This document shows positions 1 through 51,594 of a stretch of DNA of 51,594 bases, piece by piece. The position numbers and the translations under genes were made by a program. This DNA is from a virus, in the IMG/VR virus record IMGVR_UViG_3300042483_000235, positions 1 through 51,594 of that record. The stretch is one strand, 5' to 3'. The notes beneath the pieces were generated by a model that was given only the letters and a program-made list of their open reading frames with translations, was not told the DNA's origin and made no database searches. Numbering within the stretch: position 1 is the first letter of the stretch; every line of letters starts with the position of its first letter.

Positions 1-74
1 TGGAGCGGGGTAACAGAATCGAACTGTCCGCATCAGATTGGAAATCTGAGGTATTACCACTATACGAACCCCGC
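1..74 (-). tRNA. tRNA-Gly(TCC)
   Basis: Acceptor stem GCGGGGT/ACCCCGC, anticodon stem TCAGA/TCTGA with loop TTTCCAA (anticodon TCC), and a TTCGATT T loop. The 3' CCA is encoded and touches the left window edge. It reads GGA/GGG glycine codons. Confidence 0.93.
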
Positions 75-88
75 ATTGTTATTTCTAT

Positions 89-274
89 TTATTCGTCGTC
101 TTCTGGAGGATTGGCCAAAGGTGAAGTTGAAGGCTTTTTCTTAGACCACATTGAATATGATTCTCCTTCGACCCTACCACTTTGATTTGGTTTTAGTTGT
201 TGAACTACACCACCTTTGGCTAGAAACTCAGCCATCGCTGCTTCTGTTGCCGCTTGATTTTCTGCTTTTGTCAT
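89..274 (-). CDS. Small hypothetical phage protein (61 aa)
   Basis: Not recognised as an enzyme. The N-terminal half is Ala/Glu-rich and probably helical; it contains MAEFLAKGG, a pattern I associate with short phage proteins. The C-terminus is Ser/Pro-rich and acidic (PPEDDE). An AAAGG-type ribosome site lies about 6 nt before the ATG. It sits between a tRNA-Gly and a 2OG-oxygenase-like gene on the same strand. Confidence 0.65.
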   Translation of the reverse strand: MTKAENQAATEAAMAEFLAKGGVVQQLKPNQSGRVEGESYSMWSKKKPSTSPLANPPEDDE

Positions 275-309
275 TGTTGCCTTTTATAAAAAATTTGGTA
301 GAAAACTGA

Positions 310-906
310 CTAAATTATTAATTCAGTATTGAAACTAATAATTATTCGTTCGTCCGACTTATTCAACTCAGTGTCTGAACCATGTGGTAACCAGCTGGGA
401 AATACTATTAATTTCCCAACAGTGGGTTCGAAACTCATTTTATTGTATGTATATGTTGTAAGATGTTTTTTAGGTAGATATTCTAAAAAAGGATTAACAT
501 TATTAAAAATAATTTTACTACTATTATTATCTACTTGCAAATACAATACGCCCGATATTAAACTAGAATAATGAGTATGGGTTAATAATGCACTATCTTT
601 ATATTGAAAACTAGCCCAAGAATTACCTAGTTTACCACAGTTGTAACCAGATGTTTTTTCATATTCTAACACAATATCAGATAATGATGATAACATATTA
701 GCACATGATTTTACATGTTGTTGAATGTCTTCTAATAATCTATTAGAAATATTAAATGTAGTAAACGATTTCCCAGTCATTGCCGGATAAGGTTTTTTAG
801 GTAATCCTCGTATGTAAGTGACAATATCATTGCACTGAGTTACAGTCAAAAACTCTGAAACTTCAAAAAGTGAAATTGGAAATAGATTACATTTTGTTAT
901 TTTCAT
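310..906 (-). CDS. Putative 2OG-Fe(II) oxygenase (198 aa)
   Basis: Resembles the phage 2-oxoglutarate/Fe(II) dioxygenase family (PF13759-like). Visible motifs are HTH at residues 110-112, the strand SGVLYLQV that follows, LIVFPSWLPHG with a second candidate iron-binding His at 175, and an Arg near 187 suited to binding 2-oxoglutarate. The start at 906 was chosen because upstream in-frame codons run through the tRNA-Pro gene. Substrate unknown; such enzymes hydroxylate proteins, nucleic acids or small molecules. It is one of four proteins of this general kind in the window. Confidence 0.75.
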   Translation of the reverse strand: MKITKCNLFPISLFEVSEFLTVTQCNDIVTYIRGLPKKPYPAMTGKSFTTFNISNRLLEDIQQHVKSCANMLSSLSDIVLEYEKTSGYNCGKLGNSWASFQYKDSALLTHTHYSSLISGVLYLQVDNNSSKIIFNNVNPFLEYLPKKHLTTYTYNKMSFEPTVGKLIVFPSWLPHGSDTELNKSDERIIISFNTELII

Positions 907-919
907 AAATTTAAAAAAT

Positions 920-996
920 TGGTCGGAGTACAAGGATTCGAACCTTGGACCCCCTGGTCCCAAACCAGGTGCGCTACCAGACTGCGCCACACTCCG
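920..996 (-). tRNA. tRNA-Pro(TGG)
   Basis: Acceptor CGGAGTG/TACTCCG, anticodon stem CCTGG/CCAGG with loop TTTGGGA (anticodon TGG), canonical TTCGAAT T loop, encoded CCA. Confidence 0.93.
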
Positions 997-998
997 AA

Positions 999-1148
999 TT
1001 AATTGGGAATCATATGAGGAACATAGGGCACTGCTCTAGGACCGTATCTCTGTTGCAGAAGCTTCATTGCTTCCTGTGCTGTTTCTGCACCAACACGATC
1101 CTTGAATTCTTTGCCGTTGACTCTGATTGTTGCTTCAAATAATTTCAT
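999..1148 (-). CDS. Small hypothetical protein (49 aa)
   Basis: Starts MKLFEATIRVNGKEFKDRV and ends PYVPHMIPN. The pattern is two short beta strands, then a helix (TAQEAMKLLQQRYG), as in small phage proteins that pair a strand-rich start with one helix. The in-frame ORF extends back through the initiator tRNA, so the ATG at 1148 is the sensible start. Flanked by tRNA-Pro and tRNA-iMet. Function unknown. Confidence 0.6.
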   Translation of the reverse strand: MKLFEATIRVNGKEFKDRVGAETAQEAMKLLQQRYGPRAVPYVPHMIPN

Positions 1149-1153
1149 AATAT

Positions 1154-1229
1154 TGGTTGCAGGAGTCGGAGTCGAACCGACGATCTGAAGCTTATGAGAC
1201 TTCCGAGATACCACCTTCTCCATCCTGCG
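1154..1229 (-). tRNA. Initiator-type tRNA-Met(CAT)
   Basis: Acceptor CGCAGGA opposite TCCTGCA leaves a C1-A72 mismatch, the hallmark of bacterial initiator tRNA. The D stem has A11:U24, also initiator-like. Anticodon loop CTCATAA. The anticodon stem is GAAGT/GCTTC, so the three consecutive G:C pairs of canonical initiators are absent. CCA is encoded. Confidence 0.85.
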
Positions 1230-1549
1230 ATAACTTTATTAAAACAAACTAAGGCATATTAAAAGTTATAGCTATGCTAAAGAGCTCCGGGGAAGCCAAA
1301 CCTAATCAAGTATTTCTACAAGATTCTAATTTGTTCTAATAAAGTGTCCGGCTACTTACACCACATAAGCCCCGAACTGAGCGGTTACTCTGTCCATAAC
1401 ATTTATTCTTCTGGAAAGGTGCTAAACCTCACCCAATGCGTTCTAGTATCCCTTAACTCAGAGAACTAATGGTCATAGCATTGAATACCCGGCGCTCTCT
1501 ATGGTGACTGCCCCACCCCCGTTTATTACGTGTACGGGATCACGGGTTT
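1230..1549 (-). other. 320-nt non-coding segment with hairpins
   Basis: No ORF longer than about 13 codons starts on the minus strand here. Several short stems can be drawn on the minus strand (GGTG/CACC twice, CGTG/CACG, CCCGT/ACGGG). Located between the rpoZ operon and tRNA-iMet. It may be a structured RNA or a tRNA-precursor spacer. No match to tmRNA, RNase P or 6S RNA was recognised. Confidence 0.4.
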
Positions 1550-2122
1550 TTAAACTAAACCTTCTGATTGCAATGTTGCCACTACTTCTTCACTGAGTGG
1601 AATCTCTGTTTTGATATTTAACTCAAGTACTTCATCGTTGAGTTTCTGCTTTTGTTTCTTGAGATTTTTAATCTCTGTACTAATCACATCTAGCTGTTCG
1701 TGACCGATGACATTAGTAGACACTGTGTCACTAAATCCATAGATACGGCTACGGCTACTTTCGCTCTTGTCGTTGCGAATCTTGTCCAACTTACCGTTGA
1801 TCACGGCAAGATTAGTTACAGGATCTACTACAAGACCTTCAAGTTGAGCAACACGTTTGTCCACAAAGGCAGCAGTGGCCAATTTCAAATCAATGCCGCT
1901 TTGTGCGTTGGCACTGCCCACAAGACCACGAATGTTATACAAGGCCAACAGCAGGCGTTGTCTCCGACTGTCGTTGTTAAACAGCGTATCGTTGGCATTC
2001 TTTAGTTCTACTGCTACATCTTGAAATTCATTGAGATCAATCGATGTTGTGATTTTAATGCCCTTGATAGCATCATTGATGCTGTTTTGTAGGGCGCTGG
2101 CTTTTCTAAGTGAAATATTCAT
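1550..2122 (-). CDS. Hypothetical coiled-coil protein (190 aa)
   Basis: Starts MNISLRKASALQNSINDAI. The segment NDSRRQRLLLALYNIRGLVG and a C-terminal charged heptad region (EIKNLKKQKQKLNDEVLELN) suggest a mostly helical protein with a coiled coil at about residues 150-175. The ATG at 2122 has AAAGGAC upstream and overlaps the end of rpoZ by 17 nt, so the two are likely translationally coupled. Resembles T4-like phage proteins of unknown function. Confidence 0.75.
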   Translation of the reverse strand: MNISLRKASALQNSINDAIKGIKITTSIDLNEFQDVAVELKNANDTLFNNDSRRQRLLLALYNIRGLVGSANAQSGIDLKLATAAFVDKRVAQLEGLVVDPVTNLAVINGKLDKIRNDKSESSRSRIYGFSDTVSTNVIGHEQLDVISTEIKNLKKQKQKLNDEVLELNIKTEIPLSEEVVATLQSEGLV

Positions 2123-2351
2123 CTCGTTGTCCTTTACGTTTTTTTGGTAATTTATTAATATAATCTTTATAGGTATACTTGCCTTCTTCAATCTCTCGAA
2201 GTGCTGTAGAAATAAATGTTTTGCCTGGTTCAGCGACTTTGGGCATTGAACCGTTTTTTAACTCTCGGGCTCGCTGACTGGCAACTAGTACCAAGTCAAA
2301 CCTATTGCCTATCTGTTCTACTGCTAATTCTGATGTTAATCTTGATGTCAT
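2106..2351 (-). CDS. rpoZ: RNA polymerase omega subunit
   Basis: The omega subunit binds the beta-prime C-terminus and helps fold and stabilise bacterial RNA polymerase. The core signature AVEQIGNRFDLVLVASQRA, then RELKNG, then ALREIEEGKYTY, is the RpoZ pattern in order. At 81 aa the length is normal for the family. GGAAAAT precedes the ATG. It sits in a short operon behind a consensus sigma70 promoter at 2619-2647. Phage-encoded omega could tune host polymerase to phage promoters; that role is inference. Confidence 0.88.
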   Translation of the reverse strand: MTSRLTSELAVEQIGNRFDLVLVASQRARELKNGSMPKVAEPGKTFISTALREIEEGKYTYKDYINKLPKKRKGQRDEYFT

Positions 2352-2358
2352 ATTTTCC

Positions 2359-2574
2359 TCAGGTTAAAAAACGGTTCAGTGAAAGGTCAAGTAAAAGACT
2401 GGACAATGTGCAAATAACAATGCTCAATATACAATCCACAGGGGTCACTATATTTCCGGTAATCAATAAACAAATATCTTTTGGGGCCGGAACACAATGA
2501 CACGGATACTTTTTCAGAGTATTTGGAGTTAAGTTCCATTTGGCATGAAGCCAAACAGTAGTGTCTTCTCTCAT
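2359..2574 (-). CDS. Possible small membrane protein before rpoZ (71 aa)
   Basis: First ORF after the sigma70 promoter at 2619-2647, ending 7 nt before rpoZ. It has four Cys and a hydrophobic C-terminal stretch (LSIVICTLSSLLLDL). The AAAGG element is only 3-4 nt from the ATG, which is suboptimal. No family recognised. It could instead be a long untranslated leader of rpoZ. Confidence 0.4.
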   Translation of the reverse strand: MREDTTVWLHAKWNLTPNTLKKYPCHCVPAPKDICLLITGNIVTPVDCILSIVICTLSSLLLDLSLNRFLT

Positions 2575-2592
2575 CTACCTTTCACTTTGCCG

Positions 2593-2612
2593 GTTGTGTA
2601 TTGCTACACAAC
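2593..2612 (-). promoter_or_regulatory. 5'-end mRNA hairpin
   Basis: Perfect 8-bp stem GTTGTGTA/TACACAAC with loop TTGC (plus strand). It lies just downstream of the -10 box of the promoter at 2619-2647, so it would be near the 5' end of the transcript, as in phage mRNA-stabilising hairpins. Confidence 0.6.
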
Positions 2613-2618
2613 AAAACT

Positions 2619-2647
2619 ATTATAGCACTATACAAGATGTTTGTCAA
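2619..2647 (-). promoter_or_regulatory. Sigma70 promoter of the rpoZ operon with palindromic operator
   Basis: TTGACA, 17-bp spacer, TATAAT (all consensus). A palindrome (AAGATGT, 6 nt, ACATCTT) at 2634-2653 overlaps the -35 box and could be a regulator site. Confidence 0.8.
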
Positions 2648-2663
2648 CATCTTTTGACTATAT

Positions 2664-2737
2664 TGGTGCCCCTACACAGAATCGAACTGCAAACTGCGGA
2701 TTACAAAACCGCCGTTATACCATTTAACTATAAGGGC
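2664..2737 (-). tRNA. tRNA-Thr(TGT)
   Basis: Acceptor GCCCTTA/TAGGGGC, anticodon loop TTTGTAA (TGT), TTCGATT T loop, encoded CCA. The last anticodon-stem pair is U31-U39. Confidence 0.9.
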
Positions 2738-2743
2738 AATGCT

Positions 2744-2819
2744 TGGTGGAGGATAACGGATTCGAACCGTTTGCTCCTGGTTGCAAACCAGGTGTGTTAG
2801 CCAAGTATACCAATCCCCC
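2744..2819 (-). tRNA. tRNA-Ala(TGC)
   Basis: Acceptor GGGGGAT/ATCCTCC contains the G3-U70 wobble that defines alanine identity. Anticodon loop TTTGCAA (TGC), TTCGAAT T loop, encoded CCA. Confidence 0.93.
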
Positions 2820-2825
2820 AATATT

Positions 2826-3116
2826 TCACTTACCTTCGTTGAGTTTATACTCTTGAAGTTTTTCTTTAAATGCTTCTTCGGTTAGTCCGTGCCAACCGAT
2901 GCACTTGCCGGTTGGCGAACGACCGCAACCGCAAGATCCGATTTTACTTTCATCTTCTTTTACTCGTACTTGCATAGTATCAATCCTGTTAAATTCTTCA
3001 TCTTCTCGAACTGCATCTTGCACTTCTTGAGGACTCTTGCGAAAAATTGTATCCCATCTATTGTCAAACTCACGCTGGCTGACACTAAAGGGTCTTGCTT
3101 TAGATCCCTTGCTCAT
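2826..3116 (-). CDS. Hypothetical protein with CDGSH-like Cys/His cluster (96 aa)
   Basis: The N-terminus (SKARPFSVSQREFDNRWDTIF) is a pattern I associate with T4-like phage proteins of unknown function. The C-terminal part has CGCGRSPTGKCIGWH (about residues 63-77), three Cys and a His in nearly the spacing of CDGSH iron-sulfur sites but one residue shorter and lacking CDG. It probably binds a metal; function unknown. The start at 3116 was chosen because the longer reading frame overlaps the upstream gene 3118-3330. Confidence 0.7.
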   Translation of the reverse strand: MSKGSKARPFSVSQREFDNRWDTIFRKSPQEVQDAVREDEEFNRIDTMQVRVKEDESKIGSCGCGRSPTGKCIGWHGLTEEAFKEKLQEYKLNEGK

Positions 3117-3117
3117 A

Positions 3118-3330
3118 TCAACTTCCTGAAGATACGGTCCCAGATGCATGGGTGGTAAAATTACCATTGCCCGGTTTGCGTGTTTCACGCTTGGGTTGAA
3201 CAGCGGCACATAGCTCTGCATCAATCATGGCACGTTTCCACTCACCTCGCTTGTGAGGATCTAGAACTCTACTCATTGCTAGACTTGCTTTAGTCAAAGA
3301 TGACATCTTGTAATTTGGACCTGGTTTCAT
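3118..3330 (-). CDS. Hypothetical phage protein (70 aa)
   Basis: Starts MKPGPNYKMSSLTKASLAM and contains VLDPHKRGEWKRAMIDAEL, resembling small conserved T4-like phage proteins without known function. AAAGGA lies 6 nt before the ATG. Ends 1 nt before the gene at 2826-3116, so the two are probably an operon. Confidence 0.72.
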   Translation of the reverse strand: MKPGPNYKMSSLTKASLAMSRVLDPHKRGEWKRAMIDAELCAAVQPKRETRKPGNGNFTTHASGTVSSGS

Positions 3331-3555
3331 TATGTTTCCTTTATTAAAATCTGGTTGCTCTGACGTCCCCCGGCGGTAATTATAGTACAGAAAGATATGA
3401 CGCTATCATACCTCTCACTCGTACCTTCCACCCGCTTCCCGACAGGGACCGTTCTCGCATTGCTAGCGGCCTTTGGGTTTAAAGACTACCACCCGTAGTT
3501 GTCACACTACTTCTCATCGTGCGGGTCACACTATCCGAAGACACTCGGAACGTTC
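3331..3555 (-). other. 225-nt non-coding segment
   Basis: No ORF longer than about 26 codons and none with a ribosome site. Contains a direct repeat of gtcacacta about 25 nt apart, and a small hairpin TATGA/TCATA (minus strand). Lies between tRNA-Ser(GCT) and the gene at 3118-3330. No RNA family recognised. Confidence 0.35.
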
Positions 3556-3643
3556 TGGCGGAGCATGTAGGAATCGAACCTACTCACCACTTGCGCAGTG
3601 ACAGATTAGCAATCTGTTGCCTTAACCGGTCGGCCAATGCTCC
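3556..3643 (-). tRNA. tRNA-Ser(GCT)
   Basis: Class II tRNA with long variable arm. Acceptor GGAGCAT/ATGCTCC, G73, anticodon stem ACAGA/TCTGT with loop TTGCTAA (GCT), TTCGATT T loop, encoded CCA. Confidence 0.93.
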
Positions 3644-3644
3644 A

Positions 3645-3785
3645 TTATCTTGTTGCTTTACGTAGTAATTTATACCAGTAATATCTCACACCACGCCAAG
3701 TCGGCGTAAAATTCCAATTGACAGCAAACCCCACTTTGTTAGGAATATTTCGGTATGCCTGGTCTATAATTTCTTTGGGTATCAT
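3645..3785 (-). CDS. Small basic hypothetical protein (46 aa)
   Basis: An open frame MIPKEIIDQAYRNIP ... WRGVRYYWYKLLRKATR between tRNA-Val and tRNA-Ser, ending 2 nt before the tRNA-Ser. AGAAAGAAG lies upstream of the ATG. Rich in Trp, Tyr and Arg at the C-terminus. No family recognised. Confidence 0.6.
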   Translation of the reverse strand: MIPKEIIDQAYRNIPNKVGFAVNWNFTPTWRGVRYYWYKLLRKATR

Positions 3786-3804
3786 ACAGTCTTCTTTCTA
3801 CTAG

Positions 3805-3879
3805 TGGTACCTGGTCACGGTTTCGAACCGCGGACCCTCTCGGTGTAAACGAGACGCTCTACCCCTGAGCTAACCAGGC
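3805..3879 (-). tRNA. tRNA-Val(TAC)
   Basis: Acceptor GCCTGGT/ACCAGGT (G1-U72), anticodon stem TCTCG/CGAGA with loop TTTACAC (TAC), TTCGAAA T loop, encoded CCA. Confidence 0.92.
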
Positions 3880-3889
3880 AAAATTCTTT

Positions 3890-3976
3890 ACCATATTGAA
3901 ACACACTAACTACCACGGTATGTACTAAAGTTCAATGAACCGTTACAACCCTATCTTTAATATGTTTCAATATGGT
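3890..3976 (-). ncRNA. Inter-tRNA hairpin element 1
   Basis: A 19-bp stem with two U-G wobbles, intact only as minus-strand RNA, closes a loop of about 49 nt containing a nested ACGGT/ACCGT stem. Its 5' arm begins at the ACCA end of tRNA-Leu(TAG), and tRNA-Val follows. It shares the basal ACACATT/AGTGTGT-type pairing with the elements at 6747, 6939 and 8281. Confidence 0.75.
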
Positions 3977-4056
3977 GCGCAAGGAGAGACTCGAACTCTC
4001 AATCCTTTCGGCAATGGCTTCTAAGACCATCGTGTATACCATTCCACCACTTGCGC
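3973..4056 (-). tRNA. tRNA-Leu(TAG)
   Basis: Class II tRNA. Acceptor GCGCAAG/CTTGCGC, anticodon stem ATGGT/GCCAT with loop CTTAGAA (TAG), TTCGAGT T loop, encoded CCA. First gene after the promoter at 4110-4138. Confidence 0.92.
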
Positions 4057-4109
4057 AAAATCTTACTTTAAATTTTTAATGAACATTACTAATTGCTTAG
4101 TATGTAACT

Positions 4110-4138
4110 ATTATATAGTCATTACGTTATCTTGTCAA
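4110..4138 (-). promoter_or_regulatory. Sigma70 promoter for tRNA-Leu(TAG) and downstream genes
   Basis: TTGACA, 17-bp spacer, TATAAT, all consensus, in the 114-nt gap between a 2OG-like gene and tRNA-Leu. Confidence 0.85.
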
Positions 4139-4170
4139 CAGTTATTTTAAAATATTTTTTGGTGCCGTCC

Positions 4171-4734
4171 TTAGGATTGAATTTCATTTGTTATTAGATC
4201 CTCAAGTTTTGGATTACCATTAAATCTAATGCATACTGTTATTCTAGGATTATTAAAATCTACATTCACAATATTATGTGGGATTGAACTGTTTACTAAT
4301 GTCCATTCATTCTTGCCTTCTAGTTCTGTAGCAAGACATACATCATCTTCTTTAAAATAATAAGCATCTGCTACTTTAGGAATAACATTTGATTTTGTAT
4401 TATAAAAACACATCCTTGTCCCTTCAAACCCCACGAGAGGTAAGTTGAAGCTTGCATATCTCAATGTTGATTTACCATCAGCATGAATGGCCTGGGAATA
4501 CGTGTGTTTAAATATTGAAAAATATTCAATCGGTGGAAATTTTAGTTTACTAACTAGCAACGAACTAAGTTTTAATATTTCTAAATCTTTATAAAAATCT
4601 TTTTTAAAATACATCATATATAAAGGACTAGACAATTGTTCAAAAATTTTATATTTTGGTATGAATTCTTTCAAAAAATAGTTAGTCCAATATACATTAT
4701 CTATTTCTGGAAAGTGTTTATAAAAGTTTTGCAT
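4171..4734 (-). CDS. Putative 2OG-Fe(II) oxygenase-like protein (187 aa)
   Basis: A jelly-roll oxygenase is suggested by IHADG (HxD pair, about residue 79), later SSIPHNIVNV with a second His, and NPRITVCIRF, where an Arg could bind 2-oxoglutarate. The overall plan resembles aspartyl/asparaginyl beta-hydroxylase-like phage proteins. AT-rich. There is no Shine-Dalgarno; an AATAAATA box sits 5 nt before the ATG. Divergent, so the assignment rests on the motif order only. Confidence 0.55.
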   Translation of the reverse strand: MQNFYKHFPEIDNVYWTNYFLKEFIPKYKIFEQLSSPLYMMYFKKDFYKDLEILKLSSLLVSKLKFPPIEYFSIFKHTYSQAIHADGKSTLRYASFNLPLVGFEGTRMCFYNTKSNVIPKVADAYYFKEDDVCLATELEGKNEWTLVNSSIPHNIVNVDFNNPRITVCIRFNGNPKLEDLITNEIQS

Positions 4735-4739
4735 GTTGG

Positions 4740-4747
4740 TATTTATT
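4740..4747 (-). promoter_or_regulatory. T4-late-like promoter box
   Basis: AATAAATA 5 nt upstream of the ATG at 4734, close to the T4 late -10 consensus TATAAATA. Confidence 0.5.
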
Positions 4748-4779
4748 AATTATGTAGAGTTCTAAGAGTCCAACTTAGT

Positions 4780-4854
4780 TGGTGCAACCTCTAGGAATCG
4801 AACTCCTATTCGCACTTTGGAAGAGAGCTGTATTCTCTATTATACAAAGGCGGC
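4780..4854 (-). tRNA. Degenerate tRNA-Gly(TCC)-like gene
   Basis: Anticodon loop CTTCCAA (TCC), encoded CCA, and a T-arm region with GTTCGAT. The acceptor GCCGCCT/AGGTTGC has a C3-U70 mismatch, the anticodon stem has a U-U mismatch, and the T stem pairs best in a shifted register. It may be decaying or have altered function; a better tRNA-Gly(TCC) lies at 1-74. Confidence 0.55.
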
Positions 4855-4858
4855 AATG

Positions 4859-5422
4859 TTATGCAATAATTGCTAAATTTTTATAACGTTTGAGACTTTT
4901 TTCTATCAGCGTCTGATGCCTTGCTGTATCAATAAATCCTCTAATATAGATAATCTTTCTGCCCGGATCATCCTTGAGCATGTGTAGCCCTGCTGTGGTA
5001 TTTAAAAGATAACAACAAGGCACAGATGGCAATTCTGCTAACTTAAACGTGCCTCCACTTTTAACATAAAGTACATCAGTGGACCCTTCTAGGACTAGAC
5101 GATACCCTGCAGGTTCGTTATCTAAAATATTAGTGTATTCTCCTTCTTCAAATTTCATATTTGGATATACATCGTAATGAGGTGACACAGCTTGTCTTTG
5201 CTCTTTATAATATACATTTGTTACTTTGCTTATAGGCAACTGATCTAGTACAGATTTTAAAGTATCATCAACTGTTTCAGTAATTCTAGAAGTATCCCAA
5301 TACTGTTGATACTCTGCAGTTTTTATGTAGGTTAGGTTGTTGATGACGTTAATTGTAGACTGTATTTTTGATGTATCAATCTTTGGAATTTCAATATCAA
5401 TTGGAAGGAATAATATGTTCAT
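4859..5422 (-). CDS. Putative 2OG-Fe(II) oxygenase-like protein (187 aa)
   Basis: SPHYDVYP (HxD), then AGYRLVLEG, then CYLLNTTAGLHMLKDDPG with a second His, then RKIIYIRGFID with candidate 2OG-binding Arg: the order expected of a small jelly-roll dioxygenase. The start at 5422 is preferred over 5446 because an AATAAATA box lies 4 nt upstream, as for the gene at 4171-4734. Substrate unknown. It sits between two tRNA genes. Confidence 0.55.
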   Translation of the reverse strand: MNILFLPIDIEIPKIDTSKIQSTINVINNLTYIKTAEYQQYWDTSRITETVDDTLKSVLDQLPISKVTNVYYKEQRQAVSPHYDVYPNMKFEEGEYTNILDNEPAGYRLVLEGSTDVLYVKSGGTFKLAELPSVPCCYLLNTTAGLHMLKDDPGRKIIYIRGFIDTARHQTLIEKSLKRYKNLAIIA

Positions 5423-5426
5423 ATAA

Positions 5427-5434
5427 TATTTATT
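5427..5434 (-). promoter_or_regulatory. T4-late-like promoter box
   Basis: AATAAATA 4 nt before the ATG at 5422; there is no ribosome site between. Confidence 0.5.
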
Positions 5435-5460
5435 AAATTCCACCATTCTCGCATTTGTCT

Positions 5461-5536
5461 TGGTGCAACCTCCAGGAATCGAACCTGGTTCAACGGTTCT
5501 TCAAACCGCCGCTATGACCACATCAGCTAAAGTTGC
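5461..5536 (-). tRNA. tRNA-Phe(GAA)
   Basis: Acceptor GCAACTT/AGGTTGC, anticodon loop TTGAAGA (GAA), TTCGATT T loop, encoded CCA. Confidence 0.92.
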
Positions 5537-5537
5537 A

Positions 5538-5942
5538 TTAATCCTTTATAGTAGTATCAACTACATCAACACTGACACTTTCGGAATAGTATCCATTGCT
5601 GGAACCATACCACCGAACAGTTACAAATCCCTTGCGTGTAGCAAACTTGTAAAATGTCCATGTGTAAGACTCGTCTCCTGTAGCTTCACCTTCATAGTCA
5701 GAAACTTCTTCAGCTTCAACTAGTGGTGCTCCCACAAGGTCATCGAGGTCACCACATATGTCTTCTATGTAAACACTTTCGCAACAATCTTGGTGATGTT
5801 GGAATCTTACATAGTTTGTCTTGGACAGATACAGTGTCAATACTGAGTCGTCTGCTTCTGCCTTGTACAATGATCGTCCTAGTAATTCTTCGAACTTACG
5901 AACAGATCCCTTTAATGTGTTTAATATTTTTACTTGTTCCAT
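5538..5942 (-). CDS. DUF7448-like phage protein (134 aa)
   Basis: Contains the recognisable core HHQDCCESVYIEDICGDL, then LVEAEE, then YTWTFYKFATRKGFVTVRWYG and SNGYYSES, typical of a widespread phage family of unknown function. The start MEQVKILNTLKGS at 5942 was chosen because the longer frame runs through tRNA-His. The stop lies 1 nt before tRNA-Phe. Confidence 0.8.
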   Translation of the reverse strand: MEQVKILNTLKGSVRKFEELLGRSLYKAEADDSVLTLYLSKTNYVRFQHHQDCCESVYIEDICGDLDDLVGAPLVEAEEVSDYEGEATGDESYTWTFYKFATRKGFVTVRWYGSSNGYYSESVSVDVVDTTIKD

Positions 5943-5958
5943 GATATTTCTACTTTGT

Positions 5959-6032
5959 TGGGTTGAACCGGGGAATCGAACCCTCTCTAACTGTTTCACA
6001 GACAGTTGTGCAGCCACTACACTAGGAACAAC
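5959..6032 (-). tRNA. tRNA-His(GTG), weakened acceptor
   Basis: Anticodon stem ACTGT/ACAGT with loop CTGTGAA (GTG), C73 and an extra 5' G (G-1:C73), the histidine identity pair. The acceptor TTGTTCC/GGTTCAA has two U-U mismatches. CCA encoded. Confidence 0.82.
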
Positions 6033-6038
6033 ATTGAT

Positions 6039-6206
6039 CTATGTTTTAATCTTCTCCAATGCATCTTTACGCATTAGAAATTTTCTATCTTGAATGGTCT
6101 TGCTGACCAACAGGTACTCAATGCCGTCAATTACTTGTACAGCCTTGGGATCATTACAGACCACTCGCTCATTGTTGAATCTATTTTTAAATGTAATTGT
6201 TTTCAT
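6039..6206 (-). CDS. Small hypothetical protein (55 aa)
   Basis: Open frame MKTITFKNRFNNERVVC ... DRKFLMRKDALEKIKT between tRNA-Arg and tRNA-His with AAAGGA before the ATG. The pattern is a small beta hairpin followed by a short basic helix. No family recognised. Confidence 0.65.
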   Translation of the reverse strand: MKTITFKNRFNNERVVCNDPKAVQVIDGIEYLLVSKTIQDRKFLMRKDALEKIKT

Positions 6207-6222
6207 AGCATTTTCCTTTATA

Positions 6223-6299
6223 TGGCCGGACCGGAGAGATTCGAACTCCCAACCTCAAGTTTCGAAGACTTGCTTTCTATCCAATTGAATTACGGTCCG
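6223..6299 (-). tRNA. tRNA-Arg(TCG)
   Basis: Acceptor CGGACCG/CGGTCCG, anticodon stem CAAGT/ACTTG with loop CTTCGAA (TCG), TTCGAAT T loop, G73, encoded CCA. Confidence 0.93.
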
Positions 6300-6306
6300 A
6301 TAAATT

Positions 6307-6380
6307 TGGCAGAGGGTAAAGGAATCGAACCTTTAATAGCGGAATCAAAATCCGCGGTTATACCATTTAACTAACCCCCA
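6307..6380 (-). tRNA. tRNA-Gln(TTG)
   Basis: Anticodon stem GCGGA/TCCGC with loop TTTTGAT (TTG), G73, acceptor TGGGGGT/ACCCTCT with an unpaired first position (U1-U72); a weak 1-72 pair suits GlnRS recognition. CCA encoded. Confidence 0.9.
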
Positions 6381-6388
6381 ACAGAAAC

Positions 6389-6464
6389 TGGTCTCCCTAC
6401 TAGGATTCGAACCTAGACCACACGGCCCCAAACCGCGGATGCAACCAGATAACACTTTAGAGAG
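6389..6464 (-). tRNA. Second tRNA-Pro(TGG)
   Basis: Acceptor CTCTCTA/TAGGGAG with C1-G72, anticodon stem CGCGG/CCGTG with loop TTTGGGG (TGG), TTCGAAT T loop, encoded CCA. The D arm is less regular than in the copy at 920-996. Confidence 0.8.
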
Positions 6465-6574
6465 ATAATTGAATTTGTAAGTAGTAGAGCCACTTTAATC
6501 TCTACCATTCACCCGATTGCACTGGTCCGGACGGGAGGTGGTACATCACTTGGAATACTTGACATAGGTGCTCC

Positions 6575-6665
6575 GCTGCTTTTACGGGACTCGAACCCGC
6601 CCTACTTTTGCACTAGGTTGACCTTCGAAGAATCTTCCTAGCGAGTCTTTCTCTTGCTGACACTT
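6575..6665 (-). tRNA. tRNA-like remnant with a canonical T arm
   Basis: A clean T arm (GCGGG, TTCGAGT, CCCGT) is present, preceded by a region with CTAGG/CCTAG that could be an extended arm. No matching 5' acceptor strand or CCA end is seen, so this looks like a decayed tRNA. The rest of the 6465-6672 gap shows only a GTAGAG/CTCTAC hairpin. Confidence 0.4.
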
Positions 6666-6673
6666 ACAAAACT

Positions 6674-6748
6674 TGGTGGTAACGGCTGGATTCGAACCAG
6701 CACCTTGCTCCGTATGAAGGAGGTGCACGACCATTATGCTACGTTACC
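6674..6748 (-). tRNA. tRNA with CAT anticodon (Met, possibly Ile2)
   Basis: Acceptor GGTAACG/CGTTACC is fully paired (not initiator-like). Anticodon loop TTCATAC (CAT). T loop TTCGAAT, encoded CCA. It could be elongator Met or a lysidine-modified Ile reading AUA. Confidence 0.85.
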
Positions 6749-6832
6749 ATATAAAAACACACTCAAGTCCGCGGCTCGGAAGGCACTATACCCGCGATGA
6801 TCTATGATCAGGCCTAATGTGTTTTTATATGG
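6747..6832 (-). ncRNA. Inter-tRNA hairpin element 2
   Basis: A stem of about 18 bp (CCATATAAAAACACA ... TGTGTTTTTATATGG, plus U-G and following pairs on the minus strand) joins the segment at 6833 to the tRNA at 6674. The loop holds TGATC/GATCA and CGCGG/CCGCG stems. Confidence 0.75.
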
Positions 6833-6938
6833 TGTCGCTACCCTCTAGCGGTCAGGCCTACTCTTGCGACTTCTCATCCTCCGGTCACGACATTGTGTAT
6901 GACTAGTACACCTGTTTCGATCACATCTTCTGATACTA
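6833..6938 (-). other. 106-nt spacer ending in ACACCA, possible reduced tRNA-like RNA
   Basis: No ORF and no TTCGA T loop. The 3' end TAGCGAC-ACCA can pair with an upstream GTCGTGA (6 of 7 pairs) to close a 62-nt unit, and a CGCTA/TAGCG hairpin lies inside. Its ACCA abuts hairpin element 2, just as tRNA-Leu and tRNA-Lys abut elements 1 and 3. Confidence 0.3.
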
Positions 6939-7023
6939 ACCATAGAAAAACACACTAGTCGGAAACGACTTAGAGACCTACTCGCCCACAGTCACGAAGG
7001 CTTCTAATGTGTTTGTCTATGGT
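6939..7023 (-). ncRNA. Inter-tRNA hairpin element 3
   Basis: A 20-position stem with one mismatch and one U-G wobble, starting at the ACCA of tRNA-Lys(TTT). The loop contains an AGTCG/CGACT stem with a TTTC tetraloop. Same basal ACACATTAG/CTAGTGTGT as its relatives. Confidence 0.75.
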
Positions 7024-7095
7024 AGGAGCACCGGGACTCGAACCCGGAACTGGCAGATTAAAAGTCTGCTGTGATAACCATTTCACTATACTCCC
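7020..7095 (-). tRNA. tRNA-Lys(TTT)
   Basis: Anticodon stem GCAGA/TCTGC with loop CTTTTAA (TTT), acceptor GGGAGTA/TGCTCCT, TTCGAGT T loop, encoded CCA. Confidence 0.93.
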
Positions 7096-7098
7096 ATA

Positions 7099-7173
7099 TG
7101 GTCCACGCTCTGAGAATCGAACTCAGTTAGTCCGGTTAAGAGCCGGGTACTTCGCCACTAAAGTTTAGCGTGG
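7099..7173 (-). tRNA. tRNA-Lys(CTT)
   Basis: Acceptor CCACGCT/AGCGTGG perfectly paired, anticodon loop CTCTTAA (CTT), TTCGATT T loop, encoded CCA. The first anticodon-stem pair is mismatched and C1-G72 is unusual for lysine. Confidence 0.8.
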
Positions 7174-7207
7174 ATGGATCGTAAATATTTTCTTTTACGT
7201 GCCATCC
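7172..7207 (-). ncRNA. Inter-tRNA hairpin (unrelated loop)
   Basis: GGATGG and CGTAAA arms pair with CCATCC and TTTACG across two central mismatches. Lies directly 5' of tRNA-Lys(CTT). It lacks the ACACATT signature. A second weak hairpin ATGACA/TGTCAT follows toward 7265. Confidence 0.5.
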
Positions 7208-7276
7208 AGGACCATACGGGGGTCTAGGATGACACTAGAGTTTACCTCGTTTCATGTCATTCTCCATTTTAAAAAT

Positions 7277-7350
7277 TGGTTCCCAGAGCAAGAATCGAAC
7301 TTGCGAAGACCGGTTATCAGCCGATTATTATACCATTTAATTATCCGGGA
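7277..7350 (-). tRNA. tRNA-Ile(GAT)
   Basis: Acceptor TCCCGGA/TCTGGGA, anticodon loop CTGATAA (GAT), TTCGATT T loop, encoded CCA. Confidence 0.9.
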
Positions 7351-7354
7351 AAAT

Positions 7355-7444
7355 TGGCGGAAGTAGTAGGATTCGAACCCACGGACCCTTTCGAGCCTTC
7401 AGTTTTCAAGACTGCTGCCTTAAGCCATGCTCAGCCATACTTCC
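7355..7444 (-). tRNA. tRNA-Ser(TGA)
   Basis: Class II with long variable arm. Acceptor GGAAGTA/TACTTCC, G73, anticodon loop CTTGAAA (TGA), TTCGAAT T loop, encoded CCA. The 68-nt gap up to 7512 shows no gene. Confidence 0.92.
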
Positions 7445-7512
7445 ATATTAGGTGCAGGGCTTCCACCTACTCCCACATCGCTTTAAAGTCTGCGTGTCCA
7501 AGACTGGTTGAT

Positions 7513-7589
7513 TGGTACCCCTGGGCAGATTCGAACCGCCATCCAGCAGATTTTAAGTCTACCCGCACTACCAATTAGCGTACAGGGGT
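7513..7589 (-). tRNA. Class I tRNA with TAA anticodon (nominal Leu)
   Basis: Acceptor ACCCCTG/CAGGGGT, anticodon stem GTAGA/TCTGC with loop CTTAAAA (TAA), TTCGAAT T loop, encoded CCA. The variable loop is only 5 nt, unlike bacterial leucine tRNAs, which are class II. The charged amino acid is therefore uncertain. Confidence 0.8.
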
Positions 7590-7593
7590 ATAT

Positions 7594-7671
7594 TGGAATA
7601 GGGAGTGGGATTCGAACCCACGGGTTTACAGTTTTGCAGACTGTTGCATTGGGCCTCTCTGCCATCCCTAT
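7594..7671 (-). tRNA. tRNA-Cys(GCA)
   Basis: Anticodon stem ACAGT/ACTGT with loop CTGCAAA (GCA), U73 as in cysteine tRNAs, acceptor ATAGGGA/TCCCTAT, encoded CCA. Confidence 0.92.
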
Positions 7672-7677
7672 ATGGTG

Positions 7678-7769
7678 TGGTACCAGCGGAGGGAATCAAA
7701 CCCTCTCAAGAACGCTAATCTGGCGCTAAAAGTCTTATAAGGACTCTCTGACTGTCAAGTCTCGCTGGC
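7678..7769 (-). tRNA. Unusual class II tRNA with TAT anticodon
   Basis: Acceptor GCCAGCG/CGCTGGT, anticodon loop CTTATAA (TAT, nominally Ile AUA), long variable region, encoded CCA. The T loop is TTTGATT, replacing the nearly invariant C56. A long variable arm does not fit an isoleucine tRNA, so identity is uncertain. Confidence 0.65.
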
Positions 7770-7772
7770 ATA

Positions 7773-7846
7773 TGGAGCGGGATAGGAGAATCGAACTCCT
7801 GACTAAACCTTGGCAAGGTTTCGTTTGACCATTAAACTAATCCCGC
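7773..7846 (-). tRNA. tRNA-Gly(GCC)
   Basis: Acceptor GCGGGAT/ATCCCGC, anticodon stem AAACC/GGTTT with loop TTGCCAA (GCC), TTCGATT T loop, encoded CCA. Confidence 0.93.
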
Positions 7847-7853
7847 GGTATAT

Positions 7854-7928
7854 TGGTACACGATACGAGAATCGAACTCGTCTTTCCGCCTTGAAAGGGC
7901 AGCGTCCTAACCGATAGACGAATCGTGC
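7854..7928 (-). tRNA. tRNA-Glu(TTC)
   Basis: Acceptor GCACGAT/ATCGTGT, anticodon loop CTTTCAA (TTC), TTCGATT T loop, encoded CCA. Confidence 0.92.
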
Positions 7929-7936
7929 AAATTGTT

Positions 7937-8010
7937 TGGCGTACCTCCAGGGACTCGAACCCCGACGAACAGTTTTGGAGACTGTGATGCTGCCATTACA
8001 TTAGAGATAC
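7937..8010 (-). tRNA. tRNA-Trp(CCA)
   Basis: Acceptor GTATCTC/GAGGTAC, G73 as in tryptophan tRNAs, anticodon stem ACAGT/ACTGT with loop CTCCAAA (CCA), encoded 3' CCA. Confidence 0.9.
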
Positions 8011-8016
8011 ATTGTC

Positions 8017-8092
8017 TGGCTCCCCGAGTACGGATCGAACGTACGACATCTTCGTTAACAGCGAAGCGCAACTACCTCTGTGCTATCGGGGA
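8017..8092 (-). tRNA. tRNA-Asn(GTT)
   Basis: Acceptor TCCCCGA/TCGGGGA, G73, anticodon stem CTTCG/CGAAG with loop CTGTTAA (GTT), encoded CCA. Confidence 0.93.
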
Positions 8093-8098
8093 ATAAAC

Positions 8099-8174
8099 TG
8101 GCGCCTCGTAGGGGAGTCGAACCCCTGTATTCCGCTAGACAGGCGGATATAATAGACCGTTATATGAACGAGGC
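8099..8174 (-). tRNA. tRNA-Asp(GTC)
   Basis: Acceptor GCCTCGT/ACGAGGC, G73, anticodon stem TCCGC/GCGGA with loop CTGTCTA (GTC), TTCGACT T loop, encoded CCA. Confidence 0.93.
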
Positions 8175-8180
8175 AAAACT

Positions 8181-8269
8181 TGGTGGAAGTGGTAGGATTC
8201 GAACCTACAATGTTTCTTATGTGGCGGATTTACAGTCCGTTGCCTTCAACCAATTCAGCGCACACTTCC
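8181..8269 (-). tRNA. tRNA-Tyr(GTA)
   Basis: Class II. Acceptor GGAAGTG/CACTTCC, anticodon loop CTGTAAA (GTA), TTCGAAT T loop, encoded CCA. First tRNA of the main array in the direction of transcription. Confidence 0.93.
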
Positions 8270-8280
8270 ATAAATTGTAA

Positions 8281-8336
8281 ACACACTCTCCGCTATGCTT
8301 TTAGACAGCGTCAAGAGCTGAATGAAGAATGTGTGT
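8281..8336 (-). ncRNA. Hairpin element 4 upstream of the tRNA array
   Basis: ACACATTCT/AGAGTGTGT stem (9 bp on the minus strand with one U-G), the same basal signature as elements 1-3, closing a loop with CAGC/GCTG and GCTGT/ATAGC stems. It sits 11 nt before tRNA-Tyr. Confidence 0.65.
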
Positions 8337-8388
8337 ATTAAAACATTCTAAACTACTTAGTCTGACTGTTCGTAAAGAATGCTTTAAT
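8337..8388 (-). ncRNA. Hairpin element 5
   Basis: A 13-bp stem, ATTAAAGCATTCT with AGAATGTTTTAAT, intact on the minus strand through one G-U pair, directly upstream of element 4. The stretch 8389-8496 upstream holds no ORF, only a CGAGG/CCTCG palindrome. Confidence 0.55.
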
Positions 8389-8496
8389 ACGCTAGGGTTT
8401 TTTATCTCACAAAAGAGACTTCATCGCCTAGGCCGCCCGTTTACAACTGTTTATCGTGTGTTGCGAGGACCTCGTTTCCCCTACCACGTTGCAGTA

Positions 8497-8649
8497 CTAG
8501 CGGGCATTTGGCCTACTTTCCTGCTTGTTTATAGCTCGATGATACTGTGCCACACGTTTCACCTTATTATGGATCAGTTTCAAAAACTGATCCTTAGTAA
8601 GAGTGTGCGTCACTGTCCATTCTGCTTCTTTAATCTTTTTCTCTGTCAT
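8497..8649 (-). CDS. Small basic hypothetical protein (50 aa)
   Basis: Open frame MTEKKIKEAEWTVTHTLTKD ... AQYHRAINKQESRPNAR with AAGGAAC upstream of the ATG. The pattern is two strands followed by a basic helix. It begins about 14 nt after a terminator-like hairpin and ends about 110 nt before the hairpins that lead into the tRNA array. No family recognised. Confidence 0.6.
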   Translation of the reverse strand: MTEKKIKEAEWTVTHTLTKDQFLKLIHNKVKRVAQYHRAINKQESRPNAR

Positions 8650-8662
8650 TGTTCCTTAAAAC

Positions 8663-8692
8663 AAAAAACCCCAGGAGTTTTAATTCCCAGGG
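8663..8692 (-). terminator. Intrinsic terminator or attenuator
   Basis: On the minus strand CCCTGGGA pairs with TCCTGGGG around an 8-nt loop, followed by TTTTTT. It lies between the short genes 8722-8865 and 8497-8649, upstream of the tRNA array, so partial readthrough may set tRNA expression. Confidence 0.65.
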
Positions 8693-8721
8693 TCCTTGAA
8701 GTTTGCGGTGTATGTTTTACT

Positions 8722-8865
8722 TTACACTACGTCCTCCCGGACCCTTGAAATCTCTGGTGTACGATCATATGATAAACTTCCACCATTAATCGATAACCAA
8801 GAGCAGGCTATTACACCTACCTGTTTGGGCATCGTATTAAACTGATGTCTGTTAAATGATTTCAT
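8722..8865 (-). CDS. Small hypothetical protein (47 aa)
   Basis: Open frame MKSFNRHQFNTMPKQVGVIA ... ISRVREDVV, first gene after the promoter at 8914-8942, with AAAGGA about 12 nt before the ATG and an intrinsic terminator about 30 nt after the stop. No family recognised. Confidence 0.5.
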   Translation of the reverse strand: MKSFNRHQFNTMPKQVGVIACSWLSINGGSLSYDRTPEISRVREDVV

Positions 8866-8888
8866 TTGCTTTCTTTTTCCTTTTATAA

Positions 8889-8903
8889 ACAGCACCTTGC
8901 TGT
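8889..8903 (-). promoter_or_regulatory. 5'-end mRNA hairpin
   Basis: Perfect ACAGCA/TGCTGT stem with a 3-nt loop immediately downstream of the predicted start of the transcript from 8914-8942; same arrangement as the hairpin at 2593-2612. Confidence 0.55.
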
Positions 8904-8913
8904 CTATGTTTTA

Positions 8914-8942
8914 ATTATACAGTTATTTAGTTCTCTTGTCAA
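8914..8942 (-). promoter_or_regulatory. Sigma70 promoter for the tRNA region
   Basis: TTGACA, 17-bp spacer, TATAAT, all consensus, at the head of the minus-strand tRNA region. The AT-rich stretch 8943-9066 upstream has no gene. Confidence 0.85.
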
Positions 8943-9066
8943 CCTCTATTTGCCGTTTTGGCAAAATAAATTTTGACGCCTTCCTAACCAACTGTATGTA
9001 TTGTAATGTCTTTTTATTTATATGTCAACAAAAATATGATCTGATTATGTGGCTTTTTTACCACAT

Positions 9067-9321
9067 TCACTCAAATGTTGTTTCACCCGTGATCAAAATG
9101 TGTTTGCCGATTTCAAACAGACCCACACTTCCAGGGAGATCCATTGCTGCCACGTGTATCTGGACTTCTCCGCCGTCGTCGATTGAGCAGGCCACAAATT
9201 CTTTTATGCTATCGCTTTCTATTTCCGCTTTGATGAATTCAATCACTGCTAACATGGCTTTCTTTTGTTCTTGCTGTTGAATATCTTCTTTGCGTTTGCT
9301 GTTGATGCTGATGACTTCCAT
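9067..9321 (-). CDS. Hypothetical phage protein (84 aa)
   Basis: Starts MEVISINSKRKEDIQQQEQ; an N-terminal charged helix is followed by FIKAEIES, then CSIDDGGEVQIHVAAMD and GKHILITGETTFE. Looks like a helix plus small beta sheet. The start at 9321 falls 7 nt after the clpP stop, so it is probably co-transcribed with clpP. Function unknown. Confidence 0.72.
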   Translation of the reverse strand: MEVISINSKRKEDIQQQEQKKAMLAVIEFIKAEIESDSIKEFVACSIDDGGEVQIHVAAMDLPGSVGLFEIGKHILITGETTFE

Positions 9322-9328
9322 GTGTGTC

Positions 9329-9922
9329 CTATAGTAATTGATCTGCGATACCAAAATCTAGTGCTTCTTGAACAGTCATATAAACGTCTGAAGCCGGTAA
9401 CAATTTTGATTTTATCTTTGATGGTGTTAGATCCGTGGCCTGTTGCAGTATATTGATCATCTTTTGATTCAAGAATTCGTTTTCCTTCATTTCAGCCTTG
9501 AGGTCGTGAAACTTAATATCAGCGGCACTCCCAGAAAACTGATGACACATAATTCCTGTGTTGGCAGCTAGGTATCGTTCTCCTTTGGCGCCCGCAGCAA
9601 AAATCAAAAAGGCAGCACTCATTATACTGCCAACACCAATAGTTCTCACACTGTGTTTACTGCTCTGCATGATGTCTATAAGAGCAAATGCTTGATATAG
9701 ATCTCCCCCTGTGGAATTTACATAAAGGGTGAGTATTTTTTCCTTGACTTCGAGATTTTCATAAACAATCCATTTGATGCATTCCTCCACATTTTCAGCA
9801 GTGATTTCACCACCGAGATAGTGGATGGAATTGTCTAATAATTTTACGCCAATTCTATCACTAGCATTGAACTCATCAATTTTCTTCAAGATCTGCTCCT
9901 TGGGATTACTATTACTTATCAC
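9329..9922 (-). CDS. clpP: ATP-dependent Clp protease proteolytic subunit
   Basis: ClpP forms the degradation barrel of Clp proteases in the cytoplasm and needs a ClpA/X-type unfoldase. Catalytic triad candidates are in family order: Ser102 (GSIMSAAFLIF), His127 (GIMCHQFSG) and Asp179 (PASDVYMT). The turn NSTGGDLYQAFAL matches the ClpP oligomer region. At 197 aa the length is normal. Last but one gene of the early operon starting near 11782. It may process phage proteins or replace host ClpP; a clpS adaptor gene lies at 26772-27074. Confidence 0.92.
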   Translation of the reverse strand: MISNSNPKEQILKKIDEFNASDRIGVKLLDNSIHYLGGEITAENVEECIKWIVYENLEVKEKILTLYVNSTGGDLYQAFALIDIMQSSKHSVRTIGVGSIMSAAFLIFAAGAKGERYLAANTGIMCHQFSGSAADIKFHDLKAEMKENEFLNQKMINILQQATDLTPSKIKSKLLPASDVYMTVQEALDFGIADQLL

Positions 9923-9948
9923 TGTGATAATTATAGCATAAGTTTATT

Positions 9949-10137
9949 CTAAAGCATATCTCGAAACATCTGATTTTTGCCCGCTTCGCCTAATTCCTGT
10001 GTAAAAATGGTGTTTACGTGCTGTAACATAGCACAGGCCATCATGAGTAGATCCTGCCGATCATCACACATGAGTATTTGTTTTTCAATTGGCAACATCA
10101 ATTCTGCCATTCTAGTCTGCATTTCGCTTCTATCCAT
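9949..10137 (-). CDS. Hypothetical helical phage protein (62 aa)
   Basis: MAELMLPIEKQI, CDDRQDLLMMACAMLQH and FTQELG suggest two to three helices; the pattern resembles small conserved phage proteins of unknown function. Overlaps the end of the upstream gene by 8 nt, indicating translational coupling. Confidence 0.7.
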   Translation of the reverse strand: MDRSEMQTRMAELMLPIEKQILMCDDRQDLLMMACAMLQHVNTIFTQELGEAGKNQMFRDML

Positions 10138-10588
10138 GGCGTTCCTTGGTCAACTCGCATATTAGCTGAAACTGCTCGTAGGCTTTACGAACACCGTCGT
10201 GTTTCATCAATTTGTCTGCTTCATCCTGCATGGCTTTAATGCCAGCTTCTGCATGATCTCTAGAACTGCCGTAAGTTAGTGAGCATAGTTCATCACCAAA
10301 CTCTTTGGCTAACTTTTCCCAGGCTTTTTTCTGCCCTAGAGTAATCGGAGTTCGTTGAGGTCGCATTTCGCTGGCTTTGCTAATTGCTCGACATATGGCA
10401 TCTTCAGCAACTCTACCCGCGGCAATCATAGCCGCATAGTTAGGATCAATATTAAACCTACGACTACTGCCTCCGGGATAAGACATAACCAGGTGGTTAC
10501 CTTTTGGAAAGCTGTCCAAAAAGTCGTTGTCATATTCTGCAACAGGCACATACCGTCGCCCAACTTTTTCATAGTAAATTTTCTTCAT
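10130..10588 (-). CDS. Hypothetical phage protein (152 aa)
   Basis: Starts MKKIYYEKVGRRYVPVAEYD, then a PGGSSRRFNIDPNYAAMIAA segment and a helical C-terminal half (QKKAWEKLAKEFGDEL). The start at 10588 was chosen because the longer frame would overlap its upstream neighbour by over 100 nt. No enzymatic motif seen. Member of the early operon 9067-11782. Confidence 0.72.
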   Translation of the reverse strand: MKKIYYEKVGRRYVPVAEYDNDFLDSFPKGNHLVMSYPGGSSRRFNIDPNYAAMIAAGRVAEDAICRAISKASEMRPQRTPITLGQKKAWEKLAKEFGDELCSLTYGSSRDHAEAGIKAMQDEADKLMKHDGVRKAYEQFQLICELTKERHG

Positions 10589-10856
10589 AGGTTTCCCACG
10601 CTTTCTTTTCGTAGTTCCAATGTCTATTATCGTAGAAGTTAAAATGCACACAGTACCCAAACAGGCCAGCTTCAAAATCAAGGCCGGCGTGGTCTTGCCG
10701 TACAGTCCAACTAAAACTGAACGACACTAGAACACTTTCCCTAGTAACTTCTAGTTCAATGACCTTGTTCGTAAACGGAGTTGTGTAACTACGGCACCAC
10801 AGATTATCAAAACGAGCACACCACGAGTTGCGGATGGTAAAGTTAAATGAGATCAA
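10569..10856 (-). CDS. Conserved phage protein of unknown function (95 aa)
   Basis: The second half, DHAGLDFEAGLFGYCVHFNF followed by YDNRHWNYE, is a pattern I associate with a small T4-like phage family. Predicted beta-rich. Overlaps both neighbours by a few nt within the early operon. Confidence 0.75.
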   Translation of the reverse strand: MISFNFTIRNSWCARFDNLWCRSYTTPFTNKVIELEVTRESVLVSFSFSWTVRQDHAGLDFEAGLFGYCVHFNFYDNRHWNYEKKAWETYEENLL

Positions 10857-11278
10857 CTATATTCCTTATCTAGCTTAACGTTAGTCAATCCTGAAATTAC
10901 CTGGAAGTTATCCCAGGCCATTTTAGCGGCTGGATTTGTTTCCAATTCACTGCTAGGTAATACTGCTTCCAACCAAATTTCCGGACGCCGGCGAGGATGA
11001 GCACCAAATTGGCGAGGTTGGTGCATCTTACCATCTGAGTAGAGCATAATACTCACACTACGGAATTTGTCTTCATCCTCTTTACTTTGAGAATCGTAAT
11101 TGCCCCATTCGGGATTACTCATGCCGCCGTGACAATAACCTGACCAAATTCCACTCCACTGTTCATCATCTCGTGGATCAAAATCTGTACGAGTGATCAA
11201 TACCAGTACATCGTCAATGTCAACACGGCCCTCAACAATGTCCAAAACACAACGGCTATAGCTAAGTCCAATTTTCAT
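10853..11278 (-). CDS. Conserved phage protein of unknown function (141 aa)
   Basis: The opening MKIGLSYSRCVLDIVEGRVD and the FDPRDDEQWSGIWSGYCHGG segment look like a T4-like phage family without known role. Also contains DGKMHQPRQFGAHP. ATGA overlap with the following gene marks tight operon organisation. Confidence 0.78.
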   Translation of the reverse strand: MKIGLSYSRCVLDIVEGRVDIDDVLVLITRTDFDPRDDEQWSGIWSGYCHGGMSNPEWGNYDSQSKEDEDKFRSVSIMLYSDGKMHQPRQFGAHPRRRPEIWLEAVLPSSELETNPAAKMAWDNFQVISGLTNVKLDKEYS

Positions 11279-11559
11279 TTGTTTGAGTCCAAGTAAAATT
11301 CTGCCGACGCCAACATAGCTTCGGCCTGTTCTTGAGTTTTTGGCAACACTATTCTAGTGCCACGCTGGATATCATTCGCTTCATCTAACAGAGGAGAAAT
11401 GTCATTGTCAAATATCTGTGCCATGGCATTCCATAAAAGCACACGTTCAATGGCAGTCATACCTGACGCAATAGAGTCATCGTTGGGATCCTTGTCTAAT
11501 CCAAAATCGTGTCGCCAGGTATAACACATCGAATTGATAATTTCTTCTCTAGTTTTCAT
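11275..11559 (-). CDS. Conserved phage protein of unknown function (94 aa)
   Basis: Starts MKTREEIINSMCYTWRHDFG, a recognisable phage family start, then a helical region (AIERVLLWNAMAQIFDNDI) and an acidic C-terminus. Overlaps the next gene by 4 nt. Confidence 0.78.
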   Translation of the reverse strand: MKTREEIINSMCYTWRHDFGLDKDPNDDSIASGMTAIERVLLWNAMAQIFDNDISPLLDEANDIQRGTRIVLPKTQEQAEAMLASAEFYLDSNK

Positions 11560-11560
11560 T

Positions 11561-11782
11561 TTATTCTTTGATCTGACAGATATAATCCTGCTGATATTTT
11601 AGTTTGTTGTCAACGGCGAATCTAATACTTTCTTGCAGCTCAACACTGAGATCAATTCCTCGCGGAGTCATCTTGGTTTGGTAAATCCCACGGATTGCAT
11701 TTTGACAACTTTGAAGATTAGAGTATGTGCCTAAATGTGCCGGTGTTTGATTTAATCCTAAGAACAGCAGAATATATATCAT
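11561..11782 (-). CDS. Hypothetical secreted or small membrane protein (73 aa)
   Basis: The first eight residues are hydrophobic (MIYILLFLG), suggesting a short signal or anchor, followed by a domain with two Cys (positions about 26 and 70). First gene after the promoter at 11812-11840, with AGGAAAAT before the ATG. Unknown function. Confidence 0.65.
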   Translation of the reverse strand: MIYILLFLGLNQTPAHLGTYSNLQSCQNAIRGIYQTKMTPRGIDLSVELQESIRFAVDNKLKYQQDYICQIKE

Positions 11783-11811
11783 TTTATTTTCCTGTATGTA
11801 AGTGTACGTCT

Positions 11812-11840
11812 AGTATAACACAAATCTTGATTAAAGTCAA
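11812..11840 (-). promoter_or_regulatory. Sigma70 promoter of the clpP operon
   Basis: TTGACT, 17-bp spacer, TATACT, upstream of the gene run 11782 to 9067 that ends with clpP and the gene at 9067-9321. Confidence 0.75.
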
Positions 11841-12112
11841 CTGCTTTTGTATTTGAGTTTAAACATTAGCGCATCCCTCTCGTCGCCAAAATAGTAACAG
11901 GCTAATTCATCCCAATGAAGGCTCACATCACTGACGTCCGATACTTCCATCCAAACAAAACTCGTGCAATGAGTCCTTGCCCATTTTTTAATTTTCCAAA
12001 ATGGTTCGCCTTGGCCGCCTGCATCGACATCTGTAATAATTACCTGATGGCATTTATCAAGGATTTCTTGAGGCGGTGCTAATTTTTTATACTCTTCATC
12101 CCAAATATACAC
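11837..12112 (-). CDS. FxLKW-family small phage protein (91 aa)
   Basis: Ends YYFGDERDALMFKLKYKSS, the shared C-terminal signature of a paralogous set in this window (aromatic, two acidic residues, A/x-MFxLK-aromatic). N-terminal part contains VIITDVDAGGQGEPFWKIKKW. The fold is probably a small alpha/beta domain; function unknown. Last gene of the operon that starts at 14941; its stop overlaps the next operon's -35 box. Confidence 0.72.
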   Translation of the reverse strand: MYIWDEEYKKLAPPQEILDKCHQVIITDVDAGGQGEPFWKIKKWARTHCTSFVWMEVSDVSDVSLHWDELACYYFGDERDALMFKLKYKSS

Positions 12113-12113
12113 G

Positions 12114-12362
12114 TCAACTCCATTTCATTGCAAACATCATGGCATCTTCTGGATTTTGAAAATACCAAGCACGACCGTTCGATTCCTGCATATCTCTAAA
12201 TTTATTTTGGCAATGTTCCAAACACCAAGTCAGCATATCGTTGTATAGATCGTCAGTGTATGGTAGGCGAACAACGTGATAGTCCTTGAGCACGGACATA
12301 AGTCCTTCTGTAGGTTTTGGAAAACTTTTTTTAGTCTTGGTTGACATCATGGCCACTGTCAT
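12114..12362 (-). CDS. FxLKW-family small phage protein (82 aa)
   Basis: Contains YTDDLYNDMLTWCLEHC and ends AWYFQNPEDAMMFAMKWS, the paralogue signature with an aromatic strand, acidic turn, and MFAMKW. Start ATG overlaps the upstream stop (TAATG). Unknown function. Confidence 0.72.
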   Translation of the reverse strand: MTVAMMSTKTKKSFPKPTEGLMSVLKDYHVVRLPYTDDLYNDMLTWCLEHCQNKFRDMQESNGRAWYFQNPEDAMMFAMKWS

Positions 12363-12709
12363 TAGCTTTGCCTCAGTAGATATTCTGTGAGTCTAGGCCC
12401 CGATAGTTTGGCGCGGACTTGAAACTTGTATCCATATTGTAGTTGATCTGGAATTCTATACCAACAAGGAGTTTCTATAGCATTTAACATAATCCATTGT
12501 CCTTGTTCGCTTTGTTGCCATTCCCATAATGGTTGGGCTGCATATAAGTCCGGATCATCAACATCGCCCATCATGAATTCGTGTACTACTATTTCTCTTA
12601 CTTCCTCTACTTGATCGCCTATTTGCATATATTTGTATGTATTCCGTGTTGGAGGCTTACCAAAAAAACCTTGACTGGGTTCAAATTGATAATCTTTAGT
12701 TTTTGTCAT
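12362..12709 (-). CDS. Conserved phage protein of unknown function (115 aa)
   Basis: QWIMLNAIETPCWYRIPDQL followed by KFQVRAKLSGPRLTEYLLR is a pattern I recognise from T4-like phages. Shares neighbours and size with the FxLKW proteins but lacks the MFxLK ending. Part of the operon starting at 14941. Confidence 0.75.
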   Translation of the reverse strand: MTKTKDYQFEPSQGFFGKPPTRNTYKYMQIGDQVEEVREIVVHEFMMGDVDDPDLYAAQPLWEWQQSEQGQWIMLNAIETPCWYRIPDQLQYGYKFQVRAKLSGPRLTEYLLRQS

Positions 12710-12957
12710 TTTAATTTATTGCCTTCTGCTGAGCCCCAACGAAGCATAAACATAGTGGCATCATAGTCATCTTCAAATTGAAAATACAGTGTGTGATAGC
12801 TTTCGCAACGCCAAAGGCTTTTACAGTTATCTTCACACCAAGATTTCATCAGCGGTAGATTTTCATAACCTACCTTGTCAAAATTGATCCTATAGGGAAA
12901 CACAGCTCTCACTCTTGTTGCTAGAACTTCTCTAATAGAAGGCAGTGTTGTATTCAT
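12706..12957 (-). CDS. FxLKW-family small phage protein (83 aa)
   Basis: YENLPLMKSWCEDNC, then LYFQFEDDYDATMFMLRWGS: the paralogue signature. The central Trp-Cys helix is also shared with the protein at 12114-12362 (MLTWCLEHC). Unknown function. Confidence 0.73.
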   Translation of the reverse strand: MNTTLPSIREVLATRVRAVFPYRINFDKVGYENLPLMKSWCEDNCKSLWRCESYHTLYFQFEDDYDATMFMLRWGSAEGNKLK

Positions 12958-13769
12958 AGAGGAAATGCAAATTCAATAGTTTGGTACACAGGGGGTGCTT
13001 GTGGAATTGGTTCTTTGCTGATCAGTTCGTTGGCCAGTTGACTGCGTTCTTTTACATTGGGCTGTCCTAGCACAATCACAGCATACAATCTATCTTCTTT
13101 TCTAACCAACATTGCCACACACCTACCTGCAGGATTTGTAAATCCTGTTTTAGAAATAATAATATTATCAAATTCAAATAATGTAGGATTGGTATTTCTT
13201 AGATTTATCTTGACAGTCTTTTTACCTTTTGGTAACTTTAATGTGGTTGTTCGTTCATTGGATATAGCTTGAATGATGTCATGGTCTTTAATTCTAAATA
13301 AAAAAGCAACAAGATTATCTATAGTGCTGACATTACCAGGCAGCAGGCCACTGGCATCTACAATTCGAGTTCTGGTAAGCCCTGTTCCCATCACCCATTG
13401 ATTTGTGTCAGATATGAATACATCAAACCCGCCTGGATATGAGTGTGCAAGAGTTTCGGCGGCTAGATTGTCTGAACTGATTAACATGGCCTTCATTAGA
13501 TCGATTCTAGGAACCATAGCACCTCGAGGGAATCTACCTTTGGACTTGCCGGTAACTTTGACTTTCTCGTCTAGATCAAGGCCCTGCCTTAGGATAGTTG
13601 TTGCTGTAAACAGTTTTGTAATAGAAGCAATGCTACGAACATCACTCCTATTATAAACCATTTGATATTCCGTGAGATCATAATCGTAGAGTCCCCAGGC
13701 TCCGTGACTTGGTTGTGAATAACTTATAGTTGAAATGCATACACAAAATAACAAAAATAATTTTTTCAT
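12954..13769 (-). CDS. D-alanyl-D-alanine endopeptidase/carboxypeptidase (peptidase S11)
   Basis: Exported serine penicillin-binding-type enzyme that would cut peptidoglycan peptides in the periplasm. A signal peptide spans about residues 1-19 (MKKLFLLFCVCISTISYSQ). All three active-site motifs are present: SxxK at 49-52 (SITK), SxN at 99-101 (SDN), KTG at 207-209. At 271 aa it is close to PBP7-type endopeptidases and lacks the extra C-terminal anchor domain. It lies in an early-type operon of small unknown genes, so wall remodelling or superinfection effects are as plausible as lysis. Confidence 0.88.
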   Translation of the reverse strand: MKKLFLLFCVCISTISYSQPSHGAWGLYDYDLTEYQMVYNRSDVRSIASITKLFTATTILRQGLDLDEKVKVTGKSKGRFPRGAMVPRIDLMKAMLISSDNLAAETLAHSYPGGFDVFISDTNQWVMGTGLTRTRIVDASGLLPGNVSTIDNLVAFLFRIKDHDIIQAISNERTTTLKLPKGKKTVKINLRNTNPTLFEFDNIIISKTGFTNPAGRCVAMLVRKEDRLYAVIVLGQPNVKERSQLANELISKEPIPQAPPVYQTIEFAFPL

Positions 13770-13772
13770 AAT

Positions 13773-14087
13773 TCAATCTTGGCCGTTACCATATTTTAAC
13801 AAAAACATTGTGCGTTTTTGTTCGTCGTAGAAATCCAAACGAACAGTATGTACATTCTTTTTGCCTTCGAACCAGCCGCTTGGTTCCATATAAAACCATT
13901 CATCTTTGTCTTGTGGACGTCTTACATAATCAGGGTCTTTGACATACTCTCTATGATCACGCACAGTAAAGCCCAGCACGTCTTTCATCTTTGTTCGTGA
14001 AAGATAGACACTGGGCTTTTCTCGTTGCTTGATGCGTTCGAGAACACTGCCCCATTGATCGGGACTCATAACCACAGGCTTGCTCAT
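13773..14087 (-). CDS. FxLKW-family small phage protein (104 aa)
   Basis: Contains SRTKMKDVLGFTVRDHREYV and ends VRLDFYDEQKRTMFLLKYGN, the paralogue signature. Start overlaps the upstream stop (TAATG). Unknown function. Confidence 0.72.
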   Translation of the reverse strand: MSKPVVMSPDQWGSVLERIKQREKPSVYLSRTKMKDVLGFTVRDHREYVKDPDYVRRPQDKDEWFYMEPSGWFEGKKNVHTVRLDFYDEQKRTMFLLKYGNGQD

Positions 14088-14941
14088 TATACTTCCAATA
14101 CTATGTTAGGATTCCAACCACTGTTTTCACTGTAGCCATCGTTTTCGTAACCACGTGGGTTGCAAACAACACGAGTCTCTCCAATCATATAATCAAATGG
14201 CTGATGCATGTGCCCGTGTGTCCACAATTTAATCTGCGGGTGATCCATAATGAACTCACTTAGGTCACTGGCATATCCACCGTTCATAAGTGTTTGACTA
14301 GCGTATTGTTCACTGACACTTTTAAAACTAGGTGCGTGGTGCCCGACTACCACGCACTTCTTATCTTTATGTTCTTGAACAATCAGTTTGATGTAACTCA
14401 GCGTCTTATCGTGACGTATGGCAACATCCAACGGACTCATAGCTGCATACTCACGTTTGTCATTTCGCACAATTCGGAAATCGTTCATCATGTCTTTGAT
14501 GGCATGCATTGTAAGTGGATCACGACCATTCATATCTGTCCACAATGTTCCACCCACAAACACAACATCGTCGATAATTTTCATATCCTGTTCTAACAAG
14601 TAGATGTTAGGATACTTGGCAACTTCTTCACGCATATAATCAATAGCCGCATAAAATTTGCCGTGATAGAATTCGTGATTGCCCATAATGTAAATTACAT
14701 GGGGGAACTGAAAACTACAACGCTTGAAAAAATCACGGAAGCGAGCAACACGTTGCATTTTACGGCTAAGATCGGCAAATGCGCCACTGCTATACGGATT
14801 GAAATCAGCGGCAATGTGGTCATGTAGATCCTGTGCAATCATAATATCGCCACCGAGAATCAAAACATCGTAATCTTGATCATTTTGGATATTGATATCA
14901 CTGAATTCTAAATGCAGATCCGATACCAGTTTAATTTTCAT
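14087..14941 (-). CDS. Calcineurin-like metallophosphoesterase (284 aa)
   Basis: All dinuclear-metal motifs are present in order: SDLHLEF near residue 6, GGDI near 31, GNHEFYHG in the middle, VGHHAP, and THGHMHQP near the C-terminus. Such phage enzymes hydrolyse phosphodiesters or phosphomonoesters; substrate unknown. The start at 14941 (MKIKLVSDLH) is preferred over 14995 because the motif normally lies at the very N-terminus and the longer frame runs through the promoter. First gene of the operon that reaches 11837. Confidence 0.9.
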   Translation of the reverse strand: MKIKLVSDLHLEFSDINIQNDQDYDVLILGGDIMIAQDLHDHIAADFNPYSSGAFADLSRKMQRVARFRDFFKRCSFQFPHVIYIMGNHEFYHGKFYAAIDYMREEVAKYPNIYLLEQDMKIIDDVVFVGGTLWTDMNGRDPLTMHAIKDMMNDFRIVRNDKREYAAMSPLDVAIRHDKTLSYIKLIVQEHKDKKCVVVGHHAPSFKSVSEQYASQTLMNGGYASDLSEFIMDHPQIKLWTHGHMHQPFDYMIGETRVVCNPRGYENDGYSENSGWNPNIVLEV

Positions 14942-14966
14942 AGAATGTTCCAGGTAATGTATGTAT

Positions 14967-14995
14967 ATTATACAGTCAGTTTTAATTTCTGTCAA
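14967..14995 (-). promoter_or_regulatory. Sigma70 promoter of the phosphoesterase operon
   Basis: TTGACA, 17-bp spacer, TATAAT, all consensus, about 26 nt before the ATG at 14941. Confidence 0.85.
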
Positions 14996-15011
14996 CCTGA
15001 TTAAATATGTA

Positions 15012-15019
15012 TATAAATT
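15012..15019 (+). promoter_or_regulatory. T4-late-like promoter of the plus-strand operon
   Basis: TATAAATT followed by GGGAG and a GTG start at 15037. If this is the promoter, the upstream ATG at 15007 cannot be the start of this transcript's first gene. Confidence 0.5.
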
Positions 15020-15036
15020 ATACCGGGAGCGAATCG

Positions 15037-15228
15037 GTGAAGTACTACGACTACGATTGGGATGTCAACCCAGAATCTATCATTCTGGACAAAGAACTAA
15101 ACATTGATAAATTGGGCTGGAAAGCGGGTGACTGCTTTGTTGTTCAAAATATTGACGGCCGAGCCATGCTGAGAAAGCTGGACCCCCTGGAGAAATTCAT
15201 AAAAGAAGGGGAACAAGAACATGGGTGA
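15037..15228 (+). CDS. AbrB-like small phage protein (63 aa)
   Basis: KYYDYDWDVNPESIILDKEL leads to DKLGWKAGDCFVVQNIDGR and MLRKLDPLEKF, which resembles the swapped-hairpin arrangement of small AbrB/SpoVT-like DNA-binding domains, though it may only be a structural cousin. GTG start with GGGAG 8 nt upstream; an ATG at 15007 would add 10 residues. Overlaps the next gene by 8 nt. First of four plus-strand genes. Confidence 0.68.
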   Translation: MKYYDYDWDVNPESIILDKELNIDKLGWKAGDCFVVQNIDGRAMLRKLDPLEKFIKEGEQEHG

Positions 15229-15499
15229 TTTTTTTAAACTAGTGGCCGAACTTGGGTTTCCTATAGCAGGTGCCATGGCGGCTGGCTACTTTGTTTTCCT
15301 AACACTAAAATTTATCCTTGCTGGAGTTACTAGCAGTGTAAATGGAATGGGGGGAATTATCAAAGGCCTAGACAGTCGTGTTGACACCATGACCAATCAA
15401 CTACAGCGTATTGATGTTAAAGTAAGTCATGCATTAGGTCTACAACCTGACTACGATCGTATCAGTAGAGCAGAACAAGCAGATCAAAGGAAAGATTAA
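15221..15499 (+). CDS. Single-span membrane protein with coiled coil (92 aa)
   Basis: One hydrophobic segment at about residues 12-34 (LGFPIAGAMAAGYFVFLTLKFI) is followed by a predicted coiled coil (LDSRVDTMTNQLQRIDVKV). Clearly related to the gene at 15628-15978, which shares the YGFPIVAAGG-type start. Size and topology suit a holin-like or inner-membrane scaffold protein, but no family is proven. Confidence 0.72.
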   Translation: MGDFFKLVAELGFPIAGAMAAGYFVFLTLKFILAGVTSSVNGMGGIIKGLDSRVDTMTNQLQRIDVKVSHALGLQPDYDRISRAEQADQRKD

Positions 15500-15500
15500 C

Positions 15501-15626
15501 ATGATCGACTGTCAAGAGATAGCATTACTACATGCAGTAGCCGTTAACATAGACAAAGACGCCCAACCCGAATTATGGAAAGAATTAAACGATCGTTTGA
15601 TCCTAGCAATTTTAAGGAACAATTAA
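15501..15626 (+). CDS. Very small hypothetical protein (41 aa)
   Basis: MIDCQEIALLHAVAVNIDKD ... LWKELNDRLILAILRNN, mostly helical. Good AAGGAAAG ribosome site and tight spacing between two paralogous membrane-protein genes support translation. Confidence 0.62.
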   Translation: MIDCQEIALLHAVAVNIDKDAQPELWKELNDRLILAILRNN

Positions 15627-15627
15627 A

Positions 15628-15978
15628 ATGGATCCAGTAGAACTAGTAAACAAATATGGTTTTCCTATTGTGGCCGCAGGTGGCATGGGATACTTCATCT
15701 ATTACGTGTGGACCTGGGTTACCACAGAAATCAAACCCGTTATAGGACAAGCCAATGGAACTCTTATCGCTCTTATTGATCGTATTCGTATGCTTGATAA
15801 CGATCTTATCAGGTTGAATCAGAAAGTAGAAACTGTCATGGAACTACGTGGCAAGACCATTGAGTACGAACGTATCAAGGCCGAACACGAAATCAACAAA
15901 GTTTCAGAAGAAGAAGGGCCGCCAATCGGCAAGCGTAAGGCTACAAAAGAAGAAATTAAAGGCGCTGCCGGCGACTGA
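15628..15978 (+). CDS. Single-span membrane protein with coiled coil (116 aa)
   Basis: Paralogue of 15221-15499: NKYGFPIVAAGGMGYFIYYV forms the N-terminal membrane span, followed by a heptad region (IRMLDNDLIRLNQKVETVME) and a charged tail rich in Lys and Glu. AAGGAAC precedes the ATG. The stop abuts the convergent cyclase gene. Function unknown; possibly acts with its paralogue. Confidence 0.75.
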   Translation: MDPVELVNKYGFPIVAAGGMGYFIYYVWTWVTTEIKPVIGQANGTLIALIDRIRMLDNDLIRLNQKVETVMELRGKTIEYERIKAEHEINKVSEEEGPPIGKRKATKEEIKGAAGD

Positions 15979-18039
15979 TTACTTCGAGGTAGCTTTGTAG
16001 GTACCGTCCCAATCTTTTGGTAAATCTCTAGAGCGCATATCAGCTATACGCTCAATCCACAGTTCATAGTAGTGATCCATATTGCCGTCAAATTCACCAG
16101 TGAGTGTCTTGCATAATTCTATAGCGTCATCCCACTTTTGCTGCTTATAATAGGTCAACATACCGTTATGCATATCACGGGCAGTGTTCCATTTAACTGC
16201 TACAGTTTCATCAGGCATGTAGAATACAGTAAAAATATTAACACCAATGGTCTTGCCCTTGACTGCAATACAGTCTAAAGGAATAGTAAAGTACTGATCG
16301 TTAACACGCTTCTCTGTGCTTTCACTGATAATGATTAGTTGTCCATAGTTCTTGGTTTGACTTTCTAGTCGTGCTGTTAAACTAACTGAGTCACCTAGTA
16401 CATCATATCCAAATCGGTCTTTACTACCAATGTTACCGATTAGTGTAGGACCGGTGTTAATACCCAAACCCATACCTACACGTGGCTTTCCTTCTCGTTC
16501 AAGTTCGATGTTAAACAGTTCAACAGCATGAATCATTTCTAGTCCAGTGCGGACAGCAGCGTGAGCATGATCAGGATCTTGAAGCTCTTGGATCGGAGCA
16601 CCATGAACGTGCAGACTAGCATCACCAATGAACTTGATCAAGCATCCATTGTTGCGCAGTATAGGTTCAGCAATGGCAGTCATATAACGATTCATTGTTT
16701 GTGTAAATGCCACAACGTCATCACCATAGGTTTCACCTAGGCCAGTAAAGTTGCGCATGTCACTCATGATGATGGTAAGGTCTTTCTTCTCTCCGCCTAG
16801 TTTAATAAAGCTAGGATCTTTTTGTAGGCGTTCAACAATTACAGGATTTACATAGCTGCCAAACTGTTTCTTAATCTGTGACTTTTGCAAGTACTCGCTT
16901 AAAAATTTGACACTATAAGCGTGAATGTATACCAGACTACAGCCAACAACAAACCAAGTGGCGTCCAATAGGATTCTGGAGTTTTCATATAGATAAGATA
17001 TAGCGAAATGACTGCCGCCGAGAAAGACAACAACAGGAATAAAAGCATAGGTCCACCTTGATAAAAATAGTACTAGTAATCCAGCGGCCAGCAAGGCAAT
17101 GATCTCAGCTTGGTCAGCCCAACCTGGACGCTGTATGTTGCTCTGCGTCATCATAGTGCCAATGACTGCACCTTGTAGGTATTGTGGCCATACTTCACCT
17201 TTGGCTGTACTAACAGGGTTTACCAGACCAGCAGCACTGAGTCCAACAATAACAATACCGCCGTCAAATGATTCAGGCAACTGCATGTAACTGTATTCTC
17301 TAGGCGTTGCTGACCAATCAATCCAAACACGACCTTCGTTGTCCGTTGGTACTTTGCCAAACTTAGGAACACGCACAGCTTCTACACCCATGTCACCAAT
17401 CTTGACTTGGAACTTGGGATCCTTGGCAGCCACACGCAGTGTCTCTAATGCTAGACTAGGATGTAGTTTTTCTTGACTTAGTATGACCATGGGCATACGA
17501 CGAACAACACCGTCTATCTCTGGAAATGTATTAACAATACCAACACCTGCTGCTAGACTTTCTTGCGGCTCCACATTACTAATCAATCCTGGATACTCAA
17601 CAACTAGTCCCTTAGGATCCATGCCTATTACTTGTGCAGGTGTTCTATGAGTAATATTCTTTTGACGTTCACTTCCTAGTGCTGGTAATACCACAGGATA
17701 CTTCTTAAGTGTTTCACCTAGTACGGCATCCTTGCCAAAACGATCTTTCTCTGGCATTAGCACGTTAAACACAACCAGTCCGGCATCACGTCTATAAATC
17801 TCTTTAATGATATCAGCATACATGTCTCTAGGGAAAGGAAACTGTCCTAGCTTGTCTAGAGTTGCTTCATCAATGTTGACTGTATAAACAGGAACATCGT
17901 TGGCAGGTTGACTAGTTACTAATGTGTCAAAATAACGTAGTCTTACGCTTTCAATAAAACTAGGATCTACAAGACGGATGCCTAATACTAATGCTAGAGT
18001 GACCAATGCGGTCCAAGGGTTTAATAGTAGCTTTTTCAT
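15979..18039 (-). CDS. CHASE2-domain adenylate/guanylate cyclase (686 aa)
   Basis: Membrane-bound class III nucleotide cyclase. An N-terminal membrane span (WTALVTLALVLGIRLV) precedes an extracytoplasmic CHASE2-type sensor (DVPVYTVNIDEATLDKLG, FPRDMYADIIKEI) up to about residue 300, then about three membrane spans, then the catalytic domain from about 430. Metal-binding Asp candidates are in MSDMRNFTG and FIGDASL; DVLGDSVSLTARLE is the substrate loop, with Ser where Asn is usual in many homologues. Start at 18039 because the 14 codons upstream overlap the divergent riboswitch leader. A TAAATA box lies 5 nt before the ATG. Product (cAMP or cGMP) unknown. Confidence 0.88.
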   Translation of the reverse strand: MKKLLLNPWTALVTLALVLGIRLVDPSFIESVRLRYFDTLVTSQPANDVPVYTVNIDEATLDKLGQFPFPRDMYADIIKEIYRRDAGLVVFNVLMPEKDRFGKDAVLGETLKKYPVVLPALGSERQKNITHRTPAQVIGMDPKGLVVEYPGLISNVEPQESLAAGVGIVNTFPEIDGVVRRMPMVILSQEKLHPSLALETLRVAAKDPKFQVKIGDMGVEAVRVPKFGKVPTDNEGRVWIDWSATPREYSYMQLPESFDGGIVIVGLSAAGLVNPVSTAKGEVWPQYLQGAVIGTMMTQSNIQRPGWADQAEIIALLAAGLLVLFLSRWTYAFIPVVVFLGGSHFAISYLYENSRILLDATWFVVGCSLVYIHAYSVKFLSEYLQKSQIKKQFGSYVNPVIVERLQKDPSFIKLGGEKKDLTIIMSDMRNFTGLGETYGDDVVAFTQTMNRYMTAIAEPILRNNGCLIKFIGDASLHVHGAPIQELQDPDHAHAAVRTGLEMIHAVELFNIELEREGKPRVGMGLGINTGPTLIGNIGSKDRFGYDVLGDSVSLTARLESQTKNYGQLIIISESTEKRVNDQYFTIPLDCIAVKGKTIGVNIFTVFYMPDETVAVKWNTARDMHNGMLTYYKQQKWDDAIELCKTLTGEFDGNMDHYYELWIERIADMRSRDLPKDWDGTYKATSK

Positions 18040-18044
18040 AGTAA

Positions 18045-18052
18045 TATTTATC
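18045..18052 (-). promoter_or_regulatory. T4-late-like promoter box of the cyclase gene
   Basis: GATAAATA 5 nt before the ATG at 18039, no ribosome site between. Confidence 0.5.
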
Positions 18053-18055
18053 GCT

Positions 18056-18155
18056 AAATACCTTGGGGAGTAACTAGCCAACAGGTGTTGGTTTTATAGG
18101 TCGTCAACACGGTATACATATACCCGGTCTATAGACAAAGCGGTGAGACCATAAC
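18056..18155 (+). ncRNA. yybP-ykoY (manganese) riboswitch candidate
   Basis: Contains the characteristic TTGGGGAGTA, a perfect CCAAC/GTTGG hairpin, TCGTCAACAC, a GGTATA/TATACC hairpin inside a TATAG/CTATA stem, and the terminal GAGACC. The order matches the yybP-ykoY class that senses Mn2+. CCTT near the 5' end could pair with the AAGG of the ribosome site, suggesting translational control. It directly precedes a TerC-family gene, the usual target of this riboswitch. Confidence 0.8.
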
Positions 18156-18167
18156 TTTAAGGAAGAT

Positions 18168-18827
18168 ATGGAACTCTTTACGATCCAGGCCCTTTGGGCA
18201 TTTCTCGCTATCATTTTGATAGACATTGTATTAGCCGGTGATAACGCTCTTGTTATCGGAATGGCCGCTAACAAATTACCAGAACATCTACGCAAACGAG
18301 CAATTCTTTGGGGAACATTTGGTGCTATTGCTATCCGCTTTATTTCTGTAGCCGCACTGACCTACCTATTAATGATTCCAGGGCTACGCTTAATAGGCGG
18401 TGCTGCGCTATTGTGGATTGGCTGGAAGTTGGTTTTTGATGAAGGTGATCACGACATTGAAGCCAAAGACACATTCTGGGGTGCCATTAGTACTATTGTA
18501 GTCGCTGACGCAGTTATGGGCATAGACAATGCACTTGGTATTGCCGCGGCCGCAAATGGAAATTTTGTGTTAGTCATTGCTGGCCTGTTGATCAGTGTAC
18601 CTATTATATTATTCGGTGCTGGATTAGTCAGCAAGATACTTGAGAAGTATCCCAACAGTGTGTTCGTAGGCAGCTTTGTATTATTTGCTGTGGCATTTCA
18701 AATGGCTATCAAAGAACCTCTATTGCAAGATTGGCTAGAACCTTTAGCCGGTTGGGTTAAGACTGTGCTACCTTGGTGTGCTTCGATGGTAATAACAGCA
18801 GTGCAGTATAAGAAAGCTAGAATGTAA
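18168..18827 (+). CDS. terC: TerC/YjbE-family membrane protein, likely Mn2+ exporter (219 aa)
   Basis: Seven or so membrane spans with the family motifs LIDIVLAGDNALVIGMA (residues 17-33) and ADAVMGIDNALGIAAA in the second repeat; the paired Asp-Asn residues are the proposed metal-binding sites. This family (YjbE/TerC) is associated with manganese efflux. AAGGAAGAT precedes the ATG. The riboswitch candidate upstream and the terminator downstream make it a self-contained regulated unit, divergent from the cyclase gene. Confidence 0.9.
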   Translation: MELFTIQALWAFLAIILIDIVLAGDNALVIGMAANKLPEHLRKRAILWGTFGAIAIRFISVAALTYLLMIPGLRLIGGAALLWIGWKLVFDEGDHDIEAKDTFWGAISTIVVADAVMGIDNALGIAAAANGNFVLVIAGLLISVPIILFGAGLVSKILEKYPNSVFVGSFVLFAVAFQMAIKEPLLQDWLEPLAGWVKTVLPWCASMVITAVQYKKARM

Positions 18828-18850
18828 AAAAGCCCCGGAAGGGGCTTTTT
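18827..18850. terminator. Bidirectional intrinsic terminator
   Basis: AAAAAGCCCC-GGAA-GGGGCTTTTT between the convergent terC and the gene at 18856-19341; U-runs form on both strands. Confidence 0.9.
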
Positions 18851-18855
18851 ATTGA

Positions 18856-19341
18856 TTACGATCTTACTAACATAGCAAAACTAAAGGCAAACGCAGGTAT
18901 TGCTAATGCTGAAAAACTTATAAAAATTAGTGCTCTATCTATTAAATCTGATTTGGCCTTTATCCTAGCGTTTGCTAAGTCTGCTTCTAGTTTAGCACGT
19001 TCTTTATACATACGTACACGCTCAGCCATCATTTGTTCCCAAACATCACTATTACCACTATATATCAACAGTTCTTTGAGTTGTTTTTCTGCGTCTCGCA
19101 AGGCTTTACTCTGCATGGCAATTTCTATTGACATGGCTCTGATCTGTCCGTCTGTGAGAATCTTTTTGCTGGTTTGTGCGGCTGCATTAGCACTGTGAAT
19201 TTTATCGCTGTTTTCAAAGAACTTGGCAAACTGTCCGTAAAGGCTGTTGACATCCTTGCCTAAGGCAATGGCCTTTTTAATATAACCAACTGATTGTTGT
19301 GCGGCTGTAAAAGCAATGCCAAGGGTAATAGGATCAATCAT
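18856..19341 (-). CDS. Conserved phage protein with C-terminal membrane span (161 aa)
   Basis: Starts MIDPITLGIAFTAAQQSVGY, then GKDVNSLYGQFAKFFENSD, a long charged helical middle (about residues 60-130) and a C-terminal membrane helix (ALIFISFSALAIPAFAFSFA). I recognise this layout from T4-like phages of aquatic bacteria; function unknown. Start overlaps the preceding stop (ATGA). Last gene of the curli-like operon. Confidence 0.78.
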   Translation of the reverse strand: MIDPITLGIAFTAAQQSVGYIKKAIALGKDVNSLYGQFAKFFENSDKIHSANAAAQTSKKILTDGQIRAMSIEIAMQSKALRDAEKQLKELLIYSGNSDVWEQMMAERVRMYKERAKLEADLANARIKAKSDLIDRALIFISFSALAIPAFAFSFAMLVRS

Positions 19342-19496
19342 GTTTTCTTAGGATCCTTATCTTTGGGTGGCGGCTTAGTCCATTCTAAGCATACAACTCG
19401 ACGATTATAAACATCCCCGGTCCAAGTCCATTTTACACAACGAGGCTCCTGGGCTAGCATGCCTGCCAACATCAATGAGCCTATGGCGTTGAACAT
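19338..19496 (-). CDS. Small secreted Cys-containing protein (52 aa)
   Basis: MFNAIGSLMLAGMLAQ forms a short signal or anchor; then PRCVKWTWTGDVYNRRVVC with two Cys 17 residues apart able to form a disulfide, and a Pro/Lys tail. Its stop overlaps the next start (ATGA), so it is real and coupled. The pattern occurs next to the 161-aa membrane protein family in phages as I recall it. Function unknown. Confidence 0.7.
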   Translation of the reverse strand: MFNAIGSLMLAGMLAQEPRCVKWTWTGDVYNRRVVCLEWTKPPPKDKDPKKT

Positions 19497-19497
19497 A

Positions 19498-21381
19498 CTA
19501 TGGTCCCGTGCCTTGTGTTACTGAAACACTACATCCAGATAATGTAGCACACTGTTGTGTAATATTAATGTTTTGTGCTGTGGTGCCTTGTTGTATTAGA
19601 TTAACTGTGCTAGAGCCACCAGCATTGGTCAAGTTGATAGTGGCTTTGTGACTGCCTGCGTCCTTTTGACTGGCAGTAACATTGTGCCCGTTGCCTGTTA
19701 GGCTTAGATCAAAGTAACTGCCTGATCCTTGTTGTGTAACATCAAATACATTAGTATTACCGTTGACAACGCCAAAGAATGTTTTCTCACCGTTGCCCAT
19801 TTGCTTCAGTGTTCCTTGATTGCTATTACCAGTGACATCAACATAGGCAAAGTGCCCACTTGCAGTTCCGCCGTCATTGCTTTGTTTTAGACTCAACGTG
19901 TTTGTGCTGCCGTTGATATTTAGACCCATATAGTGTCCACCACTCTCTTGTCCGTCTTGTAAGCCAGTTGTAGGATTACGTGCTTGCCATAAGGTAATGT
20001 TATTTGTGTTGCCTGTGACGCTGAATTCAAACAAGTTCTTACCCAGGGTATCACCTTGTTTGATGTTTAAGGTATTGTTGTCACCGTCTATGACAGCGTA
20101 GTCAGTGCCACCTAGGCCTGAGATCTTATTATAGTTGCCTGTTTGTTCAATGGTTATTGCATTACCGCTACTGCCAATCTTTTGATCAAGATATAAACTG
20201 TTGCCCAATGTAATGTTACTAACACGACTCTTAGCAGAATTCTTCTGCGCTGTTTGATTTACAGTTATGTCGCTAGTAGAAGGCCAAGTAGGAGCACAGT
20301 CGGCGCAAACGCTGCCTGCTTGACCTGGATTAGCAGGAGTTCCGCCTGAACCAGTATCAGTACTAGTAACGCCATCATTTAAATCATAGTAGTAGGTAAC
20401 TTCAGCAATTTGCATACTGTCGCAGTTTAACCCACAGAATTCCCCTGCTTTAGTTGTTGGAAACAATATGAAGTAGTAGATATAGGCAGTAGTATTGCCT
20501 GTCGCTATTTCGGGACTAGTCCAAAATCTCGACTCGCTTAAACTTAAACTATCTTGTTTAATCAGTGTCCAGTTGGCACCGTTATTACTACCATACAGTT
20601 TATAGCTAGTAGGATCACGGCCACTAAAATCATTAGCAGTTGTAATAGTAAATTTCTGAACCACTCGACCTTGACTTAGTTTGACAGTTACACCTGCATT
20701 CTTTTTGTCAAAATTTAGATATTTGGTATTAACATTGCCGTCAAAGGCCTGTGTTGCACCTTCTCCAAACGGACTGTTATTGCTAGTGGGAAATATAGTG
20801 CTGATAACCACAGGTGTGCTATTAGTTCTAATCAATTTCCAGTCAGCCGGGGCACTACTCGGTGTAGTTGTAGCAGTTTGTCCTGCGGTCAACGGTACAG
20901 TAGAATAGTTAGCGTTGGCATAAGTGTTGGCCTGTGCTACTGTGGGGTTAAGTGTGCCAGTCCATGAAACACCGTTAGTGTTATTCATACCACTTGATCC
21001 ACTGAATAACTGTCCTGTGTTATTGTCACTGCCCACAAAGAAGAAATAGTCAGGACCCATGTTGACAATCTTACCGGTGCCAATAGTACCTGCTAGTGTG
21101 CCATTGCTATTGTAAACTTTACCTTCGTAAGGGTAACTACCATTACCAGTTGCTGCAAATTGAACATATTGTCCTGCTCGCCAACTCCAGGTTCCGTTAA
21201 ACCAAGGAATCTTATACATAGTACCCGGTTGTTTACTGTAGATTTGGCAGGTAGTAGTATTGAGACAGGCATTGACATTCCACTGACTGTCGGCAATTTG
21301 GCTTTGTCCAAACTTGATATCAGTTAGGTCAGCAAATGCATTAGAGCATACGAACAGTAAAGCTAATAATATCTTTTTCAT
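19498..21381 (-). CDS. Large curlin-repeat/discoidin-like secreted fibre protein (627 aa)
   Basis: A signal peptide (residues 1-17, MKKILLALLFVCSNAFA) precedes a beta-rich N-terminal region, an F5/8 type C (discoidin)-like middle at about 180-335 (FDGNVNTKYLNF, SYKLYGSNNGANWTLI), then C-terminal curlin-like repeats at about 375-620 such as NAITIEQTGNYNKI and TNVFDVTQQGSG. Probably exported through CsgG and assembled as an amyloid-like fibre or surface adhesin. ATG overlaps the stop of the fecR-like gene by 4 nt. The domain combination is unusual for curli. Confidence 0.75.
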   Translation of the reverse strand: MKKILLALLFVCSNAFADLTDIKFGQSQIADSQWNVNACLNTTTCQIYSKQPGTMYKIPWFNGTWSWRAGQYVQFAATGNGSYPYEGKVYNSNGTLAGTIGTGKIVNMGPDYFFFVGSDNNTGQLFSGSSGMNNTNGVSWTGTLNPTVAQANTYANANYSTVPLTAGQTATTTPSSAPADWKLIRTNSTPVVISTIFPTSNNSPFGEGATQAFDGNVNTKYLNFDKKNAGVTVKLSQGRVVQKFTITTANDFSGRDPTSYKLYGSNNGANWTLIKQDSLSLSESRFWTSPEIATGNTTAYIYYFILFPTTKAGEFCGLNCDSMQIAEVTYYYDLNDGVTSTDTGSGGTPANPGQAGSVCADCAPTWPSTSDITVNQTAQKNSAKSRVSNITLGNSLYLDQKIGSSGNAITIEQTGNYNKISGLGGTDYAVIDGDNNTLNIKQGDTLGKNLFEFSVTGNTNNITLWQARNPTTGLQDGQESGGHYMGLNINGSTNTLSLKQSNDGGTASGHFAYVDVTGNSNQGTLKQMGNGEKTFFGVVNGNTNVFDVTQQGSGSYFDLSLTGNGHNVTASQKDAGSHKATINLTNAGGSSTVNLIQQGTTAQNINITQQCATLSGCSVSVTQGTGP

Positions 21382-22556
21382 CTAAAGTTCTGATTGATAA
21401 CAATCTGTCCCACGGCTTTACCACTGCTGAAGTTCCAACTGTTGGTCTGCATGTCCTGTGTAACAATCACCTGCACTTTGGTATCTAAAGGCATAACAAC
21501 ATTAGCATAGTTGCGACTGTTAGGGCTTAGGCTTTCAAACATCCAACCTATTTGTTGTGTTTCGCTTTTATCTTTAAACAATTTCTTAACGTAGGGATTT
21601 TCAGTTTCGCTTACTGCGGCCACTTCAGTGACTAAGGCATCTTTGTTAGCGGCAGTATCTAATCCTACCTTAGTAGCAGTGTCTAAATTCTCATCGCCTT
21701 CATTGGCACTACGTCCTTGCTTATAAGACTTGTTGCTTCCACCTTTTTCACCTTTACTAGCCACTTGTTGTTTTTCGCCATCTTTAGCATCATCTTTGTC
21801 ATCTTTGTCTTTGTCGTCTTTTTTGCCGTCTTTCTTCGCATCGCCTGTCTTTTCAGCAGCAGCACGAGCAGCAGCGATCACGCTGACTCCAGTAGTAGTT
21901 CTTGGAGGATTAACCATTAGGTTGTTGCCAATGGCCATGCCGTTGAGAGCAACAATAACAGCAGGACTAGGAATACCATTTAATGTTTCAACTAAGGTAG
22001 CTTGATAAGGACGATTAAGTTTAACTATGCCTGCCGGTGTCTCTACATCAATAGCGCCACTGCCGCAGGTAAGTCCTTTTAAGTTTACGTTTTGTTCTAT
22101 TTCACAGGTTGGCATCAACATGATCATACTAGCGCCTGTTTCACTAACAGCCATGACAAAGTCTGTGCCACGAACAGCAATGGCCGCAGTAGGTGTGTTG
22201 ATTTTTACATTCTTGGGGTCTTTGGCAATACTGCCTGATACATAGCGCACAGTACCTGCGGCAGCTTTAAGTCCTAGTTTTCCGGCACCGCTTTTAGGAT
22301 CATATACAAAATCGTCAATAATAAGGCTACTCGACTCAGTAACAGTAACGTTCGTATCGTCTTTAAAAACGATCTTGACTTTTCCATTCTTAGTTTCAAT
22401 CTTGTCATTGGTTTTGATTTCTGTGCCTTTGACAATTTGAATTGTATCTTTACCACGCTTGATAATAGCAGTACCGGACGATTCAGTAACCGATCCGATA
22501 TCTGCCCATGCCGACACGGCTGTGATCAAGCCTATGATAAGAGCAGCAACTCTCAT
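21378..22556 (-). CDS. Secreted FecR-domain protein (392 aa)
   Basis: Signal peptide at about residues 1-18. A FecR-type domain spans about 20-150 (GTEIKTNDKIETKNGKVKI, then TPTAAIAVRGTDFVMAVSE). A Lys/Asp-rich low-complexity linker follows at about 240-275, then a C-terminal domain. FecR domains of this sort occur in surface or sensory proteins and next to secreted polymers. Not the membrane anti-sigma type, since no central membrane span is seen. Member of the curli-like operon. Confidence 0.82.
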   Translation of the reverse strand: MRVAALIIGLITAVSAWADIGSVTESSGTAIIKRGKDTIQIVKGTEIKTNDKIETKNGKVKIVFKDDTNVTVTESSSLIIDDFVYDPKSGAGKLGLKAAAGTVRYVSGSIAKDPKNVKINTPTAAIAVRGTDFVMAVSETGASMIMLMPTCEIEQNVNLKGLTCGSGAIDVETPAGIVKLNRPYQATLVETLNGIPSPAVIVALNGMAIGNNLMVNPPRTTTGVSVIAAARAAAEKTGDAKKDGKKDDKDKDDKDDAKDGEKQQVASKGEKGGSNKSYKQGRSANEGDENLDTATKVGLDTAANKDALVTEVAAVSETENPYVKKLFKDKSETQQIGWMFESLSPNSRNYANVVMPLDTKVQVIVTQDMQTNSWNFSSGKAVGQIVINQNFR

Positions 22557-22565
22557 TGCCGTTCC

Positions 22566-23354
22566 TTAGTTCTTCTGTGTTATATTGAATATACCGCTGT
22601 TGGATATACTTTTGATATTAACCACGTTGTCAATAGTTCCAGTTTGGCTGATAGTAAACTTGTTGCTGTTACCAGCCAAGTCAACCCAAACACTACTACC
22701 AGCTGCACCAGTTGAACGCTGACTGATGTTAAACTCGTTAGTATCACCTACCACTTTGATTGTGTCAGTGTGCTTGCCACCAATAGCATCAATGAAGAAC
22801 TTGTTGGTGTTGCCCGTTACATCAATAGCAGCTTTCAAGTCGTCGCCTGTGCCACGATATTGAATTTCATTGCTGTTGCCTGTGAACTTCATGTTTAGGT
22901 CAGCTGCTTTACATCCCGTTAGTGCTGTAGTTCCATCGCTGGCATTGCCATAACCGCAGGCCACGTCAGCTTTGTTAGTGTTACCCAACTGCTGAATAGT
23001 CACGGTTGCGCCAACACCTGTGCCTGTGGTGTCGTTCTTTACTTCTAGGTTGATTTCGTTGCTGGCACCAACTTGGTTAGTAACAATCTTCTGATCAATG
23101 CCACGTAGGTATACTGGACGAGCAGCTGATCCTGCTTTGTTACCTGATCCATTTTGTGTCATATTGACATTAGGATTGTCACCGCTTTGATCGATAAAGA
23201 TGCGGTTAGTTGTGGCAATGGCTAGTGAGGCTGTTGCGTTAGGGCTAACAGTTACCATTGTTGGGATTGTGGCTGCACTTGGTGCAGTTACAGCAGTCTG
23301 GGCCATTACTGGAAATGCTGCTGCTAATAATATTGTTATAATTGTTTGTTTCAT
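22566..23354 (-). CDS. Curlin-like amyloid subunit (262 aa)
   Basis: Signal peptide at about 1-18 (MKQTIITILLAAAFPVMA). The mature part contains repeated Asn/Gln/Gly strands with curlin spacing, for example NRIFIDQSGDNPNVNMTQNG, TNEFNISQRS and SNKFTISQTG. This is the CsgA/CsgB-type S-x5-Q-x-G-x-x-N-x5-Q logic, with degenerate repeats. It lies directly downstream of csgG. Expected to be secreted unfolded and polymerise at the cell or virion surface. Confidence 0.8.
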   Translation of the reverse strand: MKQTIITILLAAAFPVMAQTAVTAPSAATIPTMVTVSPNATASLAIATTNRIFIDQSGDNPNVNMTQNGSGNKAGSAARPVYLRGIDQKIVTNQVGASNEINLEVKNDTTGTGVGATVTIQQLGNTNKADVACGYGNASDGTTALTGCKAADLNMKFTGNSNEIQYRGTGDDLKAAIDVTGNTNKFFIDAIGGKHTDTIKVVGDTNEFNISQRSTGAAGSSVWVDLAGNSNKFTISQTGTIDNVVNIKSISNSGIFNITQKN

Positions 23355-23382
23355 TTTTTGCTCCTAACCTTGTGGGTTATTT

Positions 23383-24321
23383 TTACTTCCAGAACTGGAT
23401 TCGTGTCCAGATACTCTTCTCTTTGCTTCCTTCAACACTTTTTCCGCTATCGGACTGCTGTGGTGAGGATGCAGTTTTGGCTGCGTCTTTGGTCTTGGTT
23501 TGTGCTTGAACCAACTCATTGGACTTCTCCTTGAATTGCCACAGGCCACCACGCTCTCCCTTTTTAATCAACTCAATAACCGCTGTTTCGATTGCTGAAC
23601 GTAGGGCATAGTTACCTGGCTCGTTAAATGTTTGGCTTGAATCAAATTCAAATGCCTGTGTTGCTTGGTTGAAAAACTTCAACGCAGTGGCACCGTCGGC
23701 GGTGCTGAGCAAGTTCTTTTCCACTGTAACAGTGGTTAGTACTTCTCCAGTTTGAACACTGACCAAACGTAGGCTGATCACAACCACGTCTTGAGTATAG
23801 GCGGTAGATGTTCCAATACCTAACCAACGAGCACCTGTGCCGCCTGTTAGTGTATTGCTGTTATAATCAATAATGCCACCTTCTAGAATAACACCAGCCA
23901 TTTGCAATGGTGGTAACGGTTTGGCATTAGCGCCTTCGTAGATCTCACGTGTCTGTTTGATCATCTGACGCTCTTTTAACAAGTTGTCCAAGCCAACACG
24001 CTCAACAACTGTGAACCATTGACGATTACCAACTTCTTGTAAACTCTTCATTAGGTATGCTTCAGCACCCTGGGTGACTGCTGTTGAAAACAAGCTGAGT
24101 GTTGAACTTGGCTTTCGCTGTCCTGTTAGGTCTTTGAAACCATACACTGCCACTGTCACTGCCGGACCTGCTGGTGCAGGAACATTGGCAAAACTCTTGT
24201 TGATTGTGTCTGTAACTGTAGCTTCTTCTTTGATTTGTGTACTGCCCCATGGACGTACGGTTGAACATCCAGCTAGGGCTACTACGGCTAATGTGATTAA
24301 GGATAATTTAATTGCTTTCAT
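23383..24321 (-). CDS. csgG: Curli secretion channel lipoprotein CsgG
   Basis: CsgG forms a nonameric outer-membrane pore for curli subunits. A lipoprotein signal is present (LAVVALAGCSTVR, Cys19 as acylation site). The family core includes VAVYGFKDLTGQRKPS, STAVTQGAEAYLMKSLQ, WFTVVERVGLDNLLKER, and YTQDVVVISLRLVSVQTGE. At 312 aa it is slightly longer than E. coli CsgG because of a charged C-terminal tail. AAGGAG precedes the ATG. csgF is immediately upstream and curlin-like genes downstream. Confidence 0.92.
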   Translation of the reverse strand: MKAIKLSLITLAVVALAGCSTVRPWGSTQIKEEATVTDTINKSFANVPAPAGPAVTVAVYGFKDLTGQRKPSSTLSLFSTAVTQGAEAYLMKSLQEVGNRQWFTVVERVGLDNLLKERQMIKQTREIYEGANAKPLPPLQMAGVILEGGIIDYNSNTLTGGTGARWLGIGTSTAYTQDVVVISLRLVSVQTGEVLTTVTVEKNLLSTADGATALKFFNQATQAFEFDSSQTFNEPGNYALRSAIETAVIELIKKGERGGLWQFKEKSNELVQAQTKTKDAAKTASSPQQSDSGKSVEGSKEKSIWTRIQFWK

Positions 24322-24330
24322 ATTTTCTCC

Positions 24331-24813
24331 TTAAAAACTAAAACTAGCAATTGGAACTATAACTCGAGTAACAGTACCTTTGGCATCTACTACTGTCAGT
24401 GTAACTTTGTCGTTGGCCTTGGCCCAGGTAACTGTATTACCATCTAGAGCAAAGTTACCTGTTGTTGGATTCACGCAACCTGGAATCGCCGTGCCATCTG
24501 CGGCAGCGCATTTGTTTGTGAATAGGTTGTTGCTTAACTGTGTTGCAAGTTGAGCATATACTTGACTTTGAAATAGACTCATGAATCTATTCAACGGGGT
24601 GTTTAGCAGTTCAGCCTCAGCTTTGGCAATGGCTGCTTTTTTGTCTGCTTCGATAGCATCACGTCGTGACTTTTCAATGCTGTCAATGGTCAACACATGA
24701 CTGCTAAATCCAATGCCACTAAAGGCTGGATTTTTAAATTGTTGTACTAACTCTGCTTGTGCAGTCGTGGATAATGCCAGCATCATCCCTAGTGTCACTA
24801 AGGTTTTCTTCAT
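24331..24813 (-). CDS. csgF: Curli assembly factor CsgF
   Basis: CsgF caps the CsgG pore and couples secretion to nucleation. A signal peptide (MKKTLVTLGMMLALSTTAQA) is followed by the diagnostic mature N-terminus ELVQQFKNPAFSGIGF, the segment that inserts into CsgG. 160 aa, close to the family length. First gene of the operon; a TAAATA box lies 24 nt upstream of the start with GGGAG between. Confidence 0.9.
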   Translation of the reverse strand: MKKTLVTLGMMLALSTTAQAELVQQFKNPAFSGIGFSSHVLTIDSIEKSRRDAIEADKKAAIAKAEAELLNTPLNRFMSLFQSQVYAQLATQLSNNLFTNKCAAADGTAIPGCVNPTTGNFALDGNTVTWAKANDKVTLTVVDAKGTVTRVIVPIASFSF

Positions 24814-24837
24814 CGGTTCGCTCCCGGGTTTGTAATG

Positions 24838-24843
24838 TATTTA
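24838..24843 (-). promoter_or_regulatory. T4-late-like promoter of the curli-like operon
   Basis: GGTAAATAC located 24 nt before the csgF ATG, followed by a GGGAG ribosome site. It would drive csgF to the gene at 18856. Confidence 0.55.
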
Positions 24844-24876
24844 CCGGGAGTTGTGCTAGAATAAACTATGAGTTAT

Positions 24877-25245
24877 CTAAAGACAGATGACAGCCGCAAT
24901 GGCCAAGTAAGATGCTTGATGCGCTAGTTGATCTAGGCCGAATTGATTCCAAAATAAGGGTTTAGTATTGTCTTTGCAACCGTATTTTACCTTGGTGTAA
25001 TCTATTACATAATGATATACGCCTTCAATAACTGCTACAGATATCATTGTAACAGCACTGATTGGATGAAAGAAACTAAAAATCAACAATAATACTAATG
25101 TTCCCCAGACATGATCTAGCGTATGACTTATGCCAACAGGATCTAGCCACACACCTTTTTTAACGGTCTGCATATAGGTCTGTATCTTAAAATCAGCATA
25201 CCAGTGCTTGATTTGAAACAGTAGTAAAAGTGCAAGAATTTCCAT
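24877..25245 (-). CDS. DUF3307-like membrane protein (122 aa)
   Basis: Several hydrophobic segments with conserved polar residues: FQIKHWYADFKIQTYMQ at the start, a central HTLDHVWG, EGVYHYVIDYTK, and FGLDQLAHQASYL near the end. This His/Asp arrangement matches the DUF3307 family of unknown function. A perfect TATAAATA box lies 6 nt before the ATG. Confidence 0.75.
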   Translation of the reverse strand: MEILALLLLFQIKHWYADFKIQTYMQTVKKGVWLDPVGISHTLDHVWGTLVLLLIFSFFHPISAVTMISVAVIEGVYHYVIDYTKVKYGCKDNTKPLFWNQFGLDQLAHQASYLAIAAVICL

Positions 25246-25251
25246 GTTAGC

Positions 25252-25259
25252 TATTTATA
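25252..25259 (-). promoter_or_regulatory. Consensus T4-type late promoter
   Basis: TATAAATA, exact match to the T4 late consensus, 6 nt before the ATG at 25245. Confidence 0.65.
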
Positions 25260-25268
25260 TAGCTGAAT

Positions 25269-25949
25269 TTATTTCAATTCAGGAAAAAGACAGTCCTGGA
25301 TAAACATTTGGACATCTTCCTCGCTTAAACCTAAACTGACCATTACTTTAGGAGTATGTGGGTTTTGCTTTTGGTTTTGAGCATAGTAATTCTGCTGATC
25401 TTTGGTGCTTTCTGCAGTATTATTAGTTTCTCCCACACATTCTGTGTAGTGATTAACTAGTATATGTGCTAGACTTGCAATCTGTGCTAATTCGCTTTCG
25501 TCGCTGACATTGCCCGCAGCAATCATATGCGGACTAAAAATACGCTCTGCCCATTCGGGAAGTTTACGTGGTTTATTCCAGTCGTATCGGCCAACTTCTT
25601 CAGCAAAGTATTCAATCATAGGATGATCAAAATCACCTGTAGGACTATAATCAATAAAGCAACCTGTGATCTTATTCTTACCTGCTATTACGTCAAAGCC
25701 AAAAATAGGAGCAGGGTTGTGTGTATGTGGAAACACACAGCAGTGCATCATCCATAACCCTTTACTTTCTCGAGCATCTACAACATCAATGTGAGCACGA
25801 CGATAACGATCGCTAGTCCAGATGCGATTAACCCAACCTGGCTGATTAAATCTTTCCATCCCAGATTCATTAACCTCTTGACCCGTGCGGCTGAAGTTAT
25901 CTTCCAATAGATGTTGGATCTCAACTAACTTTTCCCAAACTTGACTCAT
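25269..25949 (-). CDS. Ferredoxin-dependent bilin reductase (PcyX/PcyA-like, 226 aa)
   Basis: Reduces biliverdin to a phycobilin using ferredoxin. Family features: HCCVFPHTHNPAPIFGFDVI, AGKNKITGCFIDYSPTG, and the C-terminal PEWAERIFSPHMIAAGN helix region, in the order seen in PcyA/PebS-type enzymes. Phage enzymes of this group (PebS, PcyX) are known. Its start overlaps the heme oxygenase stop (TGATG), so substrate supply and use are translationally coupled. The exact bilin product cannot be deduced by eye. Confidence 0.85.
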   Translation of the reverse strand: MSQVWEKLVEIQHLLEDNFSRTGQEVNESGMERFNQPGWVNRIWTSDRYRRAHIDVVDARESKGLWMMHCCVFPHTHNPAPIFGFDVIAGKNKITGCFIDYSPTGDFDHPMIEYFAEEVGRYDWNKPRKLPEWAERIFSPHMIAAGNVSDESELAQIASLAHILVNHYTECVGETNNTAESTKDQQNYYAQNQKQNPHTPKVMVSLGLSEEDVQMFIQDCLFPELK

Positions 25950-26494
25950 CAGTGCCTTTCATTGTTTAGAGCCTTCATTATCTTGATAGCCCATTCAAAG
26001 GCTATTCGAGCTTCGGGTCCTAGGTCATCAGTGAGTTCAGCACGGATGGCTGCTTTTAAATTATGTGCATCGTCAAAGTCATAGAATCTTCCTTGACCCG
26101 GCGCTTTCTTTTTAATAATTTGTCCGCCAAACAAGTCTCCCATATGACGACAATACATATGAGCTTTTATCAAATGTTTTCTTTCAGGATTCATATTGAG
26201 TTCTAAAAGATATTGATAGTACTCAATGGTAACCGGCAACCAAAACAAGTTGTGATGTGGACCAACTAGTTCTATACAATCTTGATAGATCTTGTGTGTT
26301 CGTTCAATATCTTTTAGATTGGTCAACATTCCTTGACTTTTACAGGCAGTTTCGATACCGTTATAGACCAGCACCATTTGCCAAAGATAATTAGCATATT
26401 CTTCTGCGGTAAAAGACCCGCTGACCAATTTCGTTGCGAAGATTGTTTTTTCTGCTTCTTCGTGCAGATCGTGTGTGATTTCTCGTAGACTCAT
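25949..26494 (-). CDS. Heme oxygenase (biliverdin-forming, 181 aa)
   Basis: Opens heme to biliverdin, CO and iron. A proximal His candidate is in THDLHEEAEK (His11). The distal helix signature is YCRHMGDLFGGQIIKK (Gly119-Asp120 and Gly123-Gly124). Also WQMVLVYNGIE. Shorter than plant or cyanobacterial enzymes but normal for phage forms. Immediately upstream of the bilin reductase. A TAAATA box lies 8 nt before the ATG. Confidence 0.9.
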   Translation of the reverse strand: MSLREITHDLHEEAEKTIFATKLVSGSFTAEEYANYLWQMVLVYNGIETACKSQGMLTNLKDIERTHKIYQDCIELVGPHHNLFWLPVTIEYYQYLLELNMNPERKHLIKAHMYCRHMGDLFGGQIIKKKAPGQGRFYDFDDAHNLKAAIRAELTDDLGPEARIAFEWAIKIMKALNNERH

Positions 26495-26502
26495 AATATG
26501 TA

Positions 26503-26508
26503 TATTTA
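26503..26508 (-). promoter_or_regulatory. T4-late-like promoter box for the bilin operon
   Basis: TAAATA 8 nt before the ATG at 26494, without a clear ribosome site between. It overlaps the stop of the preceding gene. Confidence 0.45.
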
Positions 26509-26775
26509 ATTCTTTAATTTGAACTTCAAAAGAAAAATCAGGAGGTCTTTCTCCTGATCTAATTTAACAGTATATATCTGTTCATTTTGCCTTTGAAAAT
26601 GCCATCTTTGGCCTAATGGGCCAAACAAACTTTCTAGATATGCTATCAAGGTTCTTTTTCCTTTTTTCCCAGAAGTTTGATTGCCGCTTCTACAATCAAA
26701 AAGAGTTAGCCAATATTGAAATCTCTTTGTGCCAAGATCAGTGTATTTTATAACTCTGATATCTTCTTGATTCAT
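26506..26775 (-). CDS. FxLKW-family small protein (89 aa)
   Basis: Ends YTVKLDQEKDLLIFLLKFKL, a diverged version of the FxLKW ending found in proteins at 11837, 12114, 12706 and 13773. N-terminal part has LTLFDCRSG and a basic GKKGKRTLIAYLES segment. Overlaps the clpS stop by 4 nt (ATGA). Unknown function; placed here far from its relatives. Confidence 0.68.
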   Translation of the reverse strand: MNQEDIRVIKYTDLGTKRFQYWLTLFDCRSGNQTSGKKGKRTLIAYLESLFGPLGQRWHFQRQNEQIYTVKLDQEKDLLIFLLKFKLKN

Positions 26776-27074
26776 GCATCTGGTTCAATGGTTACCACTA
26801 AAGGAAATCCATTTTGTCTTGCAGCCTGAGTAGAATCGATGCCTTTTTGTTCGGCGATTTCGTGTGTATAGATTCCTGCTACCGCACTACCCGTGTTGTG
26901 TATTTCCAAGGTAATGTCTTTGGCTCGATCCTGTGCGTGTTTGAATATTTCAGTTAACACTTCGATGACAAATTCCATAGGAGTTTTATCATCGTTCAGC
27001 AATACAACTTTCCATAGCTTTGGTGGCTGTAAGGAAACTGTTATTTTTTCATCAATTTTTAAATCAGTGGACAT
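26772..27074 (-). CDS. clpS: ClpS adaptor protein (100 aa)
   Basis: ClpS delivers N-degron substrates to ClpAP. The signature LWKVVLLNDDKTPMEFVIEV with the LNDD-TPMEF substrate pocket is intact, followed by AGIYTHEIAEQKG and PLVVTIEPDA, in normal order and length. Ribosome site GGAGC. Together with phage ClpP (9329-9922) it suggests control of proteolysis, though no ClpA is seen in the window. Confidence 0.92.
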   Translation of the reverse strand: MSTDLKIDEKITVSLQPPKLWKVVLLNDDKTPMEFVIEVLTEIFKHAQDRAKDITLEIHNTGSAVAGIYTHEIAEQKGIDSTQAARQNGFPLVVTIEPDA

Positions 27075-27090
27075 ATTTTTATTTGCTCCA

Positions 27091-27117
27091 AATTAGGGGA
27101 GTAAGTCTCCCCTAATT
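27091..27117. terminator. Strong hairpin between hsp20 and clpS
   Basis: Perfect 11-bp stem AATTAGGGGAG/CTCCCCTAATT with a 5-nt loop, just after the hsp20 stop and 17 nt before the clpS start. The following sequence is ATTT rather than a long U-run, so it may be a weak terminator or processing site. Confidence 0.6.
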
Positions 27118-27119
27118 AA

Positions 27120-27557
27120 TTACTTAATTTCCACAATATCAATGATACGTGGTTTTTCGGATTCCGGAACGTTACGGAAAAGTTGAATTCTCAACATACC
27201 GTTTCTAATCTCGGCTACCTTAACTTCCATGTGCTCTGCTAAAGTAAAAGTTTTTTCAAAGTCTCGTGTAGCAAGTCCACGATGAAGGTACATGGCATCT
27301 CCTAAAGACATTTCTTTAGATTCGCCAAATACGCTCAATTGATTGCGCTCGACTTCTACTCGAATTTCTTCCTTCTCAAATCCAGTAATTGCAATTTGAA
27401 TTTCGTATTGGTCTTCATTCCATTTGAGGATATTAAATGGAGGATAGTTGGTAGACACTTGGTTGGCAAATCTGCGTTCCATTTGGTCAAACATTGTGTC
27501 AAATCCCACAAGTGCTCTGCTCAGTGTGTCTAATCTCGATAGTTGATTGTTGTTCAT
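27120..27557 (-). CDS. Small heat-shock protein, Hsp20/alpha-crystallin family (145 aa)
   Basis: ATP-independent holdase. The alpha-crystallin domain spans about 35-130: YEIQIAITGFEKEEIRVEVE, HRGLATRDFEKTFTLAEHME, and RNGMLRIQLFRNVPE; the C-terminal IxI-like motif is PRIIDIVEI. The start at 27557 has AAGGAGA upstream; the 22-nt leader is almost identical to that of dnaK. Confidence 0.92.
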   Translation of the reverse strand: MNNNQLSRLDTLSRALVGFDTMFDQMERRFANQVSTNYPPFNILKWNEDQYEIQIAITGFEKEEIRVEVERNQLSVFGESKEMSLGDAMYLHRGLATRDFEKTFTLAEHMEVKVAEIRNGMLRIQLFRNVPESEKPRIIDIVEIK

Positions 27558-27583
27558 AATAGTCTCCTTATAAAGTAAGAACA

Positions 27584-27608
27584 ATGGGGGCCTCGAAAGT
27601 ACCCCCTA
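27584..27608 (-). promoter_or_regulatory. GC-rich hairpin between dnaK and hsp20
   Basis: GGGGG/CCCCC stem (extended by ATA/AT) with an 11-nt loop in the 59-nt gap. No U-run follows, so it is more likely an mRNA processing or stability element than a terminator. Confidence 0.5.
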
Positions 27609-27616
27609 TTTGACAA

Positions 27617-29518
27617 TTAGCTAAACTTAGTTTCAGTAAACGTAGCGTCTACCACATTGTCATCTGCTTTGGCTTCTGGTTGAGGCGCCTGAGCTGCCTG
27701 TTCCTTGGCCTGCTTTTTATCCAATAATGTTTTCATTGCCGGATAAACCTTGTTGAGTTCTTCAGTGATCTTTTCAGGGTCTGTGCCTTTGGTAGCTTCT
27801 TCTACTGCTTTGATCACTGTTTCTAACTCAGTGATTTCTGTTTCAGAAAGTTCTGAACGGAACTCTTCTAGATCTTTACGTACTTCGTGCATCTGTGCTT
27901 CAGCACCATTACGTGTTTCAATCAGTGTACGTGCTTTCTTATCTGCTTCTGCATTGACTTCAGCATCTTGAACCATACGCTCGATTTCTTCTTTGCTCAA
28001 TCCACTATCTGATTTAATAGTGATTTTGTTTTCTTTGCCGGTGTTTTTGTCTTTGGCGCTGACGTGCATGATACCGTTGGCGTCAATGTCAAAACTCACT
28101 TCAATCTGAGGTTGTCCTCTGCGTCCTGGTGCAATACCTTCTAGGTTAAACTCGCCTAGTAACTTGTTATGTTGTACGAGTTCGCGTTCACCTTGAAACG
28201 CTTTGATGGTCACAGCAGGCTGGTTGTCTTCTGCTGTAGAGAATGTTTGACTAGCTTTAGTTGGGATAGTTGTATTCTTTTGCACCAGCTTGGTCATAAT
28301 GCCACCCATGGTCTCAATGCCTAGACTCAACGGTGTAACATCCAACAACAAAACGTCATTGCGATCACCACCTAGAACAGCACCTTGAATGGCGGCGCCT
28401 GCGGCCACAGCTTCGTCGGGGTTAACATCTTTACGGGGTGCTTTGCCAAACAGTTGCTCAACAGCTTCTTGTACTTTAGGCATACGTGTTTGACCACCAA
28501 CAAGAATAACTTCGTCGATGTCAGTGGCGGTAATGCCTGCATCTTTCATAGCTGTGCGGCAAGGTGCTAGACTACGTTCGATTAGATCAGCTACAAGACT
28601 TTCTAGTTTTGCACGGGTGATCTTTACCACTAGATGTTTAGGACCACTAGCATCAGCTGTAACGTATGGAAGATTGACTTCTGTTTGTGCAGAACTCGAT
28701 AATTCAATCTTGGCTTTTTCAGCAGCATCTTTTAAACGCTGTAGGGCAAGCATATCTTTCTTGAGATCGATTCCGGAATCTTTCTTGAATTCATCAACTA
28801 GGAATTCCATAATGCGTTGGTCAAAATCTTCACCACCTAGAAAGGTGTCACCATTGGTGCTTAGTACTTCGATTTGTTTGTCGCCTTCCACGTTCGCGAT
28901 CTCAATGATCGATACGTCGAAAGTACCGCCACCAAGATCATAAACAGCAATCTTCCTGTCAGCTTTATCAGACTTATCAACGCCATAACTAAGAGCTGCC
29001 GCAGTAGGCTCGTTAATAATACGCAGTACCTCCAAGCCGGCAATCTGTCCAGCATCCTTGGTAGCTTGTCTTTGGCTGTCGTTAAAGTACGCAGGAACTG
29101 TGATAACTGCTTGAGTAACTTCATGACCTAAATAATCCTCCGCTGTCTTTTTCATTTTACGCAGAACTTCTGCTGAAATCTGCGGAGGAGCAAGACGTTG
29201 TTCTCCTGCCTTGACCCAAGCATCACCATTACCGTTTTGGATAATTTCATAAGGCATCAGGTCGATGTCCTTTTGAACTGCATCCTCAGTGAATTTACGA
29301 CCAATCAAACGCTTGGCAGCATAGATGGTGTTTTTGGGATTTGTTACTGCCTGGCGTTTTGCGCTGGCACCAACTAGAATTTCATTGTTGGTGTAGGCAA
29401 CCACGCTGGGTGTAGTTCTAGCACCTTCTGAATTCTCAATAACTTTGGGAATTCCATTTTCGACGATAGCCACGCAAGAATTCGTGGTGCCGAGGTCAAT
29501 ACCGATGATCTTAGACAT
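27617..29518 (-). CDS. dnaK: Hsp70 chaperone DnaK (633 aa)
   Basis: Full-length Hsp70. ATPase domain begins [20 protein letters not shown], with [38 protein letters not shown] and [14 protein letters not shown]; substrate domain contains [14 protein letters not shown]; the lid region is complete. The tail ends [12 protein letters not shown] rather than the usual acidic EExK ending. Sequence character is proteobacterial. Complete dnaK in a phage is rare; no dnaJ or grpE is in the window, so host co-chaperones may be used. AAGGAGAT precedes the ATG. Confidence 0.97.
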
Positions 29519-29599
29519 AATATCTCCTTATAAAGTAAGATCTAAATTGTGAGCACTATGCTCTGTAAATTGCCCTATTGGTACAATTTACGATTTTAT

Positions 29600-30181
29600 T
29601 TATCTTTGATGTGCCAACGGTTGAAAAAGTTCACCGTTGATACTACTAGCAGTTCGTAATTTTTTATAAACATTCTGAACACCTACTGCTTGATTCCAAG
29701 CATCTTCAAGGGCATGATGTTTTAGTACAGGAGGCCGGTTAGGATTGATTCCAATGTCAAATATAGTGCGAGTATCGCGTACTTCCCAGAAACTCCAAGG
29801 AATAGCTTTGCCTATCTTGCGAAAATAATGTTCTAAAATAATAACATCAAATCCTGCACCATGACTCCATACTCGCTTGCCGCCCCAACAAAACTTATAC
29901 AGTTGTGTCATTGCTTCTTCGATAGAAATTCTATTTGCAGGATCAAATGCTTCGTCCTGAGCAGCTTGGCTTTGATTGGACCACCAGTCTAAGGTAGCCT
30001 GACTAACCGTAGCACCAATCCGATCACAACTATCAACATCAACACGGACATAAAATTTCTCACATTTTGGGTCATTAACATCGTCACCAAACGGATCAAA
30101 TTTAACTGCTCCGATAGTAAGGATAGTTGCGGTGGGGAGTACGTCTAGCGTCTCCAAGTCAATCATAATATCTGTGTTCAT
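29600..30181 (-). CDS. DEDD-type 3'-5' exonuclease, DexA-like (193 aa)
   Basis: Exonuclease motifs: MIDLETLDVLPTATILTIGA (Asp and Glu of Exo I), VWSHGAGFDVIILEHYF (Exo II Asp), and HHALEDAWNQAVG (Exo III with HxxxxD). This resembles T4 DexA and the PF16473 exonuclease group. The -10 box TATAAT lies 6 nt before the ATG at 30181, so the mRNA is leaderless, or translation begins at the internal Met6 codon (30166). Confidence 0.85.
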   Translation of the reverse strand: MNTDIMIDLETLDVLPTATILTIGAVKFDPFGDDVNDPKCEKFYVRVDVDSCDRIGATVSQATLDWWSNQSQAAQDEAFDPANRISIEEAMTQLYKFCWGGKRVWSHGAGFDVIILEHYFRKIGKAIPWSFWEVRDTRTIFDIGINPNRPPVLKHHALEDAWNQAVGVQNVYKKLRTASSINGELFQPLAHQR

Positions 30182-30187
30182 ACAGCT

Positions 30188-30216
30188 ATTATACTACCTT
30201 TCTGACCAATGGTCAA
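30188..30216 (-). promoter_or_regulatory. Sigma70 promoter with palindromic operator for the exonuclease gene
   Basis: TTGACC, 17-bp spacer, TATAAT. A perfect palindrome TGACC-AAT-GGTCA at 30203-30215 overlaps the -35 box. Confidence 0.75.
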
Positions 30217-30220
30217 TAGA

Positions 30221-30463
30221 TTAAAACATTTTTTTAGGAAGTTGTTGTTCTCTGAGCTTTTTATTCCAACGTGCTTTGGCTGCGCCAGCTTTGCGTTTGC
30301 GCTCAGTTGTGGGTTTTTCATAAAATTCACGGGCACGTAGTTCTTCCAAAAGTCCACTGTCGTCTATTTTCTTTTTGAATCTTCTTAGAGCTTGATTGAT
30401 ATTTTCGTTTTCTTTGACAAAAACGGTATTACCAGTTAGTCTAATTGTATTATTGTTGTTCAT
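30221..30463 (-). CDS. rpsU: Ribosomal protein bS21 (80 aa)
   Basis: Small-subunit protein near the anti-Shine-Dalgarno, needed for initiation on many mRNAs. Diagnostic sequence [19 protein letters not shown] followed by [20 protein letters not shown]. The length fits (71-80 aa in bacteria). The first 12 residues form an extension. Start overlaps the upstream gene by 14 nt. Phage bS21 homologues are known from large aquatic phages and are thought to replace host S21 in ribosomes. Confidence 0.93.
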
Positions 30464-30836
30464 AAGTTCCTATTACGGTTTCTAATAATTTGATGCAGTC
30501 ATCAATACTATATATAGCCTTTGTATTGACCTTAGCTAGGTTTTTTAGTATCCCAAAATAAGATGAATTACGTTGTGCAGCCATATAACCAGTTATTAAC
30601 TGATTTTCGTGTTCCGCATTAAAGATTATATGGTGACTCTTGTGTTTTTTATCAAACAACCAATCTGGACTACTGTTGTTCCAGATATAAAGAACCACCA
30701 TTGGTAAATTATTGATTTTCGACAATGCTGTAGATAATAATTGTGTTTGGTCAGCGGTAAGATTGACCAGCAACAATCTCACACCATCGTAGGCTACGTC
30801 ATCGGGATCGGTGACCAAAATCACTTTACTGTTCAT
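30450..30836 (-). CDS. Hypothetical phage protein (128 aa)
   Basis: [20 protein letters not shown] followed by [19 protein letters not shown] gives alternating strands and helices, possibly a Rossmann-like or toprim-sized alpha/beta fold. No catalytic motif is clear. Overlaps both the upstream membrane-protein gene and rpsU, indicating coupling. Confidence 0.65.
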
Positions 30837-32283
30837 CTTTTTTTGCTTTCACACGTTGCCAAAGAGTGGACTTAGTCTGTTCTGCATTTTGAACGTATTC
30901 TACACTTCCTTGGTTTTCTTGATCTGCTGTGTCCCTTGTTTCTCCAACCAGGTCACTGTCTTTTTTTTTAGATTCGTCTGCGAGAACACGTTGTTCTTCT
31001 ATCCATTTGGCAGCTTCGCCAGCAGCATCATCGTGATCAGGCTGCGGCCTTAGATAAGATTGCCAGGGTAGTTCTTTGATAACATTACGTTCAAAAAGTT
31101 TTCTCTGAAGTTTCAAACTGCTGTCAGGATGATCTGCTTTCCAACGGGTCATTGCAGATGCTTCACTTTCAGATGCTTGCGCCAATTCATCTTCATCAGT
31201 GTGCTCTTCTTCTGTCGGTTCCTCAGTTTTATGGACCTGTGGACCCACTCGAAATTCTTCCGGTACTTGACTTACCCACGGTTTTAAAAGATAAGGATGT
31301 TTTTCAAAAATACCCAATTCTCTGTCTTCGACTGATAGTGTTGGTCCTTGAACCGGGAATGGCCATAATGGGCTGCCGGCCGGAATAAAAGGTTCTGCTT
31401 TTATTTTGACATCTTGCTCTGCGGCTTCTTGATCTAATTGACGAGCACGTTCTTTGCCTTGTTCGAACCATTCTTTTACTGCTAACTCGTCGTCTTCTTC
31501 TCGAGCAGTTCGGAACCATTGAAAACTGTATTGACTGGCCAACAACAAGATCACTGCCAGAGGATCAAATACCGCAACAATAATAATGATTACCCAGGTG
31601 ACAGCTTTTTCTAATAGATTGGCATCTGGATTGCTTCCGTAAATAAAAGAAGCTATGTATTTTATTGGTCCAACCTCGGCCTCCACTTTTCGAACCTCTG
31701 CCGCAATAGGTGCTCTCTCACTGTTAAGTGTAGAGATGGTCTTTTGCGATTGAGCAATTTCTTGAGTAATACGGCCGCGATCTTTTTGCTGGGCTTTACG
31801 AATTGCGACTGCTTTTTCGGCACCCTTTTCATCTGTTGAGCGACCCATAACTTGGTCCACTGCCTCATCAAGTTGTTTGAGAACTTTACGATTTGCATCT
31901 ATATTTTCTTTTTCTGTTTTGATTTTCTCATCATAGACGGCAATCCTACTTTGTACGTCACCGCTTACAAGACTTTGATCACTATGTGCTTTTGATAGGA
32001 ATCCAAAGATACCCATTGATGTTATCACCATTAGGATAGCAATGGCCGCAATTAGATACGACCTAATAAAAATAGGAGCACGGGCCCAATTTATCTTGAG
32101 CCATACGGTGGCAATTAATTTGCTGACCTCTAACACAACACCCATTACAATAATAGGTATAACTGCGGCCGCAAAGATTGAAACAAGGCCAGCCACGCTG
32201 TACCAAATTGCCACAGCAGATATAGTTAGTCCGCTTAGAAGAGCCAACCAGGCTATGATTTTATCACTTAGATTTATTTTCAT
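30826..32283 (-). CDS. Multi-span membrane protein with long coiled coil (485 aa)
   Basis: Three N-terminal membrane spans (about 10-100), a long charged coiled coil (about 105-210, SRIAVYDEKIKTEKENIDAN and onward), a fourth span (AVTWVIIIIVAVFDPLAVIL) and a cytoplasmic acidic C-terminal half. This layout resembles DUF4407-like proteins and a T4-like phage family. Role unknown; an inner-membrane remodelling or exclusion role is possible. TAAATA box 8 nt before the ATG. Confidence 0.78.
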   Translation of the reverse strand: MKINLSDKIIAWLALLSGLTISAVAIWYSVAGLVSIFAAAVIPIIVMGVVLEVSKLIATVWLKINWARAPIFIRSYLIAAIAILMVITSMGIFGFLSKAHSDQSLVSGDVQSRIAVYDEKIKTEKENIDANRKVLKQLDEAVDQVMGRSTDEKGAEKAVAIRKAQQKDRGRITQEIAQSQKTISTLNSERAPIAAEVRKVEAEVGPIKYIASFIYGSNPDANLLEKAVTWVIIIIVAVFDPLAVILLLASQYSFQWFRTAREEDDELAVKEWFEQGKERARQLDQEAAEQDVKIKAEPFIPAGSPLWPFPVQGPTLSVEDRELGIFEKHPYLLKPWVSQVPEEFRVGPQVHKTEEPTEEEHTDEDELAQASESEASAMTRWKADHPDSSLKLQRKLFERNVIKELPWQSYLRPQPDHDDAAGEAAKWIEEQRVLADESKKKDSDLVGETRDTADQENQGSVEYVQNAEQTKSTLWQRVKAKKDEQ

Positions 32284-32291
32284 TGAGCTAG

Positions 32292-32297
32292 TATTTA
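32292..32297 (-). promoter_or_regulatory. T4-late-like promoter box
   Basis: GGTAAATAC with its TAAATA core 8 nt before the ATG at 32283. Confidence 0.5.
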
Positions 32298-32331
32298 CCG
32301 GCCTTTAATAAAGTTAAAAACTATACTAAAT

Positions 32332-32667
32332 TTATTTAAAAAATATCAGCGCCATCATTACTGCTTGGACAATAAACCCCAATCCGATAGTAACTACATT
32401 GAGCATATCTTTTTGCACCGTGGCTTTAACAAACAACAAGGTCAGGCCGCCCCAACATAACAGCACAAGATCCACTGCGGGCATCTTGTCAGTTAGGCCG
32501 CTCATTACTGCAAACAGACTAGGAACAGTAGCAGCGTGTAAGACAATAACTGCCAACCAACCAAATGTTTCTGCTGAAATATGACTGACCTTAGCCGTAG
32601 CCCAAGTTTTAAATTCTTGAAGATTTTCAAATTGGGGTAACGGATTAAATTTATTTAGATTAGCCAT
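32332..32667 (-). CDS. Small three-span membrane protein (111 aa)
   Basis: Starts MANLNKFNPLPQFENLQEFK; hydrophobic spans at about 38-60, 66-83 and 88-110 (FGWLAVIVLHAATVPSLFAV, LVLLCWGGLTLLFV, VVTIGLGFIVQAVMMALIFF). The start at 32667 was chosen because the longer frame overlaps the hydrolase gene heavily; AAGGAAAG precedes it. Possibly holin-like next to a wall hydrolase, but unproven. Confidence 0.72.
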   Translation of the reverse strand: MANLNKFNPLPQFENLQEFKTWATAKVSHISAETFGWLAVIVLHAATVPSLFAVMSGLTDKMPAVDLVLLCWGGLTLLFVKATVQKDMLNVVTIGLGFIVQAVMMALIFFK

Positions 32668-33214
32668 TTGTTTTCTTTCCTTTGTAAAAGATATGATTAC
32701 CGATTGATCCAATTTTTTCTAAAGGCCAACGAGGATTGACATAGTTAGCATGATAATACAATGCTTCTTTCATTACGTCAAGTCGAAAGCCTTCCAATAA
32801 CACTTTCTTGGCCACAGCCATACTTTCATTATAAGCTGATTGGTTAACAGGTCTAGCTTTGTGAGCAGTGTCACAGTACCATGAGAATTGGCAAATGACT
32901 CTGTCTATCACTACTGACTTTTGAAAAACAACTGCACAGACATCTTTTGGGAACGAAGGATGAGCCGCCCTGTTCATAGTGACCTGTGCTACTGCTACTT
33001 TGCCTTCAAAGTTTTCGTGGCCTGCTTCGCGATAGATATTCATCGCTAGACATTCTAGTTGTCGTTCTCTAGTTTTGATTGACACAATATCAGGCGATGA
33101 TAACATCTGACCCTCACGTAGCTTTGCCATTTTGGTCTGAGTAATACTTTGCACCAACATGGCTACTACAACTAAGCCCATAACATAGGCTGTAAATCTA
33201 AATAACTTTTCCAT
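32660..33214 (-). CDS. SleB-type cell wall hydrolase (184 aa)
   Basis: Hydrolase_2 (PF07486) signature: CLAMNIYREAGHENFEGKVA, VAQVTMNRAAHPSFPKDVC, then CQFSWYCD and a C-terminal YYHANYVNPRWP. Members cleave the glycan backbone of peptidoglycan, with the Glu in REAGHE as the likely catalytic residue. An N-terminal hydrophobic segment (residues 8-24) gives a signal-anchor. AAAGGAGG ribosome site. Overlaps the small membrane-protein gene by 8 nt, consistent with a lysis pair. Confidence 0.87.
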   Translation of the reverse strand: MEKLFRFTAYVMGLVVVAMLVQSITQTKMAKLREGQMLSSPDIVSIKTRERQLECLAMNIYREAGHENFEGKVAVAQVTMNRAAHPSFPKDVCAVVFQKSVVIDRVICQFSWYCDTAHKARPVNQSAYNESMAVAKKVLLEGFRLDVMKEALYYHANYVNPRWPLEKIGSIGNHIFYKGKKTNG

Positions 33215-33254
33215 AAGTCCTCCTTTGACTTGGTGTTGTAAAACTTCTACAACA

Positions 33255-33425
33255 TTACATAAAGGGAGTTAACTTCACGAGGCTCTGACAGAACCCTACT
33301 TTCGTGTAGTTGTCTCCATTAGCCACCACAACTTGTGGTACCTTTGGCGACCCTTGGCATCCCGAAAATACGGGTTTCTCATTGGCCAAGACCCGCGGAC
33401 ATGATTTTGATGGTATCTCTGTCAT
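33255..33425 (-). CDS. Possible small protein (56 aa)
   Basis: Open frame from MTEIPSKSCPRVLANEKPVF to CQSLVKLTPFM with three Cys, in an otherwise empty gap between the SleB gene and the gene at 33501. No strong ribosome site. A GTTGTA/TACAAC hairpin lies downstream at about 33234-33252 and an AGATT/AATCT hairpin upstream near 33473. The coding call is uncertain. Confidence 0.38.
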   Translation of the reverse strand: MTEIPSKSCPRVLANEKPVFSGCQGSPKVPQVVVANGDNYTKVGFCQSLVKLTPFM

Positions 33426-33500
33426 GTCAACTATCTCAGTTTCTTTGCGAAACGTTTAATATATACCCCATAGATTCGAAATCTCCCGAGAAACTGGTGA

Positions 33501-33887
33501 TTATCGACGCATTTTGGAGATATCTTGTGCTTCTTCGTCCGAAAACACAGGCACCGCATTTGACTTGTGCATAGTGGCAATGCCTTTGACCTTGGTTCCT
33601 GTGTAGACTGGATTAGGTCGCAATACTGCATTGCCACCTGTGTTCACGCTCTTGATGTGAGCAGTACTACGGTCTGCCGGAATGGCAAGACTGTAATTTC
33701 CCTTGAGTGGTTCTGCAGACAATGCTCGTTTACGCTTCTTGTCTTCAATTTCTACAGCCCATTTCTTCTGTAGTTCTTTCCAACTTTCGTCCAATTCTCT
33801 AGCCTTTCTAGCGTGTTCAGCTGATGCAAACTTTTGCTTGCCTTTGCGTTTACCTGTGGTACTAAGCCACGGGCCTTCTAAATGCAT
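33501..33887 (-). CDS. Conserved phage protein of unknown function (128 aa)
   Basis: LEGPWLSTTGKRKGKQKFAS, AEHARKARELDESWKEL, a central NYSLAIPADRS, and the C-terminal TGTKVKGIATMHKSNAVPVF followed by SDEEAQDISKMRR form a set common in T4-like phages. ATG at 33887 preferred over a TTG two codons upstream; the GGAGGT ribosome site is unusually strong and lies in an inverted repeat. Confidence 0.8.
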   Translation of the reverse strand: MHLEGPWLSTTGKRKGKQKFASAEHARKARELDESWKELQKKWAVEIEDKKRKRALSAEPLKGNYSLAIPADRSTAHIKSVNTGGNAVLRPNPVYTGTKVKGIATMHKSNAVPVFSDEEAQDISKMRR

Positions 33888-33898
33888 TGTCAAAAGAA

Positions 33899-33955
33899 AC
33901 CTCCAAACTTGTTAAACTATGTTAGTAGTATAACATTTAGTTTGGAGGTTGTCAA
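33899..33955 (-). promoter_or_regulatory. Sigma70 promoter within an 11-bp inverted repeat
   Basis: TTGACA, 17-bp spacer, TATACT (33927-33955). ACCTCCAAACT at 33899-33909 is repeated inverted at 33939-33949: one arm lies in the spacer, the other contains the downstream gene's Shine-Dalgarno. Since one arm is not transcribed, this suggests a DNA-binding operator. Confidence 0.75.
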
Positions 33956-33964
33956 GACCCAATA

Positions 33965-34609
33965 TTACAAATCTATAGTTTCGGGATCTACCAATGCCAA
34001 TTCTTCAAATCCCCAACTCCTTTCCTCGCAAGAATAACATAAATTGCATTTTCCTCTGAGCTGCCGAGAACAAGAATGTGTATATGGTATTATAAAGTCA
34101 GTTCCTAGTTTGTACAATATATCAGTCATGTGTGGTTTAAGTAGATCCAAAAAAGGTTGCTGATACAATGGAGTTTGTTTGTAGACAAAACCTAGGCTGC
34201 CTTTGAATATTTTAATATCCGGCGATGGCATATTGTTTCCGCTCAGATAAATTTGTCCGTTAAACTGTTTGCATGTTTCAGCAACAACATTAGAGTCCAT
34301 TCTTCCCTGGCGAATTGCCTCTTCAGTATTAGGAATATTATTCACGTGCAATATGCCAACTTGAAAATGGTCTTCAAACTGCTTTAAAATACGAGTTGCA
34401 TACCTTGTCTCGCCTGTTGGTTTTTCTATAGTGAAAGCAGTCAATGATACTGTTTTTAATCGATCAGTCTGATATAGTTCTGTTAAAATTAAAGATAACA
34501 TTGCAGACGAGTCTAAACCGCCCGACATAAAAATTCCAATATTATCTACTTCCGGAATAGTAAAAGTAAACTCGCGTTCTAGGTGTTTAGGTCCAATTGT
34601 TATTTTCAT
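33965..34609 (-). CDS. PP-loop ATPase, QueC-like (214 aa)
   Basis: An ATP-pyrophosphatase loop, IGIFMSGGLDSSAMLSLIL at about residues 22-40, and a C-terminal zinc-type Cys cluster, HSCSRQLRGKCNLCYSCEER, resemble 7-cyano-7-deazaguanine synthase (QueC), used in phages for deazaguanine DNA or tRNA modification. Sequence between the motifs is divergent, and no queD, queE or queF is in the window, so a different amide- or nitrile-forming role is possible. The start at 34609 follows a TAATAAATA box by 8 nt. Confidence 0.65.
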   Translation of the reverse strand: MKITIGPKHLEREFTFTIPEVDNIGIFMSGGLDSSAMLSLILTELYQTDRLKTVSLTAFTIEKPTGETRYATRILKQFEDHFQVGILHVNNIPNTEEAIRQGRMDSNVVAETCKQFNGQIYLSGNNMPSPDIKIFKGSLGFVYKQTPLYQQPFLDLLKPHMTDILYKLGTDFIIPYTHSCSRQLRGKCNLCYSCEERSWGFEELALVDPETIDL

Positions 34610-34634
34610 ACTGTGGTTATTTATTAAATACAGA
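34610..34634. promoter_or_regulatory. 25-bp divergent promoter region with two TAAATA boxes
   Basis: On the minus strand TAATAAATA lies 8 nt before the ATG at 34609; on the plus strand TTAAATA lies 4 nt before the ATG at 34635. The two boxes overlap as a near-palindrome, so both genes can start from one element. Confidence 0.5.
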
Positions 34635-35339
34635 ATGACCACTGATCCTAAATTTGCTTTTCCTACTAAACCAAACGACTTTTCATCGTCTTTAAATATC
34701 GATGTATCAACCGAACATTTAATGTGCGAAATGCAATTAAGTGCAATAGGTTGCTGGGAGCCTTTAGATTTTTTAATTGATCAGTCAATTTGGGAAGACG
34801 ACAAGGGTAGGCTTAAAGACCTATGGCGACCGTTCCAGCCAAAAGAAGGAATAACCAACGATAGAGATTCAATTTTATTGTTTGGGTTGAACGGTGACAC
34901 TGCAATCAGTCCAACGGGATTGTCGCACGTTCACGCAAAAATAGGTCGTTTTCCAAAAGAAACTGAATTTACCTATCCAACTGATGCTGTTCCTCTACTA
35001 CATTCTTGTCAGGAAATTATGGAATTCTTCTCCCCTATGTGTCGTAGTTTTATCATAAGATTAAATGCCGGCGGCTTTTACCCAAGACACAGAGATCACT
35101 TTTTACTTAATCGTGATACATTTAGGCTTGTTACTTTTTTAGGTAACTCGAGCGATAATTTGGAATGGGAAGTAGAAGGTAATATTAAAACATTTTTACC
35201 AAATACTACCTACTATATCGATACTAGAAAAATGCATAGACTATCGTCGTGGAATCACGGCTCAACTATGATAGTATGGAATGTTCGAAAAACATGGGTC
35301 AACGTTCTAAAAGTTTTAACACGATTAAAACATAAATGA
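34635..35339 (+). CDS. Aspartyl-hydroxylase-like 2OG-Fe(II) oxygenase (234 aa)
   Basis: FIIRLNAGGFYPRHRDHFLL contains the HxD iron pair (HRD, about residue 152), followed by WEVEGNIKTFLPNTTYYIDT and KMHRLSSWNHGSTMIVWNVR with the second His candidates and terminal Arg. The pattern fits the aspartyl/asparaginyl beta-hydroxylase group. Divergently transcribed from the PP-loop gene. The substrate might be a protein or modified base; unknown. Confidence 0.65.
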   Translation: MTTDPKFAFPTKPNDFSSSLNIDVSTEHLMCEMQLSAIGCWEPLDFLIDQSIWEDDKGRLKDLWRPFQPKEGITNDRDSILLFGLNGDTAISPTGLSHVHAKIGRFPKETEFTYPTDAVPLLHSCQEIMEFFSPMCRSFIIRLNAGGFYPRHRDHFLLNRDTFRLVTFLGNSSDNLEWEVEGNIKTFLPNTTYYIDTRKMHRLSSWNHGSTMIVWNVRKTWVNVLKVLTRLKHK

Positions 35340-35345
35340 ACAGTA

Positions 35346-35852
35346 TCAGCTGTTCAACACCTTAGCAACTGAATTCATAACTGCCGCGATTCTACCAATG
35401 TCACGCAGTTGCTCTACACTATAGCCTTCTGTTTTTAGTGTTTCATAATGTGCTTTCACACAGAAGTGACACTTGCCCACAATACTAGCTGCCAAAGAGA
35501 ATGCTTCAAAATTTGCCTTAGTAGTTCCGCCGTGACTAGCAATAGCGTTCATGCGTAACTGTGCTGGCAATCCTTTTAGACTAGGATCATCTGCCATTTC
35601 AACGTAAGGGTACCATACATTGTTCTGTGCCATAATACTAGCGGCTGTCATTGCAGAGTCAGCATGTACTGGAGCATCTGCTAACAACACCGCAAGCACC
35701 TTGCCGTTGCCAGTTGCGGCCAATGCAGCCACAGCACACCCCATAGCCACATCTGCATCTAGTGTACTACGCAAAAGGACAGCGTCCAAGTTTAACTTAG
35801 TGTCCTTTGCGTATTCTGGTAATACGCCTTTTACTGATTCAATAAAACTCAT
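35346..35852 (-). CDS. ahpD: AhpD-like alkylhydroperoxidase (168 aa)
   Basis: The carboxymuconolactone-decarboxylase/AhpD motif CHFCVKAHYETLK (Cys128 and Cys131 as the redox pair, nearby His) is at the usual C-terminal position. AhpD can reduce AhpC disulfide. 168 aa, close to mycobacterial AhpD. Two genes downstream of ahpC on the same strand, matching the AhpC-AhpD pairing seen in bacteria. Confidence 0.85.
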   Translation of the reverse strand: MSFIESVKGVLPEYAKDTKLNLDAVLLRSTLDADVAMGCAVAALAATGNGKVLAVLLADAPVHADSAMTAASIMAQNNVWYPYVEMADDPSLKGLPAQLRMNAIASHGGTTKANFEAFSLAASIVGKCHFCVKAHYETLKTEGYSVEQLRDIGRIAAVMNSVAKVLNS

Positions 35853-35853
35853 T

Positions 35854-36270
35854 TTATGCTACCTCATCTTTCTTATCGCTAGGGAATTTTGCACTAGTGT
35901 ATCGAATAACCAATACGCTGATGGCAATAATAAATGTGGAACCAGCCACTGACAGCATCTCAACAATGTTGATGGGCTGGTGACTCATGATGTCTACCAT
36001 GTGCCGGGTCAATGCAGTTATTGCTATGTAAAGTAGAAACCTAACAGGCATATGATTGGTTCTAAAGTAAATCCCAACCATGGCCCCAATTTCCAAATAG
36101 ATAAACATTAGCAACAAGTCGGCAACTCCGGCATGGTGCTTCTGGAACATTTCAAAAAACGTCCAGCCAGCGGCCCATACCGTTGCGGCGCCTATTCCAA
36201 AAAGTGCCAATCGGTGAAAAATATCAACTAAAGTATTTCCAACACGATCAACATTTTTTGTGTTTAACAT
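35854..36270 (-). CDS. psiE: PsiE-like membrane protein (138 aa)
   Basis: Four membrane spans with the PsiE pattern LLLMFIYLEIGAMVGIYFRT, then MPVRFLLYIAITALTRHMVD. PsiE is a phosphate-starvation-inducible protein of unknown function. It lies between ahpC and ahpD, overlapping ahpC by 1 nt and ending 1 nt before ahpD, so all three are one operon. Confidence 0.75.
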   Translation of the reverse strand: MLNTKNVDRVGNTLVDIFHRLALFGIGAATVWAAGWTFFEMFQKHHAGVADLLLMFIYLEIGAMVGIYFRTNHMPVRFLLYIAITALTRHMVDIMSHQPINIVEMLSVAGSTFIIAISVLVIRYTSAKFPSDKKDEVA

Positions 36271-36809
36271 TATAGAGTCTCTCCGCCCACTGTACGATTA
36301 CAAGCACAGAGTTCACCTGTTTGTAGCGCATCCAACACACGAAGTGTTTCTTCTGGGCTACGACCAACATTTAAGTTATTGACTGTAACATGCTGAATCT
36401 CGTTGCTTGGATCAACAATGAATGTGGCACGTAATGCCGCACCAGCTGGAGCATAGAACACACCCAGTTGTTCAATCAAGCTCAACTCACCACGCTGTGT
36501 ATCAGCAAACTGGTGATGTGTGATTTTCTTCAAATCAGCGTGTGCAGTCTGCCATGCTACTTTACAGAACTCATTATCTGTTGAACCTGTTAGCAGGACT
36601 GCATCACGGTCAGCAAAGTCTTGTGTCAACTTGTCGTAGGCCACAATCTCTGTTGGGCAAACAAATGTAAAGTCTTTTGGATAGTAAACGATTACTTTCC
36701 ACTTGCCTTCGAAACTATTTTCTGTAATAGTGTAGAACGCATCTTCTGGTTGTCCTGGCTTGACACCTGTAATTGCGAATGGGGCTAATTTATCTCCAAC
36801 TGTTTTCAT
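36270..36809 (-). CDS. ahpC: Peroxiredoxin AhpC-type (179 aa)
   Basis: Reduces peroxides in the cytoplasm. The peroxidatic motif is FTFVCPTEI (Cys51), with the preceding YYPKDFTFVCP loop intact. The C-terminal ELCACNRTVGG holds the resolving cysteines (168 and 170), as in the mycobacterial AhpC that works with AhpD. The start at 36809 has AAGGAGAT upstream; 45 nt of extra frame upstream is discarded. Two hairpins (AATGG/CCATT and ATTAGT/ACTAAT) lie at 36874-36899 in the leader region. Confidence 0.92.
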   Translation of the reverse strand: MKTVGDKLAPFAITGVKPGQPEDAFYTITENSFEGKWKVIVYYPKDFTFVCPTEIVAYDKLTQDFADRDAVLLTGSTDNEFCKVAWQTAHADLKKITHHQFADTQRGELSLIEQLGVFYAPAGAALRATFIVDPSNEIQHVTVNNLNVGRSPEETLRVLDALQTGELCACNRTVGGETL

Positions 36810-36937
36810 GCTTATATCTCCTTGTGTGTGAATGAAACAATAATTATTGTACATTTATTTACGCTATAAATCAATGGTTTTCCATTAGTTTTGACTAATA
36901 TTTTTTAATGGCACTAATAGGAAGAACTAATAATAGA

Positions 36938-36957
36938 AAAGGCTCCGAAGAGCCTTT
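36938..36957. terminator. Intrinsic terminator with UUCG-type loop
   Basis: AAAGGCTC-CGAA-GAGCCTTT; on the minus strand the loop is TTCG and TTTTCT follows. It ends the DUF4214-like gene. Confidence 0.85.
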
Positions 36958-36974
36958 GGTAAATTGTAAAGTGT

Positions 36975-37871
36975 TTACACTACCGGAGTATACTCAATAC
37001 CTGTAGTTGCTAGACCAACTAACCCAATAGTAGTTTCAAAAGCTGCCAACTCGCTGGCAGCAACTAAGACGTCAGCCTGACTCAACTTGTTGTTGGTCAT
37101 CCATGCTGTGTAGTCTGTAACCTGTGTCAATGTAGCATCAGTGCCGTAGACATTTTTGTAAACGTGCTTGATAAATGTTTCATTGCTAACACCACCTGCA
37201 TCTGTTTTGTAAACATCTGTGGCTAACAATGCTGTGGCTAATTCCTTGTTGGTCCAACCTGAATCAGCAAGTCGAATGCCAACACCTGTATAGGCTTTGG
37301 TAACATCAGCTGTACCAAGTGCGGCAGCTAACAATGCGTAAACATCACCTGCACGACCTGCGGCATCATAGGCAACAGCCTTGTCCGTGAACACCACACG
37401 CTCGTGGTTGGCAAGATTGAATTCCATGTTGCTGACCAATGTGCTGGCTAACTTTACATTGTCAGCAGTTTTAGTAACTGTGAACTCTGTGCTCTTGCCA
37501 CCCATTGCATAAGTGTCAACTCCGGTAGTACCAGTAACGTCAACTGTGATATCCACTGTGCCATCACCTGCGCGACCTGTACCCACTACACCAAAGGTGG
37601 CAATCTTACCTGCGGTGCCAACTGTGGCCACTGTGACGATCAAGTTGTTAGCCACTGCGCCGCCTAATGCTGTACCAGCAAGGGTGATTGTGTCGCCGGC
37701 AAGGTAACCTGTACCTGCACTGGCTGCTAGACTGTCTAGAACAACAGAGTATACTCCGTCTGTTTTAGTAACATCAAACGCAGCACCGGTTCCGGTTCCG
37801 CCTGTTAGGCCTGTGACATTTTGATAAGTTGCGTTAATTGGTTTGTCTTTGATCGTGATTGTTGTTGTCAT
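36975..37871 (-). CDS. Surface or virion protein with DUF4214-like domain (298 aa)
   Basis: The N-terminal half is Gly/Thr/Val-rich and repetitive (GTGYLAGDTITLAGTALGG), a pattern of phage tail-fibre or adhesin modules. The C-terminal part has SNETFIKHVYKNVYGTDATL and the final helices of a DUF4214-like domain, found in bacterial surface and S-layer-associated proteins. Monocistronic: its own promoter region upstream and terminator downstream imply high independent expression. Function unknown. Confidence 0.72.
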   Translation of the reverse strand: MTTTITIKDKPINATYQNVTGLTGGTGTGAAFDVTKTDGVYSVVLDSLAASAGTGYLAGDTITLAGTALGGAVANNLIVTVATVGTAGKIATFGVVGTGRAGDGTVDITVDVTGTTGVDTYAMGGKSTEFTVTKTADNVKLASTLVSNMEFNLANHERVVFTDKAVAYDAAGRAGDVYALLAAALGTADVTKAYTGVGIRLADSGWTNKELATALLATDVYKTDAGGVSNETFIKHVYKNVYGTDATLTQVTDYTAWMTNNKLSQADVLVAASELAAFETTIGLVGLATTGIEYTPVV

Positions 37872-37925
37872 AATTTTCCTTTTTAATAATATGAGTCATA
37901 AACTTAATTAGTGGTTTATACTACC

Positions 37926-37969
37926 ATTATACGCAAAATATCAAACAAAACTTGTGCGTACACGCACAA
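37926..37969 (-). promoter_or_regulatory. -10 box with upstream palindromic operator
   Basis: TATAAT at 37926-37931 (the -35 is poor) with a perfect 18-bp palindrome TTGTGCGT-AC-ACGCACAA at 37952-37969. The weak -35 plus palindrome suggests an activated promoter for the DUF4214-like gene. Confidence 0.55.
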
Positions 37970-37998
37970 CTTCGATGTGATAATTGATTAACTTTACC

Positions 37999-38024
37999 AA
38001 AAAACCCGCCGAAGCGGGTTTTTT
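37999..38024. terminator. Intrinsic terminator
   Basis: AAAAAACCCGC-CGAA-GCGGGTTTTTT, U-runs on both strands, 14 nt after the methyltransferase stop. Confidence 0.92.
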
Positions 38025-38037
38025 GATTGTATTTAAT

Positions 38038-39621
38038 TTACTCGACAATGAATAAATTGTTAAATCTATCTTCTGCTTCTTGATCTGTGATATCGTCGAT
38101 AACCTCTGGCTCTTCTATATGTAGAGCTAGGAATCCTGCCATAGTTATTGTTTCTGCTTCAGCATCTAATGAGCTAATCCACTCTTTCATAAACTGTTTT
38201 GGTAGACAGAAGTAAAAACGTTTTCTTATTTGCTTTTGTTGCTTGTACCAGGGTTGAGCAGAAACATACTTTATATAACTAAACACAAATTCGTACGGAA
38301 GGGAAATGCCCTCTTCGTTCTCAGTTGCGGTATTCCAATATACCTTAAATTTGTCTGTTAGGTTGTCAGCCATATTTTTTAAAGGAACAGTCCTACAGCA
38401 CCCCGGACTACTATTTCTAGTAATGTCATATTCACAATACCCAAAGTAATCAGTACTTCCGCTAGACGGATTAGATGTAAAGTAAAAACTAGGTTGCGGA
38501 TTTGGATTTAGTTCGTATACAAAACTACATTTTTTTAATGCTATATTTCTAAAATAGAATCGTGTTACTTTACGTTGCTGAATTGGTTTATAATTTTTGT
38601 CATCTGCAAAAATTGATAAATCTTTGACTACTGTTTTAACTTCGTTTATATAATCTGCAATTTGTTCTAATTTAGACTGTACTTTAACAGGGTCTTTACT
38701 GCTAAGAATTTTCAAATGGAATTTTTTATTGTGCGTTAAATCTGTAGCCAATGACGCCGCAGTAACGGGATTACTAAAAATCCTAACCAATCTATTCTTA
38801 AATTCTGTTTGAGATTCACCAGGCGAACTAATTAGAAAACTTTCTGCAGGAACTGACCCTAAGTAAGTTTTTTTAAAAATTTGCTGAAATGGGATATCTG
38901 GTGATAATAGTTGTAATACTTCATCCACTGGCTCTTCTACTCCATTATGTAGAGTATTGTAGTTAGTAGTGTCGCCACCAATCTGCATACTAAGTACAAT
39001 CAGTCCTTGTGCTACATTATCAAACTTGGATGGATCTACGTCGAACACTGCTACAATTTTAAAATACTTTTTTAAGAAGTTTTTAAATTGTAGATAAAAT
39101 TTAGAATCGTTAGTAACTAGACTTTTTGGAATAACATAATGGATCCCGCCAGTATAGTTATTGGTAATCATAATGTCTGCCGTTTTTATAATAAAGAAAA
39201 CAGCTTCTTCTCTAATACCAGTAACTTCATACTTGTGTGCTAGTGCTTTTACATATTTTTTATGTGTAGTTAAACTGTATGCAGGGCTTCTAAAAGGAAC
39301 ATTGCCAATAAAAGATACACTCTTATTTTCAAAAACTAATTCTTTATCAATGTCATAAAAATTAGAATGGTACAGATCCAAATTAGGAAATCGGTCAACT
39401 CCCTTGTCGTACCATTCTTGATCAAGCTCAACTCCCACAATTTTTTTGTCAGGATACATTTCGATCATAGGTTCAATGAACCCGCAGCCCCCGAAACTAG
39501 GTTCAATTACAATATCAGAGTCAACTTTTATATTACCCAGAATTTCTTTAACAAGATCCACGGGTGTAAAAAATTGTCCTAACTGATATTTTTTTGATTG
39601 TATATTTTTTTCTTCTAGCAT
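38038..39621 (-). CDS. DNA adenine N6-methyltransferase-like protein (527 aa)
   Basis: Class I SAM methyltransferase of the gamma type: GQFFTPVDLV at the start, IEPSFGGCGFIEPM for AdoMet binding, VGVELDQEWYD, and the catalytic FIGNVPFRSPAY (NVPF in place of the usual NPPY/F). The C-terminal half, about 300-520, may be target recognition. Follows the putative endonuclease gene by 7 nt. Likely protects or marks phage DNA. A TAAATA box lies 4 nt before the ATG. Confidence 0.8.
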   Translation of the reverse strand: MLEEKNIQSKKYQLGQFFTPVDLVKEILGNIKVDSDIVIEPSFGGCGFIEPMIEMYPDKKIVGVELDQEWYDKGVDRFPNLDLYHSNFYDIDKELVFENKSVSFIGNVPFRSPAYSLTTHKKYVKALAHKYEVTGIREEAVFFIIKTADIMITNNYTGGIHYVIPKSLVTNDSKFYLQFKNFLKKYFKIVAVFDVDPSKFDNVAQGLIVLSMQIGGDTTNYNTLHNGVEEPVDEVLQLLSPDIPFQQIFKKTYLGSVPAESFLISSPGESQTEFKNRLVRIFSNPVTAASLATDLTHNKKFHLKILSSKDPVKVQSKLEQIADYINEVKTVVKDLSIFADDKNYKPIQQRKVTRFYFRNIALKKCSFVYELNPNPQPSFYFTSNPSSGSTDYFGYCEYDITRNSSPGCCRTVPLKNMADNLTDKFKVYWNTATENEEGISLPYEFVFSYIKYVSAQPWYKQQKQIRKRFYFCLPKQFMKEWISSLDAEAETITMAGFLALHIEEPEVIDDITDQEAEDRFNNLFIVE

Positions 39622-39625
39622 TTTA

Positions 39626-39631
39626 TATTTA
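39626..39631 (-). promoter_or_regulatory. T4-late-like promoter box for the methyltransferase
   Basis: TAAATA 4 nt before the ATG at 39621; it overlaps the stop region of the upstream gene. Confidence 0.45.
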
Positions 39632-40342
39632 GTACACCAAGTTTTCGTATTTAGATAAATCGTATTTAGATAAATCTGTAAGGAATGGAGTTTCCCATGT
39701 GATGTCTAATAAGAACAAATCATGGAATTTTTCCGGTCTACTAATTTGTCCTTCTGTAGTGTGTCCTCGGTGTTGTGATTGTAACGGTATCATACCTTTA
39801 GTGAAATTATCAGCACCCGCGGTGGTTGAGATTAGGTGATAAGGAACCCAGTAATGCACAGCACCGTTGCCGAACACCGCAGAAAACAATCCGTAGTCAG
39901 CTTTGTCTGGATGTATCTGTTGAAAAGTGCCGCCACCGATATAATTATAACCTTTAGTAGCAAGCGGATTCTTTACAAGTTTCTTAGTACGTGCGCCTGC
40001 TTCTAGAGCATATCCTCTTTTTTCAATTGCTTTTGTAGAGTCACCTTTGGCTATTACAGTATATTTGATTTCCACACGGGCTCCCCGTAAATTTTGCAAT
40101 TTAACAACAGCAGAGTCTAAAGTGGCATCATGGGTTTCGTCTTGCTTTTCTAATAGCCCAGATGATGCACGTATTTTATCTTCCCATATATCACCTTTAC
40201 GTTTAGATGAAATGGGAGCTTGTACAGGATAATACATTGCGTCAGGTAATCCATAAAACTCAGTCCACCGTGTTCGGTCTTGTGTTGACTGCAACAATCT
40301 GTATTCTTCAGTAGTTAAGTTTTTGATGTTATCGGAAATCAT
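39629..40342 (-). CDS. Possible PD-(D/E)xK restriction endonuclease partner (237 aa)
   Basis: GDIWEDKIRASSG, then an Asp region, then RVEIKYTVIAKG, resembles a PD-(D/E)xK core (Glu before, then ExK). TFQQIHPDKADYGLFSAVFG and HYWVPYHLIS could form later strands. The neighbouring methyltransferase and the size (237 aa) suit a type II restriction enzyme, but this is inference from context. The start at 40342 is chosen because the longer frame runs into the promoter. Confidence 0.5.
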   Translation of the reverse strand: MISDNIKNLTTEEYRLLQSTQDRTRWTEFYGLPDAMYYPVQAPISSKRKGDIWEDKIRASSGLLEKQDETHDATLDSAVVKLQNLRGARVEIKYTVIAKGDSTKAIEKRGYALEAGARTKKLVKNPLATKGYNYIGGGTFQQIHPDKADYGLFSAVFGNGAVHYWVPYHLISTTAGADNFTKGMIPLQSQHRGHTTEGQISRPEKFHDLFLLDITWETPFLTDLSKYDLSKYENLVY

Positions 40343-40385
40343 TTTAGTCTTTCTAGATGTGGCCGCTTGTTTAGCGTATGTGTTT

Positions 40386-40414
40386 ATTATACCGTCAATA
40401 GTGCCAAATGTCAA
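40386..40414 (-). promoter_or_regulatory. Sigma70 promoter of the methyltransferase/endonuclease pair
   Basis: TTGACA, 17-bp spacer, TATAAT, all consensus, 44 nt upstream of the ATG at 40342. Confidence 0.85.
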
Positions 40415-40431
40415 GTACAAAACAAAAAGAA

Positions 40432-40449
40432 AACCCGCCGAAGCGGGTT
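40432..40449 (-). terminator. Intrinsic terminator of the tmRNA gene
   Basis: AACCCGC-CGAA-GCGGGTT; on the minus strand TTTTCTTTTTG follows the stem. It lies directly after the mRNA-like part of the tmRNA. Confidence 0.88.
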
Positions 40450-40785
40450 CCGAGTTTCTGTTACGAGGTATGTCTTACCCTAAGCTGAGTTTAGGCAGCT
40501 AATGCGAACTTTGAGTCGTTTGCGGTTACTTTTTTGTGTCTTCGACCGGGAGACCCCAATCCTAACGGCTTCTACATTGCCGAGCTGTCCACTCTGTTAC
40601 TCTTTGCCCAATCGATCCTGTGTCAGGCCCATCAGAAAAACACTTATGTCTTGTTAAACCTTTACCTGGTGCCCAACTAAATCTATTAAAACAACTTGGG
40701 CACAATGCGGTGTACTTCATAAATATCCTTTTGGTGGACCTGGCGGGCACTGCCCCCGCGTCTTGAACTTATTTCTCATCGCTTC
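40450..40785 (-). ncRNA. ssrA: Circularly permuted tmRNA
   Basis: Rescues stalled ribosomes. On the minus strand the acceptor piece comes first: T arm GCGGG-GGCAGTG-CCCGC, then CAGGTCC-A-CCA (CCA at 40734-40732). After a spacer of about 100 nt the coding piece starts GGGCCTG at 40630, pairing with CAGGTCC and giving the G3-U70 pair required by alanyl-tRNA synthetase. GGATCGAT follows. The tag frame is GCAAACGACTCAAAGTTCGC onward, encoding ANDSKFALAA then TAA (40523-40491). A terminator follows. The permuted two-piece order is otherwise known from alphaproteobacteria, cyanobacteria and some betaproteobacteria. Outer boundaries are approximate. Confidence 0.9.
40562..40720 (-). CDS. ORF inside the tmRNA gene, possibly spurious (52 aa)
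   Basis: MKYTALCPSCFNRFSW begins in the spacer between the two tmRNA pieces with AAGGAT upstream, then runs into the coding piece. CPSC and a later HxxC could bind zinc. Because the region 40630-40562 is needed for tmRNA structure, the ORF may be chance; if translated it would be an overlapping gene. Confidence 0.3.
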   Translation of the reverse strand: MKYTALCPSCFNRFSWAPGKGLTRHKCFSDGPDTGSIGQRVTEWTARQCRSR

Positions 40786-40802
40786 ATACAGCAATAACTT
40801 AT

Positions 40803-40831
40803 ATTTAACTACATTTTAACAGTTAAGTCAA
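40803..40831 (-). promoter_or_regulatory. Sigma70-type promoter of the tmRNA gene
   Basis: TTGACT, 17-bp spacer, TTAAAT, overlapping the end of the gene at 40809 and placing the transcript start near 40796, just before the acceptor piece. Confidence 0.55.
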
Positions 40832-41117
40832 TGTCTTCTTGTTGCTTTTGGACTTCTTTCATAGGACGAATAGGTTCTAACCAGGAATCTGGAATGTAGG
40901 CCTTTGGAGTATCTCCGTACATATTACTCAATCCAAATTCTGTGGCTATCCACCAAAAGTGATCTGTAATAGCAGCCTTGCAGGCAATTCCCTTAAACTG
41001 AAATTCCTCACCTTGCGTAAAATGTCCCACATACTCATCCACCAACACAGTTTTGCCTATGTTGGTAGGCCGTATGCTCATGATAATTTTGGCAAGATCG
41101 CCTTGTTCACATTTCAT
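40809..41117 (-). CDS. Hypothetical phage protein (102 aa)
   Basis: IRPTNIGKTVLVDEYVG, then GEEFQFKGIACKAAITDHFW, then GDTPKAYIPDSWLEPIRP: a small beta-rich (SH3- or KOW-like) layout with a phage-typical ending. No catalytic motif. Overlaps the upstream gene by 11 nt. Function unknown. Confidence 0.7.
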   Translation of the reverse strand: MKCEQGDLAKIIMSIRPTNIGKTVLVDEYVGHFTQGEEFQFKGIACKAAITDHFWWIATEFGLSNMYGDTPKAYIPDSWLEPIRPMKEVQKQQEDIDLTVKM

Positions 41118-41358
41118 TTTGTTTCATCAATCTAGTGTGTAAGATCATATTCTCAGTGACCAGTTTAGTGATAGTGGCCAGCATGATTAATCTATCCGCA
41201 TCTGTAATTGTTTCTTTGTCAAACTGTTCTAGAATACTAGAGCCTATCATTCGCATGGTCTGCTCTTGGCCTTTGGAAAATACTCCCCAGTCAAACGGGT
41301 CGCCTTCTTCGTGTGCAAAAGCAATATCCACAAGTTCATCAAGAGTTATTTTAGCCAT
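41107..41358 (-). CDS. Hypothetical helical phage protein (83 aa)
   Basis: MAKITLDELVDIAFAHEEGD and ITDADRLIMLATITKLVTEN suggest a small helical bundle; pattern familiar from phages, function unknown. Overlaps the DUF454 gene by 13 nt. Confidence 0.7.
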   Translation of the reverse strand: MAKITLDELVDIAFAHEEGDPFDWGVFSKGQEQTMRMIGSSILEQFDKETITDADRLIMLATITKLVTENMILHTRLMKQNEM

Positions 41359-41765
41359 GCTATTTTTTCTCCTGTTTCTTTTCTTCGATCATATTCTTCT
41401 GGGGTACTGGGATATCTCCAGGCCCATACAGCTACGAGAGCCATAAAGATACCTGTATAGATAACACCACGCAATGGCACTGTCCCAATACTCATTAAGA
41501 TCAAACTCAACGACATCATGCCAATCATAAGATATTTCATCTTTTGTGGAAATACACGTTTCTCTGACCAATTGCGTAGGAAAGGTCCAAACAGCTTGTG
41601 ATTCATAATCCAGTTATGCATACGTTCTGAACTTCTTGCAAAACAAAAAGCACTTGCAACCACAAAGGGACTATAAGGAATACCCGGAGTTATAACTCCA
41701 ATGTATGCCATTACTAGGCAAAGACAGCCTAGAACAAAAAAGAACGCTTTTTTTAATTTAATCAT
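41346..41765 (-). CDS. DUF454/YbaN-like membrane protein (139 aa)
   Basis: Family pattern FFFVLGCLCLVMAYIGVITP, GIPYSPFVVASAFCFARSSE, RMHNWIMNHKLFGPFLRNW and two C-terminal spans are typical of YbaN. The role of the family is unknown. A host-like membrane gene; the small genes downstream overlap it. Confidence 0.85.
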   Translation of the reverse strand: MIKLKKAFFFVLGCLCLVMAYIGVITPGIPYSPFVVASAFCFARSSERMHNWIMNHKLFGPFLRNWSEKRVFPQKMKYLMIGMMSLSLILMSIGTVPLRGVIYTGIFMALVAVWAWRYPSTPEEYDRRKETGEKIAWLK

Positions 41766-41770
41766 ATTAT

Positions 41771-42034
41771 TTAATTAGCAAAGACATTTGACGACCCAGT
41801 CAATGGGTCGCCACAGGTGCAGGCATCTCCCTGACGGTTAACTGGTTTGTTCCCAGCAAACACATTCCCACTTGCAGCCTGTGTTTTAGGACCACCATGT
41901 TCACCACTGCCATGACCTTCTACTGATGCAGCAGTTACGGATATAGGAGCATTATTGACTATTACCGAAGGAACCAGTGCTTCAATAACTAGCCCCCCAC
42001 AGTTGTCTACATTGACTCTTGCTACGCCTGGCAT
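41771..42034 (-). CDS. PAAR-domain tail spike tip protein (87 aa)
   Basis: MPGVARVNVDNCGG is the usual PAAR start, followed by SVTAASVEGHGSGEHGG, PKTQAASGNVFAGNKPVNRQ and GDACTCGDP, a conical zinc-binding tip that sharpens contractile-tail spikes. The start at 42034 leaves 4 nt after the upstream gene; an in-frame start at 42085 would overlap it by 47 nt. Supports a contractile-tail phage. Confidence 0.88.
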   Translation of the reverse strand: MPGVARVNVDNCGGLVIEALVPSVIVNNAPISVTAASVEGHGSGEHGGPKTQAASGNVFAGNKPVNRQGDACTCGDPLTGSSNVFAN

Positions 42035-42038
42035 ACTA

Positions 42039-42329
42039 TTAGGCCAACGCAATGCCAGTAGTTGATTCAAGAAATTGTTTGGCAAACTGTGAATCTGTTG
42101 CTTCGGCTACAGTAACAGTTGATTTTTGTAGTTTAACTTCAGTATCCGGATTGACTGTAAACAGGTAAGGCATTAAACCTGGACCTTTTGGCCCCATACC
42201 AATTACTTGCGGATTTTTTAGTTTATAATAAACTGCACCGTCTTCTACTAACTTGGCAACAATTTCTTCACCACTTGTGAGTTTAAGAGTGATTACTTCG
42301 CCTGCTGATACGCCTTTATTAATTAACAT
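42039..42329 (-). CDS. Sm-like fold phage protein (96 aa)
   Basis: GEVITLKLTSGEEIVAKLVE, then VYYKLKNPQVIGMGPKG resembles the first strands of an LSm/Hfq-type barrel, a pattern seen in small T4-like phage proteins. The C-terminal helix (QFAKQFLESTTGI) is extra. RNA binding is possible but not shown. Confidence 0.6.
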   Translation of the reverse strand: MLINKGVSAGEVITLKLTSGEEIVAKLVEDGAVYYKLKNPQVIGMGPKGPGLMPYLFTVNPDTEVKLQKSTVTVAEATDSQFAKQFLESTTGIALA

Positions 42330-42330
42330 T

Positions 42331-42558
42331 TTATACCTTTTCTAAATGTGCTTTAAGTTCTGTAAATCCACCAATCAGTTCTTCGCCGATAAAAATCTGC
42401 GGAACTGTTCGTGCTGTTGGAACAGCTTCCAATAGTTCTTCTCGAGTATATCCGTCTCCAATTTTCTTTTCTTCGAACGGAATACCTCGTTGTTTTAACA
42501 AGGCCTTGGCCTGGTCACAATAGGGGCAATGGTACTTTGACCATACTGTTGCTTTCAT
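42331..42558 (-). CDS. Glutaredoxin (75 aa)
   Basis: Active site CPYC at residues 11-14 in VWSKYHCPYCDQA, cis-Pro loop RTVPQIFIG, and C-terminal IGGFTELKAHLEK: complete glutaredoxin. Likely the electron donor for the nearby class I ribonucleotide reductase. Overlaps its upstream neighbour by 4 nt. Confidence 0.95.
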   Translation of the reverse strand: MKATVWSKYHCPYCDQAKALLKQRGIPFEEKKIGDGYTREELLEAVPTARTVPQIFIGEELIGGFTELKAHLEKV

Positions 42559-43007
42559 TTTATTTCCTTTGTGTCATATGTCTGTTGGAAGATGTCTTTT
42601 TTCACAGCACCATAGTCTCCTTCGCCGTGACGCACAATAACATCATTGCCTGCGGTATATTCCAAGTTGCCCCACGTGGCTTTAATAACGCCATCGTGAT
42701 CAGCCAACTTAGCTATTTTGATTACACCACCCTTAGGGGTTCCTGTACCGTCATGATTGTCGTCGTATTTGTCATGAAAATTTTCAGGATCCAAAGGCCA
42801 AAATTCTTTCTTAGGACCCGGACCCATGATATAATGTCCTGCCTTATGCTCTACTGGACCTTCCAATGTTTGTGTAACTCCATCACTGTCGGCAATGGTA
42901 TACGGCACTGGAATTGGCTTCTTAAAAGTTTTAAATGCCCCATCTTTAAACCAGCTATCGTCAATTTTACCTTCAATGAGGTTAATGTATTCTCTTAGTG
43001 TTTTCAT
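42555..43007 (-). CDS. Hypothetical phage protein (150 aa)
   Basis: Begins MKTLREYINLIEG, a start shared by many T4-like phage proteins. Gly/Asp/Lys-rich and probably beta-structured; contains GHYIMGPGPKKEFWPLDPE. No function recognised. Confidence 0.7.
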   Translation of the reverse strand: MKTLREYINLIEGKIDDSWFKDGAFKTFKKPIPVPYTIADSDGVTQTLEGPVEHKAGHYIMGPGPKKEFWPLDPENFHDKYDDNHDGTGTPKGGVIKIAKLADHDGVIKATWGNLEYTAGNDVIVRHGEGDYGAVKKDIFQQTYDTKEIK

Positions 43008-43009
43008 AA

Positions 43010-43177
43010 TTAACTTGAATATATAACTCTGCCTTTTTTATCAAGGACTCTAACCAGTATAGCACCTTTAGCTTTTTTGGCCAATGCCATAGAAATGGCC
43101 TGAGATTCGGTGCCAGCACCGCCTATAGAATTCCAAGATTCAAAAGGACTTTTACTTTTAAATTGTACCTTGTACAT
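43010..43177 (-). CDS. Small hypothetical protein (55 aa)
   Basis: MYKVQFKSKSPFESWNSIGG, then ESQAISMALAKKAKGAILVR and VLDKKGRVIYSS: a strand-helix-strand-strand layout like many tiny phage proteins. It fills the gap between nrdB and the gene at 42555. The ribosome site (CTAGGAAT) is moderate. Confidence 0.65.
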   Translation of the reverse strand: MYKVQFKSKSPFESWNSIGGAGTESQAISMALAKKAKGAILVRVLDKKGRVIYSS

Positions 43178-43185
43178 ATATATTC

Positions 43186-44286
43186 CTAGATGGCCGGTAG
43201 CTCATCGTAATCTAGGCTTTCTCCCATTATGCCAATGACATAATTTGTGCTTTCACTTTCTTGTAGTGCTGTTTGTTTCTTGCTAGTATCAGTGTGCTTG
43301 TTAAACCAAGGGATCGGAGTTGACTTAGGCGCTGTCGCCTGGTACTTGATACCAATTTGTTTTAGTGCATCTACTGCTGTGTAGTCCACAAAATCACGTA
43401 GGATATTAGCGTTGAGTCCAATAACTGGTCCCATCTTAAACAGGTATGTGGCCCAATCTTTTTCTTCACGTATCACATCCATGTACAGTTGATACACTTC
43501 TGCTTCGCATTCTTGTTTGGCTTCAACAAACCGTGTGTCCTCTTTGACCACTTGGTTGATCAAATAGGCAGTCCATCCCTTGTGTAACAACTCGTCTTGT
43601 AGAATTAATTGAATAATATTACCATTGCCCATAAAGATTTTATTCTCTACCATTGCTAAACTAGTAGCAAAACTAACCATAAAACGGAATGCCTCAAGAG
43701 CATAACTTGCGTGTAAGGCCATCCATATTGCTCGGATGTGTTCTTTCTCTGTAACTGTCTCGCCTAGCTGTTTACGACAATTGATAACGTGAAGTGCTTC
43801 ATAGTAGTTGCCCACACTTGATGCCATGTCTACAATTTCTTTAGTGTCATGTATGGTGTTAAACACATCTTTGGGTACATTGTAGATGTTGCGAATGATG
43901 TGGCTATAACTCTTGCTATGTATGTTGGTTTCAAAAAATGTCCAGTTGTATACTAGTGCTTCTAGTTCTGGCAAAGATATTACAGGCATAAAGATTTGAC
44001 TTGGGCCACGTCCTTGTAAACTGTCTAAGGCTGTTTGGCGTAACAAGTTGCTGGTAAAGATATGCTTGACAGCATCGCTGGCGTCTTTGAAGTCGTTTGA
44101 ATCTTTGGTAAGACTGATCTCTTCTGGTTGCCAAAAGAAGCCACGTGCTGTTGCTTCAAAGTCGGCAATTTTTTTGTATTTGACTTCTTCAAATCTCTGT
44201 ATGGTCACAGGCCCAGCTGGATCCAAAAACATCTTGCGATTAAGGTAGTCTGTCTTTGTGTTTAGGTTGTATTGTTGTTTACTCAT
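43186..44286 (-). CDS. nrdB: Class I ribonucleotide reductase small subunit NrdB (366 aa)
   Basis: Supplies the radical for dNTP synthesis. Iron ligands and radical site are recognisable: WQPEEI, FFETNIHSKSYSHIIRN (Glu119, His123, radical Tyr127), then later EYLYLHA-type helices with EAFRFMVSF and DELLHKGW. Length is normal. Together with nrdA and the glutaredoxin it forms a dNTP module. Confidence 0.93.
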   Translation of the reverse strand: MSKQQYNLNTKTDYLNRKMFLDPAGPVTIQRFEEVKYKKIADFEATARGFFWQPEEISLTKDSNDFKDASDAVKHIFTSNLLRQTALDSLQGRGPSQIFMPVISLPELEALVYNWTFFETNIHSKSYSHIIRNIYNVPKDVFNTIHDTKEIVDMASSVGNYYEALHVINCRKQLGETVTEKEHIRAIWMALHASYALEAFRFMVSFATSLAMVENKIFMGNGNIIQLILQDELLHKGWTAYLINQVVKEDTRFVEAKQECEAEVYQLYMDVIREEKDWATYLFKMGPVIGLNANILRDFVDYTAVDALKQIGIKYQATAPKSTPIPWFNKHTDTSKKQTALQESESTNYVIGIMGESLDYDELPAI

Positions 44287-44471
44287 TTTAAGTAATCCAC
44301 GTGTGCTACAGCCCTCCAGAGATCTAGTCTTGGAGGTTCTCCATTATCGGGTTCTTTGTATACGATTCTTATCTCAACATTGTTGGGATGAAGTTCAGCC
44401 ATTAAAGAATTTATTGTTTCCAACGCTGCTTTAATGTTTTCTATTTGTTGTCCAATATTTTGTGTTGTCAT
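44283..44471 (-). CDS. Small protein between nrdA and nrdB (62 aa)
   Basis: NIGQQIENIKAALETINSLM followed by NVEIRIVYKEPDNGEPPRLD: one helix then two strands. Overlaps nrdA and nrdB by 4 nt each, so it is coupled to both. Unknown function; might be a small RNR-associated factor. Confidence 0.7.
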   Translation of the reverse strand: MTTQNIGQQIENIKAALETINSLMAELHPNNVEIRIVYKEPDNGEPPRLDLWRAVAHVDYLK

Positions 44472-46801
44472 AATTTACAGGCCTCGCAGTCCTCTTCTAT
44501 TTCATATCCATTTACAGAATTTGTGTGTCCGTTTACTTGCACCACTAATTGTTCTTCTTGCATTTTGCTTCCTGCTTTGTTAATCAAGCTATAGTAGAAT
44601 GTTTTTAATCCCCACATATGTGCCTGCATCAAATTCTTAGCAATCAGGGTTGTTGGAACTTTGCGTTCTGGAAAATGTGCAGGATTATAGAATGTGTTAG
44701 TTGAAATTGATTGATCAACATAAGCAGCAATAACAGCCGCTGTTTTCAAATAACCATCGCAGTCTTTTTGTTCCCACATCAATTGATATTTGTTTTTTAA
44801 TCTATTATATTCTGGAACAACCTGCGTAAACGATCCTGCCTTTGATTCTTTAGTGCTGATCAAGCTCATTGGCATTTCAATGCCGTTAGTTGAATCAATT
44901 ACCACTGAGCTTGATTCAACAGGTGCTACCGCCATCAAGGTGGCATTACGAACACCGTGTTCTTTCATATTCGTACGTAGTGCTTCCCAATCAAGTTCAG
45001 GCGTAAAGTCTGCTAGTTCGTTGACTCCCTTAGCCCGCAGTTCCCAGGGAAACACACCTTGTCCGTAACGTGTTTTGGCACTCTCTAAACAAGGTCCACG
45101 TTCCTTGGCCAGTTCAACTGTGGCTTCTGTGAGATAGTAGGCCTGATGCTCCATCCAGGTTTTGACTTCTGCCAATGCATCCTGTTCCCCGTACTTCAAT
45201 GAACGCTTGGCGTGCCAATAGGCTAGATTAGTAATGCCAATGCCTAGGGGCTGTATCTCATCATTACTTAATTTACTTTGTATTGATAAGAAGTCTTGAT
45301 AGTCAAGAATGTTACACAGGCTACGCTGTAGAATCCTGCAGGCTCTACGCATATCCTCCGGGTTCCGGAACGCTCCCCAGTTGATAGATCCCAGTGTACA
45401 TAACGCTATGCGGCCATCCTCGTCGTCTAATCTCTTAAATGAACGGGTGGGTAATAGGATCTCACAACACAAGTTACTTTGATAAATCGTATGATACTCA
45501 GGATCAAATGGTCCTTGATTCATTACATTATCAATGAATACAAGATATATTCGACCTGTGTCTGTGCGTTCTTTCAGTATACCACTCTTGAAAACTTCTT
45601 CGGCACTCATGGTCTTGGTACGCAGGTCTTTGCGTTTTTCGTACTTTACGTAGAGCTCTTCGAAGCGTTCTGTGTTTTGATAAAACGCTTCGTATAAGTC
45701 TGGTACTTGGTTGGGATCAAAGAACGTTATTTGTTCTTTGTTTTTAAATCGTCTCCAGAAGAAAGCACTAAGCACAACCCCATAATCCATATGACGGACT
45801 CGGGTTTCTTCTGTTCCTTGGTTGTTTTTAAGCACAATAAGATCATCAAACTGATGATGCCAAATAGGATAAAAAACAGTAGCACTTGCATTACGAATAC
45901 CTCCTTGACTGCAACTTCTTAGGTCGCCGAACCATTTTTTCAGGAAAGGTATCATACCTGTGTGCATAATCTCACCACCACGGATGGGACTGCCTAGTGG
46001 ACGCAATCGTCCTATCTCCAAACCAATGCCTGCTCGCTTGCTGGCATACTTGGCCATCATTTCACCTGAAGCAAATATACTGTCCAGATCATCGTCACTC
46101 CTGATAAGTACGCAACTACTAAACTGTTTAGTAGGAGTCCCAAGACCAGCGAGCACAGGAGTAGCAAGAGTAAACAAGCCGTCACTAGCTGCTGTGTAAT
46201 ATTCTTTGATGTAGCGCATTCTCGATGCATTCTGTTCTTCTCGGTGAAATACAGTAGCGGCCGCGACCATGTATCTAATTTGTGGAGTTTCATAAGTTTC
46301 CTTTGTGGCACGATTCTTGACCAAATATTTTTCAATCAACTGCTCGATGGCAGCATACCCATATTCTTCATCTTTAGAATGATCCAGCATGTCATTCATC
46401 TTGTTCCAATCTTCTTCGTTGTACCAAGTCAATAATTCAGCTGTGTACAAACCAGTGGCCACATTGGTTTTTACAATCTCGTAGAGGTGGGGAGGCTCGT
46501 AGGAGCCATAAACATCCTTACGCAACATACTTAAACGTTGCTTGCCTGCTACATATTGATAGTTAACATGTCCAACATCTGGATTTGATTCTACATCAAT
46601 CAAATCCACAATAGCTCTCAGCGTGATGCCATCTATTTCTTGTGTGGTGATTCCATCGTAAAAATGTGGCTGGGCTTTGATTTCAATCATGCTCTGACTG
46701 ACATCGGCTATTCCTCTACATACTTTTGCAATCTGTGTCTGCCATTTTTCCAGTGTCAACTGTTCTCTTTGCCCATTGCGTTTAATCACCGTTATTGTCA
46801 T
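44468..46801 (-). CDS. nrdA: Class I ribonucleotide reductase large subunit NrdA (777 aa)
   Basis: An N-terminal ATP-cone (ITVIKRNGQREQLTLEKWQ) precedes the catalytic barrel: ATPVLAGLGTPTKQFSSCVL, SKRAGIGLEIGRLRP, SNLCCEILLPT, and the C-terminal CEACKL redox pair. The start at 46801 was taken because the ATP-cone begins there; the upstream extension contains an AATAAATA box and is not conserved. Confidence 0.94.
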   Translation of the reverse strand: MTITVIKRNGQREQLTLEKWQTQIAKVCRGIADVSQSMIEIKAQPHFYDGITTQEIDGITLRAIVDLIDVESNPDVGHVNYQYVAGKQRLSMLRKDVYGSYEPPHLYEIVKTNVATGLYTAELLTWYNEEDWNKMNDMLDHSKDEEYGYAAIEQLIEKYLVKNRATKETYETPQIRYMVAAATVFHREEQNASRMRYIKEYYTAASDGLFTLATPVLAGLGTPTKQFSSCVLIRSDDDLDSIFASGEMMAKYASKRAGIGLEIGRLRPLGSPIRGGEIMHTGMIPFLKKWFGDLRSCSQGGIRNASATVFYPIWHHQFDDLIVLKNNQGTEETRVRHMDYGVVLSAFFWRRFKNKEQITFFDPNQVPDLYEAFYQNTERFEELYVKYEKRKDLRTKTMSAEEVFKSGILKERTDTGRIYLVFIDNVMNQGPFDPEYHTIYQSNLCCEILLPTRSFKRLDDEDGRIALCTLGSINWGAFRNPEDMRRACRILQRSLCNILDYQDFLSIQSKLSNDEIQPLGIGITNLAYWHAKRSLKYGEQDALAEVKTWMEHQAYYLTEATVELAKERGPCLESAKTRYGQGVFPWELRAKGVNELADFTPELDWEALRTNMKEHGVRNATLMAVAPVESSSVVIDSTNGIEMPMSLISTKESKAGSFTQVVPEYNRLKNKYQLMWEQKDCDGYLKTAAVIAAYVDQSISTNTFYNPAHFPERKVPTTLIAKNLMQAHMWGLKTFYYSLINKAGSKMQEEQLVVQVNGHTNSVNGYEIEEDCEACKL

Positions 46802-46832
46802 TGTTTTCTCTACGTTATTCTTTGCGATCTGA

Positions 46833-46840
46833 TATTTATT
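46833..46840 (-). promoter_or_regulatory. TAAATA promoter box of the nrd operon
   Basis: AATAAATA 31 nt before the nrdA ATG, followed by an AGAGAAAAC ribosome-site-like stretch. Leader length is normal here, unlike the near-leaderless TAAATA genes. Confidence 0.5.
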
Positions 46841-47294
46841 TGTTACTGTTATTTGTCCAGATGATGCTGGTTTCAACTCCGCTTAATTCAACAGTTGACA
46901 AAACACACCCATATTCCAGGTTTAAAACGTGATTGTCTACTACCAAAAAATATTTACTGTACCTACTGGCTTCCATTGTAGACATATGTATCTCAAATCG
47001 ACTTGCTATAAACCGCTGTGTTAACTTTAAAGTATACAGCATTCCAAGAACAATAGCAAGCTCATCTAGTTTAGAATTTAAAACTAGATGCCAAGGATCC
47101 GGCCACTTGTCCGGAGTAAGGGGGTTGAGATAATGACTAACAAATGGTGCTCGACTCCAAAGATGTGCAACATCCTCTAGTGGAGTTTGGCTAGTTTCTA
47201 TGCTATCACGAAATTGTTTCCATTTTATTAATCTATCATTGTTGTATAGATCAAACACCGTAGGTAATATTATATTCGATTGAACCAATAGCAC
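46836..47294 (-). CDS. Conserved phage protein of unknown function (152 aa)
   Basis: ILPTVFDLYNNDRLIKWKQF, EDVAHLWSRAPFVSHYLNPL and PDKWPDPWHLVLNSKLDELA are patterns I associate with T4-like phages. GTG start at 47294 within the end of the tail-spike gene (44-nt overlap). Possibly a virion or assembly protein. Confidence 0.78.
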   Translation of the reverse strand: MLLVQSNIILPTVFDLYNNDRLIKWKQFRDSIETSQTPLEDVAHLWSRAPFVSHYLNPLTPDKWPDPWHLVLNSKLDELAIVLGMLYTLKLTQRFIASRFEIHMSTMEASRYSKYFLVVDNHVLNLEYGCVLSTVELSGVETSIIWTNNSNK

Positions 47295-49122
47295 CAGAAA
47301 TTAATGGGTTTTGATATTTAAGAAGTAGGGTGTCATTATTTGGTCCAGCTGAATCATCATAGTTGCTGTTGTTTTTTAGTTCTGCAAAAAATTCGAATCC
47401 TGTCATAACAATTCCTCCTCCCGAATAGGTATATGTATCTGAAATTTCTATGTCAGTGTTAAATGTGTTAATCACTATGACAACTTGTCCGGTCCTTACG
47501 TGCTGACCTAATCTCAAAGTGTAATCAACATAAATGTAGTTGTTGTATGCACTGAACACAGCCAATGGTCTTGGTGCATCACTGAGATATAGTTCGCTGT
47601 AGTTTCTATCCACTAGGCTGGCTGAGCTAGCATTTTCAAATTCCACTCTAGTATCTGCAGTAGTCACACTGACAATTCCAGATTCTTGATGTCGATTGCT
47701 GGAACAGTTTACCAATGTGTTGCCGAAGGATTCACCAAATGACACTATACTAGTATATGGTGAAGACGCACTGTTGGTGTTGTTGCCACAGTTGGTGAAT
47801 CTAGATCTTTGAAACTGTGTTCCTCTTCCTTGAGTACTAATGAATGCTTGATTGGCCACTTCTTCAAAGTGACAGTCGTCAATGTGCCAAAGATTTCCCT
47901 GACCAACAACACCGCCAATATATATTCCTGTATCACAGACAAAAAATTCACAGTGTTCAAAATCCACTACTGAATCAAATGACACAGTCTGTTGGCATTC
48001 CACTGCCAATGGTGTTGAATGCCATTTGCAATCTTCAAACACCAGTTTGTTGACTCTGGTGCCAAACAAGTTATTTTCCCAAAATACTGATGCAGTTACA
48101 TTGGCAGACCCATCTGTGAATTCTGCCAGCACTGGAGTAATAGTGCTGGTACTGCCGCTGCCCGAAGACAAGCTGGTCACTGTGAAATTAGATTGCACTG
48201 TTGCGGCCAATGTTGCATCTGACTTGGAACTAATTTTAATACTACCGCCTACCACAACAGCTTCAAAGTTTGCACTAAATGTGGCATCAGCATTTAATGT
48301 TCCTACTGCTATGCCTAGGGTGTTGGCAAAAGTACTGGTAAAGGCAGTGTTGATAGTTGAACTCACTCCGCTGCCCGATACTATGACGTTACCACCTATA
48401 CTCATTGTGGGTATGTTGTACAAACAACTGGCATTTTCCGGCACAAACACAGCATCACCTAACACATATCCAGATTGCCATTTAACACTTTTGAATTTAC
48501 ATTCCTGTGAACCGGTTATGACTGTTTGACCATCGTTATGATTAATGGTTAAATTTTCTATCACAATGCCTTGCGGTCTACCGGAGATGTCTTGGAAGAT
48601 AATATTGTTATCTCCTATTTCTAGAACTGTTTCTTGTGAATTTTCTCCCTTGATCAACACATTGCTAGGTATAATTAGATCATCAAGAAAAAGATACACA
48701 CCATTTGGCACAGCCAATATTTTTTTAAATTTATCGTTGGAATTTTTAAACAGTTCATCAATGGCCGTGGTAAATGCTAGAGTGCTGTCAGTTGATCCGT
48801 CTGGTATTGCACCAAAATCTACCACACTGACCTGTATCTCATCTATTTTAGACTGCAATCCACGAGCAATACTGAGAGTAATTGAATTATCATCGGCAGC
48901 AAATCTATAGCTGGCGGCCAATTCTAAAATATTATCGTGTTCAGTAAGGACTTTGGTGTTGCCCACTGCCGGGGCACCTTCAGCAACACTGCCGTTGCCT
49001 ATGAATAGTTCTTGACTGTCAACAGCCCAGGCAAATTCTGCTGAACTCAGTTGTGGAACACCTATGCCTGAATTTTTTTGGCCTCTTCTGACCTGGATTT
49101 TCGAGATTTGAATTACAGCCAC
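47251..49122 (-). CDS. Tail spike/fibre with right-handed beta-helix (623 aa)
   Basis: The N-terminus ISKIQVRRGQKNSGIGVPQL, then LFIGNGSVAEGAP is the phage adaptor that anchors fibres. After about residue 95 a pectate-lyase-like region begins (VVDFGAIPDGSTDSTLAFTT, then VPNGVYLFLDDL) with beta-helix rungs to about 500. It likely binds or cleaves host polysaccharide. GTG start with AGAGGATAT upstream. A TAAATA box lies further upstream with a hairpin in the leader. Confidence 0.85.
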   Translation of the reverse strand: MAVIQISKIQVRRGQKNSGIGVPQLSSAEFAWAVDSQELFIGNGSVAEGAPAVGNTKVLTEHDNILELAASYRFAADDNSITLSIARGLQSKIDEIQVSVVDFGAIPDGSTDSTLAFTTAIDELFKNSNDKFKKILAVPNGVYLFLDDLIIPSNVLIKGENSQETVLEIGDNNIIFQDISGRPQGIVIENLTINHNDGQTVITGSQECKFKSVKWQSGYVLGDAVFVPENASCLYNIPTMSIGGNVIVSGSGVSSTINTAFTSTFANTLGIAVGTLNADATFSANFEAVVVGGSIKISSKSDATLAATVQSNFTVTSLSSGSGSTSTITPVLAEFTDGSANVTASVFWENNLFGTRVNKLVFEDCKWHSTPLAVECQQTVSFDSVVDFEHCEFFVCDTGIYIGGVVGQGNLWHIDDCHFEEVANQAFISTQGRGTQFQRSRFTNCGNNTNSASSPYTSIVSFGESFGNTLVNCSSNRHQESGIVSVTTADTRVEFENASSASLVDRNYSELYLSDAPRPLAVFSAYNNYIYVDYTLRLGQHVRTGQVVIVINTFNTDIEISDTYTYSGGGIVMTGFEFFAELKNNSNYDDSAGPNNDTLLLKYQNPLISGAIGSIEYNITYGV

Positions 49123-49148
49123 TTTGATATCCTCTATGCGTTATAGAG

Positions 49149-49156
49149 TATTTATC
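49149..49156 (-). promoter_or_regulatory. T4-late-like promoter with leader hairpin for the tail spike
   Basis: GATAAATA 26 nt before the GTG at 49122. A CTCTAT/ATAGAG hairpin with an AACGC loop sits between the box and the ribosome site. Confidence 0.6.
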
Positions 49157-49847
49157 TACCTAGCTTGTAGTATTCCTCTACCTTTGTGAGCCAGGCATCC
49201 TGCCACTTGTTGAAGTCTGTAGGTTCTAGTGTGAACTGCTGATATTGAAAGTCTCGTGAACACATAAAGATAACACCTTTCTTGATGTCTGTGCCATAGA
49301 CTTCATTATGTGCTAATATATAGGCCATCAGCTGTAGGTAGTAATCTTCTACCCATTCCGCTTTCTTGGGCTTGTTGGTCTGTTTGTAATCGCATACTGC
49401 GGGCTCTCCATCGTGTACTGCAACTAGATCAGTTGTACCTGAAAACAATCCCGGATAGTATAGACTCTGTTCCATAGCCCATACTTCGGATACTTTTGAT
49501 AATCCATTTTCAATAATAACATCAGCCATTTTGTTAGCCTGTACGTGAACAGGATTGTTACCAGGCTGTCGTTGTATACCAGCAATGAATCTTTCTAGAT
49601 TGCTGTGCATGGCTGTGCCTACGCCTGCAGCTTCAGTGGTAATCTGTTGTGCTTTTTCAACTCCTACTCGTTTCTTCCATTCGTTCAAATGAGTCATGTC
49701 TTTGGTGGCACTCAATATAGTAGTCACTGAGGGTAGACTTTCGCCGTCGGGAGTTTGGTAAACACGTTTACGTGTTACGGGGTCGTTGATTTGAACACAA
49801 TTTTTATATTGGAAACGTTCAACAAAGGGTGGTGGGTTGATAATCAT
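49152..49847 (-). CDS. RecB/Cas4-like PD-(D/E)xK nuclease (231 aa)
   Basis: SVTTILSATKDMTHLNEWKK at the start, GTAMHSNLERF (His), then FSGTTDLVAVHDGEPAVCDY and DYKQTNKPKKAEW with the catalytic Asp...DxK, then YYLQLMAYIL (QxxxY motif). Resembles phage and MGME1-like exonucleases that act on DNA ends. First gene after the promoter at 49857. Confidence 0.85.
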   Translation of the reverse strand: MIINPPPFVERFQYKNCVQINDPVTRKRVYQTPDGESLPSVTTILSATKDMTHLNEWKKRVGVEKAQQITTEAAGVGTAMHSNLERFIAGIQRQPGNNPVHVQANKMADVIIENGLSKVSEVWAMEQSLYYPGLFSGTTDLVAVHDGEPAVCDYKQTNKPKKAEWVEDYYLQLMAYILAHNEVYGTDIKKGVIFMCSRDFQYQQFTLEPTDFNKWQDAWLTKVEEYYKLGR

Positions 49848-49856
49848 ATACTGTAT

Positions 49857-49885
49857 ATATTACAGTAAAGATATTATGTTGTCAA
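49857..49885 (-). promoter_or_regulatory. Sigma70 promoter with palindrome over the -10 box
   Basis: TTGACA, 17-bp spacer, TAATAT; the palindrome ACTGTA/TACAGT at 49850-49866 covers the -10 box, suggesting a repressor site. It drives the RecB-like nuclease gene. Confidence 0.72.
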
Positions 49886-50250
49886 GCCTGGGTGGCTAAT
49901 TGTTGTGGGGCAGCACTGGCTGCAATTTTATCTACTTCCGCTTGACTGTCTTTGGTGCCGTCTGGTTTTTGTTTTTCGCTGCCGGCGCCTGGCACTTTGA
50001 GCTCAATGCCGTCATCATTGAAATTTGAAATCATTGCCTGTACTGCCGGACTTGAATCGTACATGGCTTTGAAAGTTTCATAATCAGCGGTAAGCTCAAA
50101 TCCGTTGATTGCTAAAACTTTGTTGAGTCCGTTCCAATTTAATTTCGAAGGGGCTTTTTGACTGGCAGCACGACCTATATAGTTTCTAAGAACCATTATG
50201 AATCGATCAATTTCTATTCCGGAGTTTCCGCCAAATTCAAAAAATCTCAT
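49882..50250 (-). CDS. Hypothetical phage protein (122 aa)
   Basis: RFFEFGGNSGIEIDRFIMVL, then NWNGLNKVLAINGFELTADY suggests a helical domain, with a disordered Lys/Gly/Ala tail. Overlaps its upstream neighbour by 4 nt. No function recognised. Its end overlaps the next promoter's -35 box. Confidence 0.7.
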   Translation of the reverse strand: MRFFEFGGNSGIEIDRFIMVLRNYIGRAASQKAPSKLNWNGLNKVLAINGFELTADYETFKAMYDSSPAVQAMISNFNDDGIELKVPGAGSEKQKPDGTKDSQAEVDKIAASAAPQQLATQA

Positions 50251-50549
50251 TTTAGTGTGCTCAATTCTTTAGTAAGTTCTTGAATCTGCTTTTGCATTTC
50301 TTTAATCTGCTCTTGAATGGCTTTCTTTCGTTCGGCCATCTGTTTGACCTGAGCTGCCTGCTGTTTGGCCATTGCTTGAGGATCCATTGCTGGGGCCGGT
50401 GGCTGACCGGCAGCTGGAGGTTTTGATCCTGCAGCACCAGCTGCAAATGTTCCCAACGGAGACGGTTTAGCACCCGGAGCCGCTGCACCAGGCATAGGAG
50501 GTGTTAACTCTCTTAGTCGTAACCCACTGGTGAATTCTTCGAGTTTCAT
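50247..50549 (-). CDS. Hypothetical Pro/Ala-rich protein with C-terminal coiled coil (100 aa)
   Basis: Residues 1-60 are Pro/Gly/Ala-rich and probably disordered; residues 65-100 form a heptad-like coiled coil (RKKAIQEQIKEMQKQIQELT). The opening MKLEEFTSGLRLRELTPPMP occurs in phage virion-associated proteins as I recall it. Overlaps the neighbours by 4 nt each. Confidence 0.68.
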   Translation of the reverse strand: MKLEEFTSGLRLRELTPPMPGAAAPGAKPSPLGTFAAGAAGSKPPAAGQPPAPAMDPQAMAKQQAAQVKQMAERKKAIQEQIKEMQKQIQELTKELSTLK

Positions 50550-51594
50550 CCTGCTAATGCTCTCATCAAACGATTCTGATGGTTGATACTTTCGCGCATC
50601 TCACGACCTGCTTCTTCTGCACCACCTGCAGCTGGCTCAGCAGCGGCAAATTCGTCTCCACCTAATTCAGCATCTGCGTTCATGGCATCGGGTTCAGCAG
50701 CCATGTCAGCTGCCGGCTCGCCGCCTAACATATTGACAGGCTGTTCTTCACCTGTTAGTGTACGTACTCCAGTGGCCAATGCTTCACGTGTGGTCTTGAG
50801 ATTTTCCAAGGCTGATTGAATTGCCGGAGCCACTGCTTCAATAAATCCCTTTGCCTGTTCTTGTCCCATTTCGTCACGGATGCTATCACCTAACTGCAAT
50901 AGAGTATCATTCTCCATACCGCTTAGTTCTTCAATCCAACGGCCCACTCTGTCAACCATGGTCTTTGCTGTGACGATCGCACTTGCTTGCTGGATCTCAC
51001 CTTCTCTTAAATTATTCATACTTTCTCCTGTTTGTTCTATGCTTTCATTCTCTTTTTTGTAAATCTTATTGTCAGCTTTTTCACTGCCTCTCATACGATT
51101 CATAACTTTCTTTGCACTCTTGTCTGTGGTCATATAGTCGCCGGAAGTCATTGTGTTTACAATGTCTTTGCCTGCTTTGTCTTGATAAGATTTTAGAGTG
51201 TTTGTACTTAATTCTGTTTGAATGTTTTCGCTTCCAACCATATCTTTGAACTGATCTTCTAGATCTTCTAGGTAGTCGGCCATGTCAATTTCGCCACCGT
51301 CTTGATCACTATAGGCATAATATACTTCTTCCACAGCAGATTCAACATCACCTTGATTGAGAGCTGCTAGTACTTTATTATAATCAGGATCACCGTAGCC
51401 ACCACGTTCGTTCATGTTTTCATCAAAGTTTTTGAGGATCATCATCAATGCTTGTTTGTCGATGTCTGCACCTTCTTGTACTGTGTTGTCTACAATAGGT
51501 TCATCACGCTCTGATAATTCAGCTACTATGGCATCGTGCATGAACTGTGCCTGTGACAGTGCATCATTTTCCACAGTTTCATTGAAGCCAGAAC
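50546..51594 (-). CDS. Large acidic hypothetical protein, 5' end beyond the window
   Basis: The frame is open to the right edge, so this is the C-terminal part of a longer protein (at least 349 aa). It is strongly acidic and Ala-rich, with a helical middle (VDRVGRWIEELSGMENDTLL) and a low-complexity Glu/Ala/Gly segment before a conserved-looking end (MRESINHQNRLMRALAG). The GTG at 51574 could be a start but the frame continues upstream. Possibly virion- or scaffold-associated; no family recognised. Confidence 0.65.
   Translation of the reverse strand, partial: SGFNETVENDALSQAQFMHDAIVAELSERDEPIVDNTVQEGADIDKQALMMILKNFDENMNERGGYGDPDYNKVLAALNQGDVESAVEEVYYAYSDQDGGEIDMADYLEDLEDQFKDMVGSENIQTELSTNTLKSYQDKAGKDIVNTMTSGDYMTTDKSAKKVMNRMRGSEKADNKIYKKENESIEQTGESMNNLREGEIQQASAIVTAKTMVDRVGRWIEELSGMENDTLLQLGDSIRDEMGQEQAKGFIEAVAPAIQSALENLKTTREALATGVRTLTGEEQPVNMLGGEPAADMAAEPDAMNADAELGGDEFAAAEPAAGGAEEAGREMRESINHQNRLMRALAG

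What the first reader, a model, noticed from the sequence alone, without database searches (positions are those of the whole stretch)
18856..24843. Curli-like operon (csgF, csgG, curlin repeats, FecR, discoidin-curlin fibre) behind a late-type promoter
csgG/csgF homologues are, as I recall, known from some marine phages, where a pore or lysis role was suggested. Here the same operon also has a curlin-like subunit, a FecR-domain protein and a 627-aa fibre combining a discoidin-like domain with curlin repeats, all secreted. That is nearly a full secretion-and-assembly system lacking only CsgE-like and regulator genes. It could build amyloid on infected cells (aggregation, protection, superinfection exclusion) or make outer-membrane holes at lysis.
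Basis: partly seen in the sequence, partly recalled or inferred. Interest (0 to 1): 0.88.

Follow-up and report, generated by a model that had tools for sequence, protein, structure and literature searches.

The report
Late-gated, lectin-bearing phage curli operon
A virus of bacteria carries a nearly complete kit for exporting and assembling curli, the sticky protein fibres of bacterial biofilms; such kits were already known in related phages, but here the second fibre protein carries swappable sugar-binding domains, and a covarying hairpin at the first gene probably keeps the kit silent until late in infection.

Summary
Confirmed: 24813-18856 (minus strand) encodes CsgF, CsgG, a curlin-repeat protein, a FecR-domain protein and a discoidin-plus-curlin fibre, four with Sec signal peptides and CsgG with a lipobox. 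About 50 viral loci keep the order under purifying selection. The gene set is not new: Pelagibacter phage HTVC008M, Methylophilales phage Melnitz and uncultivated pelagiphages have it (PMC9599517). The same CsgF-CsgG-curlin-curlin-FecR-cyclase block lies in Caulobacteraceae MAG contigs, one clearly chromosomal.

Two features appear new. (1) The fibre's curlin C-terminus is shared by nearly all relatives, while its N-terminal domains are exchanged: F5/8C (CBM32-like lectin) in 14 of 41, PA14 in 2. (2) A TAAATA late motif just before csgF (44/49 loci) lies in an inverted repeat whose arms covary (0 of 20,000 permutations) and usually covers the Shine-Dalgarno, as at T4 gene e: read-through RNA silenced, late RNA translated.

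Best explanation: a late-expressed secretion system that coats the dying cell in lectin-bearing curlin fibres, promoting adhesion or aggregation near progeny. Late gating argues against superinfection exclusion; retained subunits argue against a lysis-only pore. Amyloid formation and function are untested. New variant of a known kind.

The parts
24877..25245 (-). DUF3307 small membrane protein, the gene directly upstream of csgF in almost all relatives
   Evidence: Pfam PF11750 8e-9; synteny; TAAATA motif before it in 41 of 44 relatives. Not shown to belong to curli function.
24821..24850 (-). csgF leader hairpin: arms 24850-24844 (CTCCCGG) and 24827-24821 (CCGGGAG, containing the Shine-Dalgarno GGGAG)
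   Evidence: MFE -11.9 kcal/mol, shuffle z -2.37; covarying arms in 36 distinct leaders, 0 of 20000 permutations
24838..24843 (-). TAAATA late-type promoter motif inside the hairpin; transcription start inferred about 24832
   Evidence: Conserved 44/49 before csgF, 0 before csgG, FecR, fibre; enriched before capsid-region genes
24331..24813 (-). CsgF, 160 aa, signal peptide; mature N-terminus ELVQQFKNPAFSG resembles the CsgG-plugging segment of E. coli CsgF (comparison from memory)
   Evidence: Pfam PF10614 1.9e-11; PHROG 35372; dN/dS 0.086
23383..24321 (-). CsgG, 312 aa, outer-membrane lipoprotein pore (lipobox LAGC19), C-terminal K/S-rich tail
   Evidence: Pfam 4.5e-51; E. coli CsgG structure 6lqh E 5e-45; Cys19 invariant; Y51 replaced by S, N55 by L, F56 kept
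22566..23354 (-). Curlin-repeat subunit, 262 aa, signal peptide
   Evidence: Pfam PF07012; invariant Q-x-G-x-x-N columns in 43 relatives; model pLDDT 84.8
21378..22556 (-). Secreted FecR-domain protein, 392 aa; overlaps the fibre start by 4 bases
   Evidence: Pfam PF04773 5.1e-10; dN/dS 0.083
19498..21381 (-). Lectin-curlin fibre, 627 aa: signal peptide, N-terminal domain (to about 170), F5/8C CBM32-like domain (about 200-335), curlin domain (about 364-623, C611 and C617 nearly invariant)
   Evidence: Pfam; domain exchange; Foldseek CBM32; curlin-part dN/dS 0.083
19338..19496 (-). 52-aa ORF, co-directional, present in a minority of relatives
18856..19341 (-). 161-aa protein with C-terminal hydrophobic segment (PHROG 32327), last gene of the run
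18826..18850 (-). Terminator-like hairpin plus T-run (AAAAAGCCCCTTCCGGGGCTTTTTT) at the end of the operon
   Evidence: read from sequence
15979..18039 (-). CHASE2-adenylate/guanylate cyclase, last member of the curli module; in this window separated from it by an opposite-strand TerC gene (18168-18827)
   Evidence: Pfam CHASE2 7.4e-37, Guanylate_cyc 5e-18; PHROG 35576 3e-201; directly follows the fibre in most relatives

Best explanation
A phage-borne type VIII (curli) secretion module of alphaproteobacterial type. Shown by sequence: CsgG has a lipoprotein signal and belongs to the pore family, CsgF keeps its family's conserved features, and there are two secreted curlin-repeat proteins, one of them fused to a CBM32-like lectin. 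Shown statistically: a late-type promoter motif lies inside a covarying hairpin that usually covers the csgF Shine-Dalgarno. Inferred: RNA reading in from upstream is not translated at csgF; late RNA starting inside the hairpin loses the 5' arm and is translated. The curlin subunit and the lectin-curlin fibre are then exported through CsgG-CsgF and polymerise on the infected cell. The lectin domain makes the coat adhere to other cells, particles or sugars, so that burst progeny meet hosts. The FecR protein and the CHASE2 cyclase are inferred to be the module's envelope-to-cytoplasm signalling pair inherited from the bacterial operon.
For: Families and signals. Conserved order in about 50 viral contigs. 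Purifying selection on every gene, dN/dS 0.08-0.13, including both curlin domains. Curlin motif columns invariant and model confident. Curlin C-terminus kept in nearly all relatives while N-terminal domains swap among F5/8C, PA14 and unnamed domains; discoidin domain matches galactose-binding CBM32. Late motif before csgF in 44/49, enriched in the capsid region. Hairpin arms covary: z -9.7, 0/20000; arms strictly outside the motif z 8.0 vs reversed-arm control 2.8; not found at structural or cyclase TAAATA sites. T4 precedent for genes e, soc, 49, I-TevI, segB (PMC3014915, PMC2988022). Same block on an evidently chromosomal Caulobacteraceae contig (L067).
Against: No experiment. The Foldseek search found no significant PDB match for the curlin model (best E 0.095). 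The fibre model is only moderate (pLDDT 67.6). A folded lectin must cross CsgG unfolded, which is untested for such a large fusion. Melnitz infections showed no clumping in cytograms or TEM (PMC9004378), although the Melnitz fibre aligns with the window's only over the curlin part. The SD is paired in only 24 of 36 leaders. Host unknown.
Confidence: 0.55

Rival explanations
1. Pore for lysis: CsgG-CsgF is a timed outer-membrane hole (pinholin/spanin-like) that helps burst the cell; the other genes are passengers.
For: Proposed for Melnitz (PMC9004378). The late-gated leader is the same design as the T4 lysozyme gene e, used there to prevent premature lysis. CsgG constriction residues differ from E. 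coli.
Against: Both curlin proteins, FecR and the cyclase are conserved under strong purifying selection, which a pore-only role does not need. CsgG sits in the outer membrane, not the inner. The window has its own cell-wall hydrolase 8 kb away, outside the operon (PF07486, 32684-33016). The same design also controls non-lysis genes (soc, 49, I-TevI).
Confidence: 0.12
2. Superinfection exclusion or shielding: the fibre coat stops other phages or grazers reaching the infected cell.
For: Suggested for pelagiphages (PMC9599517); a surface amyloid coat would fit.
Against: Late-only motif plus hairpin leaves little time for exclusion. A lectin that varies among close relatives fits target binding better than shielding.
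Confidence: 0.13
3. Sensing or uptake: the CsgG pore admits nutrients, with FecR and the CHASE2 cyclase regulating host metabolism.
For: Suggested in PMC7029224 and PMC9599517. The cyclase and FecR are frequent partners.
Against: Does not explain CsgF, the curlin repeats or the lectin domains. Cyclases of the window's type carry Ser where the transition-state Asn normally lies (motif assignment from memory), so activity is uncertain.
Confidence: 0.08
4. Virion part: the lectin-curlin fibre decorates released virions as an accessory adsorption fibre.
For: Late expression; tail-fibre-like domain shuffling; weak PHROG tail hit for the discoidin domain (6e-5).
Against: All subunits carry Sec signal peptides and lie with a dedicated outer-membrane exporter, so they leave the cytoplasm where virions assemble.
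Confidence: 0.07

Closest known systems
Type VIII secretion (curli) module of pelagiphages (PMC9599517; HTVC008M gp014-gp019, Melnitz _99 to _104)
   Same: CsgF-CsgG-curlin-FecR-second curlin-cyclase in the same order; no CsgE
   Different: CsgG 39-44% identical; DUF3307 instead of a histidine kinase upstream; second curlin carries an F5/8C lectin and an extra N-terminal domain; csgF leader hairpin; nearest relatives include T4-like contigs of 250-383 kb
Chromosomal curli cluster of Caulobacteraceae MAG (L067; a second MAG, L069, has the same gene order)
   Same: CsgF-CsgG-curlin-curlin-FecR-CHASE2 cyclase; L067 flanked by ordinary chromosomal genes
   Different: Both curlins lie together before FecR; no lectin fusion; cyclase 38% identical
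E. coli csgBAC-csgDEFG
   Same: CsgG, CsgF, curlin-repeat subunits
   Different: No CsgE (tested), no CsgB/C/D named by the scans; extra FecR, cyclase and lectin-curlin fibre; constriction loop changed
T4 gene e / soc / 49 / I-TevI late-promoter hairpins (PMC3014915, PMC2988022)
   Same: Late promoter lies in the 5' arm or loop of a hairpin that hides the SD
   Different: Found here on a secretion operon; shown by covariation only, not by transcript mapping

Membership tests
Type VIII (curli) secretion system | CsgG lipoprotein pore | tested here: met
   PF03783 4.5e-51; E. coli CsgG 5e-45; Cys19 invariant
Type VIII (curli) secretion system | CsgF | tested here: met
   PF10614 1.9e-11
Type VIII (curli) secretion system | Secreted subunits with curlin repeats (Q-x-G-x-x-N) | tested here: met
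   PF07012 on 22566-23354; 17/41 fibres; motif counts vs shuffles
Type VIII (curli) secretion system | CsgE gatekeeper | tested here: not met
   PF10627 in none of 12 records, E. coli control positive; also absent from G001, which has a curli block, so not obligatory for this type. The system is therefore filed as the CsgE-less alphaproteobacterial/pelagiphage type, not the E. coli type.
Type VIII (curli) secretion system | E. coli constriction Y51-N55-F56 | tested here: inconclusive
   Only F56 kept; a chromosomal alphaproteobacterial CsgG (L067) also lacks Y51
Type VIII (curli) secretion system | Amyloid fibre formation | not testable with these tools
   Needs ThT/Congo red, EM, fibre diffraction
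Pelagiphage T8SS module (PMC9599517) | Order CsgF-CsgG-curlin-FecR-curlin-AC | tested here: met
   in the window a TerC gene and two small genes intervene before AC
Pelagiphage T8SS module (PMC9599517) | Histidine kinase before csgF | tested here: not met
   Upstream gene is DUF3307; next genes are bilin reductase and heme oxygenase
T4-type late-promoter RBS hairpin | Late motif inside a conserved hairpin covering the SD | tested here: met
   33/36 leaders span the motif, SD paired in 24/36, covariation 0/20000
T4-type late-promoter RBS hairpin | Late 5' end inside the hairpin; early RNA not translated | not testable with these tools
   Needs primer extension or RNA-seq and a reporter
Classical FecR regulator | Cytoplasmic anti-sigma part plus TM helix before the FecR domain | tested here: not met
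   Only PF04773 matches; protein starts with a signal peptide-like segment

The most novel reading that the evidence does not exclude
Phages build, only at the end of infection, an amyloid coat tipped or studded with interchangeable lectins, whose expression is locked by a promoter-in-hairpin switch, so that the remains of the lysed cell act as a sticky trap that brings new hosts to the progeny. The phage also brings its own DnaK (27617-29518), which could keep curlin export-competent, as E. coli DnaK does for CsgA (PMC6123696).
Probability: 0.3. Interest if true: 0.85.

Novelty: new variant of a known kind. Interest (0 to 1): 0.62.

Why it matters
The role of curli genes in phages has been debated (sibling capture, lysis pore, exclusion, uptake) with little discriminating evidence. 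The lectin fusion and the late-only leader give two testable handles: late gating speaks against exclusion and early uptake, and exchangeable sugar-binding domains speak for adhesion. If true, phages would use a secreted functional amyloid to organise cells around the site of lysis. [quoted passage not shown]

Tried and rejected
TATAAATA as a stand-alone signal: count in the window is at chance; replaced by cross-genome conservation. The palindrome at the DUF3307 promoter: folds in the window, but its arms outside the motif do not covary, so not claimed. FecR-CHASE2 cyclase as a general bacterial pair: only 2 of 30 alphaproteobacterial CHASE2 loci had a FecR motif beside them, so the pairing is claimed only for curli clusters. 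Foldseek of the curlin model against PDB: nothing significant. CsgF against PDB sequences: no true match. Curlin protein against named phages by tblastn: no match, although HTVC008M and Melnitz carry remote homologues found through synteny. TAAATA directly before gp23 in large relatives: absent, probably because gp23 lies inside a run of genes; the wider capsid region was used instead. DnaK as an obligatory curli partner: only 6 of 19 curli phage records have it. A late hairpin before the window's cell-wall hydrolase: none seen.

Full report
Observation. The window is a 51,594-base virus record. On the minus strand, from 24813 down to 18856, lie CsgF, CsgG, a 262-aa curlin-repeat protein, a 392-aa FecR-domain protein, a 627-aa fibre and two small ORFs, ending at a terminator-like hairpin. 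Pfam supports each named family. CsgF, curlin, FecR and fibre begin with Sec signal peptides, and CsgG with a lipobox whose Cys19 is invariant in 23 aligned proteins. Genes are closely spaced or overlap, as in one operon.

Is it functional and conserved? A scan of viral contigs with CsgG gave 58 loci. About 50 of them keep the order DUF3307-CsgF-CsgG-curlin-FecR-fibre, usually followed by a CHASE2-cyclase. Median dN/dS among close relatives is 0.08-0.13 for every gene, including the curlin subunit (0.098) and the fibre's curlin part (0.083). The invariant columns of the curlin protein are those of curlin repeats (Q67 G69 N72; Q94 G96 N99; Q122 G124 N127). AlphaFold2 gives regular strand-turn-strand units with pLDDT above 90 over most of the repeat region; Foldseek finds no significant PDB match, so the solenoid is supported by sequence and regularity, not by a solved relative.

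The fibre. Its C-terminal curlin domain (about 364-623) is found in nearly all relatives with a complete fibre. Its N-terminal part is exchanged: some relatives share residues 1-170 but not the middle, others only 170-613, others only the curlin part, and in some the 19-169 block sits behind a different domain. F5/8C is found in 14 of 41 fibres, PA14 in 2, and many have no named domain. The window's F5/8C domain matches CBM32 galactose-binding modules by structure. The marine Melnitz and HTVC008M fibres align with the window's only over the curlin part. I found no mention of lectin, discoidin or carbohydrate-binding domains in the main text of the paper on pelagiphage T8SS. Exchange of sugar-binding domains on a conserved fibre base is what is expected of an adhesin.

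Timing. The exact string TATAAATA is at chance frequency in the window. Across relatives a TAAATA motif lies 8-45 bases before csgF in 44 of 49 loci and before DUF3307 in 41 of 44, but never before csgG, FecR or fibre, against 0.02 expected. The same motif precedes 16 of 50 genes of the capsid region in two T4-like relatives of 250 and 383 kb, so it is most likely the group's late promoter. In front of csgF it lies inside an inverted repeat: in the window CTCCCGG (24850-24844), TAAATA (24843-24838), CCGGGAG (24827-24821), the 3' arm holding the Shine-Dalgarno. Among 36 distinct leaders 33 have a stem spanning the motif and 24 pair the Shine-Dalgarno. Each left arm pairs better with its own right arm than with other loci's (z -9.7, 0 of 20,000 permutations). 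With arms strictly outside the motif z is 8.0, against 2.8 for a reversed-arm composition control. TAAATA sites before structural genes or the cyclase show none of this. RNA starting inside the repeat loses the stable structure (-11.9 to -3.7 kcal/mol). T4 genes e, soc, 49, I-TevI and segB are controlled this way. The inference is that the operon is translated only late.

Origin and relatives. The full module is known in HTVC008M, Melnitz and uncultivated pelagiphages. The Melnitz paper states that csgA and csgB are missing, yet its record annotates two curlin-repeat proteins. In bacterial genomes the same block including FecR and cyclase lies in two Caulobacteraceae MAG contigs (L067, L069); L067 is flanked by ordinary chromosomal genes. 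[quoted passage not shown] they are part of at least this type. CsgE is absent from all 12 records tested, including the Caulobacteraceae genome.

Mechanism and rivals. I favour late assembly of a lectin-bearing curlin coat for adhesion or aggregation (0.55). A lysis pore (0.12) shares the late gating but leaves the subunits unexplained, and the window has a separate cell-wall hydrolase. Superinfection exclusion (0.13) is poorly served by late expression. Uptake/sensing (0.08) and virion decoration (0.07) are less likely. Uncertain: amyloid formation, export of a folded-domain fusion, cyclase activity (Ser replaces the usual Asn in the NxxxR motif; motif assignment from memory), the host, and the habitat, which the tools do not give.

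Novelty. The gene set is known; the lectin-curlin modularity and the promoter-in-hairpin control are, within the papers I could search, not described. Hence: new variant of a known kind.

Noticed in passing
window 27617-29518, 27120-27554, 26772-27074: Full-length DnaK (HSP70, E 3e-254), HSP20 and ClpS genes lie in a row upstream of the curli operon and keep that position in about half of the relatives; E. coli DnaK is needed for CsgA export (PMC6123696), so a functional link is possible. DnaK found in only 6 of 19 curli phage records.
   Followed up: partly
window 25269-25949 and 25949-26494: Ferredoxin-dependent bilin reductase and heme oxygenase pair (phage bilin pathway) between the chaperones and DUF3307, syntenic in relatives.
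   Followed up: no
window 40446-40835: Permuted (two-piece) alphaproteobacterial-type tmRNA by Rfam (RF04321, RF01849); Melnitz also carries a tmRNA.
   Followed up: no
window 1-8269: 27 tRNA genes, almost a full set, all within the first 8.3 kb on one strand.
   Followed up: no
window 15979-18039; L008, L016, L035 vs L010, L022, L028: Related phages carry two different versions of the cyclase catalytic half; the window type has D and S (YDVLGDSVSL) where the other has T and N (YTCLGDAVNL), suggesting domain replacement and possibly altered activity.
   Followed up: partly
window 18168-18827: TerC-family membrane protein on the opposite strand inserted between the operon and its cyclase; not seen there in most relatives.
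   Followed up: no
L038 CsgG 8001-9101: A phage CsgG with a C-terminal bacterial SH3 domain (PF08239, 4.9e-8), perhaps a peptidoglycan anchor.
   Followed up: no
G009 (L044/L049), G010 (L052), G008 (L022): Curli-bearing contigs of 383, 327 and 250 kb with T4-type gp23 capsid genes: the relatives include jumbo phages.
   Followed up: partly
window 30826-32283: 485-aa protein with a sub-threshold Pfam match to tetraspanins (2e-5, below cut-off), probably only a multi-TM similarity.
   Followed up: no
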